In this document: in pieces, positions 1 through 64,000 of the stretch
How positions within the stretch are numbered: the stretch's first letter is position 1
Layout: each line of letters begins with the position of its first letter
From: a virus
Virus record (IMG/VR): IMGVR_UViG_3300048035_000135
Location: 1 to 64,000 of that record
Length of the DNA stretch: 64,000 nt
Direction: 5' to 3' (one strand)
Notes under the pieces: generated by a model
Databases searched by the model: none
What the model saw: only the letters and a program-made list of their open reading frames with translations
What the model was told of the DNA's origin: nothing
Position numbers and translations under genes: made by a program

Positions 1-277
1 TGAGTTGGGAATTCGATTGTAAATACTTTACTAAACTTGCATCAACTGAATTATCCAATGAAAGATGATTCAATAATGATTTGTTATCATACACATAACA
101 TTCGTTGAAATCAAAGTTGAATTTTTCCAATGTGGTTGTATGGTTGTCTATATTGTTTAAGTTGATTAGAATCTCTCTATCACCCTCTATATCGTATATA
201 TACAACAAAGATAACCCATCATTATGTGGGTGTACAGATACACTCTCCCATATAGGGTGAACATATACCTTATCCAT
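1..277 (-). CDS. Hypothetical protein, 3' part beyond window
   Basis: An open frame of 92 codons runs from an ATG at 277 off the left edge of the window, so the C-terminus is missing. The start is supported by an AAGGAA ribosome binding site 8 bases upstream and by a TTTG/TATATTTG promoter at 315-346. The visible protein begins MDKVYVHPIWESVSV and is acidic and asparagine-rich, with no domain I recognise. It follows a 58-residue zinc-ribbon gene and, with its own promoter, may start an early or middle transcription unit extending left. Function unknown. Confidence 0.75.
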   Translation of the reverse strand, partial: MDKVYVHPIWESVSVHPHNDGLSLLYIYDIEGDREILINLNNIDNHTTTLEKFNFDFNECYVYDNKSLLNHLSLDNSVDASLVKYLQSNSQL

Positions 278-314
278 TGAGATATTTCCTTCTTTAAGAA
301 ATTCAATCATACAT

Positions 315-346
315 CAAATATACGAATTTATTTTGAGTTATCCAAA
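315..346 (-). promoter_or_regulatory. Bacteroidota-type promoter (early/middle class)
   Basis: On the minus strand TTTG (346-343) is followed by 20 bases and then TATATTTG (322-315), an exact match to the Bacteroidota -33/-7 consensus TTTG / TAnnTTTG. It lies 38 bases upstream of the ATG at 277. The spacer shares GnTAAnTCAAA with the promoters at 802-833 and 60525-60556. Confidence 0.75.
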
Positions 347-504
347 CAAACCTTACATTCTTTTTCTAAATATACTTTTGTGTTTTTACAAACTCCACAA
401 TCAGTAACCTTACCTGCCGTTTTTACGAATAGTAACATTTCATCTAAAATTGTGTTTATTTCTTTGACTGGATTTCCACCAAACATATTATCTAAACTAC
501 TCAT
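328..504 (-). CDS. Small zinc-ribbon-like protein, 58 aa
   Basis: A 58-codon frame starts at ATG 504, three bases after the stop of the upstream gene, and ends TAA at 328-330. The C-terminal half carries two CxxC knuckles (CGVC and CKVC) about 13 residues apart, the spacing of a small zinc ribbon. The N-terminal half is probably helical and starts MSSLDNMFGGNP. Tight spacing suggests translational coupling to the 91-residue gene upstream. Its last codons overlap the promoter at 315-346. It may bind nucleic acid or RNA polymerase, but I do not recognise the family. Confidence 0.7.
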   Translation of the reverse strand: MSSLDNMFGGNPVKEINTILDEMLLFVKTAGKVTDCGVCKNTKVYLEKECKVCLDNSK

Positions 505-507
505 ATC

Positions 508-783
508 TTAACTACAAAATAATTTAGTAGGAACTTCGATTCCTTTTTGTTTTTTGATTTGGTAGAAAACGTTGAAAAATGCTTTGTAAACTTTACCAGC
601 ATGTTCTAAGTAATCTGAATGTGGAGATTTCCACATCATCTGGCCACCACTCATATGGTGTTTATTAACAACTTTGATTTCATATCCTTTAAGGATTAAA
701 TCAACAATCTTTTTTTGAGCTGGAGTGAACTTAACACCCTCAATACTCTTTTCAAATTCTTTTACTTTATTCATATTATTCAT
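508..783 (-). CDS. Hypothetical protein, 91 aa
   Basis: This small lysine-rich protein starts at ATG 783, with another possible start three codons in (ATG AAT AAT ATG). The leader has only a weak ribosome binding site. It follows a Bacteroidota-like promoter at 802-833, which predicts a leader of about 13 bases. The sequence MNKVKEFEKSIEGVKFTPAQ looks helical, with a central HHMSGGQMMW segment. I do not recognise the family. It is followed at three bases by the 58-residue zinc-ribbon gene, so the two probably form one unit. Confidence 0.65.
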   Translation of the reverse strand: MNNMNKVKEFEKSIEGVKFTPAQKKIVDLILKGYEIKVVNKHHMSGGQMMWKSPHSDYLEHAGKVYKAFFNVFYQIKKQKGIEVPTKLFCS

Positions 784-801
784 TTCTCAATTATTACAGT
801 A

Positions 802-833
802 CTAATATACGAATAATATTTGAATTAACCAAA
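802..833 (-). promoter_or_regulatory. Bacteroidota-type promoter (early/middle class)
   Basis: On the minus strand TTTG (833-830) is followed by exactly 20 bases and TATATTAG (809-802). Spacing and spacer composition match the promoters at 315-346 and 60525-60556. It drives the 91-residue gene starting at 783. The -7 box has A instead of the last T of the TTT triplet. Confidence 0.65.
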
Positions 834-872
834 TTTTAATGTTAAGAAATTGTTAAGTTTTCAACAAAGTTA

Positions 873-950
873 TTAACAAATACCAATAATGAAGAATGTT
901 ACCATTAGTAGGATATATATGATTGTGCTAATATCTTTTTTTGGATTCAT
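873..950 (-). CDS. Possible single-span membrane peptide, 25 aa
   Basis: Four bases after the stop of the 210-residue gene an ATG (950) opens a 25-codon frame ending TAA at 873. The peptide has a short charged head (MNPKKD) and then a hydrophobic run able to span a membrane (IIYILLMVTFFIIGIC). There is no clear ribosome binding site, so expression would depend on coupling. It could be a small membrane effector or chance coding in AT-rich sequence. Confidence 0.35.
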   Translation of the reverse strand: MNPKKDISTIIYILLMVTFFIIGIC

Positions 951-954
951 AGTG

Positions 955-1587
955 TTATGGTTGATAGAATTCTAAATAATCAATGAACTTTGATTTTAAG
1001 GCTGGGTAATCCTCTGAAAGTAGTGCTATTGTTCGTTTATTGGTATCAAATACTCCAGATTCTATTATATTACCCATATCATCTTTAATATCGTATAGAT
1101 TACCAGTAATCTTCCATCTTATTTTTAATTTTTTGTAAAGTACATCTGATAATCCTTTATCAGTACCTATTTCACCAAATTTATCTTTGTTCAACTCAAT
1201 ACAAGTATCATCATATTTGTAAGCAACGTATCTAATAAAGAATCCGTTTTTTAAATCTTTTTCTTTAATCGGTTCTACAGATTTATTTGGAGTTTGAGTT
1301 TTTTTAACATCCACAGATTTAATTTCATCGTATATGAAATTTTTAGCGAAATCCATACCTTCTGAATTCTGAGTTCCGATGGTAGTTAAATCTACATATG
1401 GAATTAACTTTCTTGATTTTCCTTTTACAAAAGTAGATTTAGAAAATACTTCATCTGTAATGTATTTGTGGTATTGCCCTATATATTCAGTACCATCTAT
1501 GAACATCCATTCTTTACCCAATGTTACCAAACCACTATCAATTTGGTTTTTTGTGTAATATACTCTACGTCTTTTAAATTCACTCAT
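955..1587 (-). CDS. Putative virion-associated protein, 210 aa
   Basis: The start is placed at ATG 1587 (MSEFKRRRVYYT), not at an earlier in-frame codon. The A of the hub gene's TAA is shared with this ATG (TAATG), and GAGG sits 8 bases upstream. The N-terminal 60 residues (YYTKNQIDSGLVTLGKEWM then EYIGQYHKY) resemble a small domain I associate with structural-region proteins of marine T4-like phages, where the function is unknown. Its place as last gene of the tail operon suggests a baseplate or tail-tip part. No enzymatic motif is visible. Confidence 0.7.
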   Translation of the reverse strand: MSEFKRRRVYYTKNQIDSGLVTLGKEWMFIDGTEYIGQYHKYITDEVFSKSTFVKGKSRKLIPYVDLTTIGTQNSEGMDFAKNFIYDEIKSVDVKKTQTPNKSVEPIKEKDLKNGFFIRYVAYKYDDTCIELNKDKFGEIGTDKGLSDVLYKKLKIRWKITGNLYDIKDDMGNIIESGVFDTNKRTIALLSEDYPALKSKFIDYLEFYQP

Positions 1588-3566
1588 TACACTATCCTCA
1601 TTACAGTTTCCAATGAAGTTTCCCAACCACCTTGTCCATCAAAATTATGAGTTACACCTGTTATAGTAAAGAAACAATTATCTTTTTTAAATGGTTTAGG
1701 TAATCTATCAATAGTAATCGGTGCTAAGAATGGAATACCCCATATACCATCTATAGTAACACCAAGATTTAATGTATAAATCATTTCCCCATATCTACCA
1801 CCTTTTAAACCAGCATCTTTTTTACAATTCTGATTTATGTAGTTTCGCATAGCATTTTGATACGATTTGGTTTTTGGAGGGTCACATCCATCTTTACCCA
1901 TAGCCCAACGTTTTTCTTTTAACTTATCCATAGTTGCGCCAGCTTGTTGTTTTGAAATATCAATTGCCTTTCCAGATGGGGATGGTGGATATAACCCCCC
2001 ATTTGCTCCTGCGGGGTTTAATTTTAAAGTACCATCTTCTATTATTAGATGGCCGTTGGAAGTTCCCTTTTCTACACTTGTACGAGTAGCAGCTACTAAC
2101 ATATCAGAATCAAAATCACTATCTAAACTAACTGATTTAGTTATAGAACCCGCCCCCAATACTTTGAATGTATATGTACCTGATGTTGCGTTTGCTTTAG
2201 CATCATCAGAATTTGATACCATTCGTTTATTAGCAACCATCAACTCTATAGAACCTTCTTGATTATCTGGACTTAATACCTCACCATTTTTTGTTGGAAT
2301 TAATGATAATGAAATTAATCCACCTGTAACTGTTTCTAAATCTGAAAATAATGTATTTAGGAAATCTGATACTTTTACTGCTTTTTTGAAACCACCTACT
2401 CTTGGAGTATCCTTTTCTAAGCTTTCATAAGTATCAATAATATGTCTTATACTAATAGCTATTTTAGCGATTTCTCCTTTGAATTTATTACTAGAACTTT
2501 CATTTTCTAAGTTTTTCCCCCATCTAGAAAAGTTTGCTTCGTTTCCACCACCACCAAGTGATGGGTCTCCATATGCACCTTGCGGACCTGGTAAGAAAAA
2601 CTTATTAGGGTCAGCTGAACCAAAACCTACACCATCTGGATATTTCGAAATATCACCTGTTTCTGCGATAGAATATGTATTATCAGAACCTTTAATTTGT
2701 GCGTTCAAATACTGAATTAATGTATCTAAATTAGTGAACGCAATATAATTTTCAGTATCATTATACCATTTGGATTCTACAATCAATTCTGCTGCCCCAA
2801 ATAATCCATCTATATTAGCGACTTTACCACCACCTATCATTTTAGCACGTTTAAATCTTATTTTATTATCACCTAATTTACTAACATCAGATGCATCATC
2901 TTCAGAACCTAATCCGAATGCTTTTCTAAAACTATTTTCTAAGGATTCTAATAATTCTGGTGTTTTCTTTTCCCCTTCATCATCTGTTACCTCTTCAGCA
3001 GGAGTTCCCATTTCATCACCTGCCCATAATCCAGATGGAGACATACATTTAATTGTACAATCAAACGCACCATCATCTCCTAAACCAAAACTAAAATTAT
3101 ATACATTTGCTTTCACCGAACCCTTATTACATTTAGCACCAGTTCCACCTATCCAACCAAAATCAAATTGTATTTCAGCTCCAGGCCTCATATAAACTGA
3201 TTCGGCTAAATCTAAATCATCTTGTGTATAAACAGTGAATTGAGCTTCAATTTCATATATGTAAGAATCCGTATAATCTTGTGCTCCTTGATTTGATATA
3301 CTTACAGATTTCAATAATGGTTTGAATTTTTTTATACCATCTTCTGATGTGTATAAACTCTCAGGTGTACCACCATTAGTTCCATCACCCATCTTCATAC
3401 CAGGTATAGCCTCTATAATTGTTTTAGTATCACCAGTACCCTGCATTTTTATATAAGCATATTTTTCATAGTTCCAAGAAACACTTCGGTTTGCTATAGA
3501 ACCACTTCTCGCATTAAGCTCTTTAGCTAAATCATCAGGAAACGGCTTATCAAAGGATATACTCAT
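1587..3566 (-). CDS. Baseplate hub-like protein, 659 aa
   Basis: Probable central hub of the baseplate, the role of T4 gp27 and the gpD/VgrG N-terminal family. Residues about 95-180 read like a hub beta-barrel (SYIYEIEAQFTVYTQDDLDLA, then a FDFGW segment). The C-terminus ends FTITGVTHNF followed by GGWETSLETVMRIV, typical of tail-hub proteins. No lysozyme or peptidase domain is seen, unlike T4 gp5. The order tape measure, repeat protein, LysM protein, hub mirrors simple contractile tails. It overlaps the next gene by one base. The fold assignment rests on motifs and position. Confidence 0.65.
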   Translation of the reverse strand: MSISFDKPFPDDLAKELNARSGSIANRSVSWNYEKYAYIKMQGTGDTKTIIEAIPGMKMGDGTNGGTPESLYTSEDGIKKFKPLLKSVSISNQGAQDYTDSYIYEIEAQFTVYTQDDLDLAESVYMRPGAEIQFDFGWIGGTGAKCNKGSVKANVYNFSFGLGDDGAFDCTIKCMSPSGLWAGDEMGTPAEEVTDDEGEKKTPELLESLENSFRKAFGLGSEDDASDVSKLGDNKIRFKRAKMIGGGKVANIDGLFGAAELIVESKWYNDTENYIAFTNLDTLIQYLNAQIKGSDNTYSIAETGDISKYPDGVGFGSADPNKFFLPGPQGAYGDPSLGGGGNEANFSRWGKNLENESSSNKFKGEIAKIAISIRHIIDTYESLEKDTPRVGGFKKAVKVSDFLNTLFSDLETVTGGLISLSLIPTKNGEVLSPDNQEGSIELMVANKRMVSNSDDAKANATSGTYTFKVLGAGSITKSVSLDSDFDSDMLVAATRTSVEKGTSNGHLIIEDGTLKLNPAGANGGLYPPSPSGKAIDISKQQAGATMDKLKEKRWAMGKDGCDPPKTKSYQNAMRNYINQNCKKDAGLKGGRYGEMIYTLNLGVTIDGIWGIPFLAPITIDRLPKPFKKDNCFFTITGVTHNFDGQGGWETSLETVMRIV

Positions 3567-3578
3567 AACTTATTCTAT

Positions 3579-3878
3579 TTAATTGTTTAACTTTTCATAT
3601 TCATCTTGTATTTCTACAAATCTATGTGGTATTCTTAGTTGTGTTCCGATTGGAACTTCTAAATCACCTTTACCTAAATTATTAGCTCTAGCTAATATCC
3701 ACCACAATCTTGCATCTTCATAGTATTTGAAAGCAAGATTATCTAACCTATCACCTTGTATTGATATAATGTATATATCATTAGATGTTTTTTCCATCTT
3801 TGGATATCTGATAGTTTTTTTGTATCGTTTACCCTTTTCGGTTTTTAGTATTTCTATATCTTCGTATCTATTTGCCAT
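3579..3878 (-). CDS. LysM-domain baseplate protein (gp53-like), 99 aa
   Basis: Residues about 35-85 form a LysM-like module (GDRLDNLAFKYYEDARLWWIL, then ANNL and IPIGTQLRIP-type strands). Short LysM proteins next to the hub are a constant of contractile tails (T4 gp53, PBSX-type XkdP, Afp7), where they link hub and wedge rather than bind peptidoglycan. It lies 3 bases downstream of the 966-residue gene and 12 upstream of the hub gene. A catalytic role is unlikely because no enzymatic motif is present. Confidence 0.8.
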   Translation of the reverse strand: MANRYEDIEILKTEKGKRYKKTIRYPKMEKTSNDIYIISIQGDRLDNLAFKYYEDARLWWILARANNLGKGDLEVPIGTQLRIPHRFVEIQDEYEKLNN

Positions 3879-3881
3879 ATC

Positions 3882-6782
3882 TTACCCTAAAAAGTCATAT
3901 ACTTTATTTGAATATTTTGGTTTTTCGTTAGCTAATAATTTTAATCCTATACTTACATCAACACCCATCGATGCACCCATATCAATATCCCAAGGAACTT
4001 CATCTGAGTATGTATATGATAAACTATCAATAAAAGTTAATTGGTCAACATACATTGAACCTAAAGTGAAATCCATAAGGATACCCTGATATCCATTTGT
4101 ACCATATTTAGGCATTGTCATAGATGCTAACCTAGATAGTTTTTCATACAATGGTACTAATTCTGCTTTTGTAGTTGGATATACTTGAAAATTAAAACTT
4201 AAACTTCTTTCAAAAGTAGAATACTTAAATGCTGAATCTGCTCTACCATTATATTTTTGCCCATCCCAACTTGGTGAGAATGTTTCCGTTAATCCACTAA
4301 TAGTACCTCTGAATTGTAATCTAGAACCACCACCACGTAAATTAAATATCAATTTAACTAAATCATTTGCCTCATCTGCATCTATTGCGCCAGATTGTAT
4401 AGGGTCAGCTGCGTGTGATATTTCATAATCTGTTCTATCCGCCCCAACAATTCCAGGATTCTGAAATCCGAATTTGGCTTCTAATGAGTTATCTACATAT
4501 TTTGCTTTTTCTGCTCTACTCTTATCTTGTCCAGGTTCTAATAAATCTCTAAAATCGTTTATTTGGTCATCACCAACACACCTATCAGGTCGGTTTCCAT
4601 AAGCAACAGTTTCATAGGATTTTATAAGTTCACCACCATCAAATCTATGTAATGGGTGTGGTGAATCATTTGTATTGATTGTTATATCATCAAAGTTACT
4701 AACACTAACATCATCATATTTAGTGTAATTACCATCTTTTAGTTTTTTTCCTAACCCAAAGTTTTCGGCTTCATCGGCATCTAATGGTGTATCATCACCA
4801 TAAGTATTAAATTCATCACCACCAGCAGGCCCCGCGTTGAATGGACTACCAACTGGGGTGTACCATTGATAATGATTTGCTCTATTAGAAGCTTCTCTTT
4901 GTGATTGATTATCAAATGTATCAGTACCTCTAGTCGTAAGACCAGGACCCATAATATTGATACCATATAAAGAATTGAACCCACCTTTTGCATCAGTTTG
5001 AGTTACAAATGGAGTTCCAACTAATGTAGTTGGTAAAAATAAATCAGTTTTATACATTGTCTCTAATTTATCTTTTACGATATTTAGAGTATTATCTTGA
5101 TATTGGAATGTATCATCTACTAATGGTATTAGACCAGGTCGCTGTGCTTTTAATCCAACATGCTGTCCACCAATAGCCGCTAACATACCAGCAGGTGTCC
5201 ATACTTTACCAAATTTCTGAGAACGTTGCATTCCAAATTGTTTTGCCCCCCATAGAATACCTGGAACGGATGCGAACCAACTACCAATTCTAGCAACATC
5301 TATAAGTGCTCTAACAGTTGATGTAACAATACCACCTCTGATAGCACCTTCATCATAATTAAATCCACCTAATCCCCAAACTTGCGGTTCACCTTTTGAT
5401 ATTTTCTTTCGTTGGATACCTCTTAATATAAATGGTTGTCTAAATAATCCCAACCCTCTATTAAATGAATCTTCTTTTAAATTAAATTTAGAATATTGTT
5501 CATCTAAGAAAGATGGTGATTGTCTTTTGGCATGTCCCATACCAATTCCAAATCCTTCTTCACCTGAATTTATACCACCTGCATCATTATATGAACCACC
5601 ATATGTTTTACCTAATGTAAATGAATTATTGGTTATATCACCAAATAATGATGTTGTACCATCAAATACAGTATTATCAGGATTTACACCAATGAATTTA
5701 CTAGCCTCTACTCCACCAAATTTAGAATTAAATCCTAATGCATGTATATCTGTAAGATTATTTACTTCTTGGAATTCTTTACCTTCATTTTCTAATTTAC
5801 CACTAAATGTGAAATCAGTTGGTGTTGTTTCACCTTTTTGTCTATCACCTTGCGTTATTGGTGTTGGTGTTGTTTCACCCAATCCCTTTTCACCATTTGG
5901 TATGTTCATTGGTATGGGTGTTGTTTCACCCAATCCCTTTTCACCATTTGGTATGTTCATTGGTGTTGGTGTTGTTTCACCTAAGAACTTAGAACTTCTA
6001 TCCGATTCTACAGGTGTTGTTTCACCTAAGAACTTAGAACTTCTATCCGATTCTACAGGCGTTGTTTCACCTAAGAATTGAGTTGAGTTATTCATTTCAT
6101 TAGGAGTAGTTTCACCTAAAAACTTAGAACTTCTATCTGATTCATTGGGTGTTGTTTCACCTAAGAATTGTTCAGAATTATTCATTTCATTAGGAGTAGT
6201 TTCCCCTAAGAATTTCTCTGAGTTGTTCATTTCTGTAGGATTTGTTTCACCTAAGAATCTTTCTTCTAAACTCATTGGTTTAGGAGTAGTTTCCCCTAAG
6301 AATTGCTCTGAGTTGTTCATTTCGTTAGGAGTAGTCTCACCTAAGAAGTTTTCAGAGTTGTTCATTTCCTTTGGTGATGTTTCACCTTTGAACTTTTCTG
6401 AGTTATCCATTTGGGTTGGTGATGTTTCACCTTTGAATTTTTCAGATTGATTAACCAATGTTGGGTCTGTTTGCCCTAAATATCGTTCTTCTAAACTCAT
6501 TGGTTTAGGAGTTGTTTCACCTTTGAATTTTTCTGAATTATCCATAGGTTGAGGTGTTGTCTCACCTTTAAATTTTTCTGATTGATTTACTTTTTGTGGA
6601 TTTACACCTTCTTTATTAGTAGTAGTTTGAGAACGTGGAATCTTTGGCGCTGAATCTACCATAGAACTTAATGGTGTTTTATTTAAGTTCTTATTAACAT
6701 CAACTCTTTCTTTAGATACCAACGGGTCTTTCTTTGGCATTCTAAATTTTGATAAATCCGATTTTAAATCTTTAAGCGCCAT
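3882..6782 (-). CDS. Repeat-bearing baseplate / tube-initiator-like protein, 966 aa
   Basis: Starts at ATG 6782, overlapping the tape-measure stop as TAATG, with AAGAGGAA upstream. Residues about 65-325 are about 17 copies of a 15-residue unit with core KFLGETTP. Residues about 330-720 are glycine- and asparagine-rich. The last 200 residues (from about FRGTISGLTETFSPSW, through GRADSAFKYS and ERSLSFNFQVYP) resemble the conserved domain of proteins that cap the tail tube at the baseplate in myoviruses (positions of T4 gp48/gp54). The gene lies between tape measure and LysM protein, as expected. The repeat array is unusual for this role and its function is unknown. Confidence 0.65.
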   Translation of the reverse strand: MALKDLKSDLSKFRMPKKDPLVSKERVDVNKNLNKTPLSSMVDSAPKIPRSQTTTNKEGVNPQKVNQSEKFKGETTPQPMDNSEKFKGETTPKPMSLEERYLGQTDPTLVNQSEKFKGETSPTQMDNSEKFKGETSPKEMNNSENFLGETTPNEMNNSEQFLGETTPKPMSLEERFLGETNPTEMNNSEKFLGETTPNEMNNSEQFLGETTPNESDRSSKFLGETTPNEMNNSTQFLGETTPVESDRSSKFLGETTPVESDRSSKFLGETTPTPMNIPNGEKGLGETTPIPMNIPNGEKGLGETTPTPITQGDRQKGETTPTDFTFSGKLENEGKEFQEVNNLTDIHALGFNSKFGGVEASKFIGVNPDNTVFDGTTSLFGDITNNSFTLGKTYGGSYNDAGGINSGEEGFGIGMGHAKRQSPSFLDEQYSKFNLKEDSFNRGLGLFRQPFILRGIQRKKISKGEPQVWGLGGFNYDEGAIRGGIVTSTVRALIDVARIGSWFASVPGILWGAKQFGMQRSQKFGKVWTPAGMLAAIGGQHVGLKAQRPGLIPLVDDTFQYQDNTLNIVKDKLETMYKTDLFLPTTLVGTPFVTQTDAKGGFNSLYGINIMGPGLTTRGTDTFDNQSQREASNRANHYQWYTPVGSPFNAGPAGGDEFNTYGDDTPLDADEAENFGLGKKLKDGNYTKYDDVSVSNFDDITINTNDSPHPLHRFDGGELIKSYETVAYGNRPDRCVGDDQINDFRDLLEPGQDKSRAEKAKYVDNSLEAKFGFQNPGIVGADRTDYEISHAADPIQSGAIDADEANDLVKLIFNLRGGGSRLQFRGTISGLTETFSPSWDGQKYNGRADSAFKYSTFERSLSFNFQVYPTTKAELVPLYEKLSRLASMTMPKYGTNGYQGILMDFTLGSMYVDQLTFIDSLSYTYSDEVPWDIDMGASMGVDVSIGLKLLANEKPKYSNKVYDFLG
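5807..6590 (-). repeat. Tandem 45-bp coding repeats, about 17 units
   Basis: Tandem units of 45 bases encode the 15-residue repeat with core FLGETTP. Variants include NNSEKFLGETTPNEM, DRSSKFLGETTPVES and SLEERFLGETNPTEM; two units near 5870-5970 are lengthened to 17 residues (NIPNGEKGLGETTP). Neighbouring copies at 5970-6058 are almost identical in DNA, which points to recent unequal duplication. Confidence 0.9.
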
Positions 6783-9487
6783 TATGCCATTCCTCTTGTA
6801 CTTACGGCCTGTCTACTCTGTACTCTAGTAATTCGATGTACTGCTTTACCGTCAATGTTTAATACTATTGGTTGAGCTTGTAAATCACTTCTCAATCCTT
6901 TTATCTCATCTAATAATTCTGAATCAGAATCTCCACTATCATCACCACCGATTCCAAAGAAGTTTCCTAACCCTTCTAATGCGGGAGCTACAGCTGCTAA
7001 TCCCATCAATGCTCCGATGATTGGAATTGCCATCATTCCACTAAATGCCATAGTAGTTAATCCTGCACTTATAGACATTAACCCACCACCTAATGCATAT
7101 AATGGTGATACTAAACTTCCTAATCCAGTTAAAGAACTTGTAAGAATTGCTACGTGTGTAGCTACCTCTGCTAATCCTTCACCTGCTGCGGCAACTCCAG
7201 GCCCAATTGTTGATAGTTCTTTTATTTGGTCTATCACACCACCACCAAAGAATGATGCTATACCACCAACGGCTAACGCTGCTGAAAATGCAATCATACC
7301 AACTGATGCTGATAGTAGTGCTGGCCCTAACATCATCATTCCTAATACATTTTCTGGAGATATTGCTGTAAACATTGTTACAAATCCATCAGCTATAGCT
7401 CCAATAATAGGTGGAATCGCACTCATCACATTTACTACAATAGTACCAAATGCTTCTAATAATGGTGTTAGTAAAGATAATGCAAATGCGAATGGAATCA
7501 TAGCCACACCCAATGCCGCCATCAAACCAATTCCAATTAATACAAATAATGCTGTTGCTGGATTACCAAATGCCGCTAAACCTGCTGCTAATGCGGTGAA
7601 GTTTGTTGAAATTATCGGTCCTAAGCCGGGTATAGACATAAATAGTAAAAATGGTAATGCTAATAATCCTAATGCTAATGCCGGCCCTACCAACATCATT
7701 ACTAACGCACCAACCGCCGCTTGACTCATTGATTGTAAACCAGATGATAATCCCGTAAAGTTTTCTTCTAATGCTTTTAGTTTAATTTTACCCATAAACA
7801 ATAAAAATGGGATTGCTGGAAGTGCCATAACGAAAGCAGGTCCTGCTAATGCAACAACACCAACACCCGCCAATACTTTACCATCACCCATTTCTCTCAA
7901 ACCTTCGGCTAGTGATTTTAATCCACCACCAGAACCTTCAGCTGCTCCACCTACATCACCACCACCTTGATTTGTATTTGCAACATCTTGTGATACATCA
8001 CCGCCACCACCACCCATACCAAACATATTTTTAATACCGCCAGTAAATCCACCACCTTGCATAGCTGATAGAACTGAGTATTGTGCTATAAATCCGAGTA
8101 TCCCAGTGGTTGCTTCTTTAAGAAATCCTGGCATTCCACTCCAAGTTTCACCTAAGTAACCTATAGTTGAATCTACCCAATCAGGAGTAATTTGATTCGC
8201 AACAGCGTTTTGTTGAGTATAAACTTCTTGTAATTCTTTTTTAGTCATACCAACCATAGCAGCGTATTGTTGCATACCAAGAGGTCCTAACTCATTGAAA
8301 TCTTCTTGTGATATTAACATCTTTTCTATCGAGTGGCCAAATTCTTTGAGGTTCATTTCACCATTTTTATATGCCAATGCTTGAGCTCGGATACCATCTA
8401 CACCTTTAAACGCATCTTGTCCTAATTTTCCTGCTAACATAGCTCTGGCTTTTGCTTGAGCTTTCATAGAACCTTCTATATCTAACATATTATCAGCTAT
8501 AGATTCTAATTTTTCCATATTGAGGCCTTGCTTCCTCAATTCTATGTTTTGTTTAGCAAATGCTTCTAATGCTTCTTCAGATGCACCAACTAAATTCTCC
8601 ATATTACCCGCCATATCTTTCATAACGGCAGATGCGGCTATACCTTCTTTCTTAGCAAGTTCTTTTATGGTATCAGTCATCACACCAGCATCACCACTAG
8701 CGTTACTGAATATAGATTCTAACTGAACTGCGGATGCGGAATCGCCTGTAAGTTTTTGTAACTCTGCTATGTTTCCTATTAAATCTGCGGTTAACCCCCC
8801 AGCAGTACCATATATATCAACATACTCTTTTGCCGCAGTATTTAATTCTTCTTGAGAGAATCTCATATTCTGAATTTGTGCACCAATTGTTGCAGAAGTT
8901 ACTCTTCCTGCTTCATCAGCTGATAACCCTATTTCATATGTAAGTTCTGCTGCAAATCCTAATGTGTTTTTAAATCCTTCTTGTATTCCTTTGGTGACTG
9001 ATTCTAATAGAGCCAGAGAAGCACCTAATACAGTACCAGTTTTTAACATTTCACCTAAAGTACCTAAAGAACCATATAGATTATCTTTAGTTTTCTTTGT
9101 TGTTGCTTGAATCTGTTCTTCTGCCTTATTACGTTCAACAATTAAAGTTTGAACGCCTCTCATTCTTTCTAACTGTGCTAATAATTCTGAATTTATTTCA
9201 GTACCTGTTACGGCTTGTTCCTTTAGTAAATCAGCAATAGCTGTATCAATGGCTGTTAACGCATCTTTGGAGTTTGTTGTTTCTTTAATAGATTCAAGAT
9301 ATTTTTTTTGAATATCAAGACCTTTTTGGTTTAAGTTGTTGGATTTTGATGCACGTTCTTGAGCCGTTTTGGCAAACGATGTTAACTTTTGAGAAAGATT
9401 AACTTGCTCTTCTAACTTGGCAGTCTCTTTAGCTAAGTATTCAGCCCTTCGTTGTGCGTATTGTAATCTCTGTTTTTCAGAAGCCAT
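6782..9487 (-). CDS. Tail tape measure protein, 901 aa
   Basis: Sets tail length and fills the tube lumen before ejection. Residues 1-130 are a charged coiled coil (QRRAEYLAKETAKLEEQVN onward). Residues about 430-520 are glycine-rich. Residues about 540-850 hold several long alanine/glycine-rich hydrophobic segments (for example AVGALVMMLVGPALALGLLALPF), as expected for a protein that may insert into the host membrane. It follows the tail chaperone pair and a 78-residue gene and precedes the baseplate genes, the standard position. Confidence comes from size, composition and context together. Confidence 0.85.
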   Translation of the reverse strand: MASEKQRLQYAQRRAEYLAKETAKLEEQVNLSQKLTSFAKTAQERASKSNNLNQKGLDIQKKYLESIKETTNSKDALTAIDTAIADLLKEQAVTGTEINSELLAQLERMRGVQTLIVERNKAEEQIQATTKKTKDNLYGSLGTLGEMLKTGTVLGASLALLESVTKGIQEGFKNTLGFAAELTYEIGLSADEAGRVTSATIGAQIQNMRFSQEELNTAAKEYVDIYGTAGGLTADLIGNIAELQKLTGDSASAVQLESIFSNASGDAGVMTDTIKELAKKEGIAASAVMKDMAGNMENLVGASEEALEAFAKQNIELRKQGLNMEKLESIADNMLDIEGSMKAQAKARAMLAGKLGQDAFKGVDGIRAQALAYKNGEMNLKEFGHSIEKMLISQEDFNELGPLGMQQYAAMVGMTKKELQEVYTQQNAVANQITPDWVDSTIGYLGETWSGMPGFLKEATTGILGFIAQYSVLSAMQGGGFTGGIKNMFGMGGGGGDVSQDVANTNQGGGDVGGAAEGSGGGLKSLAEGLREMGDGKVLAGVGVVALAGPAFVMALPAIPFLLFMGKIKLKALEENFTGLSSGLQSMSQAAVGALVMMLVGPALALGLLALPFLLFMSIPGLGPIISTNFTALAAGLAAFGNPATALFVLIGIGLMAALGVAMIPFAFALSLLTPLLEAFGTIVVNVMSAIPPIIGAIADGFVTMFTAISPENVLGMMMLGPALLSASVGMIAFSAALAVGGIASFFGGGVIDQIKELSTIGPGVAAAGEGLAEVATHVAILTSSLTGLGSLVSPLYALGGGLMSISAGLTTMAFSGMMAIPIIGALMGLAAVAPALEGLGNFFGIGGDDSGDSDSELLDEIKGLRSDLQAQPIVLNIDGKAVHRITRVQSRQAVSTRGMA

Positions 9488-9511
9488 TTCGTTAAACCCT
9501 TAATATTGATA

Positions 9512-9748
9512 TTATAAGTATTTTGCACCTTTTAAGAAATCAGCCATATCTTTTAGTGCTTTTCTTTCTTCTTCAGTAGGAGCAGATGAAATTACATCTT
9601 CTATATCACTATCTATAGCTGCTAATTTTTTCTTTGTGGATTTTGATACGTTACCTTTAGTTTTCTTTTTAAAGATATCAAATAACCCTTCTGATAATCC
9701 GAATTTTTCGAATAATTCTTTAAGTTGTGATTCTTTTATTGTTTTCAT
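9512..9748 (-). CDS. Hypothetical small helical protein, 78 aa
   Basis: A charged, probably all-helical protein between the tail chaperones and the tape measure. A late-type element lies 28 bases upstream of its ATG. The N-terminus, MKTIKESQLKELFEKFGLSEG, resembles the T4 capsid-targeting peptide (MKTYQEFIAE) in its first residues and contains LFE. That may be coincidence, because its neighbours are tail genes. A lysine-rich centre is followed by an acidic C-terminal helix. No family recognised. Confidence 0.65.
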   Translation of the reverse strand: MKTIKESQLKELFEKFGLSEGLFDIFKKKTKGNVSKSTKKKLAAIDSDIEDVISSAPTEEERKALKDMADFLKGAKYL

Positions 9749-9776
9749 AATAGTATATCCCGTTGTTCTTATATTC

Positions 9777-9786
9777 TATAAATATA
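9777..9786 (-). promoter_or_regulatory. Late-type promoter element TATATTTATA
   Basis: Coding-strand TATATTTATA, 28 bases upstream of the 78-residue gene and directly after the terminator hairpin at 9790-9824. It would restart transcription for that gene, the tape measure and the baseplate genes. Confidence 0.65.
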
Positions 9787-9789
9787 GAA

Positions 9790-9824
9790 ATACCCAACAA
9801 ATCATCAAAAAATCTGTTGGGTAT
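9790..9824 (-). terminator. Terminator-like hairpin after tail chaperone genes
   Basis: A 10-bp perfect stem (ATACCCAACA / TGTTGGGTAT) with a 15-base loop begins 5 bases after the stop of the chaperone ORF2. The following TTTC tract is short, so termination may be partial. The late-type element follows immediately. Confidence 0.65.
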
Positions 9825-9828
9825 TAAA

Positions 9829-10104
9829 TTATCTTCGTTTTGATTTAGCTTTCTGAGATTCTTTATCATATGCTTTCTTTTCTTCTTCTTTCCATTTTAT
9901 TATTTTACCAATATAAAACTTCCTAGCCCAAACAGGCATATTGTAAACATCCGAAAAAGTAAATCCACCATTTCCGTGGAATATTAAATCAAAAATTTGA
10001 GAATGCAGTAATTGTCTATAGTTAAGATTGAGGCCAAAAAAACCCGATATCCATAGGCAGTAGCATATCTCTCCTTTCCCCGGTCTCTTCAGATATAAAT
10101 TCAT
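9829..10104 (-). CDS. Tail assembly chaperone ORF2 (frameshift extension)
   Basis: Second frame of the tail chaperone pair. It overlaps the end of ORF1 (10022-10906) by 83 bases in the +1 frame. The ATG at 10104 has no ribosome binding site, and the first 24 residues simply read ORF1's coding sequence out of frame. The plausible domain begins near LNYRQLLHSQIF and continues FTFSDVYNMPVWARKFYIGKIIKWKEEEKKAYD, typical of the C-terminal part of myovirus chaperones. It is therefore probably made only as a fusion, by slippage at the T7 run 10042-10036, giving about 290 + 68 residues. Independent translation cannot be excluded. Confidence 0.65.
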   Translation of the reverse strand: MNLYLKRPGKGEICYCLWISGFFGLNLNYRQLLHSQIFDLIFHGNGGFTFSDVYNMPVWARKFYIGKIIKWKEEEKKAYDKESQKAKSKRR

Positions 10105-10906
10105 ATGTTAAATCAACATCTGGTATAACTGAACTAATATGCGCTCTGAGAGCCCTTGAATCTGCCGCAAATAGTTCATTGTTAACAAAGTTATCTATTA
10201 CACTCTGGTCGAAACTTCCATCAACTGATGTGATTGTGTTTTTTAATCTAATGGTTAGTTGCCTATCCGTTTTATCACCCATCTTTTTAGATGCTTTCTT
10301 TTGTGCTTCTAATTGATGTTTAATTTTTCTTTCTTTACTTTCAGTCAGTGCCATAAAAGTAATTTTTCTCTTAGATTGTGGTAAATCAAACTCAAACTCA
10401 TTCTTATGTAGTTCTACTTGCCCCGTACCATCATATTCAAATCCATCAAATTGAGTTAAATCAATAACTTCTTTTTGTTTTGTACCTGGTTGGGTTGGGT
10501 CATCAATCTCTACTTCATAATCTTTACCATATCCTAAGATTCTGGCTGCAATCATAATAGCGTTTTTATCACCTAAAGTAAGGTCTACATACTTTACCGC
10601 AACACCTTCACCATTTGATATAATAAGAGATTGGAATAATCTATCTAATACTGAACCATCTTTTATATAAGATTGGGTAGTTAAGATATCTTCTTCTTTA
10701 GCAGTCATATACTTCATCTCTATCTTTCCAGTTGATAAAGGATTATCTTTCGAATATATAAGACCCTTAGAAGGTAAATCTATGATTTCTGTTGGAAATT
10801 TGTAATCAGAAACCTGTTTTTGCTCATATTGCTTTTTAGCGAGCTCCACCATATCCTTATTGGAAACTGGTGCTTTGTAATCATCTTGTAATTCTTCTTT
10901 ACTCAT
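10022..10906 (-). CDS. Tail assembly chaperone / T4 gp26-type baseplate protein, 294 aa
   Basis: The start is taken at ATG 10906 (MSKEELQDDYKAPV). The longer frame to 10963 would run through the late promoter at 10951-10960. Residues about 45-130 carry the T4 baseplate-protein signature (DLPSKGLIY, IEMKYMTAKEEDILT, LFQSLII, LTLGDKNAIMIAAR), which I associate with T4 gp26-like proteins of marine phages. Its position between tube and tape-measure genes is that of the G/GT chaperones that bind the tape measure. The 3' end overlaps ORF2 and contains GGG TTT TTT TGG, a likely slippery site. Confidence 0.8.
   Translation of the reverse strand: MSKEELQDDYKAPVSNKDMVELAKKQYEQKQVSDYKFPTEIIDLPSKGLIYSKDNPLSTGKIEMKYMTAKEEDILTTQSYIKDGSVLDRLFQSLIISNGEGVAVKYVDLTLGDKNAIMIAARILGYGKDYEVEIDDPTQPGTKQKEVIDLTQFDGFEYDGTGQVELHKNEFEFDLPQSKRKITFMALTESKERKIKHQLEAQKKASKKMGDKTDRQLTIRLKNTITSVDGSFDQSVIDNFVNNELFAADSRALRAHISSVIPDVDLTYEFISEETGERRDMLLPMDIGFFWPQS
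10036..10042 (-). other. Candidate ribosomal slippery run T7
   Basis: Coding strand reads GGG TTT TTT TGG in the ORF1 frame. Slippage of TTT by +1 (or two codons by -2) on the seven-T run moves the ribosome into the ORF2 frame (TTT GGC CTC). The site is five codons before the ORF1 stop, as in many tail chaperone frameshifts. Confidence 0.55.
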
Positions 10907-10950
10907 AACGTTTCTCGTTTTAAAACTTATTTTAATATTGGTTAACCATA

Positions 10951-10960
10951 TATAAATATA
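10951..10960 (-). promoter_or_regulatory. Late-type promoter element TATATTTATA
   Basis: Coding-strand TATATTTATA, 44 bases upstream of the chosen chaperone ATG (10906) and after the terminator at 10981-11009. It decides the start codon choice for the chaperone gene. Confidence 0.7.
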
Positions 10961-10980
10961 CAAATATTATTAATTAAACG

Positions 10981-11009
10981 AAAAAACCTCAACATTTCTG
11001 CTGAGGTTT
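10981..11009 (-). terminator. Rho-independent terminator after tail tube gene
   Basis: Coding strand AAACCTCA / TGAGGTTT, 8-bp stem with 10-base loop, followed by a T run (TTTTTT, then CG). It lies 43 bases after the tube stop codon. Confidence 0.85.
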
Positions 11010-11030
11010 CTCATTATTTAATTTCTAATA

Positions 11031-11040
11031 TATAAATATA
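11031..11040 (-). promoter_or_regulatory. Late-type element upstream of a terminator
   Basis: TATATTTATA on the coding strand, 11 bases after the tube stop and about 20 bases before a strong terminator. If active, it would make only a terminated transcript of roughly 40 bases. Confidence 0.5.
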
Positions 11041-11051
11041 ACAATCCGAAA

Positions 11052-11540
11052 TTAGTATTGTAGTATTGCGTAATCGTATGAAAGTGTTAAATCTACAGTT
11101 GCTAAATCTTCACCAGTATAGTCCATATCTGAGAACTTTGCTGTTTGAATGAATGCTCCTTTTAATGTCCACTCTTCTACTTTATCACCAACAGGACCCA
11201 AACTGTTAAATGTGATATCTTTTTTGTAGAAGTCGGAGTAACCATCTCTACCTGTTACTGATTCGTGATGTAATCTTACCCACTCCATTGCTGCTTGCGC
11301 TGCTGATGGAACTACTGGGTCGTACAATGAAATTGTTAAATCACTCCACTCACTTCTTCCTTTTACATATCTTCTAACATTGATATGGTCGATGGTAACT
11401 TTACCATTTCCTATTTCTGGTCTGTTGGCTGCCTTTATTAAGTACGCTGGAATACCCTCAATGTACATAATAAATCTGTTCGACATCTTCGGTTCGAATG
11501 ATGTGAACATTACTTCTGTTGGGTCTAATAATTGTGCCAT
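11052..11540 (-). CDS. gp19: Tail tube protein (gp19-like), 162 aa
   Basis: Major subunit of the inner tail tube. Its length equals T4 gp19 (163 residues). Visible family features are the N-terminal EVMFTSFEPKMSNRFIMYI strand, an RRYVKGRSEWSDLTISLYDP segment, and the C-terminal GAFIQTAKFSDMDY with LSYDYAILQY. It directly follows the sheath gene, has its own late-type element 27 bases upstream and a GGAG ribosome binding site, and is followed by a terminator. This arrangement allows high, independent expression, as needed for a multi-copy tube protein. Confidence 0.92.
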   Translation of the reverse strand: MAQLLDPTEVMFTSFEPKMSNRFIMYIEGIPAYLIKAANRPEIGNGKVTIDHINVRRYVKGRSEWSDLTISLYDPVVPSAAQAAMEWVRLHHESVTGRDGYSDFYKKDITFNSLGPVGDKVEEWTLKGAFIQTAKFSDMDYTGEDLATVDLTLSYDYAILQY

Positions 11541-11567
11541 TTAGTTTCTCCGTTTCTAATTCTTTAA

Positions 11568-11577
11568 TATAAATATA
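11568..11577 (-). promoter_or_regulatory. Late-type promoter element for tail tube gene
   Basis: Coding strand TATATTTATA, 27 bases upstream of the tube ATG, with a GGAG ribosome binding site between. Confidence 0.7.
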
Positions 11578-11634
11578 GTTTATTTCAAAAAATAGTTAGT
11601 CCCCCTTAAAAAAGGGGAACTAAATTATTTTATA

Positions 11635-14037
11635 CTATTCTGGAAATGCTGCTCCAGTTGGTAATACATTGAAATCAAGTACTATAAACTCTGCTGTTTT
11701 CGCTGGTTGTAAGAATATCTCACCAACCATAATGTTTCTATCAATCACATCTGGAGTGTTGTTGGTTTCATCCATCTTCACTTTAAATGCGTATAAACCT
11801 TGTCTTTGTTGAATTGATTCTAAGTAAGGATTAACGATTGATAAGAATCTATTTCTCGTAGCTGCTGTGTTGTTTTCGAACACTAAGTAACGAGTAGATG
11901 ATGCGATGAATTTCTTCACTGCGATTAACAATCTTCTTACATTGATTCTATCCAATGCCGATGGTTTAGCTTGTAATGTTTTCTGTCCAAATACAGTAAC
12001 ACCTTGACCAGGGAATGTTGCGATAGGATTCAATCTACCTTCATAAAGTGAATCTCTCTCAACTCTAGTCAATCTTGTCTTAGCTTCAATTACTGAAGTT
12101 AATCCACCTCTATTCAATCCTGCAGGAGCGAACCACTCAGCGGCTACTTGGTCGTTAAATGCGATAACGCCAGGAAGTACAACTGATGGTGGCACCCATA
12201 CTGGTTTGTTTTTATCAGTATTAAGTATCTTAACCCAAGGATAGTAAGATGCTACATAGTTTGAATCAAATGCTTGAACTGCGTTAACAGCCGTTGAAAT
12301 TGAATCACTCCATGCAGATGCATCCATTACAAAGAATGTATCTTGTCTATCTTCACACATATCTTTAGCGAAAGTAGTTACTGCTGAGTGTAATCTGTGG
12401 ATAACACCTGGTAATACTAACATATTGATATCAAATTCATCAGGATTAGATACTGAATTGATTGCTTTTCTGTATGCTAATGTTCCTGCTGCTGTGTTAG
12501 ATGATAAATCATATCCTTGTGAGTTTCCTGATGATATATCGTTTCCTAATGAAACAACTCTCGATGGTTTGAATCCATCAAAACCACCTTGGAATGGTAC
12601 TAAGAACTTTCTAGAGTTAATAGAAGTTACTGCATCATTCAATGAAATTGCGCCTGTATTAGGTGCTGCTGATGATGGATAATTAGCTCCACTTTCTTGG
12701 TTGTAATCACCTAAGTAGAATGCCGTACCTACTGTAGCCGTAGCTGAATCAGGAGTTGGTGCTAAGAAGTTTCTATTATCTGTTACTGCAAAATCAAAAT
12801 CTAATCCGTAGAATTTCTTAGGATTGTATGAATTATTGATTTGTTGTGCTGATACATACGTTGGATTCGGTAATGAAAGTTTACTTCCGAATGGATTTTG
12901 TAATGCTCCAAATCCGAATGGTACTAATGATTCATCAATAGCTTTATTCTTAACTGCGTTTGAAGCTTCAACTCTAATATTTTCTGAGTTGTTAGCGTAA
13001 TCACCATTTGTTGATAATTTTCCATCTGCATCTACAGTAATGTATTTATCACCGATTACTCTAACAATGTAGTTTGGTGAATCAGGGTCTAAGTTAACAC
13101 CTTGGAAGGTTTCAACTAAGTTAGGTCTGATATCTGAATCAACTACACCTACGAATGGTGAACCAGCAATCTTATCTTGGTCAACTCTTCTTACTACTAC
13201 AGTAAATGAACCATACTCAGAACCTGGTACTGTACCAGCTGGTTTGATATCTTGAATACCGATTTTGAATTCGTAGTTAGTTGCTGTACCATGTGATAAG
13301 GTATGGAACTTAAATAAGTTAGTAGTGTTACCACCAACTTTTTGTGATGTAATAAATGGTGTTGATGCTTCCGTATATGCTTTACTATAATCAATATCTT
13401 TAGCAACATCAATTGTTACTACAGGAATCTCACCAGATTTAGCGAATGATGCTGATTGGAATGTTTTAAAGTTTGTTAAAACATAAGCTTCTTCCGAACC
13501 TCTAGGTGAAAATCCAAATGATTTAGTAAAATAATTATCATTTGTTGGATTTAACGATGCTGTAAAATCTTTTTCTGTTACTTCAGAACCATTTAATTTT
13601 AATGAGAACAACGATGCTGATACATCAGATGAACCATTATGGTCTGTAATTGTTGATGTGCCAAACACATCTGTATCTGATACCACTTCATGTGTTGGGT
13701 GTAATACTGCTACTACTTTACTACCATGCGATGATGATACTGTCAATGCTACTGGATTTTCAAGAGTATATCCATCTTGTCCTAATACCCTAACGATTGT
13801 TGCAGTACCAGCATCTTCCAAATAAGCTTGTGCAGTATATGGTAGATATGAATCTTCTGTCAATCCACCGAATACTTGTTGAAACTCTTGAAAAGATGAT
13901 ACTTTAGTTGGAACGAACGCAGGTCCTTTAACTGCTGAACCTATTAATGCTGCTCCAATTTCGCCAATCCCTTGAGGTAGAAATGACAAGTCCTTTTCTC
14001 TCGTAAATACTCCAGGACTTACTATTCTTTCTGCCAT
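11635..14037 (-). CDS. gp18: Contractile tail sheath protein (gp18-like), 800 aa
   Basis: Contractile outer sheath that drives tube penetration. The N-terminus shows the sheath signature (IVSPGVFTREKDLSFLPQG, AALIGSAVKGPAFVPT, SFQEFQQVFGG). The conserved C-terminal domain (NVRRLLIAVKKFIASSTRYLVFE, FLSIVNPYLESIQQRQGLY, GEIFLQPAKTAEFIVLDF) makes the handshake interactions between subunits in this family. At 800 residues it is longer than T4 gp18 (659), with extra serine- and threonine-rich material around residues 90-420 that would lie on the outside. Strong AGGAG site 6 bases before the ATG. Confidence 0.95.
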   Translation of the reverse strand: MAERIVSPGVFTREKDLSFLPQGIGEIGAALIGSAVKGPAFVPTKVSSFQEFQQVFGGLTEDSYLPYTAQAYLEDAGTATIVRVLGQDGYTLENPVALTVSSSHGSKVVAVLHPTHEVVSDTDVFGTSTITDHNGSSDVSASLFSLKLNGSEVTEKDFTASLNPTNDNYFTKSFGFSPRGSEEAYVLTNFKTFQSASFAKSGEIPVVTIDVAKDIDYSKAYTEASTPFITSQKVGGNTTNLFKFHTLSHGTATNYEFKIGIQDIKPAGTVPGSEYGSFTVVVRRVDQDKIAGSPFVGVVDSDIRPNLVETFQGVNLDPDSPNYIVRVIGDKYITVDADGKLSTNGDYANNSENIRVEASNAVKNKAIDESLVPFGFGALQNPFGSKLSLPNPTYVSAQQINNSYNPKKFYGLDFDFAVTDNRNFLAPTPDSATATVGTAFYLGDYNQESGANYPSSAAPNTGAISLNDAVTSINSRKFLVPFQGGFDGFKPSRVVSLGNDISSGNSQGYDLSSNTAAGTLAYRKAINSVSNPDEFDINMLVLPGVIHRLHSAVTTFAKDMCEDRQDTFFVMDASAWSDSISTAVNAVQAFDSNYVASYYPWVKILNTDKNKPVWVPPSVVLPGVIAFNDQVAAEWFAPAGLNRGGLTSVIEAKTRLTRVERDSLYEGRLNPIATFPGQGVTVFGQKTLQAKPSALDRINVRRLLIAVKKFIASSTRYLVFENNTAATRNRFLSIVNPYLESIQQRQGLYAFKVKMDETNNTPDVIDRNIMVGEIFLQPAKTAEFIVLDFNVLPTGAAFPE

Positions 14038-14067
14038 TTGATTCTCCTATTAATTTCTTTTGGTTTT

Positions 14068-14085
14068 TATTTATATCTATAAATA
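14068..14085 (-). promoter_or_regulatory. Late-type promoter for sheath gene, two mirrored elements
   Basis: Coding strand shows GTATTTATA (14086-14078) and, directly downstream, TATAAATA (14075-14068), the classical T4 late -10 box. This is the only place where a T4-oriented TATAAATA was noticed on the coding strand of an intergenic region. Confidence 0.55.
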
Positions 14086-14111
14086 CATCAAAAAACTCAA
14101 AACGATTATAT

Positions 14112-14411
14112 TTATGGGATAGGAGTAAAAGTTCCGTTTTCAATATCAAACTCACCAGTACCATATTTCTCATTAAACTCTTTTGTTAATGATACTTCAT
14201 CAGTTCTTAGTTGTTTGAATGTGTTAACAAAATTATCTTTAGCCATTTTGATATTATCGACTATCATCATAGCGTTGATTAATTCTACCTCTACCTCACC
14301 CAATTTAGCAGTTACTTCTGCAAAGTCGCTTCGAAATTTTTTAACTCTTTCGATATCTTTTTCTTCTATTTTAACAACTTGTTTTTCTTCAATGTTTTTT
14401 ACTTCTGCCAT
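14112..14411 (-). CDS. Coiled-coil protein between gp15 and sheath, 99 aa
   Basis: A charged helical protein (KIEEKDIERVKKFRSDFAEV, then LGEVEVELINAMM and LRTDEVSLTKEFNEKYG) that probably forms a two-helix coiled coil. The C-terminus is a short extended tail. It lies between the tail-completion and sheath genes and has its own late-type element about 44 bases upstream, so it is likely a virion or assembly factor. I do not recognise a characterised family. Confidence 0.7.
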   Translation of the reverse strand: MAEVKNIEEKQVVKIEEKDIERVKKFRSDFAEVTAKLGEVEVELINAMMIVDNIKMAKDNFVNTFKQLRTDEVSLTKEFNEKYGTGEFDIENGTFTPIP

Positions 14412-14454
14412 AACTTTTAGTTTTATAAATTTTTGGTTGTTATACTTTTATGTA

Positions 14455-14463
14455 TATAAATAT
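14455..14463 (-). promoter_or_regulatory. Late-type promoter element ATATTTATA
   Basis: Coding-strand ATATTTATA, about 44 bases upstream of the 99-residue gene start and just after the gp15-like stop. Confidence 0.6.
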
Positions 14464-14482
14464 GATAATTTTTTTCTAAAGA

Positions 14483-15286
14483 TTAGATTTTAGGAGTTGT
14501 TTTCCAAACTATCTTCGATGTTCCGAATGCTTTTTGTGTATTTATCTTCAATCCAGTCTGTTCTGGAACTAAATACGCTTTAGCAGTTAGTGTTACATTA
14601 CTTCTAACAATTCTTTCCTCACCTACTCCATTTGTTGTATCAAATGAGTATGATTCACCTTTTATTTGGAACTTATATCTTTGCCCAAACGCACCACCTT
14701 GAAAATAAACTATTTGTTCTACAACCTTATTCAAATCTTCCATAAAATCACACCACACAATCACATCATATGCTATATTAACGTAATCTGGTCTATCTAC
14801 TATATATTTTTCTACAACAGGCCTCTGGTCTTGTAATATAGAAAATTGGTCGTATCTGTTTTCCTTAGAATACTTCTTTACAAATGATTGTGATGTATCT
14901 TCATCTGTCATCACTTTAAGTTTAGAGTATTCTGTATTGATATCTAAAGAATTTCTCTTAAATGAGATTAGTGGTGTTTGTACTTTACCATTGTTATCTC
15001 TTAAAAACCCTTCTCTTTGTGCCGATGCCCAATTCTCTGGAGATGCATACATAACAGGAACAGGAATAAACTTACCATTCTCTTCGATGATTGGTTTAAC
15101 ATCTCTTTCTAAGAAATCCTTAAATGCTAAATCAATATCATAGATACCAACCTGAACGTTTTTTACATCATCAGTTCTACGAGATATTTGCTTGGATTTA
15201 TCCAATTTAGGGTCATCTGTAAAAGAACTTTGGGTTCTCTTCAAATCAACCTTATCATCTCTTTGTATTCTATATCTTTGAGCCAT
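14483..15286 (-). CDS. gp15: Tail completion / sheath stabiliser (gp15-like), 267 aa
   Basis: Caps the tail and joins it to the neck. Length matches T4 gp15 (272 residues). Two conserved blocks can be aligned by eye: KFIPVPVMYASPENW (T4 KFIRVPITYASKEHF) near residue 72, and YDVIVWCDFMEDLNKVVEQIVYF (T4 YELSIFTRYEDDMFQIVEQILPYF) near residue 173. The gene follows the neck protein with one base between and has an AGGAAT site. Gene order neck, gp15, small gene, sheath, tube agrees with the T4 late block. Confidence 0.88.
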   Translation of the reverse strand: MAQRYRIQRDDKVDLKRTQSSFTDDPKLDKSKQISRRTDDVKNVQVGIYDIDLAFKDFLERDVKPIIEENGKFIPVPVMYASPENWASAQREGFLRDNNGKVQTPLISFKRNSLDINTEYSKLKVMTDEDTSQSFVKKYSKENRYDQFSILQDQRPVVEKYIVDRPDYVNIAYDVIVWCDFMEDLNKVVEQIVYFQGGAFGQRYKFQIKGESYSFDTTNGVGEERIVRSNVTLTAKAYLVPEQTGLKINTQKAFGTSKIVWKTTPKI

Positions 15287-15287
15287 A

Positions 15288-15815
15288 TTAGATTCCTACT
15301 GGTAAATCATTGTTATCTTTATTAACACCTACTCTAAAATCATCTCTTAATTTTAGTTGACTTCTCTTTGCTACATGCGTTTCACAAATAATAGATACAC
15401 TATATCCTTGCTCATCACCACCATCCCAAGTAGTTGGGTTTTTACCTGCGAAGAATTGATTTTGGAACGTTACATCTACAATATGTTGTTCATCATTCCA
15501 TTCAATCACATCACCTAATTCAGGAAATATATTTTTTTCTACTAAAGTATCTCTCAAAAAGTAAAAGTTTACATTTCTAGTGTAAGATGTACCAAACTCA
15601 TCAAATATAGCTTCTGCATTTGTTCTATCAACTAATGTTGGTATTTTTACGGGATTATAGTAAACTTTGTTCTTACCTTCACCATATAAGTTAGCATTTG
15701 TATCATCTATAATAATTTTATAGTAATACACTTCGGTATCTATGATATCCGTTATTAGTTCTTTGTTTATTTTACTAAACAAAGCCATATCTCGCTTTCC
15801 ACCGAATAGTGCCAT
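15288..15815 (-). CDS. gp14: Neck protein (gp14-like), 175 aa
   Basis: Probable neck component between portal and tail terminator. Residues about 15-150 read as a beta-rich neck domain (ELITDIIDTEVYYYKIII, YGEGKNKVYYNPV, FDEFGTSY, LGDVIEWNDEQHIVDVTFQNQFF). This resembles T4 gp14 in the order of acidic, aromatic and FELGD-type segments, but it is shorter (T4 has 256 residues). It sits directly before gp15, the T4 order. The alternative is a generic head-tail connector with the same position. Confidence 0.7.
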   Translation of the reverse strand: MALFGGKRDMALFSKINKELITDIIDTEVYYYKIIIDDTNANLYGEGKNKVYYNPVKIPTLVDRTNAEAIFDEFGTSYTRNVNFYFLRDTLVEKNIFPELGDVIEWNDEQHIVDVTFQNQFFAGKNPTTWDGGDEQGYSVSIICETHVAKRSQLKLRDDFRVGVNKDNNDLPVGI

Positions 15816-15818
15816 TTT

Positions 15819-16979
15819 TTACCCTATATAAATTGCACGAGGAACTCTATTAAGAGTTAATTCCATCGCTTCAGATTCTTCTTGCTGTGCTTGTAATAAT
15901 GCTCTTCTAGAAGTAGCTTCTAAGTTTTCTCTTAACTCTGTAATTAAGATTTCTTTTTCAGATGCCGCCTCACTTCTTAAATCTGCCCCATCTAATGTTA
16001 CATCTGCGTTAGGAATTGGTATAGAACTAAATTTAGCTCTTACTGCACCTAACATTTCTTTAGCTAACGCTAATGTGTATTTTTCAATCCATCTTTTACC
16101 AACGTGATTGATGTGTTTATATTCAATTCTATCATATTTAGCATTTGAGTAATCAGATACTACTGATGCTTGTACGATTGGGTTGTTTCTTTCCGATTCC
16201 AATACATAATGAAAGTGTATTGTGTAATTATTTTGTGGAATAGGGAATATTCTGATTCTATTGTTTTGAATATCAAACCCATATTGTGATTTACGAACTT
16301 TATCGTTAAATTCAATCGCTTGTAATCTTAATAAATCATCGTAAAGTGGTTGCATCATAAATGATACACCAGGTGAGTAATTACCCCATCCAAATGTATC
16401 CATCATTTGTTGTGAACCTAAACCAGTTCCTACAAACGGGTCAAAATATCTAACCATAGCAGGTGGTGCGTTGTGCATCATCTTTTTGATTTCAAATTTA
16501 TCCGTACCAACAACACCATTTTCTAAAGATGCGCTTGAATCGGTTATATTTGTTAAATCATAAATTTGTTTTCCCTTTTTAGCTTCAAATGAACCTGTAT
16601 AATAGGTTATTGAACCACCACTACCAACTTCGCTACCATAATCTTTTGCTAATGTTACTAATCCACCTAAATTTGCGTTAAGTTGGGTTTGAGATAAGTT
16701 AGAACCAGTTGAATGCCCTTTTAATGAAAGTAAATTTTCTCTAATGTTGAATTGATTAACTTGAGATGAATATTCTGTTACCGCTTCTTCAAAACAAGCA
16801 TAGAAATTTATATCCTGTAGTTCAATATCAACTATAGGATAACCTAATCTCTTAGCACACCACCCAGCCGTTTTATCAACTGATGATTGAAACTCTGTAT
16901 CGGTATCATAATGCCCAAAAGGTGTTTTACCAGCTGAGAAAGATGATGAACCCGGCCATATTGGAATATTTACTGCCAT
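15819..16979 (-). CDS. Putative neck / head-completion protein, 386 aa
   Basis: Located where T4 has gene 13, first in the neck-tail operon. It begins MAVNIPIWPGSSSFSAGKTPFG and continues with LGYPIVDIELQDINFYACFEEAVTEYSSQ, a helix-rich block I associate with head-tail connector or neck proteins of marine myoviruses. The C-terminal half is helical with a coiled end (ELRENLEATSRRALLQAQQEE). A late-type element about 23 bases upstream and an AGGAG site fit a strong unit start. Homology to T4 gp13 itself is not visible to me, so the name rests on position and the N-terminal block. Confidence 0.65.
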   Translation of the reverse strand: MAVNIPIWPGSSSFSAGKTPFGHYDTDTEFQSSVDKTAGWCAKRLGYPIVDIELQDINFYACFEEAVTEYSSQVNQFNIRENLLSLKGHSTGSNLSQTQLNANLGGLVTLAKDYGSEVGSGGSITYYTGSFEAKKGKQIYDLTNITDSSASLENGVVGTDKFEIKKMMHNAPPAMVRYFDPFVGTGLGSQQMMDTFGWGNYSPGVSFMMQPLYDDLLRLQAIEFNDKVRKSQYGFDIQNNRIRIFPIPQNNYTIHFHYVLESERNNPIVQASVVSDYSNAKYDRIEYKHINHVGKRWIEKYTLALAKEMLGAVRAKFSSIPIPNADVTLDGADLRSEAASEKEILITELRENLEATSRRALLQAQQEESEAMELTLNRVPRAIYIG

Positions 16980-17001
16980 TTACTATCTCCTAAATCTTTT
17001 A

Positions 17002-17010
17002 TATAAATAT
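17002..17010 (-). promoter_or_regulatory. Late-type promoter element ATATTTATA
   Basis: Coding strand TTTCCATATTTATATAAAA centred here, 22 bases before the ATG of the 386-residue gene. The same extended context recurs at 42663-42671. Confidence 0.7.
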
Positions 17011-17070
17011 GGAAATCTTTAAGAATCACTTTGTTTTGTAAGTTATTGATACTCAACACGTTCCACTATC

Positions 17071-17100
17071 ACTATCATAACCAATTGGTTATCAGATAGT
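17071..17100 (-). terminator. Strong hairpin after fibre cassette, no U tract
   Basis: A perfect 16-base palindrome (ATAACCAATTGGTTAT, 17077-17092) is extended by a 6-bp stem (ACTATC / GATAGT) with a two-base bulge. It follows the stop of the last fibre gene. No T run follows, so it may be an mRNA 3' stabiliser or factor-dependent terminator. Confidence 0.55.
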
Positions 17101-17111
17101 TATGTTATTTT

Positions 17112-17582
17112 TTACTTTTTCTTCTCACTACAAGTATATGTTGCAGATACAACACTACTACTATTAATTTGAATACCAGTAGTTGTACTTAATGCTAAGA
17201 ATCCTGCTCCTGCTTCTGTAGCACCGCTTGAGTTTGTGTATATTGTATCACCAATCGTTGGATTTGTTCCACTTCCATTGTGATAATAGGTTGTATTGGG
17301 AGTATTTCCACATACCTGGGTATTGTTCGGACTACCATTTGCTGTAAACGCTTTGGTAGTAGTTTTATCGTGGTCATAAGAATAAAACTCACTCATAGCA
17401 TATGGAGCTGAACTATTAGGTCTATCGGTTGAAGCGTTTGCTGTATTGATTTCACCATTACTCCCTATAGACATTTGTCTCAAACTAATATTAGAATAGG
17501 TAGATGTAGAATCGTAATTATTATTACCAATCTCTCGTCTAATTCCTCTTAGTTTAAGTGCACCACTTGATGGAACTGCCAT
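17112..17582 (-). CDS. Fibre-associated protein, 156 aa
   Basis: Begins AVPSSGALKLRGIRREIG and contains NISLRQMS and PYAMSEFYSYDHD. This short N-terminal pattern (SG-x-L-x-L-x-x-I, then M-S-E-F-Y) occurs in small tail-fibre proteins of marine phages and probably docks the protein to a fibre. The C-terminal half is serine/threonine/asparagine-rich beta structure with three cysteines (CGNTP, CSEKK). It overlaps the preceding S74 fibre gene as TAATG, so the two are co-translated. Receptor binding is inferred from context. Confidence 0.65.
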   Translation of the reverse strand: MAVPSSGALKLRGIRREIGNNNYDSTSTYSNISLRQMSIGSNGEINTANASTDRPNSSAPYAMSEFYSYDHDKTTTKAFTANGSPNNTQVCGNTPNTTYYHNGSGTNPTIGDTIYTNSSGATEAGAGFLALSTTTGIQINSSSVVSATYTCSEKKK

Positions 17583-18781
17583 TATAGTTTCCCTTTTAGT
17601 TCTTCAATTTCTGCTTTTAAATCTTTAATTGATTCAATCAATAATGGAACTATCTTTTCGTACTTAACACCTTTATATCCATTTTCTCTTGTAGTTACTA
17701 CTTCAGGAAGAACTTCTTCTATTTCTTGTGCTATTACACCAACATCATGCCCTTCGTTACCATGCTGAGTTTTCTTTTCTTCTTCTGTAAGTTCTTTCCA
17801 ATCAAATTCGTATCCACCAATTTTTGATACTTTATCTAATGCGTTTTCGATTGGTTTAACATTTTTTTTCCATCTTTTATCGGATGATGAGTATGCTACA
17901 ATATCATTACCAGCATCAATCCTACCATCAGTTGAGGAAGCGGTTACGTTTACACCTATTGAATCATCTATTCTTACTCCATTAGCATTCAGATAGAATC
18001 TTTGAGTACCAGCAATTGATATTCCCATATAACTTGTACCAAAATAAAGCCCGGTGCTAGTTTGAGAACTGTATGCTAATGCTGGTGAAGATGTACTACC
18101 CGCTCCAATGTAATATCTAGTAGCTGTTAAGCTATTTGCAGATGCATTATAAAGTAATCCACTATCAGATGTAAGTGATGTACTCCCATTCCAAAGAGCT
18201 ATCCTACCACTTGAACCACCACCAGTTATAGTACCACTGTTAGTTGTATAACCTGCACCATTAGTTAGTTGGTTATTATTGGTAACATTAGTTGCCCCAT
18301 TAGCTACATTTAATGCACTTCTAACTTCAGCAGCAGTTAATGCATGAAGTGTACTACCATCACTAAATCTAGCAAATTCGTTTGCGTTAACAGCACCATC
18401 TATCTTCGTTATTACGGCAGCGGTTGTGTTTGTTGCTGAAGTTAGTCCTGTAACGTGCCCATAAGTATCTAATGTGATATCTTGAATAAAAGTGTTACCA
18501 CTATTATTTACGGATGATGCAGTTGATGTATCTTGATGATTGATTGTGATTGTTTCGTTTGAACTTTGATTTGTTGTAAAAGCCGCTCCACCAGTTAACG
18601 CATTTCCTGCTGATATTGTTATTGTTGCGTTATTTGCTGATGTACCTGTTGGTAAATTTGTTAGGTTACTACCATCACCTGAGAAAGATGTTGCAGTTAC
18701 ATTATTTAATACCGCATCACTTCCCGATACAATTACCTTTTTCCAACCACCTGTTGGTCCACCTGGTTCTCCACCTGCCAT
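17582..18781 (-). CDS. Tail fibre with C-terminal S74 autoprotease chaperone, 399 aa
   Basis: N-terminus (residues 1-50, GGWKKVIVSGSDAVLNNVTA) is shared with the 372-residue fibre upstream and is a likely attachment module. The middle is repetitive beta-helix-like sequence. Residues about 300-399 are an intramolecular chaperone of the endosialidase type (Peptidase_S74): SSDKRWKKNVKPIENALDKV, GYEFDWKE, HDVGVIAQEIEEVLPEVV, then a terminal helix EYEKIVPLLIESIKDLKAE-like. The Ser-Asp (SSDKRWK) motif marks autocleavage after trimer folding in this family. A late-type element lies 32 bases upstream. Confidence 0.85.
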   Translation of the reverse strand: MAGGEPGGPTGGWKKVIVSGSDAVLNNVTATSFSGDGSNLTNLPTGTSANNATITISAGNALTGGAAFTTNQSSNETITINHQDTSTASSVNNSGNTFIQDITLDTYGHVTGLTSATNTTAAVITKIDGAVNANEFARFSDGSTLHALTAAEVRSALNVANGATNVTNNNQLTNGAGYTTNSGTITGGGSSGRIALWNGSTSLTSDSGLLYNASANSLTATRYYIGAGSTSSPALAYSSQTSTGLYFGTSYMGISIAGTQRFYLNANGVRIDDSIGVNVTASSTDGRIDAGNDIVAYSSSDKRWKKNVKPIENALDKVSKIGGYEFDWKELTEEEKKTQHGNEGHDVGVIAQEIEEVLPEVVTTRENGYKGVKYEKIVPLLIESIKDLKAEIEELKGKL

Positions 18782-18812
18782 AATTTATTCCTTTAAATGT
18801 TCAACGTTTTAC

Positions 18813-18821
18813 TATAAATAT
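18813..18821 (-). promoter_or_regulatory. Late-type promoter element ATATTTATA
   Basis: Coding strand AATATTTATAG between the terminator at 18843-18878 and the S74 fibre ATG at 18781. Confidence 0.65.
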
Positions 18822-18842
18822 TAAAAAATATTTTATTATAAT

Positions 18843-18878
18843 AAAAAACCCCTACACATTTATATATGTAGGGGTTTT
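18843..18878 (-). terminator. Rho-independent terminator within fibre cassette
   Basis: A 12-bp stem (AAAACCCCTACA / TGTAGGGGTTTT) with an AT-rich loop, followed by a T run on the coding strand. It starts 6 bases after the stop of the 64-residue gene. Confidence 0.9.
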
Positions 18879-18884
18879 ATGATT

Positions 18885-19079
18885 TTAAACTTTTGGTTTA
18901 ATTAACTTTTGTATCTTTACGGCTGTTTCATAAACAATCTGAACGTCTTTCCCCTCAAAAGTTGATTTAGCTATAAGAGATAAGAGAAACTCCAACTCTT
19001 CGGGTCTAAACTCAATTTCAGTGTCTACTTCTTTTTTCTGGTGAGCCCTAATTTCGGCTACTGTTGTTGCTTTTGCCAT
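18885..19079 (-). CDS. Small helical protein in fibre cassette, 64 aa
   Basis: A charged helical protein (EIRAHQKKEVDTEIEFRPEELEFLLSLIAKSTFEGKDV) closed by a terminator. Similar tiny proteins beside fibre genes are common in marine phages, and I do not know their role. It may be a fibre assembly chaperone or an unrelated host-directed protein. It has no own promoter element and is probably read from 20311-20320. A second coding possibility on the other strand is not supported. Confidence 0.65.
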   Translation of the reverse strand: MAKATTVAEIRAHQKKEVDTEIEFRPEELEFLLSLIAKSTFEGKDVQIVYETAVKIQKLIKPKV

Positions 19080-19115
19080 AATATAACTTTTTTAATTAAA
19101 CTTAACGTATAATTA

Positions 19116-20234
19116 TTACGCCCAAATCCAAATATTACCATCTTGAGCTGCATCTACGTGGATGTTACCAATTTTTTGATAGTTTGTATCTGTTTTGGAA
19201 ATTGCCACTGCTGCTGCGTATGCATCTGATGCTATTGTTGTATCATTATAAGATGCTCCTGAGAAATCAAACGTCCATCTACTTGCTGATTCATCCCAAC
19301 CAAACGCTGTACCTTGTCCTTCAATAACAATACCACCATCTGCAGCAGAACCACCATCATTTAAGTTAATGAATTTGTCTGTTACATTTAAGTTAGTAGT
19401 ATTAACTGTAGTAGTTGTTCCGTTTACAGTAAAGTTTCCGGAAACTATAACATTATTTGAAAATGTTTTGTTACCAGCAACTGTTTGAGTTCCAGTTGTT
19501 CTTACAAAAGTAGATAAACTAGTAAGACCAGTACCACCATTTGCTACAGGTAGAGTACCTGTTACACCTGGAGCAATACTTGTTGTACCATCAAAGTTTA
19601 CAGCTGATGTACTTGCTAAGTTAGTTCTAATACTTGCACCACTTGCTAATGCTGTTGCAGTTGCTGCGTTACCAGTAGTATCTTGATTTAAAGTTCCTAC
19701 AACTAAATCTATATCTCCTGTACTATCTTGATATGTTGCTGTAATACCAGTTTCAGTATTAGTGGATGTGAACATCGCACCAACTATGTCTTGTACTTGC
19801 TCATTAGATAATTGGTCATTATCATTTGGAGTTGTTACTGAACCACCTAATGAAATAGCTGTACCATTAATTGTAATTGATGAGTTTGCTAATTCTGCGT
19901 TTGCAACACCACCATCTTTAATTGTTACTGCGCCTGATGATACACCGAAGTTAGCTGAACTAAACGATGCAACACCCTTTGCTGTTGTTGTTGCGTTATC
20001 TACTGATAATGCTACTGATGAATTACCACTTTGGTTAGCGGTGAATGTACCACTACCATTAAGTGCTCCTGACGTTGAAATGCTTAACTGTCCGTTTGCT
20101 GCGGATGTTAATCCTGTTAATTGTGAACCATCACCTACGAAGTAGGATGCGGTTACTGCTGCTAAATGTGCTTGTGAGCCAGATACGATTACTTTTTTCC
20201 AACCGCCTGTTGCTGCTCCTTCTCCACCTGCCAT
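19116..20234 (-). CDS. Tail fibre protein, 372 aa
   Basis: Shares its first about 45 residues (MAGGEGAATGGWKKVIVSGSQAHLAAVTASYFVGDGSQLTGL) in pattern with the 399-residue S74 fibre, suggesting a common docking module. The body is a low-complexity, alanine/threonine/glycine-rich beta-helix-like shaft (GVTGTLPVANGGTGLTSL, NNVIVSGNFTVNGTTTTVNTTNLNV). The C-terminus ends HVDAAQDGNIWIWA and has no S74 domain. An AGGAG site lies upstream, preceded by a perfect hairpin in the leader. Confidence 0.75.
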   Translation of the reverse strand: MAGGEGAATGGWKKVIVSGSQAHLAAVTASYFVGDGSQLTGLTSAANGQLSISTSGALNGSGTFTANQSGNSSVALSVDNATTTAKGVASFSSANFGVSSGAVTIKDGGVANAELANSSITINGTAISLGGSVTTPNDNDQLSNEQVQDIVGAMFTSTNTETGITATYQDSTGDIDLVVGTLNQDTTGNAATATALASGASIRTNLASTSAVNFDGTTSIAPGVTGTLPVANGGTGLTSLSTFVRTTGTQTVAGNKTFSNNVIVSGNFTVNGTTTTVNTTNLNVTDKFINLNDGGSAADGGIVIEGQGTAFGWDESASRWTFDFSGASYNDTTIASDAYAAAVAISKTDTNYQKIGNIHVDAAQDGNIWIWA

Positions 20235-20256
20235 AATTTTTCTCCTATTTTTTAAA

Positions 20257-20276
20257 ATGAGTTGAAATCAACTCAT
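20257..20276 (-). promoter_or_regulatory. Perfect hairpin in fibre mRNA leader
   Basis: A 9-bp stem (ATGAGTTGA / TCAACTCAT) with a 2-base loop, between the late-type element at 20311-20320 and the AGGAG site of the 372-residue fibre gene. There is no T run, so it is a leader hairpin or stability element rather than a terminator. Confidence 0.5.
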
Positions 20277-20310
20277 AGTTTCTCTGTTAAAATTTCTTTT
20301 TATTTACTCT

Positions 20311-20320
20311 TATAAATATA
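20311..20320 (-). promoter_or_regulatory. Late-type promoter element TATATTTATA
   Basis: Coding strand TATATTTATA, 18 bases after the stop of the 134-residue gene and 76 bases before the 372-residue fibre start. Confidence 0.65.
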
Positions 20321-20338
20321 GAGTTTTATTTTATTCCG

Positions 20339-20743
20339 TTAAATGTATATAAAAAAGTTACTTCCACTAACTGCTAATGCTCCTTTGTAAGAAGTGTTAT
20401 TATAATTAGGTAAAGTAGAAACCTCTTTTATCAACATTGTACCATCTGAATTTACTGTTACTTTATCTTCTCCACCAACTCTAATTGTAAACACATTCCC
20501 ACCTGGAGATTGATTTGTAATTAAAGTTAATGAAGATGTAACTGCTCCTGTCATTTCTATAGAACCAGTAATTTGTGCATTTGTAGTTACTATTGTTTCT
20601 ATTGATGATTCACCATTATTCCTTTCGAAGAATAGTTTTCCATCAAATGTATTGACAGCAAGTTCACCCAAAGATAAGCTTCCAACACTTGGAACATTAT
20701 TTTGAGTATTACTTCTTTTTAATTTTATCCTATTAGCTGCCAT
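20339..20743 (-). CDS. Small fibre / head-fibre-like protein, 134 aa
   Basis: Begins MAANRIKLKRSNTQNNVPSV followed by GSLSLGELAVNTFDGKLFFE. This is the KLKRS...P..LxxGELAVN-T-DGKLF module that starts many phage fibre and head-fibre proteins and probably anchors them. The rest is short beta structure (AQITGSIEMTGAVTSS, FTIRVGGEDKVTVNSDG). It is the shortest of the cassette and may bridge larger fibres. The ribosome binding site is weak, so translation may rely on the upstream gene. Confidence 0.7.
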   Translation of the reverse strand: MAANRIKLKRSNTQNNVPSVGSLSLGELAVNTFDGKLFFERNNGESSIETIVTTNAQITGSIEMTGAVTSSLTLITNQSPGGNVFTIRVGGEDKVTVNSDGTMLIKEVSTLPNYNNTSYKGALAVSGSNFFIYI

Positions 20744-20764
20744 TTGTGGAATCCCAATCTTTTA

Positions 20765-21922
20765 TTAAAAGTTTCCACCATCAATTTCTGTAAACGAAAA
20801 ACTCCCTGTTAAACTTAATGAACCAGTTATTTCGTGAGTATCTGTTAACTCATCACCAAATATAGTAGAACCACTAGCAAATGATATAGATTGACTGATA
20901 ACATTAGAAACAACTTTAGTTGCTGTTAATTCACCAACTGATATGTTCTGTCCTGCTAATGTACCTACTACCTGTGCTGATGAACTCATCACATTGTTAG
21001 GTATCGAAGTTAAATACGATTGTAAATCACTAATTTGTGATTCTGTAATTGTTACTTGCGCTGAACCACTAATTACACCTTCAGTATCTAACTTAGTTTT
21101 AACTCGTGCATCTGTATAATATTTGTTTGTACCTTCTGCTACATCAGCAGTATCAAAACCTGTCTTATCTGCACTATTTAATACTATTTGAGATGAACCA
21201 CTAACCAACCCAGCTGGTTTACCTGTTAAATCAGCGAATGAACTAGCTCCACCACCACCACCGATTGAACCATCATCTATTTGAGAACGAAGTGTTCTAC
21301 CGATATATTGATAAACTGATATATAAACATATTGATTTGAGGATGGTGCGTTTGATACCCAAGTTAAAACACCTGTTTTAAAATCGAATACATAATGAGA
21401 AGGGTCTGCTGGTGAAGATGAAATACTTCCTGCCGTAGCTGATGTATCTTTATATACTACAACTTTATAACCTGGAGTAGAACTCTCAGTATTATTTGGT
21501 GAATCACTTGCGATAATATATTTTGGTGATACAAAATTAGTTTGCTGGTCTGCTTCGATAAGTTGGTCGGATGTTACTGTATCTGAAACAGATGATGGGT
21601 CTGAAGTTGTAAAGTAATAAACTTCTCTTTGCCCATCTGCCGCTTGTTTTAATTTTTTTCTATAGTGATATTTTAGTACGTTTACATCAGTTTCGATTGA
21701 TGGGTTAACAACACTACCCGATACAATAGCACCATTCTGAGATGAACCACTATATGCTAATTGTGTACTTCCCGTAGGAATAAGACCATCATCTGTAAAT
21801 ATCTCACCTGCTCCTAAATCAAATACATCAGTAAATGCTTCCTGAGTAAGTGATAGATTATCCGTTGTAAATCTTCTACCTTGTAGTAATCTTTCCGACC
21901 TGTTACTTGTATTATATGCCAT
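20765..21922 (-). CDS. Tail fibre protein, 385 aa
   Basis: The N-terminal 200 residues are a folded domain (TSNRSERLLQGRRFTTDNLSL, VLKYHYRKKLKQAADGQREVYYF, HYVFDFKTGVLTW, YVYISVYQYIGRTL). These are followed by a shaft of short beta repeats (SGSAQVTITESQISDLQSYL). That block and its DNA are nearly repeated in the 359-residue fibre at about 25128-25190, pointing to recombination between fibre genes. GAGGAA ribosome binding site. It probably forms a structural rather than a terminal receptor-binding fibre, since no chaperone domain is present. Confidence 0.7.
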   Translation of the reverse strand: MAYNTSNRSERLLQGRRFTTDNLSLTQEAFTDVFDLGAGEIFTDDGLIPTGSTQLAYSGSSQNGAIVSGSVVNPSIETDVNVLKYHYRKKLKQAADGQREVYYFTTSDPSSVSDTVTSDQLIEADQQTNFVSPKYIIASDSPNNTESSTPGYKVVVYKDTSATAGSISSSPADPSHYVFDFKTGVLTWVSNAPSSNQYVYISVYQYIGRTLRSQIDDGSIGGGGGASSFADLTGKPAGLVSGSSQIVLNSADKTGFDTADVAEGTNKYYTDARVKTKLDTEGVISGSAQVTITESQISDLQSYLTSIPNNVMSSSAQVVGTLAGQNISVGELTATKVVSNVISQSISFASGSTIFGDELTDTHEITGSLSLTGSFSFTEIDGGNF

Positions 21923-21937
21923 TTTTATTCCTCTTTA

Positions 21938-24439
21938 TTACGATACTGAAACCTGTATGCGTTCCAATGTATATGATGGTTCACCTTTATATCTAATTAA
22001 TAACCAAATTTTTGAATTTGATGAGTTAATAGTTTGACCACCTGCGTTATTCAATCCTAAAGTTAATGTACCATTCGAATTAGTAAATGATGAAAAATCA
22101 CCAACAACATCAACCGAATCACTAAATGGGTTGTTATTTCCACTCGATTGTGAGTTCAAAGAACCACCATACGATTGATTACCTTTTACTGCATCAAAGA
22201 TTTTTGAATCAGTAGCTTCAAATATAACACCAACTGCTATTTTGTTAGCCGCTGTACTATCCCACGTTACTAAATCGGATGATGAATTAGGGTCTAAGTT
22301 AATTGTTAAAGTACCTTTATTATTTCCAGCTGATGTTTCAAATTCTCTTAGATACCACTTATAATGTGATGCGTTATATGATGAATCATCATAAAAATAC
22401 CCATTGTTACCTTCAGGATTAACTAAGTAACCTGGCTTAACCTGCAATCCTTCACCATCTCCGAGAGTTAGTGCGGTTGAACTATTCCATGCATTTGATA
22501 ATGCCGTTGATGTACTAATAACTCTTCTATAAGTTTCGTTTGTAAATCTTTCATCCAATACCGATGATTGACTTCCACCACCATAATATCCCATTGAACC
22601 AAGACTTCCATTTTGTCCGAATGTTCCTGCTGTATGAAGGTTTACAGTTTTGGTTTCTAATGTTGATTGTGTACCACTTCTGTTTCTACCTTTTAGTGTT
22701 AATGTATATGATGTATCACCAATTCCACTTTCAGTAAAAGTATCACCTGTACCACTAATTGTATAAGTTGCATCAACTTCTACTATATCGTTTCTTACTG
22801 GAGTACCACTATTTCTTCTAGTAGTACCATCGGCTGATGTTACCATTCCTGATGTTTGGATTGAACCACCATTTGTTGATAATGTATCCAATCCTGATGT
22901 ATTTGAAATTGAGTATCCACTAGCTCCACCGATAGTTACATCTACTAATGAAGTTGATGATGCGTACATAGGTGCAAATAATCCACTAGCAGTTGCAACA
23001 TATTTCCAAGTACCACCATTAATAAATGGTGCTCCCGATAATGAACCTGATGTTAATGTTTGTGCCGTTACCGTTCCACCTGAAACTCCTAATGAGTTTG
23101 TACCAATATTTGAATCGATATTACTTACAGGTGCATAGAATATAGTTTCGTTTAGTGATTTTTCAACATATCCACTTTGAGAACCAGTTGCCAACCCAAT
23201 TGTTGTATCTATTTCATATTGTCCTGATGAAGATACAGAAGTTAATGTTTGTGCTGTCCAATTAACCAAATTTTGGTTATGTGTATTTACAAATTTACCA
23301 TCTTGGAAAGCGGCCGGTATAACTGCTGGATTTACAGTATTAATTTTTGCTAAAGTGATACCATTTGAAGTTCCAAATGATGAATGGGATAAAATTCTAG
23401 ATGAACTTGAAGTTTCAGTAGCAGTATCACCATTAATTGCCGTTTGATTTTGGAAAAACTTAAATGTATGTGAACCACTTACTCTAGCTACAGTAGCTCC
23501 ACCACTTGTTAATGAACCCAATCCAAATAATTCGTTATCAGCTGATGAACGAACTGATGTTGAACCTGCATCTACTGAAGAGTATCCAACTGCGTATGAT
23601 GTACTTGTTCTAATTGTTTTTCCTGGAAACAATGTTCCACCTACTGATGCGAATCCTTTATTTATTAAGTAATTAATATCAGCTATTGAATTTCCTTGTG
23701 GTACATACCCAGCTGGTGCCGTTCCAGTACTAGTACCACTCTTTACTTCACTAATATTACTAAATGTTTTTGTGTTTGGTGTTGGATTTGCTGCTGATGA
23801 GGATAATAATCCCGCAACAAATCTTAAAATTTCAGATACATCTGTATTTGAATCAAAATTGTTAAAATAAGAACCATCTAAATTACTTTGCCACGCATTT
23901 GATGTTGGATTACCTGCGTTTACGTTAAATGCTTTTATAGATTGAGATACATCTAATGCAATATCAGATGAACCTGTAATTTGTAAAGATTTTGTAGTTT
24001 TATATAATACAGCTGAAACAGATTCAAAAATACCACTACCACCAAACCCTGCAGCTGCTGCTGAAGATGAAACTTGTGTTGCAAAGTTCTGTAAAGATGA
24101 TGTAGTTATGGTAATCTCAGTATGTCCTGATGTACCATCTGCATGTGCACCTAACAAATATAATTTTTTGTTAGTAGTATCGTAGTATGGTAATCCATCT
24201 AAAGTAGTACCATAATTAGCAGTAGCTACTGCTGGTAATCCTGCACCAGTATATATTTTTGAAATCGGTACATAATCGTTAGCGGCAGTTGAACCACCCG
24301 GCTTTCCTATATAAACGATTGGTCCATCTACTTTTGAATCTATCGAACCACTACCAATTACAATCTCTGCTTCTCCAAATGAGGTGATATTCCTTACGGA
24401 TGCTACCGAACCTCTTCTATGTTTTATTGTTTGAGCCAT
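21938..24439 (-). CDS. Large tail fibre protein, 833 aa
   Basis: N-terminus MAQTIKHRRGSVASVRNITS then FGEAEIVIGSG is the common hRRG...GE docking motif of phage fibre proteins. Residues about 150-550 are serine/threonine-rich shaft; residues about 550-833 form a more globular tip with beta-rich segments (VDATYTISGTGDTFTESG, YFYDDSSYNASHYKWYLREF, KIWLLIRYKGEPSYTLERIQV). It is the largest gene of the cassette with its own late-type element 53 bases upstream, so it is a leading candidate for host recognition besides the 3454-residue adhesin. Host range role is inference. Confidence 0.7.
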   Translation of the reverse strand: MAQTIKHRRGSVASVRNITSFGEAEIVIGSGSIDSKVDGPIVYIGKPGGSTAANDYVPISKIYTGAGLPAVATANYGTTLDGLPYYDTTNKKLYLLGAHADGTSGHTEITITTSSLQNFATQVSSSAAAAGFGGSGIFESVSAVLYKTTKSLQITGSSDIALDVSQSIKAFNVNAGNPTSNAWQSNLDGSYFNNFDSNTDVSEILRFVAGLLSSSAANPTPNTKTFSNISEVKSGTSTGTAPAGYVPQGNSIADINYLINKGFASVGGTLFPGKTIRTSTSYAVGYSSVDAGSTSVRSSADNELFGLGSLTSGGATVARVSGSHTFKFFQNQTAINGDTATETSSSSRILSHSSFGTSNGITLAKINTVNPAVIPAAFQDGKFVNTHNQNLVNWTAQTLTSVSSSGQYEIDTTIGLATGSQSGYVEKSLNETIFYAPVSNIDSNIGTNSLGVSGGTVTAQTLTSGSLSGAPFINGGTWKYVATASGLFAPMYASSTSLVDVTIGGASGYSISNTSGLDTLSTNGGSIQTSGMVTSADGTTRRNSGTPVRNDIVEVDATYTISGTGDTFTESGIGDTSYTLTLKGRNRSGTQSTLETKTVNLHTAGTFGQNGSLGSMGYYGGGSQSSVLDERFTNETYRRVISTSTALSNAWNSSTALTLGDGEGLQVKPGYLVNPEGNNGYFYDDSSYNASHYKWYLREFETSAGNNKGTLTINLDPNSSSDLVTWDSTAANKIAVGVIFEATDSKIFDAVKGNQSYGGSLNSQSSGNNNPFSDSVDVVGDFSSFTNSNGTLTLGLNNAGGQTINSSNSKIWLLIRYKGEPSYTLERIQVSVS

Positions 24440-24491
24440 ATTTTTATCCCATTACTTGTGTATAGTTTGTACTATTACTCTTTTAATCTCT

Positions 24492-24500
24492 TATAAATAT
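24492..24500 (-). promoter_or_regulatory. Late-type promoter element ATATTTATA
   Basis: Coding strand AATATTTATAAGAG between the 359-residue and 833-residue fibre genes. Confidence 0.65.
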
Positions 24501-24507
24501 TGTTTGT

Positions 24508-25587
24508 TTAGAAAAACCCCCCACAATCTATCGTATCTTGCGTATTACCAATTTGAATTGATGCAGATGCGATATAATTTTCTAATTGTGCTTCTAAAAC
24601 TTTAATTCTACCATTAACTACAATAGCATTTCCAGCATTTGATGCTGATGTTTGTGTAAATATACTTTGCCCATTTACTGTAAAATCACCTTTGATGTCC
24701 ACACTACCCGTAACTTCTAAATTATTTGATGTCATTAACTTAGTGTATGTATTCGGGTCTTGAGAACCTGTATTCCAAATGGAAGTACCACTACCACCAC
24801 CACCACCTGCTAACGCAGATAAATTAACTGTGTTACCATTCGAAATACTTAAATTATTTCCTGCTAACGTTAATGTTTGAGAATCTGTTTCATTTTTTAA
24901 GAATCCCAAGTCTGTTATTTGAGCTGATGATGATATTATGTTTGCTGGTAATTGTGAACTACCACTAATTATACCCGATGGTAAATCAGAACCAGTTGGT
25001 ATCGTTACACTATTACCATTTGATATTGTTAACGTATCACCAACATAAGTAAGGGTCTGTGAATCAGTTTCAGATGTTATATAACCTAAATCAGCAATTT
25101 GAGCCGATGATGATATAGTTCCTGTCGGAACTGAAGTTAAATATGATTGTAAATCACTAATTTGTGATTCGGTTATCGTAATTTGAGATGAACCACTTAT
25201 TGTTCCGTTTGGTAGTAAACTTTTTACTTGTGTTGAACCACTAACTAATCCAATTGGTAATTGAGATGAACCACTAATTACACCTGATGGTAATAAACTT
25301 TTTATTTGGGCTGAACCACTAATTAGGTTATCACCTACTTCATTCCCATATCTTATATCAAATTCAGTTGTTAATTGGGCAGAAGAACTAATTACACCTT
25401 CTGCATTTAACCTCGTCTTAACATTAGATACAAAATTATCTCTAACAGAATTGTTAGCTAAGATTGAATTTTTCTGAAATGGTGTTATGGTTGTAGGTAA
25501 GTTGGATAAATTATAATAATCTATACTTTTTAAACCACTACCATTACCTTCAAATGAACCACTAAATGAACCTGTAAAATCTGGCAC
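24508..25587 (-). CDS. Tail fibre protein, 359 aa, GTG start
   Basis: Starts with GTG at 25587 (GTG CCA GAT TTT) behind an AAGGG site. N-terminus GSFSGSFEGNGSGLKSI is a phage-fibre pattern. The body repeats short units built on S-G-S-x-Q and SDLQSYLTS-x-P (ISGSSQLPIGLVSGSTQVKSLLPNGTI), giving a thin fibrous shaft, and the C-terminus is a helix (RIKVLEAQLENYIASASIQIG) that may trimerise. It shares a block with the 385-residue fibre. First gene of the cassette after PhoH is oppositely ordered in transcription, so this gene begins its own unit from 25619-25628. Confidence 0.7.
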   Translation of the reverse strand: MPDFTGSFSGSFEGNGSGLKSIDYYNLSNLPTTITPFQKNSILANNSVRDNFVSNVKTRLNAEGVISSSAQLTTEFDIRYGNEVGDNLISGSAQIKSLLPSGVISGSSQLPIGLVSGSTQVKSLLPNGTISGSSQITITESQISDLQSYLTSVPTGTISSSAQIADLGYITSETDSQTLTYVGDTLTISNGNSVTIPTGSDLPSGIISGSSQLPANIISSSAQITDLGFLKNETDSQTLTLAGNNLSISNGNTVNLSALAGGGGGSGTSIWNTGSQDPNTYTKLMTSNNLEVTGSVDIKGDFTVNGQSIFTQTSASNAGNAIVVNGRIKVLEAQLENYIASASIQIGNTQDTIDCGGFF

Positions 25588-25618
25588 GCTTTTCCCTTAA
25601 TTATTTTTGTTAGTTACC

Positions 25619-25628
25619 TATAAATATA
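25619..25628 (-). promoter_or_regulatory. Late-type promoter element TATATTTATA
   Basis: Coding strand TATATTTATAGG, 31 bases upstream of the GTG start of the 359-residue fibre. Confidence 0.65.
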
Positions 25629-25635
25629 ATAATTC

Positions 25636-26295
25636 TTAGTAATCGGTTAACAATGTTAAAATTTCATCCAAAGATTCATGCCTGTGGTTATCTTTTAACA
25701 TTATATCATATACATATTGTGAACCTTTTAACTTAGGAACTTCATGTACTGCCGAATCATTGTTGAATTTCAAATCAATCTGTTGCTTATCACCACATAG
25801 TATCATAGTAGAACCTTTTCCTACCCTACCCAATACCATTAATAGTTGTTGCTTAGTCAAGTTCTGAAACTCATCGACAATACATATGGAGTTATCGAAA
25901 GTTCTTCCTCTAAAATGTGATAATGATACCAATTCTATCGATTCATCAGATTCCATCTTCTGTAATATGTTTGGTTTGTTGTAAACCTTTCTCATATTAG
26001 CTCTAATTGGAACTAACCAAGGTTCCATCTTCTCTTCTAATGAACCTGGTAAAAATCCGTTATCCTCATTTGATACAGTTGGTCTTGTTATAACGATTTT
26101 GTTAACTTTTCTTTTAAAAAACATATCCAATCCAATTTGACATGCCAATAACGTTTTACCACTACCTGCTTTACCTATTACAAAATTGAAGGGATGATTT
26201 AAAATTTGAGCTTTTGCTCTTTTCTGTTCTTCCGATAGAGATATCGAAAATCTCACATTACCTTTTGGTGGAGTTTTGTCTTTGTTTTCAGCCAT
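25636..26295 (-). CDS. phoH: PhoH-like ATPase, 219 aa
   Basis: P-loop ATPase of the PhoH family, common in marine T4-like phages; its role in infection is unsettled. The start is ATG 26295 (MAENKDKTPP) with AAAGGA upstream. The longer frame to 26394 would run through the region just after the capsid terminator. Walker A is GKAGSGKT (residues 41-48), Walker B is CIVDEFQNL (near 137), and a further block CGDKQQID lies near 175. The length is close to the core domain alone. It is a single-gene unit between the capsid terminator and the fibre promoter. Confidence 0.92.
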   Translation of the reverse strand: MAENKDKTPPKGNVRFSISLSEEQKRAKAQILNHPFNFVIGKAGSGKTLLACQIGLDMFFKRKVNKIVITRPTVSNEDNGFLPGSLEEKMEPWLVPIRANMRKVYNKPNILQKMESDESIELVSLSHFRGRTFDNSICIVDEFQNLTKQQLLMVLGRVGKGSTMILCGDKQQIDLKFNNDSAVHEVPKLKGSQYVYDIMLKDNHRHESLDEILTLLTDY

Positions 26296-26350
26296 ACTTT
26301 CCTTTTTCCAATAATTAAATAACTCTTTATAATAAGTATGAATTAAGCAT

Positions 26351-26377
26351 AAAAAAAGGGGGAATCTCTTCCCCCTT
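26351..26377 (-). terminator. Rho-independent terminator after major capsid gene
   Basis: Coding strand AAGGGGGAA / TTCCCCCTT, a 9-bp GC-rich stem with a 4-base loop followed by seven T. Starts about 28 bases after the capsid stop codon. Confidence 0.95.
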
Positions 26378-26404
26378 AATTTAAAGTATATCAATAATCA
26401 ATGA

Positions 26405-28051
26405 TTACTGAATTCTGTTTAATGAATCAACAAATACTTTTCCGTAGAACTCACCTCTTAGCATTTTCTTAGCGTAACGAGTCATTACACCTTTTCTAGG
26501 AGTGAAGTTTTTCGGGTCATATACAAGAGGAGTCATAATTAACGGAATATATGGTGCATATACTGCTCCAGTTTCAAGGAATTGAGTTCCTCTATATCCC
26601 ATAAGGATTACGTTCTCTTTCATATAAGGATTCTTATAAACTTGGAATCTACTATTTAATGAACCAACTTTTGATACACCGAATGCAAATTGAGCATCAC
26701 CATTATCCGCTGAAGAAGCGTAACCTGGAATTGACTCAATGATTGTTGCAACATCTGGAGATACTACTAAGAAATTAGCACCACCTCTAAGAGTTTTTTG
26801 GTGAATAGAGTTAGATACACCAGCGATTACAGTTCCTAAAGTCTGGAACCATGCTCCCTGATTGAATGCAGATGCTCCATATTCTGAATCATCCATTGCT
26901 GCGAATGCAGAACCATTCCATACTCTACCAGCTTTAGCTGACCAGTATCCTACTGATTTAGCATCTTGCATTAACATGTCTAAGATTTCAAAATCAATTT
27001 CTTGCGAAATGTATTCTGATAACATAGAAGTTAATTCTGCTTCAGCATCAATTGAGTGATATGCGTTCAAATCTTGTGCGAATTCAGGAGTCCACTGTGC
27101 TTTTAACTTTCTAGTCTTAGCAACGATTGGTAAACTCTTCATTTCAACATTCAATTCTGGAATATCGATATCAGCTTCAGGATTGTTTCTTAAAGAAGTT
27201 CCTGTTGCTTCGAAATCACCTCTTGATGTATCAGTTGGTTGTGCGTGATACTTTACAGTAACATTATCAGCCGCATCAGCCACACCTTTTACTACGAAAG
27301 TTACATCGCCATCAGCGTTGATTGTAGTATATTGTGGGAATTGGTCTGTAATTTTAGAAGAAACAACTCTAAATCCTCTGATACCTTTTGAATCTGCATC
27401 AACGAATTCATCGTGGTGTACTGTTAATTTATATACTGAACCAGCAGCATCCATTAAACCAGCATTAGATGCTGAGAACGCTGTATCGTAGTTGTAATCA
27501 CCAGCAGATAAAGAACCAGTTGTGTATTGGTTTGCTGCTAATGTTCCGTTTACTACGTTGTTACCAGTTACTTTATCGTTGATTGAGTATCCGAATCTAC
27601 CAGCACCATACAAACCACCTGAAGGGTCTGAAGATGTTTCTGTGATACCGAATACAGAATCAGCTTGTGAATCTTTTCCAGAACCACTAGCGAAACCTGG
27701 CTGAGAAGTACCATATTTAAAGTCTAAGTAAAATACTAGACCTGATGGTAAGTTCATTGGTTGTACTGATACGAAATCTTTTGCTACGATTTCTGAGAAG
27801 ATTCTTCTTACTAATGGTAAAGCTACACCAGCCCACTCTTCAGAGTTTGCCGAAGTACCAGTAGCAGAAGCTTCTTTTACTAATTGTCTTGCTTGATTTT
27901 CTAAAAGAGTCGCAACACCAGCTTTTTCAACTTCGTTTCCGATTCCTTCAAGAAGACCGGTTTTCTCCCACTTACCAGCTAAAGCTCTTGTAGCTTCAGA
28001 TAGTCTCGCAGTGTGAGAAGAACCTTCATTTAAAATGTTTTTTAAATCCAT
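26405..28051 (-). CDS. gp23: Major capsid protein (gp23-like), 548 aa
   Basis: HK97-fold shell protein. The block DFVSVQPMNLPSGLVFYLDF near residue 92 matches T4 gp23 (GVQPMNSPTGQVFAL). A 60-residue N-terminal helix-rich propeptide is followed by VKE60-A61. This fits the T4 protease rule (hydrophobic-x-E then A), and T4 gp23 is cut at residue 65. The propeptide begins MDLKNILNEG, like the capsid-targeting motifs of nearby head proteins. Length is near T4's 521. It directly follows the scaffold gene and is closed by a strong terminator. Confidence 0.95.
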   Translation of the reverse strand: MDLKNILNEGSSHTARLSEATRALAGKWEKTGLLEGIGNEVEKAGVATLLENQARQLVKEASATGTSANSEEWAGVALPLVRRIFSEIVAKDFVSVQPMNLPSGLVFYLDFKYGTSQPGFASGSGKDSQADSVFGITETSSDPSGGLYGAGRFGYSINDKVTGNNVVNGTLAANQYTTGSLSAGDYNYDTAFSASNAGLMDAAGSVYKLTVHHDEFVDADSKGIRGFRVVSSKITDQFPQYTTINADGDVTFVVKGVADAADNVTVKYHAQPTDTSRGDFEATGTSLRNNPEADIDIPELNVEMKSLPIVAKTRKLKAQWTPEFAQDLNAYHSIDAEAELTSMLSEYISQEIDFEILDMLMQDAKSVGYWSAKAGRVWNGSAFAAMDDSEYGASAFNQGAWFQTLGTVIAGVSNSIHQKTLRGGANFLVVSPDVATIIESIPGYASSADNGDAQFAFGVSKVGSLNSRFQVYKNPYMKENVILMGYRGTQFLETGAVYAPYIPLIMTPLVYDPKNFTPRKGVMTRYAKKMLRGEFYGKVFVDSLNRIQ

Positions 28052-28079
28052 TTTTTTTCTCCGTTATTAATCTTATTAA

Positions 28080-29147
28080 TTATTTTAAACCTGCTAGCTT
28101 TTTCCATCTAGCTGATAATTCATTGCCCTCAGAAATTATTTTCTTTGGTGCTGAACTTTTTGTTGCTTTTGAAGCAAATCCTTCTTTTACAACTGTTCTT
28201 TTCTTTTTAGCGACATTTAAGTTTTCAGCTAAAGTTGAGAATACTAATTTCACTTCTCTTACTGATGATGTTCTGTCGAAGTTTTCTAAAACTTTTACCT
28301 TTTGGTTTTCGTTTAAGTCGAAAGTTCTGAACAATTTGTTAGTATAAAGTAACTTAGCGTTCAACAAATTCACTTCATTAATAGTTTTTTGTAAACTCTT
28401 AATTGTTGAATATGCTTCTTCTAACTCAGTTGCCATATCTTCATCTTCTTCATCCATTTCATCTTCTTCATTCATGTCCTCATCAGATTCTTCCATCTCT
28501 TTCAAAGTTTTAATAACTTCTTCTAAATCGATGTTTTCATCTTCTTCGTCCATTTCATCTTCTTCGTCCATTTCATCAGCTGTTTCGTGATAATTTTCAT
28601 CATTTTCATCTGCTGATTCATAATTTTCATCATTTTCATCTGCAGATGCCATTTCAGCTTCTAATTCTTCGATTACAGATTCTAAGTCTAACTCATCATC
28701 TTCATCTTCTTCAGCTTCCATTTCTTCTTCAGCTTCTTCTGAATCCATATCATCCATTTCATCTTCCATAGAATCTTCTTCAGAATCATCAGACATTTCG
28801 CCTTCTTCTTCATCCATTTCATCCATTTCATCTTCTTCAGATACTACGTCATCATTTTCACTCTCTTCCGGAGCATCAATCAAATTATCATCATTTGGAA
28901 CATCAGATGAATCAGATGCGTCATCAGATGGTTCAGCGTTATCGCCAGCACCTAAATCAGATGAATCTAATTCTTCTTCCATTTCATCTTGCTCATCAGC
29001 ATCTTCTGCTAATTTAGCTGAAATCATTGATTGTAACTTCGGAGTGAATGCCTCTTCTAAAGCCAACTTAGCGTTTGCAAGAGCAGTTTCTTTAACGGCT
29101 TTAGCATCAGCGATAGCTTCAGATAACAAATCTTTTCTATTTGCCAT
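28080..29147 (-). CDS. gp22: Prohead scaffold / core protein (gp22-like), 355 aa
   Basis: Internal scaffold for head assembly, removed by the protease. N-terminus MANRKDLLSEAIADAKAVKE and LALEEAFTPKLQSMISAKL are typical of scaffolds in marine T4-like phages. Residues about 50-240 are extremely acidic (long D/E tracts with repeated DEMDEED). The C-terminal 110 residues (NAKLLYTNKLFRTFDLNENQ, KVLENFDRT, EVKLVFSTLAENLN) resemble the conserved gp22 core. LSE-A and LEE-A are candidate gp21 sites. AGGAG site; lies directly before the capsid gene. Confidence 0.88.
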   Translation of the reverse strand: MANRKDLLSEAIADAKAVKETALANAKLALEEAFTPKLQSMISAKLAEDADEQDEMEEELDSSDLGAGDNAEPSDDASDSSDVPNDDNLIDAPEESENDDVVSEEDEMDEMDEEEGEMSDDSEEDSMEDEMDDMDSEEAEEEMEAEEDEDDELDLESVIEELEAEMASADENDENYESADENDENYHETADEMDEEDEMDEEDENIDLEEVIKTLKEMEESDEDMNEEDEMDEEDEDMATELEEAYSTIKSLQKTINEVNLLNAKLLYTNKLFRTFDLNENQKVKVLENFDRTSSVREVKLVFSTLAENLNVAKKKRTVVKEGFASKATKSSAPKKIISEGNELSARWKKLAGLK

Positions 29148-29301
29148 AGTTGTTCTCCTAAATTGTTTTTGGAAATAAGATTATTGAGAATCTTAATAGA
29201 ATATTATTACTAATATATTTTAATCATCTATTGGGAGATGATATTTTTATCTACAATAAATAGTGTACTATAAATGAAAACACTAAAAAAGTGTTTACTA
29301 T
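29148..29301 (-). promoter_or_regulatory. Leader of scaffold-capsid unit with hairpins
   Basis: This 154-base gap holds a stem (AAACACT / AGTGTTT, 29278-29296), which probably ends the bS21 transcript, then a CATTTATAG element near 29270, which resembles the late motif. A second hairpin (ATCATCT / AGATGAT, 29223-29242) follows, then an AGGAG site. The long leader suggests a stability or translation control element for the most abundant late proteins. Confidence 0.45.
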
Positions 29302-29562
29302 TTAATTTTCAAGCATCCTACGTCTGTATTCTGCTCTCACTGCTTGTTGCATTTTCTTTCTTTTGACAGCTGAAGGTTTGATATACTCTTTCCTATCTTT
29401 GAGTTCTTCAATCTTACCACTATCCTTTAATTTTCTTTTGAATGCTTTTAAGGCTAGTTCAATATTACCATTAACTACTTTTACGCCTGTTGCACAACCT
29501 GGTATATCCATATCTTCTCGCCTAATTTTTTTGTAAGGTCTTTTTTGTCTGTTATCTTGCAT
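29302..29562 (-). CDS. rpsU: Ribosomal protein bS21 homologue, 86 aa
   Basis: Small-subunit ribosomal protein bS21, which contacts the 3' end of 16S rRNA and mRNA start sites. The core VVNGNIELALKAFKRKLKD, then RKEYIKPSAVKRKKMQQAV, covers the family's conserved basic helices. A basic N-terminal extension of about 25 residues (MQDNRQKRPYKKIRRED) precedes it. The IKPS-x-V-KR core is closest, from memory, to Bacteroidota bS21. The position of the flavobacterial Tyr54, which helps hide the anti-Shine-Dalgarno, appears to be Arg here. Set within the head module just before scaffold and capsid. No ribosome binding site; the leader contains a hairpin and T8 run. Confidence 0.9.
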   Translation of the reverse strand: MQDNRQKRPYKKIRREDMDIPGCATGVKVVNGNIELALKAFKRKLKDSGKIEELKDRKEYIKPSAVKRKKMQQAVRAEYRRRMLEN

Positions 29563-29574
29563 ATAATGTTATTT

Positions 29575-29614
29575 AAAAAAAATACACCTATCACATTATT
29601 GTGGTTAGGTGTAT
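29575..29614 (-). terminator. Terminator-like hairpin directly before bS21
   Basis: Coding strand ATACACCTA / TAGGTGTAT, a 9-bp stem with further CAC/GTG pairing inside the loop, followed by eight T. It lies between the 409-residue gene and bS21, leaving about 20 bases before the bS21 ATG. It can act as terminator, attenuator or, if transcription begins at 29614-29622, as a 5' leader hairpin. Confidence 0.75.
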
Positions 29615-29622
29615 ATAAATAT
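29614..29622 (-). promoter_or_regulatory. Late-type element overlapping hairpin base
   Basis: Coding strand ATATTTATA, 19 bases after the stop of the 409-residue gene and abutting the hairpin at 29575-29614. The only promoter-like signal available to bS21. Confidence 0.5.
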
Positions 29623-29641
29623 CAAAATTATTTTAGTAAAA

Positions 29642-30871
29642 TTACTTCATTGCTTTAAAAGCTACACTTACCATCTTAGGTAATGGTAGGTTTACAAATT
29701 TTTCTTTTACTTTATCTTTTTTAAGTGCATCATATACAGCTACGATTGCTGATGCTGAATAGTTATCCACTTTGTGTTTCTTTCCTGTTTGAGGGTCTTT
29801 TATAGTTTGATAACCACCTTTTCTTAATTGTGTAATGATTTCTGGTTCTTCAGCTTCATTAATAGACTCAACGAGTTTAACATCTTTAGCTGGATAATAA
29901 TCTTCTGTACTACCATCAAATCTAATTAATTGATGCTTTTTACCTTTAATCTTTTTATCTTTACCTTTAACTAATTCACCTGTGCCATAAAGTTTTCCAT
30001 CTTTATAAACATGAACTAATTCAACAGCTTCGTTAAGTTCAACAATACTATCCATAAGTTCACCATTTAATACTATAGCTGCGCCAAAGTTGAAATTCCA
30101 CCATTCTCTGTGCATAACTTCAAGTCTTTTAACACCAGCCTTTGATGGTTTTTTAACTAACTTTTCTGTAAGTTTAAGAAGTTCTTTTAGTTTAGATTGA
30201 AACTTTTTTAAATCTGCTTCTTTACCAGGCATTGGTTTAAATTTGTGTTTGATAGTTGCTTTGATTGCATTAATCAATACAGGCCCCATTATACTCACTA
30301 CTTCTTTAGCATCTGCTTTATCATCTATTACCCTATCTACAATTGCATTGGCGTTATTATAAATAGCTCCTGCTATTCTAGCACCAACCTTATCTTTGGA
30401 TATGTGATACTTAGCTTCGTTTACTGATTCGAAGTATTGAATATCTTCTTTTAATGTTCCTTCTGCAAACATCATCAACTCTTTTACTTTCTTTTCCATA
30501 GCTGGAACTTTTAATCCATAGGTATTAGCCATTAAGGTTTTCATATACCCACTATCAAGAAAGTTTTGTAATTCTTTTTTAGTTGCTACTGATGAGTTGA
30601 AATCATTTTTTGCAATCTTATCTAATTCTTTTGCACTTACTTTACCTTTCATATATGCGTTCATCGCATCTTGTTTGGTATTGTACTTAGCTTCATTTAC
30701 TGATTCGGTTACTCCTTCAGATAAATCATCAACACCTTGCTTCATATCAACAAATAGTTTTGTAAATTCTTTTTGTTTTTTAGAATCTAACTTTTTGATA
30801 TTCTTCAAATGTTTCTTTATCATAAAAGATAAATCAACTGAGATGTCTTGTAATATATCTGAGTAATCCAT
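29642..30871 (-). CDS. Putative prohead polyprotein / internal head protein, 409 aa
   Basis: Five lysine-rich modules are separated by near-identical linkers that fit a gp21-type cleavage rule: VNE60-A, VNE152-A, LNE281-A and INE339-A, with ESVNEAKY used twice. Module 2 (residues 61-152) is helical. Module 4 (282-339) is a small beta barrel-like unit (VHVYKDGKLYGTGELV, HQLIRFDGSTEDYY). Module 5 (340-409) has NYSASAIVAVYDALKK, a short domain I associate with marine phage structural proteins. The gene overlaps the upstream polyprotein as TAATG. Function of the modules is unknown; packaging in the head is inferred from cleavage sites and context. Confidence 0.6.
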   Translation of the reverse strand: MDYSDILQDISVDLSFMIKKHLKNIKKLDSKKQKEFTKLFVDMKQGVDDLSEGVTESVNEAKYNTKQDAMNAYMKGKVSAKELDKIAKNDFNSSVATKKELQNFLDSGYMKTLMANTYGLKVPAMEKKVKELMMFAEGTLKEDIQYFESVNEAKYHISKDKVGARIAGAIYNNANAIVDRVIDDKADAKEVVSIMGPVLINAIKATIKHKFKPMPGKEADLKKFQSKLKELLKLTEKLVKKPSKAGVKRLEVMHREWWNFNFGAAIVLNGELMDSIVELNEAVELVHVYKDGKLYGTGELVKGKDKKIKGKKHQLIRFDGSTEDYYPAKDVKLVESINEAEEPEIITQLRKGGYQTIKDPQTGKKHKVDNYSASAIVAVYDALKKDKVKEKFVNLPLPKMVSVAFKAMK

Positions 30872-32901
30872 TATTTCTTTACCCTACCCTTATCAATATC
30901 CATTTTTAATTCTTCAGCGGCACCTACTACATAGTGTGCTGCTAAGTTGATATCAATGTTCTTATACTTCATTAGTTTTCTAACTGCTAATAGTACAATT
31001 CGTTTTTCTTCAGTAGAGTAACCTTCAACAATATTCTTAGTTGTTTTGTTATTCTTAACTGAATCCATCATATCTTTAGCTGATACTTTCATCTTCATTA
31101 ACTTTTCCGATGGTAACTCTCCCATCCCAAATGATTCATTTAACATAGAAGTAAGTTTCATTGATTTAGATTCTGTGGTTAATCTTTTTTTGTATTTCTT
31201 AGCCATCTGCATTGCGACTTTTATTGCACTTTTTAAATCTTTTGTATTTTTCTGTGCTATTTGGCCATCCTCAAAATGTTCTACACTAACATTGTACTCT
31301 TCATCATTTTCATCATAACCAACAAATAACATCATATCTTGGCCACCATCAAATATAAATTCGCTAGTACCACTGTTGTATCTTAAATCGCTAACATCAG
31401 TATCTACTCTAACACCTACTGCTCTTTGTAAAGATTTTCTAACTAACTCTTGCTCTTTATCTGTCAATGCTTCATCGTTAGATGCTTCATTTAACATAGA
31501 AGTAAGTTTCATTGATTTAGATTCGTTAGCGAACTTTTTTGCGTTCTCTTTATCATCCTTATCAACATTAGTTACTTTATATTTCTTCCCATCTACTTCA
31601 AATTCACTATCACCATTTGCGATTGCTTTTGCTCTAGCTGCACCGAATTCGTTTCCTTCTTCAACTTTTTCTTCTACTTCATTGATTTCGTAATACTTTC
31701 CTAATACTTCACCAATCTCATCATAAGTTGATTCTAATCTTTGTTGTAGTGTATGAACTTCTCTTAAAGTTTTTTCAAAGATTCTAAAAGATTCATTCAT
31801 TCTTTTTACGTGTCTACCAACTGTGATACCATCAAATGAACCTTCAGTTTCTTTAACCATATTTTTACCAGCAGTTTCTACTAAGTTTCTGATTGATTCA
31901 TAAACTTTTTCTAATCCTTCTTTTCTATATACAGTTTCACCAAATGATGTGTATGCTTTAACAGCTTCTAAGAAAGCTCCTTTTTGTTCAGTAGTCATTT
32001 CAGTAGTTTCATCTCTATCATTTTCCTTTACAAAAGGTGAGTGAAATGGGTTTGAATATACTTTCATATTTTCAAACGATTCGTTTAGTAAATCTTTTAG
32101 TTTCATAGTTCCCTCTAATTTTGCTTCCATCATTTTTTTAGCTTCAGCTTCTATTTGCTTTTTAATTTTAGATGGTAATTTTTTATCGTAATATTTTATT
32201 TTACCTTTAGTATCAATGTGGGCTACATTTTTGTAATCACCAGCTTCTTCTTCAGCTTTATTATAAATAGTTAATCCGTTTCCTTTACGAGCCATACCAA
32301 TATCGTATTTTGCTTCGTTCATCTTCATAGATTCCATCAAACCGATTGCGGTACTGCCCACTTCTCTATCACCTTTATCAACATACCTCTTATTAACGAT
32401 ACCAAATTTGAATCCATCGATTTCAATCTGATACATTGGCATCATCGTAGAACTATAGAAGTATTTCTTTTTGTAACCACCTTTATCTAATTCTTTACCG
32501 ATTGCAAAGAAATCCTTTGCCTTACCAACTAAATCAGCCAATCTATCTAAGTGAGTACCAGCATCATCTCTTTCGTTAAGTGATTCTTCGTTTACATTAT
32601 CTCTCATAGCTCTGGATAAATCTTTGATGTACTTTAATTCTTCTTTAGCACCTTTGTGTTTAGCGTATCTATCCAATCCCATACTACTCATAATACCTAA
32701 TGATAAATGTAATCTAGCTTTTGCAGCTTTTGGATACTTTCTACCATAAGGTGAAGAGTTAAACCAATCAATCATAGCTTGTGCCATTTCTTTTGATAGT
32801 TTGATTCCTTCTACTCTATCAGTATTACCTTTTACAACCTGCTTTAGTCCACCGATTGCTGAGATTTCGTTAAGTGAGTTTTTTATATCAGTTAATTTCA
32901 T
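30871..32901 (-). CDS. Putative prohead polyprotein with repeated targeting motifs, 676 aa
   Basis: Starts MKLTDIKNSLNE, resembling the T4 capsid-targeting peptide MKTYQEFIAE. Similar motifs recur inside: MKLKDLLNES (266-275), MKLTSMLNEA (464-473) and MKLTSMLNES (581-590). Further candidate protease sites are LME190-S, MNE196-A, MME259-A, MNE370-S and INE408-V. Between them are small helical or mixed modules. A 39-bp exact DNA repeat encodes two of the internal motifs. This looks like several targeting-peptide-bearing internal proteins fused head to tail. It directly follows the gp21 protease gene. AGGAG site. No enzymatic domain recognised. Confidence 0.65.
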   Translation of the reverse strand: MKLTDIKNSLNEISAIGGLKQVVKGNTDRVEGIKLSKEMAQAMIDWFNSSPYGRKYPKAAKARLHLSLGIMSSMGLDRYAKHKGAKEELKYIKDLSRAMRDNVNEESLNERDDAGTHLDRLADLVGKAKDFFAIGKELDKGGYKKKYFYSSTMMPMYQIEIDGFKFGIVNKRYVDKGDREVGSTAIGLMESMKMNEAKYDIGMARKGNGLTIYNKAEEEAGDYKNVAHIDTKGKIKYYDKKLPSKIKKQIEAEAKKMMEAKLEGTMKLKDLLNESFENMKVYSNPFHSPFVKENDRDETTEMTTEQKGAFLEAVKAYTSFGETVYRKEGLEKVYESIRNLVETAGKNMVKETEGSFDGITVGRHVKRMNESFRIFEKTLREVHTLQQRLESTYDEIGEVLGKYYEINEVEEKVEEGNEFGAARAKAIANGDSEFEVDGKKYKVTNVDKDDKENAKKFANESKSMKLTSMLNEASNDEALTDKEQELVRKSLQRAVGVRVDTDVSDLRYNSGTSEFIFDGGQDMMLFVGYDENDEEYNVSVEHFEDGQIAQKNTKDLKSAIKVAMQMAKKYKKRLTTESKSMKLTSMLNESFGMGELPSEKLMKMKVSAKDMMDSVKNNKTTKNIVEGYSTEEKRIVLLAVRKLMKYKNIDINLAAHYVVGAAEELKMDIDKGRVKK
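31135..31173 (-). repeat. 39-bp direct repeat, copy 1
   Basis: Exact match to 31485-31523, 350 bp apart. Both encode the ESKSMKLTSMLNE linker in frame within the 676-residue protein, so a protein-processing signal was duplicated at the DNA level. Confidence 0.9.
31485..31523 (-). repeat. 39-bp direct repeat, copy 2
   Basis: Second exact copy of the 31135-31173 sequence, encoding the same ESKSMKLTSMLNE linker, here followed by A rather than S. Confidence 0.9.
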
Positions 32902-32911
32902 TTATTATCTC

Positions 32912-33529
32912 CTAAATAGAACAAACACCATCAATTTCACAGATGATATCTCGTACTAATGTATTAATCTTTTTATATGAAGGTGTTTTTGCCTTTCCAA
33001 CTACTGATTCGTTCATGGGTCTCATAAATGCGCCATGTGTTGATGGGTTTGAAACAAAATCCCAACAAATTAAATCAAAATCATCTTCTACAGTAACAGA
33101 TTTACCATTACTAGCTTCTTTTACAGAACCCATACCTCTTGAAGAGATACCAACAGTACAACCTGCCTCTAAAAGTTCTTTAAGGATGTTCCCTGCTGGA
33201 GTTTTAAGTATTTCTACCTTACCCATCACATCATCACCCTTCCAATATACTTCTCTGATGATATGTGAAGTGTTTTTTAGTTCAACTACCGAAGATTCAG
33301 GATGGTCTAACTCACCAAACGCTCTATTTTCTTTGATTTCTCTATTTTTGTATTTATCCACTTCTCTTTCTAAGATTGAACGTGGATAAACTCTACCATT
33401 TTGATTTTCAGCTTCAGCACGTTGCAGGACACCATTAACAATCAACCTACCATTGTTATCTTCCAATGATTCATTGATTTGCCTCTTAGTCATAGTAAAA
33501 GGAATTGTATCTATAAGTAATCTTCCCAT
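32912..33529 (-). CDS. gp21: Prohead protease (gp21-like), 205 aa
   Basis: Serine protease of the T4 gp21 / herpes assemblin type that matures the head by cutting after hydrophobic-x-E. Start is ATG 33529 (MGRLLIDTIPF), overlapping the 44-residue gene as TAATG with GGGGAG upstream; an in-frame TTG at 33541 is not needed. Conserved blocks are RAEAENQNGRVYPRSILEREV, FGELDHPESS (His76), and CTVGISSRGMGSV (Ser129 or Ser130 as nucleophile), then DFDLICWDFVSNPSTHGA. INE20-S is a possible self-cleavage site. Slightly shorter than T4 gp21 (212). Confidence 0.93.
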   Translation of the reverse strand: MGRLLIDTIPFTMTKRQINESLEDNNGRLIVNGVLQRAEAENQNGRVYPRSILEREVDKYKNREIKENRAFGELDHPESSVVELKNTSHIIREVYWKGDDVMGKVEILKTPAGNILKELLEAGCTVGISSRGMGSVKEASNGKSVTVEDDFDLICWDFVSNPSTHGAFMRPMNESVVGKAKTPSYKKINTLVRDIICEIDGVCSI

Positions 33530-33663
33530 TATGCTCCCCAAACTTTTCGTTTTCTATATAAATCAAACATGATTTGTGCTACTTCATATCTTATAAATAG
33601 ACGAATATTCTCCAAATCCTTATTTGAGAGTTCTTCTTTTAATATTTTCTTTTTGGAACTCAT
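33529..33663 (-). CDS. Small prohead-core-like protein, 44 aa
   Basis: A 44-codon gene joined to both neighbours: its ATG (33663) overlaps the upstream stop as ATGA, and its TAA overlaps the protease ATG as TAATG. The product is basic and helical (MSSKKKILKEELSNKDLEN, then FIRYEVAQIMFDLYRKR). T4 has two small core genes, 67 and 68, in the same place between portal and protease. Homology to these is not visible, so equivalence is positional. The chained overlaps make coding very likely. Confidence 0.8.
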   Translation of the reverse strand: MSSKKKILKEELSNKDLENIRLFIRYEVAQIMFDLYRKRKVWGA

Positions 33664-34148
33664 GCTGATAACTCTTTTAGGTTTCTAGCTACCTTTAACA
33701 TACGTTCTGAAATTTTTCCAAATCTTTTTTTAGTTGATTCCCAATATTGACCCGAATGAACACCAGCTTCTGTTTTCAATTTAGCGTTTTGATTAACCAT
33801 TCTTTCCAACTTAAACATCATACTATTGATTTCTTTAATAGAATCATTTATTTTTTGATGTTGCTTTCTTGAATCATCTTTTTTAAACTCTTTATAAGAA
33901 ATCTCATTGATTTTATTTTCTAACTTACGTTCTAATGATTCTAATTTTTTAGTATTCATTTTTTTCTCCTTTGATTTCTTATATCCTAAAACTTCAATAT
34001 GTTCATCATCCAAATCATCTTCATCTTTACTTTTAGCAAAGGCATGTGGGGTTTTAATAGGGCCCTCACCACCATCTAAATTAGCAGTTACGTTAGATTC
34101 TTCGATTTCTTCGAACTTATCTTCAATTTCTTTTATTAAACTTTTCAT
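33660..34148 (-). CDS. Putative prohead core protein, 162 aa
   Basis: Residues 1-60 are acidic and contain VTANLDGGEGPIKTPHAF, a block that recurs in marine T4-like phages beside the portal. Residues 65-162 are a long charged coiled coil (KLESLERKLENKINEISYKE, SIKEINSMMFKLERM, KRFGKISERMLKVARNL). INE-I is a candidate gp21 site. It overlaps its upstream neighbour by 4 bases (ATGA) and the 44-residue gene downstream. Coiled-coil content and location between portal and protease suggest a core or scaffold component. Confidence 0.65.
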   Translation of the reverse strand: MKSLIKEIEDKFEEIEESNVTANLDGGEGPIKTPHAFAKSKDEDDLDDEHIEVLGYKKSKEKKMNTKKLESLERKLENKINEISYKEFKKDDSRKQHQKINDSIKEINSMMFKLERMVNQNAKLKTEAGVHSGQYWESTKKRFGKISERMLKVARNLKELSA

Positions 34149-34993
34149 TTAAACACCCTTTTCAATTCAGATTTAAGTTCGTGATATCTAAGTAGTGATA
34201 AAATTTGAGATTCTGTAATTACTTTAGCTGCTTTTAACTTACTAATGAGTTTTAATACTTCATTTACTTTAATCTTAGTAACAGTATCTGTAACTTTTAC
34301 ATTTTCAATTTCTTTTTTAAGTAAATTACACTCTCTTATTACAAATTTCTTTAATTTTTGAGAATTATCTACTGAGTTGATGTATTCTCTCAAAATATTT
34401 TGTTGTTTATCAGTAAGATTTGTATATTTGTTGTTAAAATTCTCAACTAACATCTTCCATGCTAACAATCTCACCTCTTTTGGTTGTTTAGAATAATCTT
34501 CGTTAATGGTAGATGTTACTTTATCTTCTGATTTAGAATTGTTTGTTAACGATTCTAACAATGTTGATTTACATTCTACATATTCCTTTGGATTATCAGA
34601 TGTAGTATGTTCAAATAATTTATATATAGATGCATTTGCTTTATAGTTAGATACTCTATACTTAAAGAAATCTTCTAAAACAAAATTTTTCTTAATAGCT
34701 TTGATTAAATTGTACTTCTGTCTATTTAAAACAGATTCGTTTAATTTTTTTCTTTCACTAAGTATGATGTTTACAAACTCAGATGCTTTATACTCTGAAG
34801 AAAATGATTCTTCAATAAATACTTTATATAATTTAAGTTCCTTAGCTAATTCTGTACTCTTACCAAAGTGCTCTCTTATAATGTAAGTAGCTCTTGAATC
34901 TTTATTGTTCAAAGTATCGGTACTGATTTGTCTTACCAATAATTCGAATAAGATTCCTGTATTTTTGTACTTACTATGTTTCAATTTCTTCAT
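34145..34993 (-). CDS. Conserved head-module protein, 282 aa
   Basis: Begins MKKLKHSKYKNTGILFELLVRQISTDTLN, a signature I associate with an uncharacterised protein encoded after the portal gene in many marine myoviruses. The rest is alpha-helical and lysine-rich (LRYHELKSELKRVFK at the end), with LNE-S and INE-D as possible protease sites. It has a late-type element 42 bases upstream and a strong GAGGA site. A core or portal-associated assembly role is likely from position; no catalytic motif is visible. Confidence 0.7.
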   Translation of the reverse strand: MKKLKHSKYKNTGILFELLVRQISTDTLNNKDSRATYIIREHFGKSTELAKELKLYKVFIEESFSSEYKASEFVNIILSERKKLNESVLNRQKYNLIKAIKKNFVLEDFFKYRVSNYKANASIYKLFEHTTSDNPKEYVECKSTLLESLTNNSKSEDKVTSTINEDYSKQPKEVRLLAWKMLVENFNNKYTNLTDKQQNILREYINSVDNSQKLKKFVIRECNLLKKEIENVKVTDTVTKIKVNEVLKLISKLKAAKVITESQILSLLRYHELKSELKRVFK

Positions 34994-35034
34994 TTGTTTC
35001 CTCAGTTTTCGATAAAAGCAACTATATATTTTGT

Positions 35035-35043
35035 TATAAATAT
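35035..35043 (-). promoter_or_regulatory. Late-type promoter element ATATTTATA
   Basis: Coding strand AATATTTATAACAA between the portal stop and the 282-residue gene. Probably drives the unit from the 282-residue gene through the protease and polyproteins. Confidence 0.65.
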
Positions 35044-35050
35044 TATATTT

Positions 35051-36922
35051 TTAAGAATCCAATATGTTTTTCTCATCCAATAATGATAAACTTTCATCAT
35101 TGGTGTCCTCTTTTAACGATTCTATTATTATTTTTTTGGTTTTTCTATTAGATTTCATACGTCCAATAACTGCATCAATCTGTTCTTGATTGATAACGGA
35201 AGTAGCGTTATATCCTTCAGGTCTTATATCAATACTTTTGTTACCTAAAGGGTCTCTACCGAATGGTGATTTATCTTTACCATACGTTCCACCTTCCTTA
35301 GGTCTACCAGCACCTTCAAATCCCCCTTCAGGAGCTCCACCTTTGTTTTCACCGAATGCCCCACCAGCATCACCACCACCTTCTTGTGTTGTTAGTGCTG
35401 CTAAATCATGTGGTGTACCAAATGATTCTCCAGTCTTAACTGGGTCATTACCTTCTTGCTCAATCTGTTCGTGTCTGAATCCTAATTTCAAATCATTGAT
35501 AACTTTGAATTGTTCTTCTTTCCATTCATCTTCACTCATATTAAAGATGTTTTTGTAAACCCACTCTTGTGATACCATTCTTAAATCTTTGATATCACTT
35601 GCTAATGATACTTTTTCAGACCAAAGGTTTGCTTTTTCTTGCTCATAAATAATAGATGGAGTAGTAAGTTCTAATTCAAAGTTTACCAACTCTTCATCTG
35701 TATAACCTTGTGAGTATAAGTGTACAATTGCAATCTTAGTTAATTCTGAAAGTACAATCTTTTGGATTCTTTCTACAGAACGAGCAAATCTAATATCTTC
35801 TTGCGCTAATGTTGCTTTACCTTCAACACCTTCTTCGTATCCAATAAATGCTTTTGGAACTTTAAGTGCTGCCATCATTCTGTTTCTTAGGTATTCGATA
35901 TCATCAATACCACCAAACTCCATTCCACTTAGAGAATCAATCTCAGTACCACTTTGTCCACCTCTAACAGGTAAATAGTAATCTTCCAACATATTCTGCA
36001 TATTGAATTTAAGATTGTAATCACCAGTAGTTTCATCAATGTATGGAGTTTTCTTCATCTGGTCGATGATGTTACTCATATATGAATCAACCTCAGCAGG
36101 TGGAATATTACCAATATCAATTTTGAAAATTCTCTTTTCAGGTGCTCTCATAATTCGATGAATCATCATCGCATCTTCCATAAGAGTTAATTGTTTCCAA
36201 GTCTTTCTTGCACCTTCTAACAATGAACGTCCATAAGGTAGGAAGTTTGTATCTGTTAATAATCTGAAATGTGCTACTTGGAATGATTCTAAAAACTTAG
36301 TGTTGTTTCTTTGTGAAATTGCATTTGTGTTTTGTTCTTCAACCTCAAATCTTACTGAATAAGGATTATCTAAATCATATCCTTCTTCTCTTCTCGTTTC
36401 ATATGCCGATAGTGGTTGTGCGTTTACAACACCTAACTCATCATCAATATCTAAGTAAAGATAGTAATCACCATATTTGTTCATACCTCTTACCCAAGAC
36501 CATAAGTTGAACTCAATGTTCAATACATCATAGAATAAGTTTCTTAATGTTTTCTTTAATTTTTCATCAGATGATTTAACTCTAAGTACATCACCCATAT
36601 CGTTTTTAAGTGTACACTCATCTGAGTATATATCTAAGATTGATGAGATAATAGAATCTTTATCCATTGCCTCATAATCTGTATATAGTTCTAATTTATT
36701 CGAATGGTAGTTAAATCTTTCATTGTATGTTTGCCAATTCTTTCTTGAGTTAGAACCATGCAATCTTCCATACCTATCATAGTAAGCTGAACCTCTTCTA
36801 TTACCATCACTTTGTAATCTTGAAGAATCAACAACTTTTAATTTATCTTTACCGACTCTTCTAACAACTACCTGAGTTGAGAATAGTCTCTTTAATCTAC
36901 CGAATAATGAAGTATCTGCCAT
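35051..36922 (-). CDS. gp20: Portal protein (gp20-like), 623 aa
   Basis: Dodecameric DNA gate at the head vertex. Family landmarks are YNERFNYHSNKLELYTDYEAMD near residue 65, SGMEFGGIDDIEYLRNRMMAAL near 330, and KVPKAFIGYEEGVEGKATLAQ, then DIRFARSVERIQKIV near 355-385. Longer than T4 gp20 (524) because of a glycine-rich stretch (residues about 510-560, GGGDAGGAFGENKGG) and a variable C-terminus. It follows the terminase and starts from its own late-type element 31 bases upstream. Confidence 0.95.
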   Translation of the reverse strand: MADTSLFGRLKRLFSTQVVVRRVGKDKLKVVDSSRLQSDGNRRGSAYYDRYGRLHGSNSRKNWQTYNERFNYHSNKLELYTDYEAMDKDSIISSILDIYSDECTLKNDMGDVLRVKSSDEKLKKTLRNLFYDVLNIEFNLWSWVRGMNKYGDYYLYLDIDDELGVVNAQPLSAYETRREEGYDLDNPYSVRFEVEEQNTNAISQRNNTKFLESFQVAHFRLLTDTNFLPYGRSLLEGARKTWKQLTLMEDAMMIHRIMRAPEKRIFKIDIGNIPPAEVDSYMSNIIDQMKKTPYIDETTGDYNLKFNMQNMLEDYYLPVRGGQSGTEIDSLSGMEFGGIDDIEYLRNRMMAALKVPKAFIGYEEGVEGKATLAQEDIRFARSVERIQKIVLSELTKIAIVHLYSQGYTDEELVNFELELTTPSIIYEQEKANLWSEKVSLASDIKDLRMVSQEWVYKNIFNMSEDEWKEEQFKVINDLKLGFRHEQIEQEGNDPVKTGESFGTPHDLAALTTQEGGGDAGGAFGENKGGAPEGGFEGAGRPKEGGTYGKDKSPFGRDPLGNKSIDIRPEGYNATSVINQEQIDAVIGRMKSNRKTKKIIIESLKEDTNDESLSLLDEKNILDS

Positions 36923-36952
36923 AATGTTTTTCTTTTATATACTACTACAATA

Positions 36953-36962
36953 TATAAATATA
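36953..36962 (-). promoter_or_regulatory. Late-type promoter element TATATTTATA
   Basis: Coding strand TTGTATATTTATATA, 30 bases upstream of the portal ATG and just after the terminase stop. Confidence 0.7.
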
Positions 36963-36988
36963 CAAAAAATATTTTTAATATCCAAATT

Positions 36989-38557
36989 TTATAGTAACCA
37001 ACTTATATCCTCATCACCTCTACCAGTATTAATCTTCCAAGCATCTTTTGCTTTAGATTGATTTGTTTTAAAAACACCCTGCTTAGATGTTAAGGATAAT
37101 GCTCTTTTATTTAATTCGATTCCCTGCTGTCTTAATTTAAGTGCCGTATCTCTTACCCAAAGTCCTGTTGAAAATGATAATACTAAATCATCATTATAAC
37201 CTTGTTGAGCTTCAGCTCTATTACCATTCCATATAAAAACAAAAAGTTCATCAATCAATCGTTTAGAACGAACAATCGGAACTCTTTCTCTCATATAAGT
37301 ATCTAACTTTGAGATAACTAATGGACGTGTTCTACTTGTCATTGAAAAACCAGGTACCATTTGTGATTTATCTTTTAAATCATATGCTTTTTGTAAATGA
37401 ATATCTTCATCTACATATCCAAACTCTTTGTATGAATAATATAAGTTTTTGTAATTTCTATCTATTGCTTCTTGGATTACTGCCCAACCAATATTTGCGT
37501 TCTCAATCACTAATAGAGCATCGTTCCATTCAGTTGCAACATTTACTAACATATTACCATAATCTTTAGTACCTATCTTACCTTTATATTCTGCTACTTG
37601 CTCTACACTTTCTACATCAAATACGTGAAACGCTGAATAATCTGCACCATCACCTCTCGCAACATCGGCAACCACTACATAATCTTTTGTATAGTTTGGT
37701 TGTGACCATAACCAATAATTACCATCGTATCCTCGTTTCTCTACTGGGTCTTGAACATGGGTTTCTTCATACCATTGTAGAAGTTGTCCATCTACGACTG
37801 TGTAACCAGATGAAATAAAATCACAATCACATTCTTGTGCTGCCATCTTCTCACCTAAGAGTTGAGTTTGTTCTGCTCTCCACTTATCATTTCTTTCAGG
37901 ATGTACAGTCCAATGAAGTTTGATTGGATTCCATCCATCACCCTCTTCACCTTTAATCCAAGTTTTATGAAAGAAGTTACCAACACCATTTGGAGTTGAT
38001 AATACGATTGCCTTTCCACCAGTTGATAATGTAGATTGAGCTGATGCCCATATCTCATCAATACCTTTAATAAATGCACCCTCATCTATAATCAACATTG
38101 ATAATGCTTCAGAACGACCTGCATCACCACTAGCTGATGTTGCTTTGATTGTTGAACCATTTCGTAATCGTAAGGATAGTTTGTTATCTTCTTCAGTATC
38201 ACCCCTTAACCAACTCGGTAAGTTTTCATGCATATACCTAACCTTAGTAACTAAGTTTTTAGCTACCTCTTGCTTAGTTGCGATTACCAATATATTTTTA
38301 TCATCGTGGAATAACATCATCCATAAAGAATAACCAGCGGATAATGTTGAGATACCTAATTGACGGGATTTAAGAATTACATTATATCTATGTTTATCTA
38401 ACTCACCCATTACATCTTCTTGAAATGGATACAAATCAAAAAGTATCTTACCTCTCTTTGGGTGTTGAATGTAACAATACTTTTTAAAAAAGTAAACTGG
38501 GTTTTTAGCACATTTAACGTACTCTTCCCTAATAAGTTCTTTTATGTTTTTGCTCAT
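36989..38557 (-). CDS. gp17: Terminase large subunit (gp17-like), 522 aa
   Basis: Packaging ATPase and nuclease. Start is ATG 38557 (MSKNIKELIREEY), overlapping the upstream stop as ATGA with GGGAAAG before it; the in-frame TTG at 38575 is rejected. Walker A-type SRQLGIST is at residues 64-71, Walker B MLIIDEGAF near 155, and a C-motif VLSTP near 190. The RNase H-like nuclease starts VVVADVARGDGADYSAF near 295, with LLVIENANIGW near 340 and a late acidic YNDDLVLSFS near 465. Shorter than T4 gp17 (610). No small terminase subunit was recognised nearby. Confidence 0.95.
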   Translation of the reverse strand: MSKNIKELIREEYVKCAKNPVYFFKKYCYIQHPKRGKILFDLYPFQEDVMGELDKHRYNVILKSRQLGISTLSAGYSLWMMLFHDDKNILVIATKQEVAKNLVTKVRYMHENLPSWLRGDTEEDNKLSLRLRNGSTIKATSASGDAGRSEALSMLIIDEGAFIKGIDEIWASAQSTLSTGGKAIVLSTPNGVGNFFHKTWIKGEEGDGWNPIKLHWTVHPERNDKWRAEQTQLLGEKMAAQECDCDFISSGYTVVDGQLLQWYEETHVQDPVEKRGYDGNYWLWSQPNYTKDYVVVADVARGDGADYSAFHVFDVESVEQVAEYKGKIGTKDYGNMLVNVATEWNDALLVIENANIGWAVIQEAIDRNYKNLYYSYKEFGYVDEDIHLQKAYDLKDKSQMVPGFSMTSRTRPLVISKLDTYMRERVPIVRSKRLIDELFVFIWNGNRAEAQQGYNDDLVLSFSTGLWVRDTALKLRQQGIELNKRALSLTSKQGVFKTNQSKAKDAWKINTGRGDEDISWLL

Positions 38558-39153
38558 TTCTTTCCCAATTTCCAAAGAAACTGAGTTGATATGATTGGTT
38601 GAAATTGGTCGTTTAATCCAATACCTAATCCAAACGCCTGCTTCTTTCTCGTTCTGTATAATATAGAACCACCAACATAGTTAAATTGTTTTGATGTTCC
38701 ATTTAATCCGAATCCTACATAGAATTCTCTTGGATTTATGTATTCAGTTTGAGTTACAGTAGTTGTAGGTATTATAAGTTCTGATTCAACTAACCTATTG
38801 AAGAGTGTGTTTTTCCATATTGTATCTGTGATGGTTACGAAACCTAATGAATCTAATTCAATCTTATCAACAAACACATTTTTAGCGTAATAATCTTTTA
38901 GAACTTCTAAAGTATCAATTGGAGTATTTACTAAAATAGAATCAACTTGTGTAACTATTTTTGTTTTCCATTTAGGAACATAAACTTTCTTGTCTATGGT
39001 AATTGTATCGTATTTCGTTTCTACCTTTGTAACAATAGTAGGCTCGGATGGGGTAATTTCTCCCCCATCTCCACTACATTGTCTAAGTAATAATATTACA
39101 ATTATTAAAACTAAGATTATTAGATTTCTAATATCTCCGAAATACTTTTTCAT
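38554..39153 (-). CDS. Membrane-anchored beta-rich protein, 199 aa
   Basis: Residues 10-27 are a strongly hydrophobic segment (NLIILVLIIVILLLRQC) ending at a cysteine followed by SGDGGE. This could be a plain membrane anchor or a lipoprotein signal. The Cys followed by acidic residues resembles Bacteroidota surface-lipoprotein signals, although R-Q before Cys is a poor lipobox. The remainder is beta-strand rich, ending with barrel-like strands (EFYVGFGLNGTSKQFNYVGGSILYRTRKKQAFGLGIGLN). It sits between a second membrane protein and the terminase. A lysis (outer spanin-like) or envelope-modifying role is possible, not shown. Confidence 0.65.
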   Translation of the reverse strand: MKKYFGDIRNLIILVLIIVILLLRQCSGDGGEITPSEPTIVTKVETKYDTITIDKKVYVPKWKTKIVTQVDSILVNTPIDTLEVLKDYYAKNVFVDKIELDSLGFVTITDTIWKNTLFNRLVESELIIPTTTVTQTEYINPREFYVGFGLNGTSKQFNYVGGSILYRTRKKQAFGLGIGLNDQFQPIISTQFLWKLGKK

Positions 39154-39161
39154 CGGCCACC

Positions 39162-39488
39162 TTATTTTTTAGTAGCTGATTTTCTTTTTGAAGGTTTTCT
39201 ACCTTTTCTGTTTCCACCTTTTGCAGCTTCAACAACATCTTTAGATTGTTTAGCTAAGTTTTTACCAGCAGCTTTAACGTCTTTGAGTTCTTCTTTAACT
39301 CTTTTAACTCTACGCTTAACTTCTGATTTTACTTCAGCTACATCTTCTTTGATATCTTCTACAGTATCTTCTACTACATCAGGAATAAAATCTCCATCTT
39401 TATCTTTGATTTTTCCTGTATATAATAATACTACATATGTTGCTACTGCAACTCCGATAACTAATGCTATGATTAATAATGTACTCAT
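39162..39488 (-). CDS. Membrane protein with coiled coil, 108 aa
   Basis: Residues 3-24 form an N-terminal transmembrane helix (LLIIALVIGVAVATYVVLLYTG). It is followed by KDKDGDFIPD, a DxDGDxxxD calcium-loop pattern of the thrombospondin type 3 kind. Then comes a long amphipathic helix (DTVEDIKEDVAEVKSEVKRR onward) and a very basic tail (RKGRKPSKRKSATKK). The build, one anchor plus a long coiled coil, resembles inner spanins or membrane scaffolds. It lies 8 bases upstream of the 199-residue membrane protein and has a late-type element 32 bases upstream, so both would be made late. Confidence 0.7.
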   Translation of the reverse strand: MSTLLIIALVIGVAVATYVVLLYTGKIKDKDGDFIPDVVEDTVEDIKEDVAEVKSEVKRRVKRVKEELKDVKAAGKNLAKQSKDVVEAAKGGNRKGRKPSKRKSATKK

Positions 39489-39520
39489 AATTTGCCTTTT
39501 TAAAATTAAACTTCTTATAC

Positions 39521-39529
39521 TATAAATAT
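39521..39529 (-). promoter_or_regulatory. Late-type promoter element ATATTTATA
   Basis: Coding strand ACCATATTTATAG upstream of the 108-residue membrane protein; probably drives the membrane pair and terminase. Confidence 0.65.
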
Positions 39530-39553
39530 GGTAATATATTTAATAAAACTATT

Positions 39554-41641
39554 TTACCAAGTTCTACACGCCCAATATCTTGCTTTCCACTTAGGGCCTG
39601 GATTATCACAATTCATTCTATCTCTAAATGCTTTTCTTCGAGCTGGGTCTGATTTTTTAATTCTCATTGTTTTCTCACCACCCTTGCCTTTGTGACCAAA
39701 GTTTACTTTCACTACATTACCTTTATCATTGTTAACATAAACTTTAAACTTCTTTACATCACCTTGCATAATTTTATTGAGTTCTACTTTTCTTCCTTGA
39801 TATTCTGCTTCGTTGATTGATTCGTGCATATCTTCGATAGTGGCTGCCATATCACCAATAGCCATAGTTACGTTTCCGTTTCTTTGGTATAGATAATACT
39901 TAACACCTTTTGGATTCTCTGGATTTTGTAGAATGATTCTTTCTACTTTTTGTTTACCAACTAAAGTTTTTCCTTTGGATACTACAAATTCCTTTTCAAC
40001 TCCACCTCTCATTGATGAACCATACTTAATCGTAATCTTATCACCTTTTTTGAGTTTATCGTAAACCTTTAATCTTTTTTTCATATCCATAGATTTGGCT
40101 TCGGTAAACAATGTTTCACCACTTTTTGATTCAACACTAATTTTTGCGTTTGGATATTTCTTTTGTAGAATCATAAATATAGCTGGAACTAATTGTGGAG
40201 TTTTTACTAACTCTTGATAAACCACCTTACCTTTTTCAGAAACCACTATAGTTGCTGGGTAGCTACCTTTTTTAGCTGCTTTATGAATCTCACCTCTAGT
40301 AGCTTCATCGATTGCTTTTGGATATGGAGTATTTTTAGCTAACTTCAAAAGAGCTTGTAAATCTGATGATTTATTTCTATTGTACTTATCTGCGTTCTTT
40401 TTATTTTTGAAGATAGCTGATACTTTCTTTCCGTTATCATCAATCATAATAATGATACCTTTTTTACCAAAGTGTCTTTCATCAGTTACAGATAATCCTT
40501 CTTCAACTTTCTCACCTGCTTTTAATGGTGCCATATCTTTATACATATTGTACAACCAATCCATAAAATCAGGAGTATTTTGGAATACTTTTCTATAATG
40601 TTTTTTGAATTTCTTTTTGAAATCTTCAAAATCTTTAGATGCATCAGCTAACAAATGAATGTTAGACATTACACCTTCTTCAATAGATTCTTTTGTAGTT
40701 CTCCATCCACCACCTGCTGCTTTGTATTGTTTAGCAGCCCAAGCATTAGCGTAAGCCGATGGATATACATCGAACTTTTGTTTAGCTTGTGATTTATAGT
40801 AAGACCATTTAGATGGATTTGTAGGAACATTCTTTTCTGTAAGTTCGATTACTCTTTCTTCTAACTTTTTACCTTCAACAGTTTTGGTAATTATATCAAC
40901 ATGCCCTTGAATATAGTGATGTTCTTTTTCCAATCCCATCATCTTTGCCATTTTCATAATGTTTTTTTGTAGATTCTTAGCTACCATTATGTAATCTTTT
41001 TCAGGTTTGTAACCATCTCTCTGAATATGTTCTTCTACAAAGAAAAGTACATCATGTAATCTTGCACTTCTTTCAGCCATATCCATATCAACACCTTTAG
41101 ATTCTATATCCATATATAGAGATGATGCGCCAGGACAAACGTGAAAGTATTTTGTGTGATAATTACCGATTCTAAAATCTTCTTTATCATTCTCATCTTC
41201 ATTTTGGCCACTCATAGTTTCGTATTCATATGAATGAGTTACTTCATTGATGAATTTATTTACAAACATTCTAATGTTTTCATTCATACCTTCTTTTAGT
41301 GAAGTAATTTTAGCACCTACAGGTCCACCAATAAACATCGATGCCCAATATGAAATAGCATCTATAATTTCATACCCATCCCATTTAGCTGCTTTAGCGA
41401 TTGGAACTCCGTGATTCATTTCTATTGAATCTTCCCATTCTCTTTTACCAGCGTGCTTAGCTTTATTCGCTTTAGGAAACATATTTGCTACTCTCTGAGA
41501 TTCAGAATGAAAGTTAGCATCTGTTAATGCACCTATTAGGATATGTTTTAATGCATGGTGTACTTCCGGCTCTGAACCTTTGTACCCTTTGAAGTATGCA
41601 TCTAAATCTTTTTTGACTTTTTTATTTAATCTGGTATTCAT
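39554..41641 (-). CDS. Modular virion-associated protein, 695 aa
   Basis: A chain of small domains. Residues about 1-110 are helical (HHALKHILIGALTDANFHSE). Residues about 280-320 carry KQKFDVYPSAYANAWAAKQYK and AGGGWR, a short module found in many phages. The C-terminal 85 residues (EYQGRKVELNKIMQGDVKKF, then RRKAFRDRMNCDNPGPKWKA and YWACRTW) form a cysteine-containing module common in marine phage proteins. Linkers IDE-A, FTE-A, INE-A and INE-V fit gp21-type cleavage. It follows the 141-residue gene by 2 bases. Packaging in the head is inferred, and no function is known. Confidence 0.6.
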   Translation of the reverse strand: MNTRLNKKVKKDLDAYFKGYKGSEPEVHHALKHILIGALTDANFHSESQRVANMFPKANKAKHAGKREWEDSIEMNHGVPIAKAAKWDGYEIIDAISYWASMFIGGPVGAKITSLKEGMNENIRMFVNKFINEVTHSYEYETMSGQNEDENDKEDFRIGNYHTKYFHVCPGASSLYMDIESKGVDMDMAERSARLHDVLFFVEEHIQRDGYKPEKDYIMVAKNLQKNIMKMAKMMGLEKEHHYIQGHVDIITKTVEGKKLEERVIELTEKNVPTNPSKWSYYKSQAKQKFDVYPSAYANAWAAKQYKAAGGGWRTTKESIEEGVMSNIHLLADASKDFEDFKKKFKKHYRKVFQNTPDFMDWLYNMYKDMAPLKAGEKVEEGLSVTDERHFGKKGIIIMIDDNGKKVSAIFKNKKNADKYNRNKSSDLQALLKLAKNTPYPKAIDEATRGEIHKAAKKGSYPATIVVSEKGKVVYQELVKTPQLVPAIFMILQKKYPNAKISVESKSGETLFTEAKSMDMKKRLKVYDKLKKGDKITIKYGSSMRGGVEKEFVVSKGKTLVGKQKVERIILQNPENPKGVKYYLYQRNGNVTMAIGDMAATIEDMHESINEAEYQGRKVELNKIMQGDVKKFKVYVNNDKGNVVKVNFGHKGKGGEKTMRIKKSDPARRKAFRDRMNCDNPGPKWKARYWACRTW

Positions 41642-41643
41642 TA

Positions 41644-42069
41644 TTATGCCCCTGTCTTACTATTAGTAGGTGATTTACCTTTGGTTCTATTTCCACCTTT
41701 TTTAGTATCACCTGCTTTCTTTTGGTCTGCTCGTTTTCTTCTTACAAATGCGGCTCTACCTTTCGGCCCTAACTTATTGGCTTTCTCTTTTGATAAACAA
41801 GCTGCATATGCATCACCTTTTTTACCATCACCACACTTACCTAACTTCTGGCCATCACTTCCGTATCTATCCCAGCCACCGCCATCGGTAGAACCTGTCT
41901 TACCTTTACCTAACCACTTTCTTAAATCTTCGTTCATAAGATTTTCTGTACAAAGATGTTCGTATAAATCAGACAAAGCAAATTCAACACATAATGTTGA
42001 ATCTGTTCCATTCGATGAATATGAATCAAATGATTCTTTTAAGAATTCTTTAATTTGATGTTTGTTCAT
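41644..42069 (-). CDS. Small basic protein with conserved Cys module, 141 aa
   Basis: N-terminus MNKHQIKEFLKESF looks like a capsid-targeting peptide with an LKE12-S cleavage site. Residues about 45-115 (NEDLRKWLGKGKTG, GGWDRYGSDGQKLGKCGDGK, AYAACLSKEKANKLGPKG, AFVRRKRA) resemble a cysteine-bearing domain I associate with the uncharacterised DUF5872-like family in phages. The C-terminus is lysine/glycine-rich. It overlaps the upstream gene by 20 bases in another frame and has an AGGAAAA site. DNA association within the head is plausible from its charge but unproven. Confidence 0.65.
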   Translation of the reverse strand: MNKHQIKEFLKESFDSYSSNGTDSTLCVEFALSDLYEHLCTENLMNEDLRKWLGKGKTGSTDGGGWDRYGSDGQKLGKCGDGKKGDAYAACLSKEKANKLGPKGRAAFVRRKRADQKKAGDTKKGGNRTKGKSPTNSKTGA

Positions 42070-42649
42070 TTTTAAGTTTTCCTATAAAGTTGTTTCTAAA
42101 GGTTTCAAAATCTTTATCAATTTTTTCTACCAACTCTTCTTCAGTCATACCTTCGGCCCATTCTTCAACAGAACCATCTTCATTTATGAATGAAGCTTTT
42201 AGAGTTGTTTTTAAAACTTCTTTTTCTAACTCAGCTTGTTTTAACCAAGCCTCAGCGTTAGCTAATAATTTCTTTCTTTCATATTCCTCATACTTACCTT
42301 CTAACTTTAATTTGTGTTCCATTTCTATAACACAATTTAAACACATACCATGTATAGCTTTCATTTTTAAATCAGCTGTACCTGGTTCGGTACAATTACA
42401 AGAACTATTTTCTTTGTTGCAGTTTGGAAAATCTTTTAATTCTTCTCTGAGTTTAGAAAGTTTTCCAACTTTAACTTTGTAACCTTTTCGTTGTTCCCAC
42501 TTTTGACCTTTATCATCAGTCCAAGTTTCCCCAACATCTCTTCTTTCTATAACCTTATCAGTAAATGAGATTGTTTTTTTTGTTTGGGTTTTATGCTTCC
42601 CATCCAACATCTCTTTTACTGCTTTTACATTCTTTAACTTATTTGACAT
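42050..42649 (-). CDS. Cysteine-cluster protein, 199 aa
   Basis: Residues about 76-108 carry a cysteine cluster (CNKENSSCNC, then GMCLNCVIEMEHKL), probably a zinc site. It is followed by a long charged helix (KYEEYERKKLLANAEAWLKQ). Residues 30-65 are a small beta unit (VIERRDVGETWTDDKGQKWE). The combination occurs in uncharacterised structural-region proteins of marine T4-like phages. A late-type element only 13 bases upstream of the ATG implies a very short leader, with no ribosome binding site. First gene of a three-gene unit with the 141- and 695-residue genes. Confidence 0.65.
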   Translation of the reverse strand: MSNKLKNVKAVKEMLDGKHKTQTKKTISFTDKVIERRDVGETWTDDKGQKWEQRKGYKVKVGKLSKLREELKDFPNCNKENSSCNCTEPGTADLKMKAIHGMCLNCVIEMEHKLKLEGKYEEYERKKLLANAEAWLKQAELEKEVLKTTLKASFINEDGSVEEWAEGMTEEELVEKIDKDFETFRNNFIGKLKNEQTSN

Positions 42650-42662
42650 AACTTTGTTTTTA

Positions 42663-42671
42663 TATAAATAT
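42663..42671 (-). promoter_or_regulatory. Late-type promoter element, very close to ATG
   Basis: Coding strand TTTCCATATTTATATAAAA, the same extended sequence as at 17002-17010, but only 13 bases before the ATG at 42649. The transcript would be nearly leaderless. Confidence 0.6.
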
Positions 42672-42681
42672 GGAAATTAAT

Positions 42682-45006
42682 TTAAAAATACATTAATCCT
42701 AATATTTGATTCAATGATGCAAAAGTACCAGTTAGTTTATATGTTCCACCTTTATATGTAAACACAATTCCTTCATTTGGTACAATCTTATCTTTACCAC
42801 CTACTGCGGCTAATCTTTCCAATTCCATTCTTAGTTTTTCAATCTTTTTAACATCACCACTTTTCTGAACTGCTTTCACAGTTTTATCTAATTCAGATTT
42901 CATAGTTCTAAGCGCTTCATCAGGATTAACTGTTAATGCTGAACTCATAAATGAAAGTACATCTGCGCCAACACCTAAGAATATATCTTCAAACTTTCTA
43001 AGGTTTTGTTTAGATATCTTTGCTTTATCTTGCTTATCTGTTTTAGTTGCCCACGCTAATACTTTAGAATCTGAAATATTCTTTTTATTCAATCTGAATG
43101 AGTTATCAAAGAATGCCCATCTTTTAACTAATCCCATTTTGGTTTTGTTATCTAATGTAGATGGTGAATTTTTATCAACATATTGTTCCCACCATGCTTG
43201 ATGATAATCAGCAACACCATTAGAATCTTTTAGTTTAAATTCTTTTTGGATTTTGTTTAGTTCTGAATAGTATTTACCTTGCTTCTTTGAAAGTTCTTCC
43301 GATTGTGGTAACTTAACTACAGGTGGTCCTTGGATTGTATAATTTTTTTGAACATCTTGATTGATTTGTTTTATCATACCAGCTAAAATTTTAGCCGCTG
43401 ATGTATCAGCTCCAATTGCTTTCCCATCCATATTATATTGCATTGTTCCGTGGAATACTAATAAAGGTTGTCCGTAAGGAATTACATTTACTGATGTTGG
43501 GAATATAACTTCTATATTCATAAAGGATGAACCTTGATTGAATATTTTATCTCTTTGTGCTTTTGATAATGATTTGATTGCTTTGGATAAATCTTCCATA
43601 GCAAAATTGTATGCATCTGTTAGTCCACCTCTACCTTGAAACTTAGATGCTACTCCACTAATATCCAATGCGTTTTCACCACTATTCTTCAGATGACCAC
43701 CATTACGAGCAGCGATTAAACCTTTATCATCTCTCCAACTAATAGCAAGTGCTTGTCCATCTGTTTTTTCTCTAGCGAATTCTAACTTACCATTTAATGC
43801 GTTTGATATAATTGTTTTTAAATCACCAAATGTTAGATTCATTTGTGTATCGAATGGGTGAGCCATATGTCCATATGCCCCACCTTCGGTAATCAATCCT
43901 TCGTGAATCTGAGTTTGTTCATCATCGCCATCTTTTAATCTTTGTTTTGGTGATGGTGCTTTTACTGGTGCATCTTTTGTATCATCGATAGATTCTTCTG
44001 CACCTAAGAAATCAATTAACTTATATCCAACAGATGTAGCTACACCTTTGATTTTATCAACCCAACTTTTGTATGCTTTAGTACCTCTTAAATCAATGTA
44101 TCTTTGGGATGCCGCATCTAACCCATCAATACCAGATGGAAAGTATGATACTGGATATTTATCATCAATACTTCTTGCATCATCTGCATATATAGAATCT
44201 TCATCAGTATCTAATATATAATCAACTACCATCCAACCCAATCTTCTTGCGGTTTCATCACCAACGGCTTTATATGATTTAGAATTACCATATGAAAATC
44301 CTGGCCCATCATCAACACCTTGTGAGTTACCACCAATTCCAACTTTAGTTGAACTTGATTCAGATATTAACTTATTAAAATCAAATGTAGATAAAAATCT
44401 TTCCATTGTGATTTCAATCTTACCTAATCTATTTGTTAAGAACTTATATATCTTTGGGTCGAACTTACCATAAGCTCTTTTGAATCCTGCTTTTCTGATT
44501 TCATCATCGCCTGATGATAGTGATTTCCTAACTTCAGTTCCACTAATACCTTCACCTTGCGCTGGTGCTACATAAACATATCCCTTTTCTTCATATCCTT
44601 TTTCAATTTTATCAGGATGATATGGTTCAAAGTATTTACCTTTTAATCTATATCTATCTTTTTCACCAACAACAGTAACAAATGCCGTTTTATCTTTATC
44701 GAACTTACCTATAATTTCTTTTGGGGCGTATGGGTTTTTGATTTGAACAATCTTAGATGCTGGAACTCCAAACATCTTTATCATTACCATTTTCTTTTCT
44801 TTAAACTTAAATGGTGATTTAATATTATCTGTTTTATTAGATGTACCAATATAAACATTATCTCTACCAAATTGTTTTACCAAATGGTCGTAAGTTAAAT
44901 AATGTCCTTTATGAAACGGTTGAAATCTACCAGCGTAAACTACTACCTTTTTTTCTATTCCTTCAGTTAAGATTCCCTTAACCCATTCTTTAATTAATTT
45001 TCCCAT
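42682..45006 (-). CDS. NMN adenylyltransferase-like plus KTDG ligase-like protein, 774 aa
   Basis: Residues 21-200 are a nucleotidyltransferase of the NadM/NadR type: GRFQPFHKGH (26-35) is the HxGH-like active site and ISGTEVRK near 155 is the second ATP-binding motif. These enzymes make NAD from NMN and ATP. Residues about 380-640 contain EKTDGQALAISW (Lys near 415), the KxDG nucleophile motif of ATP-dependent ligases, with later ARNGGHLKN, NIEVIF and PLLVFHG blocks. LTE15-G, ISE-S near 217 and ITE-G near 375 are gp21-type sites that would separate the domains. N-terminus MGKLIKEWVKGILTEG resembles targeting peptides. The ligase assignment is weaker than the NMNAT one. Confidence 0.75.
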   Translation of the reverse strand: MGKLIKEWVKGILTEGIEKKVVVYAGRFQPFHKGHYLTYDHLVKQFGRDNVYIGTSNKTDNIKSPFKFKEKKMVMIKMFGVPASKIVQIKNPYAPKEIIGKFDKDKTAFVTVVGEKDRYRLKGKYFEPYHPDKIEKGYEEKGYVYVAPAQGEGISGTEVRKSLSSGDDEIRKAGFKRAYGKFDPKIYKFLTNRLGKIEITMERFLSTFDFNKLISESSSTKVGIGGNSQGVDDGPGFSYGNSKSYKAVGDETARRLGWMVVDYILDTDEDSIYADDARSIDDKYPVSYFPSGIDGLDAASQRYIDLRGTKAYKSWVDKIKGVATSVGYKLIDFLGAEESIDDTKDAPVKAPSPKQRLKDGDDEQTQIHEGLITEGGAYGHMAHPFDTQMNLTFGDLKTIISNALNGKLEFAREKTDGQALAISWRDDKGLIAARNGGHLKNSGENALDISGVASKFQGRGGLTDAYNFAMEDLSKAIKSLSKAQRDKIFNQGSSFMNIEVIFPTSVNVIPYGQPLLVFHGTMQYNMDGKAIGADTSAAKILAGMIKQINQDVQKNYTIQGPPVVKLPQSEELSKKQGKYYSELNKIQKEFKLKDSNGVADYHQAWWEQYVDKNSPSTLDNKTKMGLVKRWAFFDNSFRLNKKNISDSKVLAWATKTDKQDKAKISKQNLRKFEDIFLGVGADVLSFMSSALTVNPDEALRTMKSELDKTVKAVQKSGDVKKIEKLRMELERLAAVGGKDKIVPNEGIVFTYKGGTYKLTGTFASLNQILGLMYF

Positions 45007-45042
45007 AGTAATAAATATCCCATTTTAAATTTAAAACCCAAT

Positions 45043-45405
45043 TTATGGTTTTGGATTAGAATCTTTTACATTTTTTATAGTAGTAAACCAATTTCCAGAT
45101 GTTGATAACGAACCTGATTCGTTAAGTTCGTGAAATATCATATCAAATTGTTCACGCATTGATGGATAACTCACTCTTCTATTTTCAATAGAATTAGATT
45201 GGCTTGTTATTAATGCTGCTTCTGCTAAATTACTATCTGAATTTAATTGTTCATCTGTTGGTTGTGGAATTCCATTTACATTCCAATAAGTTATAAATAT
45301 ATTCGTACCATCACTTTCCATTGTAAGATTTGAATCATCACCAGTATCTAATGAACCACTCCCATTTAACTTTAGATAAGCTTTTACTTTTTTATTAAAA
45401 TCCAT
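45043..45405 (-). CDS. Small fibre-associated protein (XkdW-like), 120 aa
   Basis: Start is ATG 45405 (MDFNKKVKAYLKLNGSG) behind TTGGAG; the in-frame TTG at 45420 is part of that ribosome binding site region. Residues about 50-65 (GIPQPTDEQLNS) and 85-120 (SYPSMREQFDMIFHELNESGSL, WFTTIKNVKDSNPKP) match small proteins encoded next to fibre genes in many phages (YP-x-x-x-x-QLD-type). Probably an assembly chaperone or a fibre-tip accessory. It is the third gene of the adhesin unit. Confidence 0.7.
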   Translation of the reverse strand: MDFNKKVKAYLKLNGSGSLDTGDDSNLTMESDGTNIFITYWNVNGIPQPTDEQLNSDSNLAEAALITSQSNSIENRRVSYPSMREQFDMIFHELNESGSLSTSGNWFTTIKNVKDSNPKP

Positions 45406-45420
45406 AATATTTTTCTCCAA

Positions 45421-45996
45421 TTAGTTATTTAGTGTATAATGTAATGCATCGAACTCTGAATAATCACCAGGACCTACATAGAATCCTTCAAAAGAAGACC
45501 ATCCCGCACTAGCGTACATAGCTACATTCCCATCACGTGATTTTAAGTAAACTTCAACAAATTCCCCTTCTTTCAGTCTAACTAATTGTGAATGTCTCAA
45601 TGTATGATATTTTGCAGTACCATCCATATCAGCTGCAGTATATAATCTTTGTGGATAAGTAATAGTTTCTCCATTCTTACGGAAAACACAATCAAATCTT
45701 TTTTGGTCTAAATTAGCATTTGCAAACATTATTAGAGTTTGGCAATAATAAACTCCACCTAATCCAATTCGGAATCTTTTATTACTTGTATCAATTCCCA
45801 TATATCCAGAATAACCATTTCCTTCTTCCCATCCATAGCTAGTTGAACTAAAATCAACTTTCGTCCAAGTTTCATCGTTGAATGTTTGTGCACCACTACT
45901 TTTTGTCATTCTCCAACTAGGTGGAATACCAGTGATATCAACGTTATAACTAGTATGAGTATCATCTAATGGGTTTGTATATCTTCCTCTTGCCAT
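45421..45996 (-). CDS. C1q-like fibre-tip protein, 191 aa
   Basis: The predicted jelly-roll reads WTKVDFSSTSYGWEEGNG, then FRIGLGGVYYCQTLIMFANANL, FDCVFRKNGETITYPQ and RLKEGEFVEVYLKSRDGNVAM, and ends in AGWSSFEGFYVGPGDY. This is the strand pattern of C1q/TNF-like trimeric domains, often found at phage fibre ends where they bind surface sugars. It follows the giant adhesin by 23 bases with an AAGGAAAA site and precedes a fibre accessory gene. Receptor binding is inferred. Confidence 0.7.
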   Translation of the reverse strand: MARGRYTNPLDDTHTSYNVDITGIPPSWRMTKSSGAQTFNDETWTKVDFSSTSYGWEEGNGYSGYMGIDTSNKRFRIGLGGVYYCQTLIMFANANLDQKRFDCVFRKNGETITYPQRLYTAADMDGTAKYHTLRHSQLVRLKEGEFVEVYLKSRDGNVAMYASAGWSSFEGFYVGPGDYSEFDALHYTLNN

Positions 45997-46019
45997 ATTA
46001 TTTTCCTTTTTTATTAATT

Positions 46020-49000
46020 TTATGCAGATGGGAAGTTTTCAGCTGATACTAATGTTGCTGCTGTACTACCCATTGATGTTTGTGATAACGGTCTCGTTGC
46101 TATTATATCTAATCCTTTAAAATAAGCACCACACCTAGTCGCTTGAATTCCACCACCTGAACTACCATCTAATGCTAAATTCATAAATAATTGAACTCTA
46201 CAATATTGTGATTGCGCTTCTTCAGGTATTGTGTATGAAATTACACTACTACCTACCCTAAACCTAGTTTTAAATACATCATCTGCTCCGTTTAAATCAA
46301 ATCCACTATTTGTTATATCTGAATTTACTCTTTTCCAAACACCATGAGTATCACCAGTGACATAATACACACCCATTGGAGAATCAGGAATATCAGTAGC
46401 TGTATAATATTGGTTAGCGCTAGTTCTTTTAAGATAATCTAATTGTAATGCAAAATCTGCATTAGCGTGCATTCCAGTGGTTGTAGAGAATGAACCCACT
46501 GCTGACATTCCTGAAATTGTAAGTCTTGTTTCATATGGTAGTAAATGAAAATACCATTGTTTCATAAGAATCATTGTAGAACTATCTCTATCTGTCATAT
46601 AATACAAATCGCCATCATTAACAACCTGTCTACCAATATTTTTAGCTTCTATTAATCCAATTTCAGTATCGAATATTTTATACACAACACCACCAGCAAC
46701 TTTTCTAACATATAAGTTAGAACCTGAGATTTCACCTGATGAGTTAAGTTCGAATGCTGGTGATGAATCTGGCGAAGCTAAATTTGTTGATGATTCAATA
46801 GAATTAGAACCTATAGTAAGTCCACCAATTGTACCATCATTTGCGTTTACAGTACCATCTACTTCTAATTTAGTACCATTCCAAGATAATTTAGAATTAG
46901 AACCAGTACCACCTAAGAAGAATGTTCCTGCATCTAAATCAATTCTTGAACCTGCGGTTGGTGATACGTTGGTTGAATCTATTCTACCTGTTGATATAGC
47001 GTTACCTGATAGTGTAGTTGTTTTTGGAGTACCATTAACATTAAAACTTTCAATACCTATTTGCTTACCCCCAGTATCGTGGTACAACAACATAGCTGGG
47101 AAATAATCTTCATTAGTATTTAATCCACCATAACTTGTATTTGTATCATACGACCAAGCTGGTGTTGAAAAATCACTATTTACAAATATTCTATATGTAG
47201 CCCCACCATCGGACTTAAGTGTGATTTCGATTCTTAATTTTGTATCTGTTCCAGTTACCCAAGGAACATTTCCTTCTTTTGGTCCTCCTGTATATCCGAT
47301 GGAATTAGATTCCCAATCCACAGTGTTAGCATTAAGAATACTACCATTTTCTATCACTCTTACATCATTGTAATATTGAGAAGAGTCTTGAACCGAAGTC
47401 AGATAAACACCATGTCCTATATGGTTATAGCTATCTGCTGTGGTTAAATCTAAATCTGAATCTATATCCGTAAATCCAATGAATACATATACACCCTCAG
47501 TAGTTGTACCACGACTAGAACCACCCCCACCATCATTTACAAGAACATCCCAAACTGCAGTTGTATTGGTACTTCTTTGGAATGGTTTTCTTGTTACAAT
47601 TCCTTTAGTCCATCCATTTGCATTACTACCTTGATATCGGTTATACCCTACTTGCCCAGCTGTCGATGGTATTTTGTTTTCCGTAAGATTTTGAATACGC
47701 CATCTTAGAGTAGAATCAACTGCTTGACCAAATAATTGGTCAAATGTACTAGCTGCGAAATCTTCTGGATTGGTTACTGTAACATTACCTGTAATATTTA
47801 ATGTTGAGTTACCAGCATCCCAAGCAAATGCATTTGTTAATGAGAAATCTCCATTATCTCCTATATACAAAGGAGTATCTGCTTTACTATAGTTACCTAC
47901 TCCAGTAAATATTTTACCAGAATCAAATTTGATTCCAGCAATATCACCACCTGTTAGATGAATAGCTGAACCAGTCATCTCTCCATTTGATTTTAATCGT
48001 AAATTACCATTTGTTGAATCTATTGATGTGTTTGATATAGTAAACCCACCAATCGAACCAGCTGATGCGTTTACAGTACCTGACATACTTACATTACCTG
48101 CTGAATCTAAATGGAAGTTAGAACCTGATATTTCTATTACTCCATTAGAACCGCTAATAAATTGAGTGTTAGTATTTCCAACAAAAAACTTATCTACTTC
48201 AATGTTTACATTAGAACCACTAATTAATAATGACCTATCAGTATTATTCCAAGCTAAGTAACCACTAGTCGCTGCACTTCCACTCATTCCACTACCATTT
48301 CCACCTAAGTAGAAATTTCCACTACTATCTAAAAATGATGTGAAATCGGAAAGTAAACCATCGGTTCCTTGAATTCCATTGTGGAATCCAAACACCTGTG
48401 AATTCATTAATAATCCCGGAGAACCAATTGGTCCGATACCACTTAAACTCGCATCTAAGTATGAGAAGTCTTGGTTATTATCACCTTGCTGCCCTTGAGC
48501 TCCCTGCTTAGATTTAGATAAACTCATAGTTTTATCAACCTTTACAGTTCCAGCTGATAAATTACCACTACCATCTTTTACTTCTTTAATTTCAATATAA
48601 TCTAATCTAACTATTCCACTTTCATCAGGATGACTGGATATAAACAGTGGTGATATGTAAGCTGCGTTTGTATGAATATTTTTTGGATTATTAATATCAG
48701 GAGCTTCACCACTATTAGTTCCAGCTGATGTACCATGACCTGAGAAGTAACCTCTCTTAGTTACCCAATCTGTACCCTCTCCATCACCAAATGAAAACCC
48801 AGCCGCTCCTATATAATGTTGACTACTAAAACTGTTAGTACCACTACTATTACGTTTTGTGGTTTCATTACTCCAACCATTTACACCTATATATACTAAC
48901 CCACTACCAGCAACTCTTTTAAACCTAGCTTCAACATAATAAGTTTTAGTATCATCATAGGCAACTATATCTTTACCTACTATCCAAGCCCTATCATTAT

Positions 49001-52000
49001 CAGCATCATTACCAAATTCAACATAGTTGTTTCTTAATTCACCATCACCCGTTCCAACATTTATAGTATCAGGATTATCAACTAAGTACCAATCGTTATC
49101 AGTTCCATTAATATCACCAGTACCATTAGTTACAAATTGATTAGTTGACCAATTCTCACCGGCGTTAGCCCCCCACCCAGTATGAGGAACACCACCACTA
49201 ATTGAAGTGATTGTTACAGAACCACTATCATGCCCCATAGCAGTAACATTTAAGGATGATGAATTAAATGAATTAAAATCGTTATCAATTGTAACTCCTG
49301 TAGAAGGTACTCCATGTGTAAAGTATTCTGTTGTTTTATCGGTTACACCTTCAAATATTGTAACATCTGTTTCTGCCCCAACAAAACCACCTGATGGTAC
49401 TGTCCCATCGCTATCAGCTCCTATAGTATGTGATTCGTTACTTAGTATAACAGTTAGTCCACCAGAACCATCAGCCCCATCAGTACCATCAGCCCCACCA
49501 TCCAATGTAAATATTTTCGTACTATCACTTACACCATCTTTTGTTACACTAATTGTGATTGGGAATTTAGTTTTATTAGTTGGTGTGTTTGTTGAAAATA
49601 CTAAACTACCACTAACAATCCCAGTTCCATCCGTTAGTGAAGATGGCGCTAATGTAGGTACAGTATGAGTAGCACCCGTCCCATCTGTAATCGTAACATC
49701 ACTTGCTCCGATAGTACCATTAAGATTTTGTTGATTGAAAAATAATTCAATAGTGTTATCATCAGGCGTTGTTACAGAAGCTGATGCGAATGTGAATACT
49801 TGCGAATCAGATGTTAATGTAACTAACTTAGCACTAGAACCTGGAGTTCCATCATCTCCATCATCACCTTGCAACGCTTGTGATATTGACATTGTTTTAG
49901 ATAATTGAACTTGACCACCACCAGAACCTGATTCTGCTGTTATTACAATTGAACCAGTAAAAGGTGTTGTAGAAGCTGTAAGTGTAATTGTACCATTAAC
50001 TTTTGTTGTTGTCATATGTGATGGAGCAGTTCTTTCAAAAGTATAATTAGAACTTCTATCTGAAGTACCTTCAAATACAATCATTTCTGTATTTGCTCCA
50101 GCAAATGATATAACATTACCTGATGAACTTACAGGAAGTGTATGTGAATCATTAGTTAGTAATGCCGTTACTGCGTTTGTACCCGCAGCTCCATCTGCTC
50201 CACCAACAACTTTAAATATTTTTACTGAATCCGATAACCCATCTTTTGTAGCCGTAATTGTAATAGGAAGTTTGGCTGTATTACCACCAACACCACCTGC
50301 TGATGGGCTTGATGCGAATGTGATAGAACCACTAACAATACCTGTTCCGTTTGTAACATCATTATTATCAAATCCAAATCCAGTGATTGAATCGTTATTA
50401 ACATCTCTTACATCTATATCAGAACTACCAATTGTTAAGAATCCTAAAGAACCACTTAGGTTTTGTTGTTGGAAACTGAACTCAATTGATAATGGGTCTG
50501 CCGTATTAGAGGTACTATCTTCAAACGCAAATACTTGAGAATTTAAACTACCAATTAATAATTTAGCAGCCGTTCCATCCGAACCATCTGAACCCTGTCT
50601 TGCTTTTGTTAACGACATTGTTTTAGTGATACTAACTTGCCCACCTCCTGAACCTGATGTAGCGGTTATATCAACAGAACCACTATCGTGTCCTAATGCT
50701 GATATCGTTAATACATTTTTAGTTGCTCCAGTACCTAATGCGGAAGTAACTCCAGTTCCATCCGATTTGCTATATGTGTAGATTGAAGTTCTATCGGTAA
50801 CTCCTTCGAATACACTCATAGTTGTTGTACCACCAACAAACGATGCTATATTTCCATTTGAATCTGCAGGGAAGGTGTGAGATTCATTCGATAAGAATCC
50901 ATTTATTGCATCAGTACCATCAGTACCACCCGTACCACCTTCTACTTTAAATATTTTTAAACTATCTTCTAATCCATCTTGAGTAACTGTAATCTCTAAT
51001 GGTAACTTAGTTTTATCACCACTAACAGTTCCACTAAATGTAATAGAACCACTAACTAATCCAGTATTATTATTTAACGATGATGGGGCTAATGTAGGGT
51101 CGGTTAAAGGATTACCACTTTTATCTTTAATTACTATATCATTAACATCTACAGTAGCACTTAAATTTTGTTGATTGATTATTAGTTCTATAGTATCATC
51201 TATTGCAGTTGATGAGGATGCTGATGCAAATGAGAATACAGGTGAATCAGATGTGATTGTTAACATCTTAGCCGAATCACCAGGTAATCCTGCTGCTCCT
51301 TGCTTAGATTTAGATAAACTCATAGTTTTAACTAATTGAACTTGTGCTCCACCTGAACCTGAAGTTGCTGTGATTTTTACACTTCCACTATCGTGTGATA
51401 ATGCTGATATGGTAACTCTGTTATTACTATCAGATGCAGTTCCATCCCCAAACGAAGATGAAATTACATAGTTAGAAGTTACATTTGTTAAACCCTCAAA
51501 AACTTCCATATCGGTGAACGCACCATTGAAAGATACAATGTTTCCATCATTATCAGATGCGAATGTATGGGCCTCATTAGTTAAGAACGCAGTAACTGCA
51601 TCTGTACCATCAGAACCTGCCGTACCACCCTCTACTTTAAATACTTTTATTGAATCTGTTAAACCATCTTTAGTTGCTGAGATAGTTACAGGTAATTTAT
51701 CTTTATCAGAACCTAAACCACCAGAATTGGTTGCTGCTGAGAATGATAAACTACCGCTTACAATACCACTAAAGTTAGAATCAACATCATTATTATCTAA
51801 ACTAAAGTTAGTGATGTTTGTTCCATCAGCGCCTGTAATTGTGATATCACCACTACCAATCGTAGCGTTGTTTAAGTTTTGTTGATTGAATGAGAATATA
51901 ACAGATGTTGGTTCTGCAGTGTTATCACTCGCACTTAGGAATGAAAATACTTGCGAATCTACAGATGCTACAATATTTTTAGCATTAGCTCCACTTAAAC

Positions 52001-55000
52001 CTTGTGGACCTGCTACACCACCAACATTTAACGACCATGTCGTTTGTGTTCCACCACCAGTAATTGTATCTACATTCAACGACATCGCACCATTGGCTGA
52101 GTTGTATGAGTTTACCGTACCATTTACAAAATTAGAACTATCGTAAGAAAGAACTGCTGTTAATCCTGCAGTCCAAGCTAATCCAGTATCTGCTGTAAAT
52201 GTTAGTGTATCATCTCTTTGTAATGTTGTTAAGTTTATTGTTGTTGTAATTGAAGTATCAGCAAACTTATCACCATCTTGTCCTTGCTTAGCTTTGGTTA
52301 AACTCATTACTTTATCAATGGCAATACTACCACTAGCTATTCCAATTGTAACCGAACCACTATCTTCAGTCATTCCCGTTACAACCACACTTGCGTTAGA
52401 ATCTCCAGATGAATATGTACCACTATCCCCTATAAGATTTGTTGATACACCCGACCCATTTGTTCTACTAATTGTATAAGCTGAAGTTTTATCTGTAATA
52501 CCTTCGAATACAGTTATATCGGTTTCCGCGCCTGAAAATGAGATTACCGTACCATCTGGCTGTGCGGCTAATGTGTGTGATTCATTACTAAGAATTACTT
52601 GAACAGAATCTGCTCCAGCCTCACCATCGGCTCCACCATCCAATGCAAATACTTTGAATGAATCGGTTAAACCATTTTTTGATACACTAATCGTAATTGG
52701 GAATTTATTTTTATTAGAACCATTTGGTGTATTTGTTCCAAATACTAAACTACCACTAATTACCCCAGTACTATTTAATAATGTTGTAGGAGCAAATGTT
52801 GGTACAGTCAAAGAACCACCATCAGTATCTACCATCGTAACATCACTTGCTGTAATGGTTTCTCCTAAATTTTGTTGATTGATAAATAATTCAATAGTGT
52901 TATCTTCAGGATTTGTTGCTGATGCAGATACAAATGCGAACACTTGGGAATCTGCGGTTATACTTAATGTTTTAGCGTTTGCACCTGGCGTTCCATCATC
53001 CCCATCATCTCCCTGTCTACTTACACCAACCGACATTATCTTAGAAAGTGATACACTTTCCGATACTGCGGTGATTGTTACTGAACCACTATGTGGGGTT
53101 GTTGTATTTGTTATAGTAAATGTATTTGATGAAGATACTACCGTCATATATGATGGTGAACTTTCGGTATATGTATAATTTGATGTAGAATCTGTTATAC
53201 CTTCAAATACTTTTATTTGAGTATTAGCACCTGCGTATGATTGAATCACACCAGAACTACTTAATGGTAGTGTATGAGCTTCATTAGTTAAAAATGTAGT
53301 TACTGCATCTTGCCCCTCAGTTCCATCAGAACCTGGCTGAATACCGAATAATGTTAAAGAATCTGCAGTTAGGGATGTTCCACCAGAAGAACCTGTAAAT
53401 GTTTTTACTTCATATGTTTTTGGAGTAGAGGCAGTTGGTTTTTCTGCTACAGTATCAACAGTAAATGTGTTTGTTGTACTTCTACTTCCTTGTAGTGTAG
53501 AATCTTTATAAAATTCATAATATACAGTATCAGAACCAAAGTTTTGTGCTGTGGCGGTTAGTGTTATTGATTGAGCCGCAGGGTCTTCGTTACCATCCGA
53601 ATCAAATGTAATAACATATTTATCAGCTGATAATTCTACTGTTCTTCCCGCAGAACCCGTTGCTATATTTTCAATAGCAGTTTCTACTGATGTTCCATCT
53701 GCAAAGTTTAGTTGCCCAACAATTGTTAGTGTAGATGTTGATGGATTCCAAGATAATTTATTACCTAATGAGAAATTAGAACCTGAATCTACATAGAACC
53801 CAGTGTTTGAATTGTTGTAATTACCGGCTCCAGTAAATAATTTACCATCATCCATATTGATTCCACCAATGGAACCTGTTCTTGCTATTATACCACCTTG
53901 TAGGAATACGTTATCTGTTGCTAATCCAAAACCAGGATTAGGATTTCCAAATACATAAGTTGAATTAGCTAATCCACTTAAATCACCTAATCTAGCTTTC
54001 AAAGCCACATCGTATAATCCACTACCCGTTCTTTCTACTATATCAATAAATGGTGTTGCCGTATCATTTGGATTGGCATTCATTTTGATATAACCAGTGT
54101 TTAATTTACCAGTCGATACAACTACCTGTCCATCTTCATAAGCTTGAGCTGAAGATGCTAAATCACCAACGAAATCACCTTGCTGTCCACTACCATATGC
54201 TCGTTGTACATATATTCTACCAAAAGTTTCATCTTCATTTGAGTTATCACCCTCAACTGATGCTGATTCTAATAAAAGATATTCTGTTTGGAATCCAGTA
54301 TTATCTACTTTTTTAGCCAAAAGTATTTCACCTGCGGAAAATCCACTAGCATTCTTAACAGACATTGTTGTATCTGTTGCTGTTATAGAACCTGTAATGG
54401 TAGTAGCGTTAGCAACCCATAATTGTCCACCAACTGCATTTACCGATTCTTTCTCAAAGGTAGTTGTTCTTAATGTACCTCTTATTCTAATATTTTCAAA
54501 TTCTGCCGTTCCGTTTCCTTCGGATGAAATCTTCCAACCTTTTAAACCACTAGCGAAATCTCTTGTCTGTAAGATACCTTCTGGTTTCATCAAAAGGTTT
54601 CCACCTTCGATTGATGAGGTAGTTATTCCCCAACCACCAATTGATGCTGATACGAATCTTGCGAAACCATCTGCTTTTATAGATGATGATGAGTTTGTTT
54701 CAGTTGAGGCAACTCCACCAATTGATGCGGGTGTTCTAAGATTATCAACTGTTAAATCTGCGTTAATTGTTGCGTTTGCTCCAATAACCAAACTACCCGC
54801 CCCACCATTAGCAGAAGGATTTAAGTGGAATATTGAAGAACTAATTTCTATAGCTCCATCAGAACCACTTATAAATTGTGTATTTTCTGTACCTATGAAA
54901 AACTTATCAGTTTTAACATCTAATAAACCGCCATCATCAGTTGTAAAGATAAGGTGTCTTGCATCATTATCACCGATAAACTGCATACCAACACCATTTA

Positions 55001-56384
55001 AGAAATCTTCACCCATCTTTAAGTTACCAGAACCACTATAGATTACAAATCCACCTGGCGCTTTACCTAAAGATGCTGAGGTTTGTCCATCAAATCCAAC
55101 TGAACGGATGAATCCACTACTAGCACCACCAATCTCAATACCAGTTCCCAATGTGTTTGATATATAGATAGAACCACTAATTAAGTTTTCAGAACCACCA
55201 ATGTAAACATTATCACCATCAAACACAAATGGTTTAGATAGTGTTTGGGTTCTTGATATACTACCTTCAGAGTTTAGATATAATAATTTTAATATCTTAG
55301 GGTCTTTTAAGTTTTTAGATGGTATCGGTACTTTGATACTTGCTGAAGAACTGAATGGAACTTCTACTTCATTTAATAATTCAAAATCACCTGGCAATCC
55401 ATCAGATTTATGTAATATTTTTATTTTATCAACAACACCAGTTATAGGGTCTATGTTGTTTAAAGTTATGTTTGCAAAGTTTCGTTTGTTCTCTGTATTT
55501 ACATTTGAACCAGTTTGAATATATTCAATTTTATAATCAGCTTCACTTACAAAATCAAATGTATGAGTTAAATCTGCTCTATCGCTAAATGATGTTGTAA
55601 AGTTTGTAGTTGGTTTTAATACTTTATTCGTTAATACTTCTTTAATAGATGAACTAAAGAATGTAGAACTTAATGGGTTTTCAATATTAGATATTGGTTC
55701 GGCTGGTTTGGTGAAGTTATTTAGTATGATAGAACCACCAACCATCTCACCATTCAATGTACCTGAATCTTTGATTTCTATTATGGGAGTTTCCCCTTTA
55801 AATATGTATTGTACTTTACCTGTTTGGCTTGTTAAATTTAAACCATCTCCTGATTGAGGTTGGTTTTGGTATGCTTCAACACTTTGAGAAACTATTAATG
55901 AAGGAATTACATTAGGGTCAAAAATAATTTCAGATGTATTATCTCGTTCCCTATCAACAGTAACAGTAGTTTGCCACTTTACATTTAATTTACCTCTATG
56001 TTTTTGTGGTAATGGGTTTCCATCCATATCCACATTAGCAATACCCACTAATGTAATTGTAGCTTCACCATTTGGAGTGTTATCTTCACCTTTGTCGTGA
56101 TAAACCCAAATAGATATAACCCTACTTTTATCGTTTTCTAAGTAATCAGGTATCTCATAGTATATAGGATTCCCATTAGAATCTCTAACATCAACATAAA
56201 CTTGAGTACCAGGTACCAAATTTGTTGGATGCGCAGTAATTCTTAAAAGGTTTTTACCTTTCTGTAAAACTTGTGGTACGTCAGAAACTCTAAAATACTT
56301 TGTTGATTTTGGCGTATTATCAACAATGTATGTTTGTATATCTGTTACGTTATCTCGTACCGAACTTTTATAAACTAAGGACAT
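46020..56384 (-). CDS. Giant modular tail adhesin, 3454 aa
   Basis: Largest gene of the window. Residues 1-230 are a conserved attachment region with fibronectin-like strands. Residues about 400-560 hold fibre modules (KFFIGTENTQFISGSDGAIE) repeated near 2600 (KFFVGNTNTQFISGSNGVIE). Residues about 990-2600 carry a series of Ig-like modules of about 235 residues joined by short collagen-like links (KQGQDGD, GDDGDDGTPG). One copy has an extra domain and the last contains an inserted carbohydrate-binding-like module near 2290-2480. Near 2830-3080 is a lectin-like jelly roll, followed by further modules (GTIGGLTIGSNSIES) and a C-terminal tip domain. GGAG site; late-type element at 56416. Confidence 0.8.
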   Translation of the reverse strand: MSLVYKSSVRDNVTDIQTYIVDNTPKSTKYFRVSDVPQVLQKGKNLLRITAHPTNLVPGTQVYVDVRDSNGNPIYYEIPDYLENDKSRVISIWVYHDKGEDNTPNGEATITLVGIANVDMDGNPLPQKHRGKLNVKWQTTVTVDRERDNTSEIIFDPNVIPSLIVSQSVEAYQNQPQSGDGLNLTSQTGKVQYIFKGETPIIEIKDSGTLNGEMVGGSIILNNFTKPAEPISNIENPLSSTFFSSSIKEVLTNKVLKPTTNFTTSFSDRADLTHTFDFVSEADYKIEYIQTGSNVNTENKRNFANITLNNIDPITGVVDKIKILHKSDGLPGDFELLNEVEVPFSSSASIKVPIPSKNLKDPKILKLLYLNSEGSISRTQTLSKPFVFDGDNVYIGGSENLISGSIYISNTLGTGIEIGGASSGFIRSVGFDGQTSASLGKAPGGFVIYSGSGNLKMGEDFLNGVGMQFIGDNDARHLIFTTDDGGLLDVKTDKFFIGTENTQFISGSDGAIEISSSIFHLNPSANGGAGSLVIGANATINADLTVDNLRTPASIGGVASTETNSSSSIKADGFARFVSASIGGWGITTSSIEGGNLLMKPEGILQTRDFASGLKGWKISSEGNGTAEFENIRIRGTLRTTTFEKESVNAVGGQLWVANATTITGSITATDTTMSVKNASGFSAGEILLAKKVDNTGFQTEYLLLESASVEGDNSNEDETFGRIYVQRAYGSGQQGDFVGDLASSAQAYEDGQVVVSTGKLNTGYIKMNANPNDTATPFIDIVERTGSGLYDVALKARLGDLSGLANSTYVFGNPNPGFGLATDNVFLQGGIIARTGSIGGINMDDGKLFTGAGNYNNSNTGFYVDSGSNFSLGNKLSWNPSTSTLTIVGQLNFADGTSVETAIENIATGSAGRTVELSADKYVITFDSDGNEDPAAQSITLTATAQNFGSDTVYYEFYKDSTLQGSRSTTNTFTVDTVAEKPTASTPKTYEVKTFTGSSGGTSLTADSLTLFGIQPGSDGTEGQDAVTTFLTNEAHTLPLSSSGVIQSYAGANTQIKVFEGITDSTSNYTYTESSPSYMTVVSSSNTFTITNTTTPHSGSVTITAVSESVSLSKIMSVGVSRQGDDGDDGTPGANAKTLSITADSQVFAFVSASATNPEDNTIELFINQQNLGETITASDVTMVDTDGGSLTVPTFAPTTLLNSTGVISGSLVFGTNTPNGSNKNKFPITISVSKNGLTDSFKVFALDGGADGEAGADSVQVILSNESHTLAAQPDGTVISFSGAETDITVFEGITDKTSAYTISRTNGSGVSTNLIGDSGTYSSGDSNASVVVTGMTEDSGSVTIGIASGSIAIDKVMSLTKAKQGQDGDKFADTSITTTINLTTLQRDDTLTFTADTGLAWTAGLTAVLSYDSSNFVNGTVNSYNSANGAMSLNVDTITGGGTQTTWSLNVGGVAGPQGLSGANAKNIVASVDSQVFSFLSASDNTAEPTSVIFSFNQQNLNNATIGSGDITITGADGTNITNFSLDNNDVDSNFSGIVSGSLSFSAATNSGGLGSDKDKLPVTISATKDGLTDSIKVFKVEGGTAGSDGTDAVTAFLTNEAHTFASDNDGNIVSFNGAFTDMEVFEGLTNVTSNYVISSSFGDGTASDSNNRVTISALSHDSGSVKITATSGSGGAQVQLVKTMSLSKSKQGAAGLPGDSAKMLTITSDSPVFSFASASSSTAIDDTIELIINQQNLSATVDVNDIVIKDKSGNPLTDPTLAPSSLNNNTGLVSGSITFSGTVSGDKTKLPLEITVTQDGLEDSLKIFKVEGGTGGTDGTDAINGFLSNESHTFPADSNGNIASFVGGTTTMSVFEGVTDRTSIYTYSKSDGTGVTSALGTGATKNVLTISALGHDSGSVDITATSGSGGGQVSITKTMSLTKARQGSDGSDGTAAKLLIGSLNSQVFAFEDSTSNTADPLSIEFSFQQQNLSGSLGFLTIGSSDIDVRDVNNDSITGFGFDNNDVTNGTGIVSGSITFASSPSAGGVGGNTAKLPITITATKDGLSDSVKIFKVVGGADGAAGTNAVTALLTNDSHTLPVSSSGNVISFAGANTEMIVFEGTSDRSSNYTFERTAPSHMTTTKVNGTITLTASTTPFTGSIVITAESGSGGGQVQLSKTMSISQALQGDDGDDGTPGSSAKLVTLTSDSQVFTFASASVTTPDDNTIELFFNQQNLNGTIGASDVTITDGTGATHTVPTLAPSSLTDGTGIVSGSLVFSTNTPTNKTKFPITISVTKDGVSDSTKIFTLDGGADGTDGADGSGGLTVILSNESHTIGADSDGTVPSGGFVGAETDVTIFEGVTDKTTEYFTHGVPSTGVTIDNDFNSFNSSSLNVTAMGHDSGSVTITSISGGVPHTGWGANAGENWSTNQFVTNGTGDINGTDNDWYLVDNPDTINVGTGDGELRNNYVEFGNDADNDRAWIVGKDIVAYDDTKTYYVEARFKRVAGSGLVYIGVNGWSNETTKRNSSGTNSFSSQHYIGAAGFSFGDGEGTDWVTKRGYFSGHGTSAGTNSGEAPDINNPKNIHTNAAYISPLFISSHPDESGIVRLDYIEIKEVKDGSGNLSAGTVKVDKTMSLSKSKQGAQGQQGDNNQDFSYLDASLSGIGPIGSPGLLMNSQVFGFHNGIQGTDGLLSDFTSFLDSSGNFYLGGNGSGMSGSAATSGYLAWNNTDRSLLISGSNVNIEVDKFFVGNTNTQFISGSNGVIEISGSNFHLDSAGNVSMSGTVNASAGSIGGFTISNTSIDSTNGNLRLKSNGEMTGSAIHLTGGDIAGIKFDSGKIFTGVGNYSKADTPLYIGDNGDFSLTNAFAWDAGNSTLNITGNVTVTNPEDFAASTFDQLFGQAVDSTLRWRIQNLTENKIPSTAGQVGYNRYQGSNANGWTKGIVTRKPFQRSTNTTAVWDVLVNDGGGGSSRGTTTEGVYVFIGFTDIDSDLDLTTADSYNHIGHGVYLTSVQDSSQYYNDVRVIENGSILNANTVDWESNSIGYTGGPKEGNVPWVTGTDTKLRIEITLKSDGGATYRIFVNSDFSTPAWSYDTNTSYGGLNTNEDYFPAMLLYHDTGGKQIGIESFNVNGTPKTTTLSGNAISTGRIDSTNVSPTAGSRIDLDAGTFFLGGTGSNSKLSWNGTKLEVDGTVNANDGTIGGLTIGSNSIESSTNLASPDSSPAFELNSSGEISGSNLYVRKVAGGVVYKIFDTEIGLIEAKNIGRQVVNDGDLYYMTDRDSSTMILMKQWYFHLLPYETRLTISGMSAVGSFSTTTGMHANADFALQLDYLKRTSANQYYTATDIPDSPMGVYYVTGDTHGVWKRVNSDITNSGFDLNGADDVFKTRFRVGSSVISYTIPEEAQSQYCRVQLFMNLALDGSSGGGIQATRCGAYFKGLDIIATRPLSQTSMGSTAATLVSAENFPSA
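48470..53360 (-). repeat. Tandem Ig-like modules with collagen-like linkers
   Basis: Repeats of about 710-740 bp, with one enlarged to about 980 bp. The linkers lie near 53000, 52280, 51300, 50590, 49860 and 48500 and encode QG-DDGDDGTPG-type sequence. Each unit repeats D(S)QVF-F-SAS, INQQNL, GIVSGS, TKDGL-DS-KIF, LSNESHT, VFEG-TD and HDSGSV. Confidence 0.85.
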
Positions 56385-56414
56385 TCATTACTCCCATATA
56401 TTTCTTTACTATAA

Positions 56415-59400
56415 CTATAAATATCTAATTGATGAAAATCCACCTAATTTTGTAATATCTATAATTTGGTCTACCATATCTCTCGTTTTATCAATGTGAG
56501 ATATAGTAACTATGAAATCAAATTGATTCTTCAGGTAATCAAATAATAAATATAAAGAATTAAAGTTATCAGTATCTAATGAACCAAACCCCTCATCAAT
56601 TGCGATAAAGTTTGGACGGGGTAAATTTGATACATTTACCAATGCCGTTCTGATGGCTACTGATGAAATAAACTTTTCCATCCCACTAGTCAATTCTAAT
56701 GGCCAATATTCTTCAGTTCCATATGCAATATATGAATTAATATTCTTACCATCTGTATTTAGAAGGATTTGGAAATCTACAATTGGTTGTAATATATTAT
56801 TAATCTCTACTTCTAATTTAGGAAGTATCTCTGAGATTAATTCATATGGGATTCCATCTCTTCTAACACATTGTAAGTAGTATTCATATCCTTCATACTT
56901 TTGTTCCATCTCTTCTAACTTATCGATAGAATCATTTACAGTTTGTATTACATTCTCTGAAATACGAATATCACCATTGATATCAATTATATCATCATTT
57001 AAGTTAGAAATATCAACATCTAAATTATCTAAAGAATCTTTTGCTTTATCAATTTTTTGTTGTATCTTTGTATTATGCTTTACTGATGCTTTTTGTTCTA
57101 ATGATTTATTTATATTATTTTCTGTTGAATCTAATTTACTTTTTAACTCTGATAGTTCTAAGTTGCAAGATTTATTTGTTAATTGTAATTTTTCTATTTG
57201 ATTAGTTAAATCATCGGATTGTGTTTTCAGTTCTTGAACTGTAACCAACACTTCTCTAACATCGTACTTAAACATTTCCGATTTCATATCGATGATTTCT
57301 TCACTTAATCTATTTGATTTTAGTTTTAACTTTTCGATATCATCAGATAATGTTTTTGATTTTTTAGCGAATGGTGTATTTTGATTCTTTACACAATGTT
57401 CACAATTATCATCAAATGTTAACTGCCCAATTCCTTCTAAATGTTCTTCTTTATGGTCTATATCAGTATTAATAGAATCTAAAGAATGAGTAATCTCTTC
57501 CAATCTGTTAACATAGGATTGGTGTTTTAAGTGATTTTGTTTTAAAAGGTTTAAATCATATGATGTGTATGTTTCATTGACTCTATCTAAATCTTTAGTT
57601 AAAGTTTCAATATCTGTAACATACCCATTACATTCTTTTGATTTATCTACTATTTGTTGTTTTAATTCTTTTTTAAGTTCTCTAAGAGAATTTGTATCTA
57701 TTATTGTATCATCTACAGGTTTTAAATCTGATACTAAATTATCTTTGGTTTCTCTTAACTGATTTCTTTTATCTTTTAACTTAGATAACTTATCATTATG
57801 TTTAATTAGTACCTTTTCATTCTTTTGTAAATCTTCTTTTGCTTCCACTAACTTATCAGTAAAGTTTTGATTCTTATAATCTTTTAGTAAAGCACTTAAC
57901 TCTCTAATCTCATCATTAGCTATTTGATACAATTCTTCAAATACATTCATATCTAAAAATTGAGCAAGAAGTTCTTTCTTCTCTCTTTGTGATTTCTCAA
58001 TGAACCCACCACTATTAGATTGATTAGACATTGCTGTAAGAATGAAATCTTCATACGAACCAACATACTGTCTGATTATAGAGTTTGTATCTCTTCTCTC
58101 TTCACCATTTAGAGATTCAGTAGAACCATCTTCGTTTATCCTATAGAAGTTTACATCAACCTTTACAGTTCCCCTCTTAGGCGATTTCTTACCAACTCTT
58201 TCTATAAAGTAATCAATACCATTAATCTCAAAGTTAAACTTACAATCAAACTTTGATTTAGAATAGTTCAATACATCTAATGCTTTATTTGTACGAGAAC
58301 ACTTATCAAATAAACAGAATGATAGAGCATCCCATAATGATGATTTACCACTAGCGTTTGGGGCAAAGATTCCATATGCTCCTTTCATTTGTGAAAAATC
58401 AACTATGTTGTTTGTACCATATGAAAACATATTAGAGAACTCAAATGTTTTTGGTTTCCATATAATGTTTTTCATTCCGTGAACACCACCCAACTTATTG
58501 TTTATATCTTGATTGATGTTTCGTATCACTTCCATTTGTTCATCAGCGATGATGTACTTATCCGATAGATACTTTTCCATCATTTTATTTTGGAAACCAA
58601 TATCTCTTACGTTTTGTAATGTAATGTTTGAATCACCAATAGAATCTTTTCTATCTGATAATACTTTTTGAATCGTTAGTTCTTGTACTTTTCTACCAAT
58701 CTTAACCTCTGATATAATTTTCTTTAGTTGTGATTGAGTTGTATCTTTTACTCTAACTCTCATACGAGGTTTGTTAGGTATCGTTGGATTACCTATCAAC
58801 TTACCATTGTCAACATCTAAGGTTACATATCCATAATCGTTATGAATCGGAACAAACTCTGATTCTTTGGTTTCAACATCCCATACCAAAATACCATGCT
58901 CAGGATATTTAGCTTCGGCATGATTCTGCATAATCGTAGAACCACAATACTTAATCGTACCCTCATCATTTAGTGATTGATTTGGAACGTGGATATCACC
59001 CAATAGAACTAAATCATATCCATCGAATGAATCTACCTTTACGTTTTTGTTTTCTAATTGAAACCCATATTCTGTTTTTACCTTATCTACAGGAGCATGA
59101 TATAAAGCAATCTTATAATCACCATGCACTTCTTCAGATGGGATAATCTCTTTTACATCACCAAAAACAGATGAGTGTGAAAAGGAAATTCCACCCATTT
59201 TCCAAACTCCATCATCTTTTAGATAATGTAGATTTGAATGATTCAATGCGTTTACGATTGGTGATAATGCATCTAATCTATTTGGATTGTTTAGATTGGC
59301 ATCGTGATTACCTGGTATCATAATTGTTGGTAATAAATCCGATAGGTTTTTTAGAAATGTTTGAGTCATTTCTATAACCTCAGGAGTCATATCCGTTTTT

Positions 59401-59588
59401 GCGTGAACAATATCTCCACATAATACAATGATGGAATCATCAGTCTTTGTAGTGGAAATATAATCATAAAGATGGGAAAATACTTCCCTATATTCTTTAT
59501 GTCTTTTTAAATTTCTGATATGTACATCAGCGATGTGGTAAATCTTTTTGATTGTACCATCATACTTTATTCTCTTCGATTTTCTCAT
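56415..59588 (-). CDS. Fused Mre11-Rad50 nuclease/ATPase (gp47-gp46), 1057 aa
   Basis: Recombination nuclease complex, normally two proteins (T4 gp47 and gp46, SbcD and SbcC), here one chain. Residues 15-340 are the metallophosphatase: DVH (21-23), GDIVHAK (58-64), GNHD (93-96), YHAP near 173 and GDIHVP near 214. Residues about 380-1057 are the Rad50-type ATPase: Walker A APNASGKSS near 412, a long coiled coil with zinc hook CEHC near 731, signature LTSGMEKF near 966 and Walker B FIAIDEGFGSLD near 998. No frameshift is needed to join them. ATGA overlap with the primase gene. Confidence 0.95.
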   Translation of the reverse strand: MRKSKRIKYDGTIKKIYHIADVHIRNLKRHKEYREVFSHLYDYISTTKTDDSIIVLCGDIVHAKTDMTPEVIEMTQTFLKNLSDLLPTIMIPGNHDANLNNPNRLDALSPIVNALNHSNLHYLKDDGVWKMGGISFSHSSVFGDVKEIIPSEEVHGDYKIALYHAPVDKVKTEYGFQLENKNVKVDSFDGYDLVLLGDIHVPNQSLNDEGTIKYCGSTIMQNHAEAKYPEHGILVWDVETKESEFVPIHNDYGYVTLDVDNGKLIGNPTIPNKPRMRVRVKDTTQSQLKKIISEVKIGRKVQELTIQKVLSDRKDSIGDSNITLQNVRDIGFQNKMMEKYLSDKYIIADEQMEVIRNINQDINNKLGGVHGMKNIIWKPKTFEFSNMFSYGTNNIVDFSQMKGAYGIFAPNASGKSSLWDALSFCLFDKCSRTNKALDVLNYSKSKFDCKFNFEINGIDYFIERVGKKSPKRGTVKVDVNFYRINEDGSTESLNGEERRDTNSIIRQYVGSYEDFILTAMSNQSNSGGFIEKSQREKKELLAQFLDMNVFEELYQIANDEIRELSALLKDYKNQNFTDKLVEAKEDLQKNEKVLIKHNDKLSKLKDKRNQLRETKDNLVSDLKPVDDTIIDTNSLRELKKELKQQIVDKSKECNGYVTDIETLTKDLDRVNETYTSYDLNLLKQNHLKHQSYVNRLEEITHSLDSINTDIDHKEEHLEGIGQLTFDDNCEHCVKNQNTPFAKKSKTLSDDIEKLKLKSNRLSEEIIDMKSEMFKYDVREVLVTVQELKTQSDDLTNQIEKLQLTNKSCNLELSELKSKLDSTENNINKSLEQKASVKHNTKIQQKIDKAKDSLDNLDVDISNLNDDIIDINGDIRISENVIQTVNDSIDKLEEMEQKYEGYEYYLQCVRRDGIPYELISEILPKLEVEINNILQPIVDFQILLNTDGKNINSYIAYGTEEYWPLELTSGMEKFISSVAIRTALVNVSNLPRPNFIAIDEGFGSLDTDNFNSLYLLFDYLKNQFDFIVTISHIDKTRDMVDQIIDITKLGGFSSIRYL
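56416..56424 (-). promoter_or_regulatory. Late-type promoter element for giant adhesin
   Basis: Coding strand ATATTTATAG, 31 bases upstream of the adhesin ATG and overlapping the stop codon of the gp46/47 fusion. It separates replication genes from the late adhesin unit. Confidence 0.7.
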
Positions 59589-60517
59589 ACACCTAATAAC
59601 TTATACTCCATTAACTTTCTTAACGAAAGTAATTCGGTATTGCCTATTTCATTATAAATTTTTTCAAAACCTAATTCTGATGGGTCTGAATCTCCCATCT
59701 CAACAATGTGTACATCAATACCATTGTTCATTAATTCTTCTGCAAATCTAAGTGAGTTTTTAAATGCATCTGAATCTAATGCCAAATACACTTTTCTTAC
59801 ACCTTTACTGATTATCTTCTTTTGTAATTCTGATTGTGGTGATTTACCGAATAGTGGAATACTATTCATTCGGATTGCCATAGCATCAAATGCCCCCTCA
59901 CATATAACAATTGGTAAATCCCAATTGATAAACATCTCAAATCCCACAACATCTTTTGATACATTTGGGTTCTTATGTTTAAAACTACTATCGTAAAAAC
60001 TTCTACCCACAAAATAGTTTAACATACCATACTCATCATAAGATGGTACAATTACTTTATGTTTGTACGGGCCTTCTTCACAATAACCTATTTGGTACTT
60101 TATTATCTCTAATGAGGTTACACCCCTTCTATCTAAATAAGACAACGCATGCTTTCTTATAACGGATGTGGAAGGTTTCCATAACGGAATATATTCTTTG
60201 GGTAATTGAACTACCTTAGATTCTTCGGTAGTTACATCAGTTCTGTATCTATATTTTCTACTGAAAATAGAATTATGTTCATCCCAAATCTCTTTAGATA
60301 CTTTAAGTTTTCTAAATAGAGAACGGATTGATTTACCTTTTTCATCAGAAATCCAACAATGCCAAGGGTTATCTGCATTAGAGTTTAACTTAATGTTTAT
60401 CTCTAATTTAGGTTTATGATGGTTCACAAATGGTGACCAAAAGGCATAATTATCACCTGATGTTTTCTTAGCTTTTCCTAAGACAGATTCTAATAAAGAG
60501 AGTAGTCTTTCTTCCAT
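59585..60517 (-). CDS. DnaG/gp61-type primase with degenerate zinc finger, 310 aa
   Basis: Lays RNA primers for lagging-strand synthesis. Start is ATG 60517 (MEERLLSLLESVLGK); earlier in-frame codons would run into the promoter. Residues 25-75 align with the CHC2 zinc-finger domain (FWSPFVNHHKPKLEINIK, then NPWHCWISDEKGKSI), but of the usual four ligands only one Cys remains. TOPRIM motifs follow: VICEGAFDAM near 205 and LALDSDAF near 246. A preceding RNA-polymerase-like part (YLDRRGVTSLEIIKYQIGYC) is normal. It is followed by the gp46/47 fusion. Length is close to T4 gp61 (342). Confidence 0.87.
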   Translation of the reverse strand: MEERLLSLLESVLGKAKKTSGDNYAFWSPFVNHHKPKLEINIKLNSNADNPWHCWISDEKGKSIRSLFRKLKVSKEIWDEHNSIFSRKYRYRTDVTTEESKVVQLPKEYIPLWKPSTSVIRKHALSYLDRRGVTSLEIIKYQIGYCEEGPYKHKVIVPSYDEYGMLNYFVGRSFYDSSFKHKNPNVSKDVVGFEMFINWDLPIVICEGAFDAMAIRMNSIPLFGKSPQSELQKKIISKGVRKVYLALDSDAFKNSLRFAEELMNNGIDVHIVEMGDSDPSELGFEKIYNEIGNTELLSLRKLMEYKLLGV

Positions 60518-60524
60518 ATTAAAG

Positions 60525-60556
60525 TAAATATACAAAAAATATTTGAATTATCCAAA
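60525..60556 (-). promoter_or_regulatory. Bacteroidota-type promoter for primase
   Basis: On the minus strand TTTG (60556-60553), 20 bases, then TATATTTA (60532-60525). Same spacing and spacer pattern as at 315-346 and 802-833. Transcription would start almost at the primase ATG (60517), giving a leaderless or near-leaderless mRNA. Confidence 0.65.
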
Positions 60557-60973
60557 AAATTTCTTAGTTGGTTTTTCATCTATCCATTCTTGTGGGATTT
60601 CTTTCTTTGCCCATTTGAATCCGTTCTTCTCACACCATTGTGCATATGTGGTTTTAGAACCTTTGTATATTTTACCATTTGGGGATTGTAATACGAACCT
60701 TAAATCCATATCAGGATTTTGTTCTTTGATTAATAAATGCTTCTTTCTATCTTCGGGTAAAAACCATCCTTTAGATTCTATATAAATATCGTTAGGTAAT
60801 CTAAAATCGGGTTTGTAAGAATGAGTAGTTGCTGGAATTGTATAGGATACTTCGTGCTCTTCGTATTCACCATCAATACCTTGTGCTTTAAGTTGTTCAT
60901 CTATGCGAGTTTCCAACCCACTTTTGTGTCCCTTCATCTTTTGGATGTGAGACCAATTTCCTTTTTTATTCAT
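60548..60973 (-). CDS. T7 endonuclease I-like Holliday junction resolvase, 141 aa
   Basis: Cuts four-way junctions before packaging. The sequence follows T7 gp3 closely: SGLETRIDEQL, VSYTIPATTHSYKPDFRLP, YIESKGWFLPEDRKKHLLIKEQ-type blocks and IPQEWI near the end. Catalytic residues E21, D56, E66 and K68 correspond to T7 E20, D55, E65 and K67. Length is close to T7's 149. T4 itself uses endonuclease VII (gp49), so this is a podovirus-type enzyme in a T4-like genome. Weak ribosome binding site; lies upstream of the primase. Confidence 0.95.
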   Translation of the reverse strand: MNKKGNWSHIQKMKGHKSGLETRIDEQLKAQGIDGEYEEHEVSYTIPATTHSYKPDFRLPNDIYIESKGWFLPEDRKKHLLIKEQNPDMDLRFVLQSPNGKIYKGSKTTYAQWCEKNGFKWAKKEIPQEWIDEKPTKKFFG

Positions 60974-60988
60974 AACTTATTCTTTTTT

Positions 60989-63052
60989 TTATTTTGCGTA
61001 TCCACCATAATTTACATTAGGGTCTTTTGGATTATTCGTTGGTTTTCCTGGAGGTTCGGTTGGGGTTTCATCAGGTAAAACATTATCTTGCTGTAACTGA
61101 TTTTCATCCATTGATTGAGTATCAAAAGCTTCTCCAAAATTACCATCAACTAAAATATCAGGTTTATCTAACTTATTCCAAATGAATCTACCATCACCCA
61201 TATCAGTAATAGTTGCAGTTCTACCACTCATTAAAGAACCAGTGCCTGGTGCTCCAAACGGGCCATCCATATCTAATCTAACCTTAACAGTTATATCTAC
61301 ATCACTTCTATTTTGAATAGCTGATGCTAGTTTACCAATTGCAACTAAATCACCATTTGGATTGTATAATCCAATTGTTGTAAAGTAGTTTCTGAAATCA
61401 GAACCTGTAACAAATGATTTTAGTATCGAACTATTAACATCATTGTTCTTTTTTAATGTTGGGTTTTGAGATACGTTAAATTCATTCTGACCAACTTCAC
61501 ATAATATGTTTACTTCATGTAGTTGTTTGGTTGATTTATATTTTGTTTGCCAACCATAGTTAGAACCTATTCCCTCTTGTCCACTTTGAATATTACCATA
61601 ATCCCACGTACCAGTTTGCCCAGTCCAAACATATCTGTATTTTGGTCTTGGGTCTGATACTACCATTATTCCGTGATTGTAAAATACTTCACCAACTACA
61701 TTCGTTTGATATGCTGAACCAGTTAGGTAATCATTGTTTGATAATCCTTCAATTTCAGATTTAGTTAATCCCCTATTGTATATACGGAACTCATCCAATG
61801 AACCACTAAGTGAATTATGACTTGATAATACATCAAATCCACCTGGTAAGGTTTTACTACCTAACAAAATATCATATTCGTTGGATATACCTCTGAGTGT
61901 TATAGAACCACTATCATCAGTTGGTAACGAACCCGTTACTTCTTTAACACCATCAACCCATAGTTCCATATGAGAACCTGTTTTGTTAAAACATATATGA
62001 TGTGCCGTATTATCATTTATTTTGGTTGTTGAATCTGTAATGATACTAGTGTTTCCGTTTGATAAGGATATTCTAACTTTTCCGTTATTAGAACTTTGAT
62101 TTTGGTTGTGAACTTCTATATCAAATGGAAATATTGGAGTTTCTCTATTTCTTCTAAACAGAGTTGGGTATGCATATCTATTTTCTCCAAACTCTTTGTT
62201 AGTACCCCTTTTAGATACTATTGAATTATAATTTTTCGAAACATCTTTTTGTTGTGTTGGTAAAACTGCCCATATTGATACTGAGTAATCTGATGTTGCG
62301 AAGAAGTTATAATTTTTGTTATGGTCTATTCTAATATAAGAATCAGAACCATTGAATGTTGCTTTAGTTCCAGATGGTAATTGGAAATCGCCTGTTGTTT
62401 TTATACCATCTGTATATGATATATTACTTCCATATGCGTGATGAATATAACCACTCCTATCTTCTATTATTTTATCAAGCTTAGTAGTTCTATTTACAAC
62501 CTCATCATTGAATCCCCAATAACCAACCAAATTTCCAAATGGAACATATGAACCAGTATCCAATCCATCATCATATAAATGGCCGTGAAACTCATCAACT
62601 TTTTTATCTTTTATAATTATGGAATCACAATTAGATGAGGTCATAGAAAAATCTATAACTTCAATTGTATTACATCTTATACCATCACCTAATCTGTTTT
62701 GAGGAATAGAGAATATAGATGCGGATGCGTATAAATCTCTTTCAGCTCTAGGTCTATGTTTAAAAAACATTTGGTTAAGGCTTGACCATACAACCTTTTG
62801 ATGTTTTATTTTTAAAAAATCTGTATTGGAAGAATCAGAGTTATCAATCTGGTCAATTTCTCTGTACGCTGGTAAACTTATTGATTCCGAAACATTTATT
62901 TTTTCACCAAAGTTTGGGGATATACCTTTTATTACGGATGTCTGATATGAATCTGTTCGTTGATTTATATCAGTAACTACCCATCTTTTATAGGTGTTGA
63001 ATGGTCTTAGTTGTATGCCACCCCCATTGATTGGTTTGTAAGCTGTTGCCAT
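60989..63052 (-). CDS. Structural protein with LamG-like domain, 687 aa
   Basis: Residues about 220-440 form a concanavalin/LamG-type jelly roll (FNGSDSYIRIDHNKNYNFF, YSVSIWAVLPTQQ, HHICFNKTGSHMELWVDGVK, LSGSLDEFRIYNRGLTKSEI), usually a sugar- or glycan-binding fold. Residues about 520-600 (NPTLKKNN, YFTTIGLYNPNGDLVAIGKL, VKVRLDMDG) repeat the C-terminal module of the neighbouring gene at 63083. The N-terminus (INGGGIQLRPFNTYKRWVV) resembles virion proteins. The proline-rich tail is short. Likely a surface decoration, neck whisker or fibre protein. Confidence 0.7.
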   Translation of the reverse strand: MATAYKPINGGGIQLRPFNTYKRWVVTDINQRTDSYQTSVIKGISPNFGEKINVSESISLPAYREIDQIDNSDSSNTDFLKIKHQKVVWSSLNQMFFKHRPRAERDLYASASIFSIPQNRLGDGIRCNTIEVIDFSMTSSNCDSIIIKDKKVDEFHGHLYDDGLDTGSYVPFGNLVGYWGFNDEVVNRTTKLDKIIEDRSGYIHHAYGSNISYTDGIKTTGDFQLPSGTKATFNGSDSYIRIDHNKNYNFFATSDYSVSIWAVLPTQQKDVSKNYNSIVSKRGTNKEFGENRYAYPTLFRRNRETPIFPFDIEVHNQNQSSNNGKVRISLSNGNTSIITDSTTKINDNTAHHICFNKTGSHMELWVDGVKEVTGSLPTDDSGSITLRGISNEYDILLGSKTLPGGFDVLSSHNSLSGSLDEFRIYNRGLTKSEIEGLSNNDYLTGSAYQTNVVGEVFYNHGIMVVSDPRPKYRYVWTGQTGTWDYGNIQSGQEGIGSNYGWQTKYKSTKQLHEVNILCEVGQNEFNVSQNPTLKKNNDVNSSILKSFVTGSDFRNYFTTIGLYNPNGDLVAIGKLASAIQNRSDVDITVKVRLDMDGPFGAPGTGSLMSGRTATITDMGDGRFIWNKLDKPDILVDGNFGEAFDTQSMDENQLQQDNVLPDETPTEPPGKPTNNPKDPNVNYGGYAK

Positions 63053-63082
63053 GCGTGTTCATTATCGTTCTTAAAATATTAT

Positions 63083-64000
63083 TTAAAAGTCTAACTTAAC
63101 TTTCACCAATACTTCATTTGAAAATGATTTTAGAATTGGTTTAGATAACTTAGCCACTGCTAATAGTTGTTGTGTACTATTATACAATCCAACAGTTGTA
63201 ATGTACGATTTAGGATTGTTAGCAAATGTTGGTTGTCTAAACGAACCATTCGAACCTGTTACATATGATGGATTATTTGAGAAATTATACTCACCATTTT
63301 TAGCTCTTACGAAATAGAATGTTGATTGTACTCTTTCTTCGTTTCTTGCTGCAAATCCGTTGTTTGCGTTAATTACAGCTGCTCCACTAATAGATGTGAA
63401 TAATCTAAATGCGTTATCACCATCTGTGTTTGAAGTTTTAACAGTACCAAAATTAAGTTGTGCTAAATCTAACTTATCTGCGTTTAGGATAATAACACCC
63501 TGCTCAGGATATACAGAACCATACTCAATAGCTGAATTGAAAACTCCGTTTAGGATTGAACCTGAAACTAAGCTATATACTCTACCAATTTGTGTTGCTG
63601 CTTGTTGAGTATCACCACTATTATCAATTAATGAGATTACTAAGTCATCACCATGTATTGCTGGAGTTGATGCTCCTGTTAGTTTAGCTAAGTGAAGTTC
63701 AAAGTTACCAGGGTCAAGTCTATCTTTCAACCTAGCTCTGTTCATATTGATTGCGTAAATCTGCTGAGTTGTTGTGTTATTAAACTTAAATACTCTTTGA
63801 TTATCTGGAAGTAGGATTTGTGCGTACTGAGAATAGATAGCATTAGATGGAGAATCTTCATTCTGACCTAATGAACCACTACCTTGATTGTGTCCGTATG
63901 TTACTGAAAACTGAGATTCTGATGTAGCATCAGTTGATATCTTATTGAAAATCTCATAATAATATTGTTTCTGAGTATCTGATTGTGCCGAAGATGTAAA
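63083..64000 (-). CDS. Virion structural protein, 5' part beyond window
   Basis: The frame stays open to the right edge (305 codons visible), so an internal ATG at 63745 is not the true start. The C-terminus (SPYVTGSNGSFRQ-like, SYITTVGLYNSTQQLLAVAKL, VLVKVKLDF) is related to the module in the LamG protein downstream. Earlier parts include NQRVFKFNNTTTQQIYAINMNRARLKDRLD, common in structural proteins of large marine phages. Function is unknown; a head-neck or tail decoration role is plausible. Confidence 0.7.
   Translation of the reverse strand, partial: FTSSAQSDTQKQYYYEIFNKISTDATSESQFSVTYGHNQGSGSLGQNEDSPSNAIYSQYAQILLPDNQRVFKFNNTTTQQIYAINMNRARLKDRLDPGNFELHLAKLTGASTPAIHGDDLVISLIDNSGDTQQAATQIGRVYSLVSGSILNGVFNSAIEYGSVYPEQGVIILNADKLDLAQLNFGTVKTSNTDGDNAFRLFTSISGAAVINANNGFAARNEERVQSTFYFVRAKNGEYNFSNNPSYVTGSNGSFRQPTFANNPKSYITTVGLYNSTQQLLAVAKLSKPILKSFSNEVLVKVKLDF

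Follow-up and report, generated by a model that had tools for sequence, protein, structure and literature searches.

Can a ribosomal protein encoded by a phage alter which messages the ribosome translates? The question is open, with many proposals and little evidence. Bacteroidota ribosomes normally ignore the Shine-Dalgarno (SD) start signal. The DNA considered here, a window of 64 kb from a 95.9-kb viral record (IMGVR_UViG_3300048035_000135; positions are those of the window), carries a gene for ribosomal protein bS21 among late genes with SDs. An initial annotation proposed that this protein, with Arg in place of a Tyr54 that helps hide the 16S tail, frees the tail and biases host ribosomes toward late mRNAs. 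In F. johnsoniae, ribosomes that carry bS21 Y54A, lack bS21 or have a C-terminally shortened bS21 translate strong-SD messages 2-5x better (PMC9976891). Entry of phage bS21 into host ribosomes, with a late bias toward phage mRNAs, has been proposed earlier (PMC9723584, PMC6375957, PMC7162821, PMC9976891), and N-terminal extensions on phage bS21 have also been noted (PMC7162821). In the open-access journal papers covered, we found no report of the SD partition described below, of its link to the extension, or of the SD-less bS21 gene.

The window belongs to a T4-like (gp23) myovirus, with a gp23-type capsid, a gp20-type portal, an S77 protease and a contractile sheath; nearly all genes lie on the (-) strand (Table 1). 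The head block reads terminase, portal, prohead protease, two large genes to which we assign no function, bS21, an acidic gene and the gp23-type capsid gene, and is followed by the PhoH, neck, sheath and tube genes. The acidic gene has no family match in PHROG and Pfam profile searches; we call it scaffold-like, based on its position and acidity. The late region also holds a single 3454-aa open reading frame (46020-56384, (-) strand). There are no tRNA genes within the window; genes for tRNA-Ala(tgc) and tRNA-Ser(tga) lie near the record end (L003 15257-15421, i.e., about 95257-95421 of the record).

Table 1. Features at and around the phage bS21 gene (window positions; energies are for pairing with the 16S tail)
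Feature	Position	Strand	Details
Bacteroidota-type promoter ahead of SD-less gene 508-783	802..832	(-)	score 27.8; best reverse-strand score 0.2
Tail tube gene	11052..11540	(-)	gp19 Pfam 1e-4, under curated cut-off; SD GGAG 11548-11551, -9.5 kcal/mol
Tail sheath gene	11635..14037	(-)	PHROG 23, 6e-70; SD AGGAG 14044-14048, -7.3 kcal/mol
Neck gene (head-tail adaptor Ad2)	15819..16979	(-)	PHROG 211, 6e-12; SD AGGAG 16987-16991, -7.9 kcal/mol
Major capsid protein gene	26405..28051	(-)	PHROG 138, 7.5e-74
SD (GGAG) of capsid gene	28059..28062	(-)	-6.6 kcal/mol
Acidic scaffold-like gene, next after bS21	28080..29147	(-)	AGGAG 7 nt from ATG, -7.3 kcal/mol
SD (AGGAG) of scaffold-like gene	29155..29159	(-)	
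Phage bS21 gene	29302..29562	(-)	86 aa, ATG start; PF01165 7e-12, TIGR00030 4e-14; SD-less
Arg76 codon	29335..29337	(-)	HMMER alignment to 7jil, family alignment
N-terminal extension of bS21	29497..29562	(-)	basic stretch of about 22 aa with motif IPG....V.V; aligned with F. johnsoniae bS21 and relatives
Conserved hairpin in bS21 leader	29582..29614	(-)	fold z -2.2; T tract 29575-29582 after
Late-promoter-like motif TATTTATA upstream of bS21	29614..29621	(-)	
Prohead protease gene	32912..33529	(-)	PF03420 4e-35; SD present, -7.0 kcal/mol
Portal gene	35051..36922	(-)	PHROG 213; SD-less, -2.5 kcal/mol; host-type promoter ahead
Bacteroidota-type promoter TTGGATATTAAAAATATTTTTTGTATATTTA ahead of portal gene	36955..36985	(-)	score 21.3 (at 36985)
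Terminase large subunit gene	36989..38557	(-)	PHROG 2, 4e-45; SD present, -5.8 kcal/mol

Profile searches identify the small gene as bS21. Its core scores 45.3 bits against Pfam PF01165 (curated cut-off 27) and 52.1 bits against the NCBIfam equivalog TIGR00030 (cut-off 28.95), and the protein also matches PHROG 21469. The two best matches among PDB chains, 9i5v (E 1e-9) and 7jil of F. johnsoniae (E 1e-7), both have Tyr at position 54. In the window protein the aligned counterpart of this residue is Arg76, in agreement with the initial annotation, with a tyrosine (Tyr79) three residues beyond; the aromatic residue 54 of Bacteroidia-type, anti-SD-sequestering bS21 is thus replaced. An AlphaFold model is small, helical and of moderate confidence, and does not bear on whether the extension moves the 16S tail; Foldseek gave no significant match to it.

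Two criteria were applied to leaders: RNA duplex energy with the 16S tail ACCUCCUUUCU, which we take to be of the F. johnsoniae type (published tail A1534-U1544), and the presence of SD cores at the correct distance. Gene starts follow a simple calling rule; genes at 3-46 kb were counted as late and genes at 80-96 kb of the 95.9-kb record as early. An SD core precedes 81% of late genes, as compared with 12% of shuffled leaders; for early genes, the figures are 10% and 7%. Applied identically to T4, the method gives an even distribution (48% early, 57% late). The enriched leader words are those complementary to the 16S tail (GGAG 9.9x, AGGA 5.2x), with a peak at -12 to -10, whereas GAAG is depleted (0.5x); purine-richness in place of a true SD is therefore rejected. 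The clear SDs reported for the scaffold-like (TTAGGAGAACAACT-ATG), capsid (CGGAGAAAAAAA-ATG), sheath (AATAGGAGAATCAA-ATG), tube (ACGGAGAAACTAA-ATG) and neck (TTAGGAGATAGTAA-ATG) genes are real, with pairing energies of -6.6 to -9.5 kcal/mol. Exceptions within the late block are the portal gene and a few small ones, which have no SD. It is unlikely that the early/late split is an artefact of bad early start calls, because T4 early genes score normally with the same method, and because genes immediately behind promoters, where the start is more reliably placed, lack SDs.

The bS21 gene itself has no SD, in agreement with the initial annotation. Its leader (TTTTTTTTAAATAACATTAT-ATG) scores +2.0 kcal/mol, the weakest among 39 late-block leaders, whereas an extended SD below -13 kcal/mol would be expected ahead of a Bacteroidia-type, anti-SD-sequestering bS21; McNutt et al. 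describe an SD of -13 kcal/mol as characteristic of host rpsU regulation (PMC9976891). Among 58 phages with an extended bS21 (see below), an SD core is found on bS21 in 5/58, on the next gene in 55/58 and on the previous gene in 34/57. Given the contrast between bS21 and its downstream neighbor, the lack of an SD is a conserved trait, as would be expected if SD-blind ribosomes must make bS21.

The leader has other conserved elements. The late-promoter-like motif TATTTATA occurs upstream of genes 19 times in the window record, as compared with 3.1 in shuffles, and is also enriched in the phage group. In bS21 leaders of the wider clade of the window phage, the motif is directly followed by the hairpin and usually then by a T tract. 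The hairpin is supported by covariation, with 8 of 11 pairs changed on both sides among 24 sequences; none of 500 shuffles was as good, and sliding the arms abolishes the signal. A covariance model of the hairpin finds one strong match per genome, always at bS21. Rfam has no match in the bS21 region, hairpin included, and a scan for intrinsic terminators did not report the hairpin, the loop of which exceeds the length allowed by the scan. The hairpin could be a message-stabilising 5'-end structure, a terminator of upstream genes, or a regulatory site. In three SD-less capsid relatives (L281, L284 and L301), the TATTTATA motif often stands just 10-20 bases ahead of the start codon, a placement that would give very short or nearly leaderless late mRNAs; Flavobacterium phage immuto has a similar peak 20-30 bases upstream.

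The initial annotation gave the host as likely Bacteroidota. The primary sigma consensus of Bacteroidota has TAnnTTTG at -7 and TTTG at -33 (PMC7366714), and is matched by promoters of the form TTG-N20-TAnnTTTG in this phage group. The window record has seven sites (with TAnnTT[TA]G), as compared with 0.5 expected; with a weight matrix trained on relatives, scores reach 28.8, as compared with 0.2 on the reverse strand. Sites are likewise in excess in phage Mel-JY01 and in six relatives, whole or large, with 6 to 20 per record as compared with 0.5 to 1.6 expected. None of the seven promoter-led genes in the window record has an SD; for the window record and six relatives together, 8/67 do and 59/67 are SD-less. 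Immuto was isolated on Flavobacterium and lacks the promoter motif; absence of the motif is therefore uninformative about the host. Two phages with extended bS21 and Tyr54 (G009 and G083) also lack it, and their host is less certain. For the window phage, the promoters, the closest bS21 proteins, of which the best solved ones are Bacteroidota-like, and the relationship to Flavobacterium phages together make a Bacteroidota host likely.

Mel-JY01 (L004 / PP395634), a member of this group, has 18 Bacteroidota-type promoters, as compared with 1.0 expected, but is filed under the host Microcystis elabens; the label may be wrong, and the culture may have held Bacteroidota. Three contigs of the phage group (L035, L036 and L037) sit in bacterial MAGs, assigned to an uncultured bacterium, Maricaulis and another bacterium; they lack bS21 and are likely misbinned. 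These contigs with capsid relatives gave no reliable host; the phylum drawn from the MAG of L035 is made up of small genomes.

The association of bS21 with SD use extends well beyond the window. Viral contigs supplied the capsid relatives, each of which was scored for bS21 and for SD use. Because most contigs are fragments, a phage counted as lacking bS21 lacks it in the head region, or in its entire record where all of it was searched. The bS21 proteins of many relatives have an N-terminal extension of 11-42 residues that is basic and usually contains PG or EG with V.V after it; in most cases the gene is found some 1.3-1.7 kb ahead of the capsid gene. In a first set, the capsid leader has an SD in 56/59 phages with an extended bS21 and in 1/53 without. 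In the final set, to which distant relatives were added and in which one contig was corrected (L044, where the bS21 gene is cut by the contig end), the counts are 70/73 with an extended bS21 and 1/54 with none or an unextended one. Extended bS21 from more distant relatives goes with SDs in 43-90%. The early/late partition is likewise shared: among orthologues of window late and early genes, respectively, SDs are found in 30/38 and 2/27 (G000), 15/24 and 4/21 (G001), 11/21 and 1/13 (G005), 15/25 and 2/14 (G006), 9/20 and 2/14 (G007), and 10/19 and 1/8 (G004). In Mel-JY01 and G083, SDs are spread more evenly over the genome.

Which property of bS21 goes with the SDs? Possession of any bS21 is rejected as the determinant, since phages with a host-like, unextended protein are SD-less. 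All well-sampled cases of unextended bS21 with aromatic residue 54 are SD-less, among them L369, which shares 52% identity with the window phage in its capsid protein. Residue 54 is rejected as well. About half of the relatives with extended bS21 keep Tyr or Phe at this position and have equally many SDs (capsid-leader SD in 30/33, as compared with 26/26 for Arg/Lys; p 0.17), and L074, with Arg54 and an extension of only seven residues, is SD-less. By comparison of these sequences, the N-terminal extension is the feature of bS21 that tracks SD use. Among the exceptions, L381 has SD-led genes despite an unextended bS21, and L105 is a weak case. The two traits cluster on the capsid tree and follow clades. 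Independent contrasts number three with support, each of them running as expected (sign test p 0.25), and six at most on the best tree, where all that were scored agree with expectation and none is opposite.

We see about an even chance that the extended phage bS21 replaces host bS21, frees the anti-SD and thereby favours SD-led late messages. The extended protein would occupy the 30S site of host bS21 and leave the 16S 3' tail free to pair, so that ribosomes otherwise blind to SDs would come to prefer late messages that carry them. Early genes, with host-type promoters and no SDs, would be translated by unmodified ribosomes, which could also start the SD-less bS21 message. As ribosomes are converted, translation of bS21 would lag behind that of genes with SDs, giving a simple form of negative feedback; the host shows the reverse arrangement, with a strong SD on rpsU alone. 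Incorporation into host ribosomes, release of the anti-SD, action through the extension, and timing are the steps that we infer. The more elaborate reading, in which one swapped protein makes a specialised ribosome for the late programme, run by the virus, and the SD-less bS21 message behind its leader hairpin supplies the feedback, is tentative, and we put it somewhat short of even. What survives of the initial annotation is thus the logic of a bS21 swap biasing ribosomes toward late mRNAs, which fits SDs on late genes, their absence from early genes and bS21, and the family-wide tie; the proposed action through residue 54 does not survive.

Several points count against the switch. Pairing of the phage SDs (-5 to -9.5 kcal/mol) falls short of the -13 kcal/mol of host rpsU, so the phage protein would have to make the anti-SD more accessible than it is when bS21 is simply absent. 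In addition, the supported contrasts are only three, L381 is an exception, and the SDs of Mel-JY01 and G083 are more even. The bS21 type and the SDs might instead both be markers of the host, with extended-bS21 phages infecting SD-using hosts and their SD-less relatives infecting Bacteroidia. The clade-wise distribution of the trait pair would fit, as would the Microcystis label of Mel-JY01, the sole bacterial host on record for an extended-bS21 phage, and the SD-rich genomes of L381, L386 and L387, which have unextended bS21 with a non-aromatic residue 54 and resemble phages of SD-using hosts. Against this, early genes are poor in SDs and late genes rich in them in the window record and six relatives, unlike T4; the early promoters fit the Bacteroidota consensus, the closest solved relatives of the window bS21 are Bacteroidota-like, and many members share with Bacteroidia a Tyr or Phe at position 54. 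We consider a host effect unlikely, though not negligible.

It is also conceivable, if rather improbable, that the late SDs serve host ribosomes stripped of bS21 during infection, by turnover or phage-induced removal, while the phage protein has another task such as stabilising the 30S subunit, the extension helping it to compete for the site. F. johnsoniae ribosomes without bS21 do gain SD use, and the same authors suggest that phages may promote bS21 exchange (PMC9976891). Yet a further supply of bS21 would cancel the gain in SD use unless the phage version acts differently, and phages with host-like, unextended bS21 are SD-less, which argues that the kind of bS21 matters. That the SDs have nothing to do with bS21, reflecting another phage factor or mRNA stability, with bS21 an ordinary hitch-hiking ribosomal gene, is very unlikely: although the tie is a sequence association with few independent contrasts, the co-occurrence is near perfect, the place beside the scaffold and capsid genes is conserved, bS21 is consistently SD-less, and the spacing of the SDs is correct. 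Least credible is the original proposal that the change from Tyr54 to Arg alone frees the 16S tail. It draws on the alignment of Arg76 with Tyr54 and on the increased SD use of Y54A ribosomes in F. johnsoniae (PMC9976891), but is contradicted across the family by the equal SD use of Arg/Lys and Tyr/Phe phages and by L074.

The preferred reading, replacement of host bS21 by the extended protein, differs from known systems in specific ways. Chen et al. described freshwater Bacteroidetes phages with bS21 in the myovirus head-gene region, and likewise proposed ribosome substitution with a late bias (PMC9723584). All 61 of their phage bS21 proteins have an aromatic residue 54, from which host-like action was inferred, and the gene lies on the opposite strand (PMC9723584). 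By contrast, the window gene shares the strand of the head genes, encodes an extended protein with Arg, and is accompanied by late SDs. A separate group among our relatives (L304-L324), likely of the Chen type, has host-like, unextended bS21 and is SD-less. The rpS21 of huge phages also has a basic N-terminal extension, predicted to aid preferential initiation on phage mRNAs; in the text covered, no link is drawn to SD use of late genes (Al-Shayeb et al., PMC7162821), and the present group includes phages well under 200 kb. In F. johnsoniae autoregulation, as in the proposed switch, the state of bS21 on the 30S subunit controls SD use, but rpsU is the sole strong-SD gene and bS21 closes the anti-SD (McNutt et al., PMC9976891), whereas the phage gene is SD-less among SD-led genes and its product is the proposed opener. 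For Pelagibacter phage HTVC008M, entry of the phage bS21 into 70S ribosomes was demonstrated in E. coli; its host is alphaproteobacterial, and ribosomes with this protein are poorly active in E. coli extract (Mizuno et al., PMC6375957). Immuto (MW353175) shares the head-gene order and a capsid protein 56% identical to that of the window phage but, unlike the latter, has no bS21 and no SDs anywhere (3%, as compared with 5% in shuffles).

The predicted targets can be read from the genome, as SD-led late genes on one side and SD-less early genes and bS21 on the other; the candidate for the acting part is narrowed to the N-terminal extension, residue 54 having dropped out; and nature supplies contrasts in phages with no bS21, a host-like one or an extended one. 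With published F. johnsoniae reporters and purified ribosomes, the idea of a specialised ribosome can thus be put to a direct test.

Two further observations concern the phage group as a whole. L381, L386 and L387, with their SD-led genes, are probably phages of SD-using hosts; the capsid protein of L381 is 57% identical to that of the window phage, which suggests that the group crosses host phyla. In L230, the left half, including the capsid gene, is SD-less and the right half has strong SDs (to -13.3 kcal/mol), so that the contig looks like a mosaic phage or an assembly chimera.
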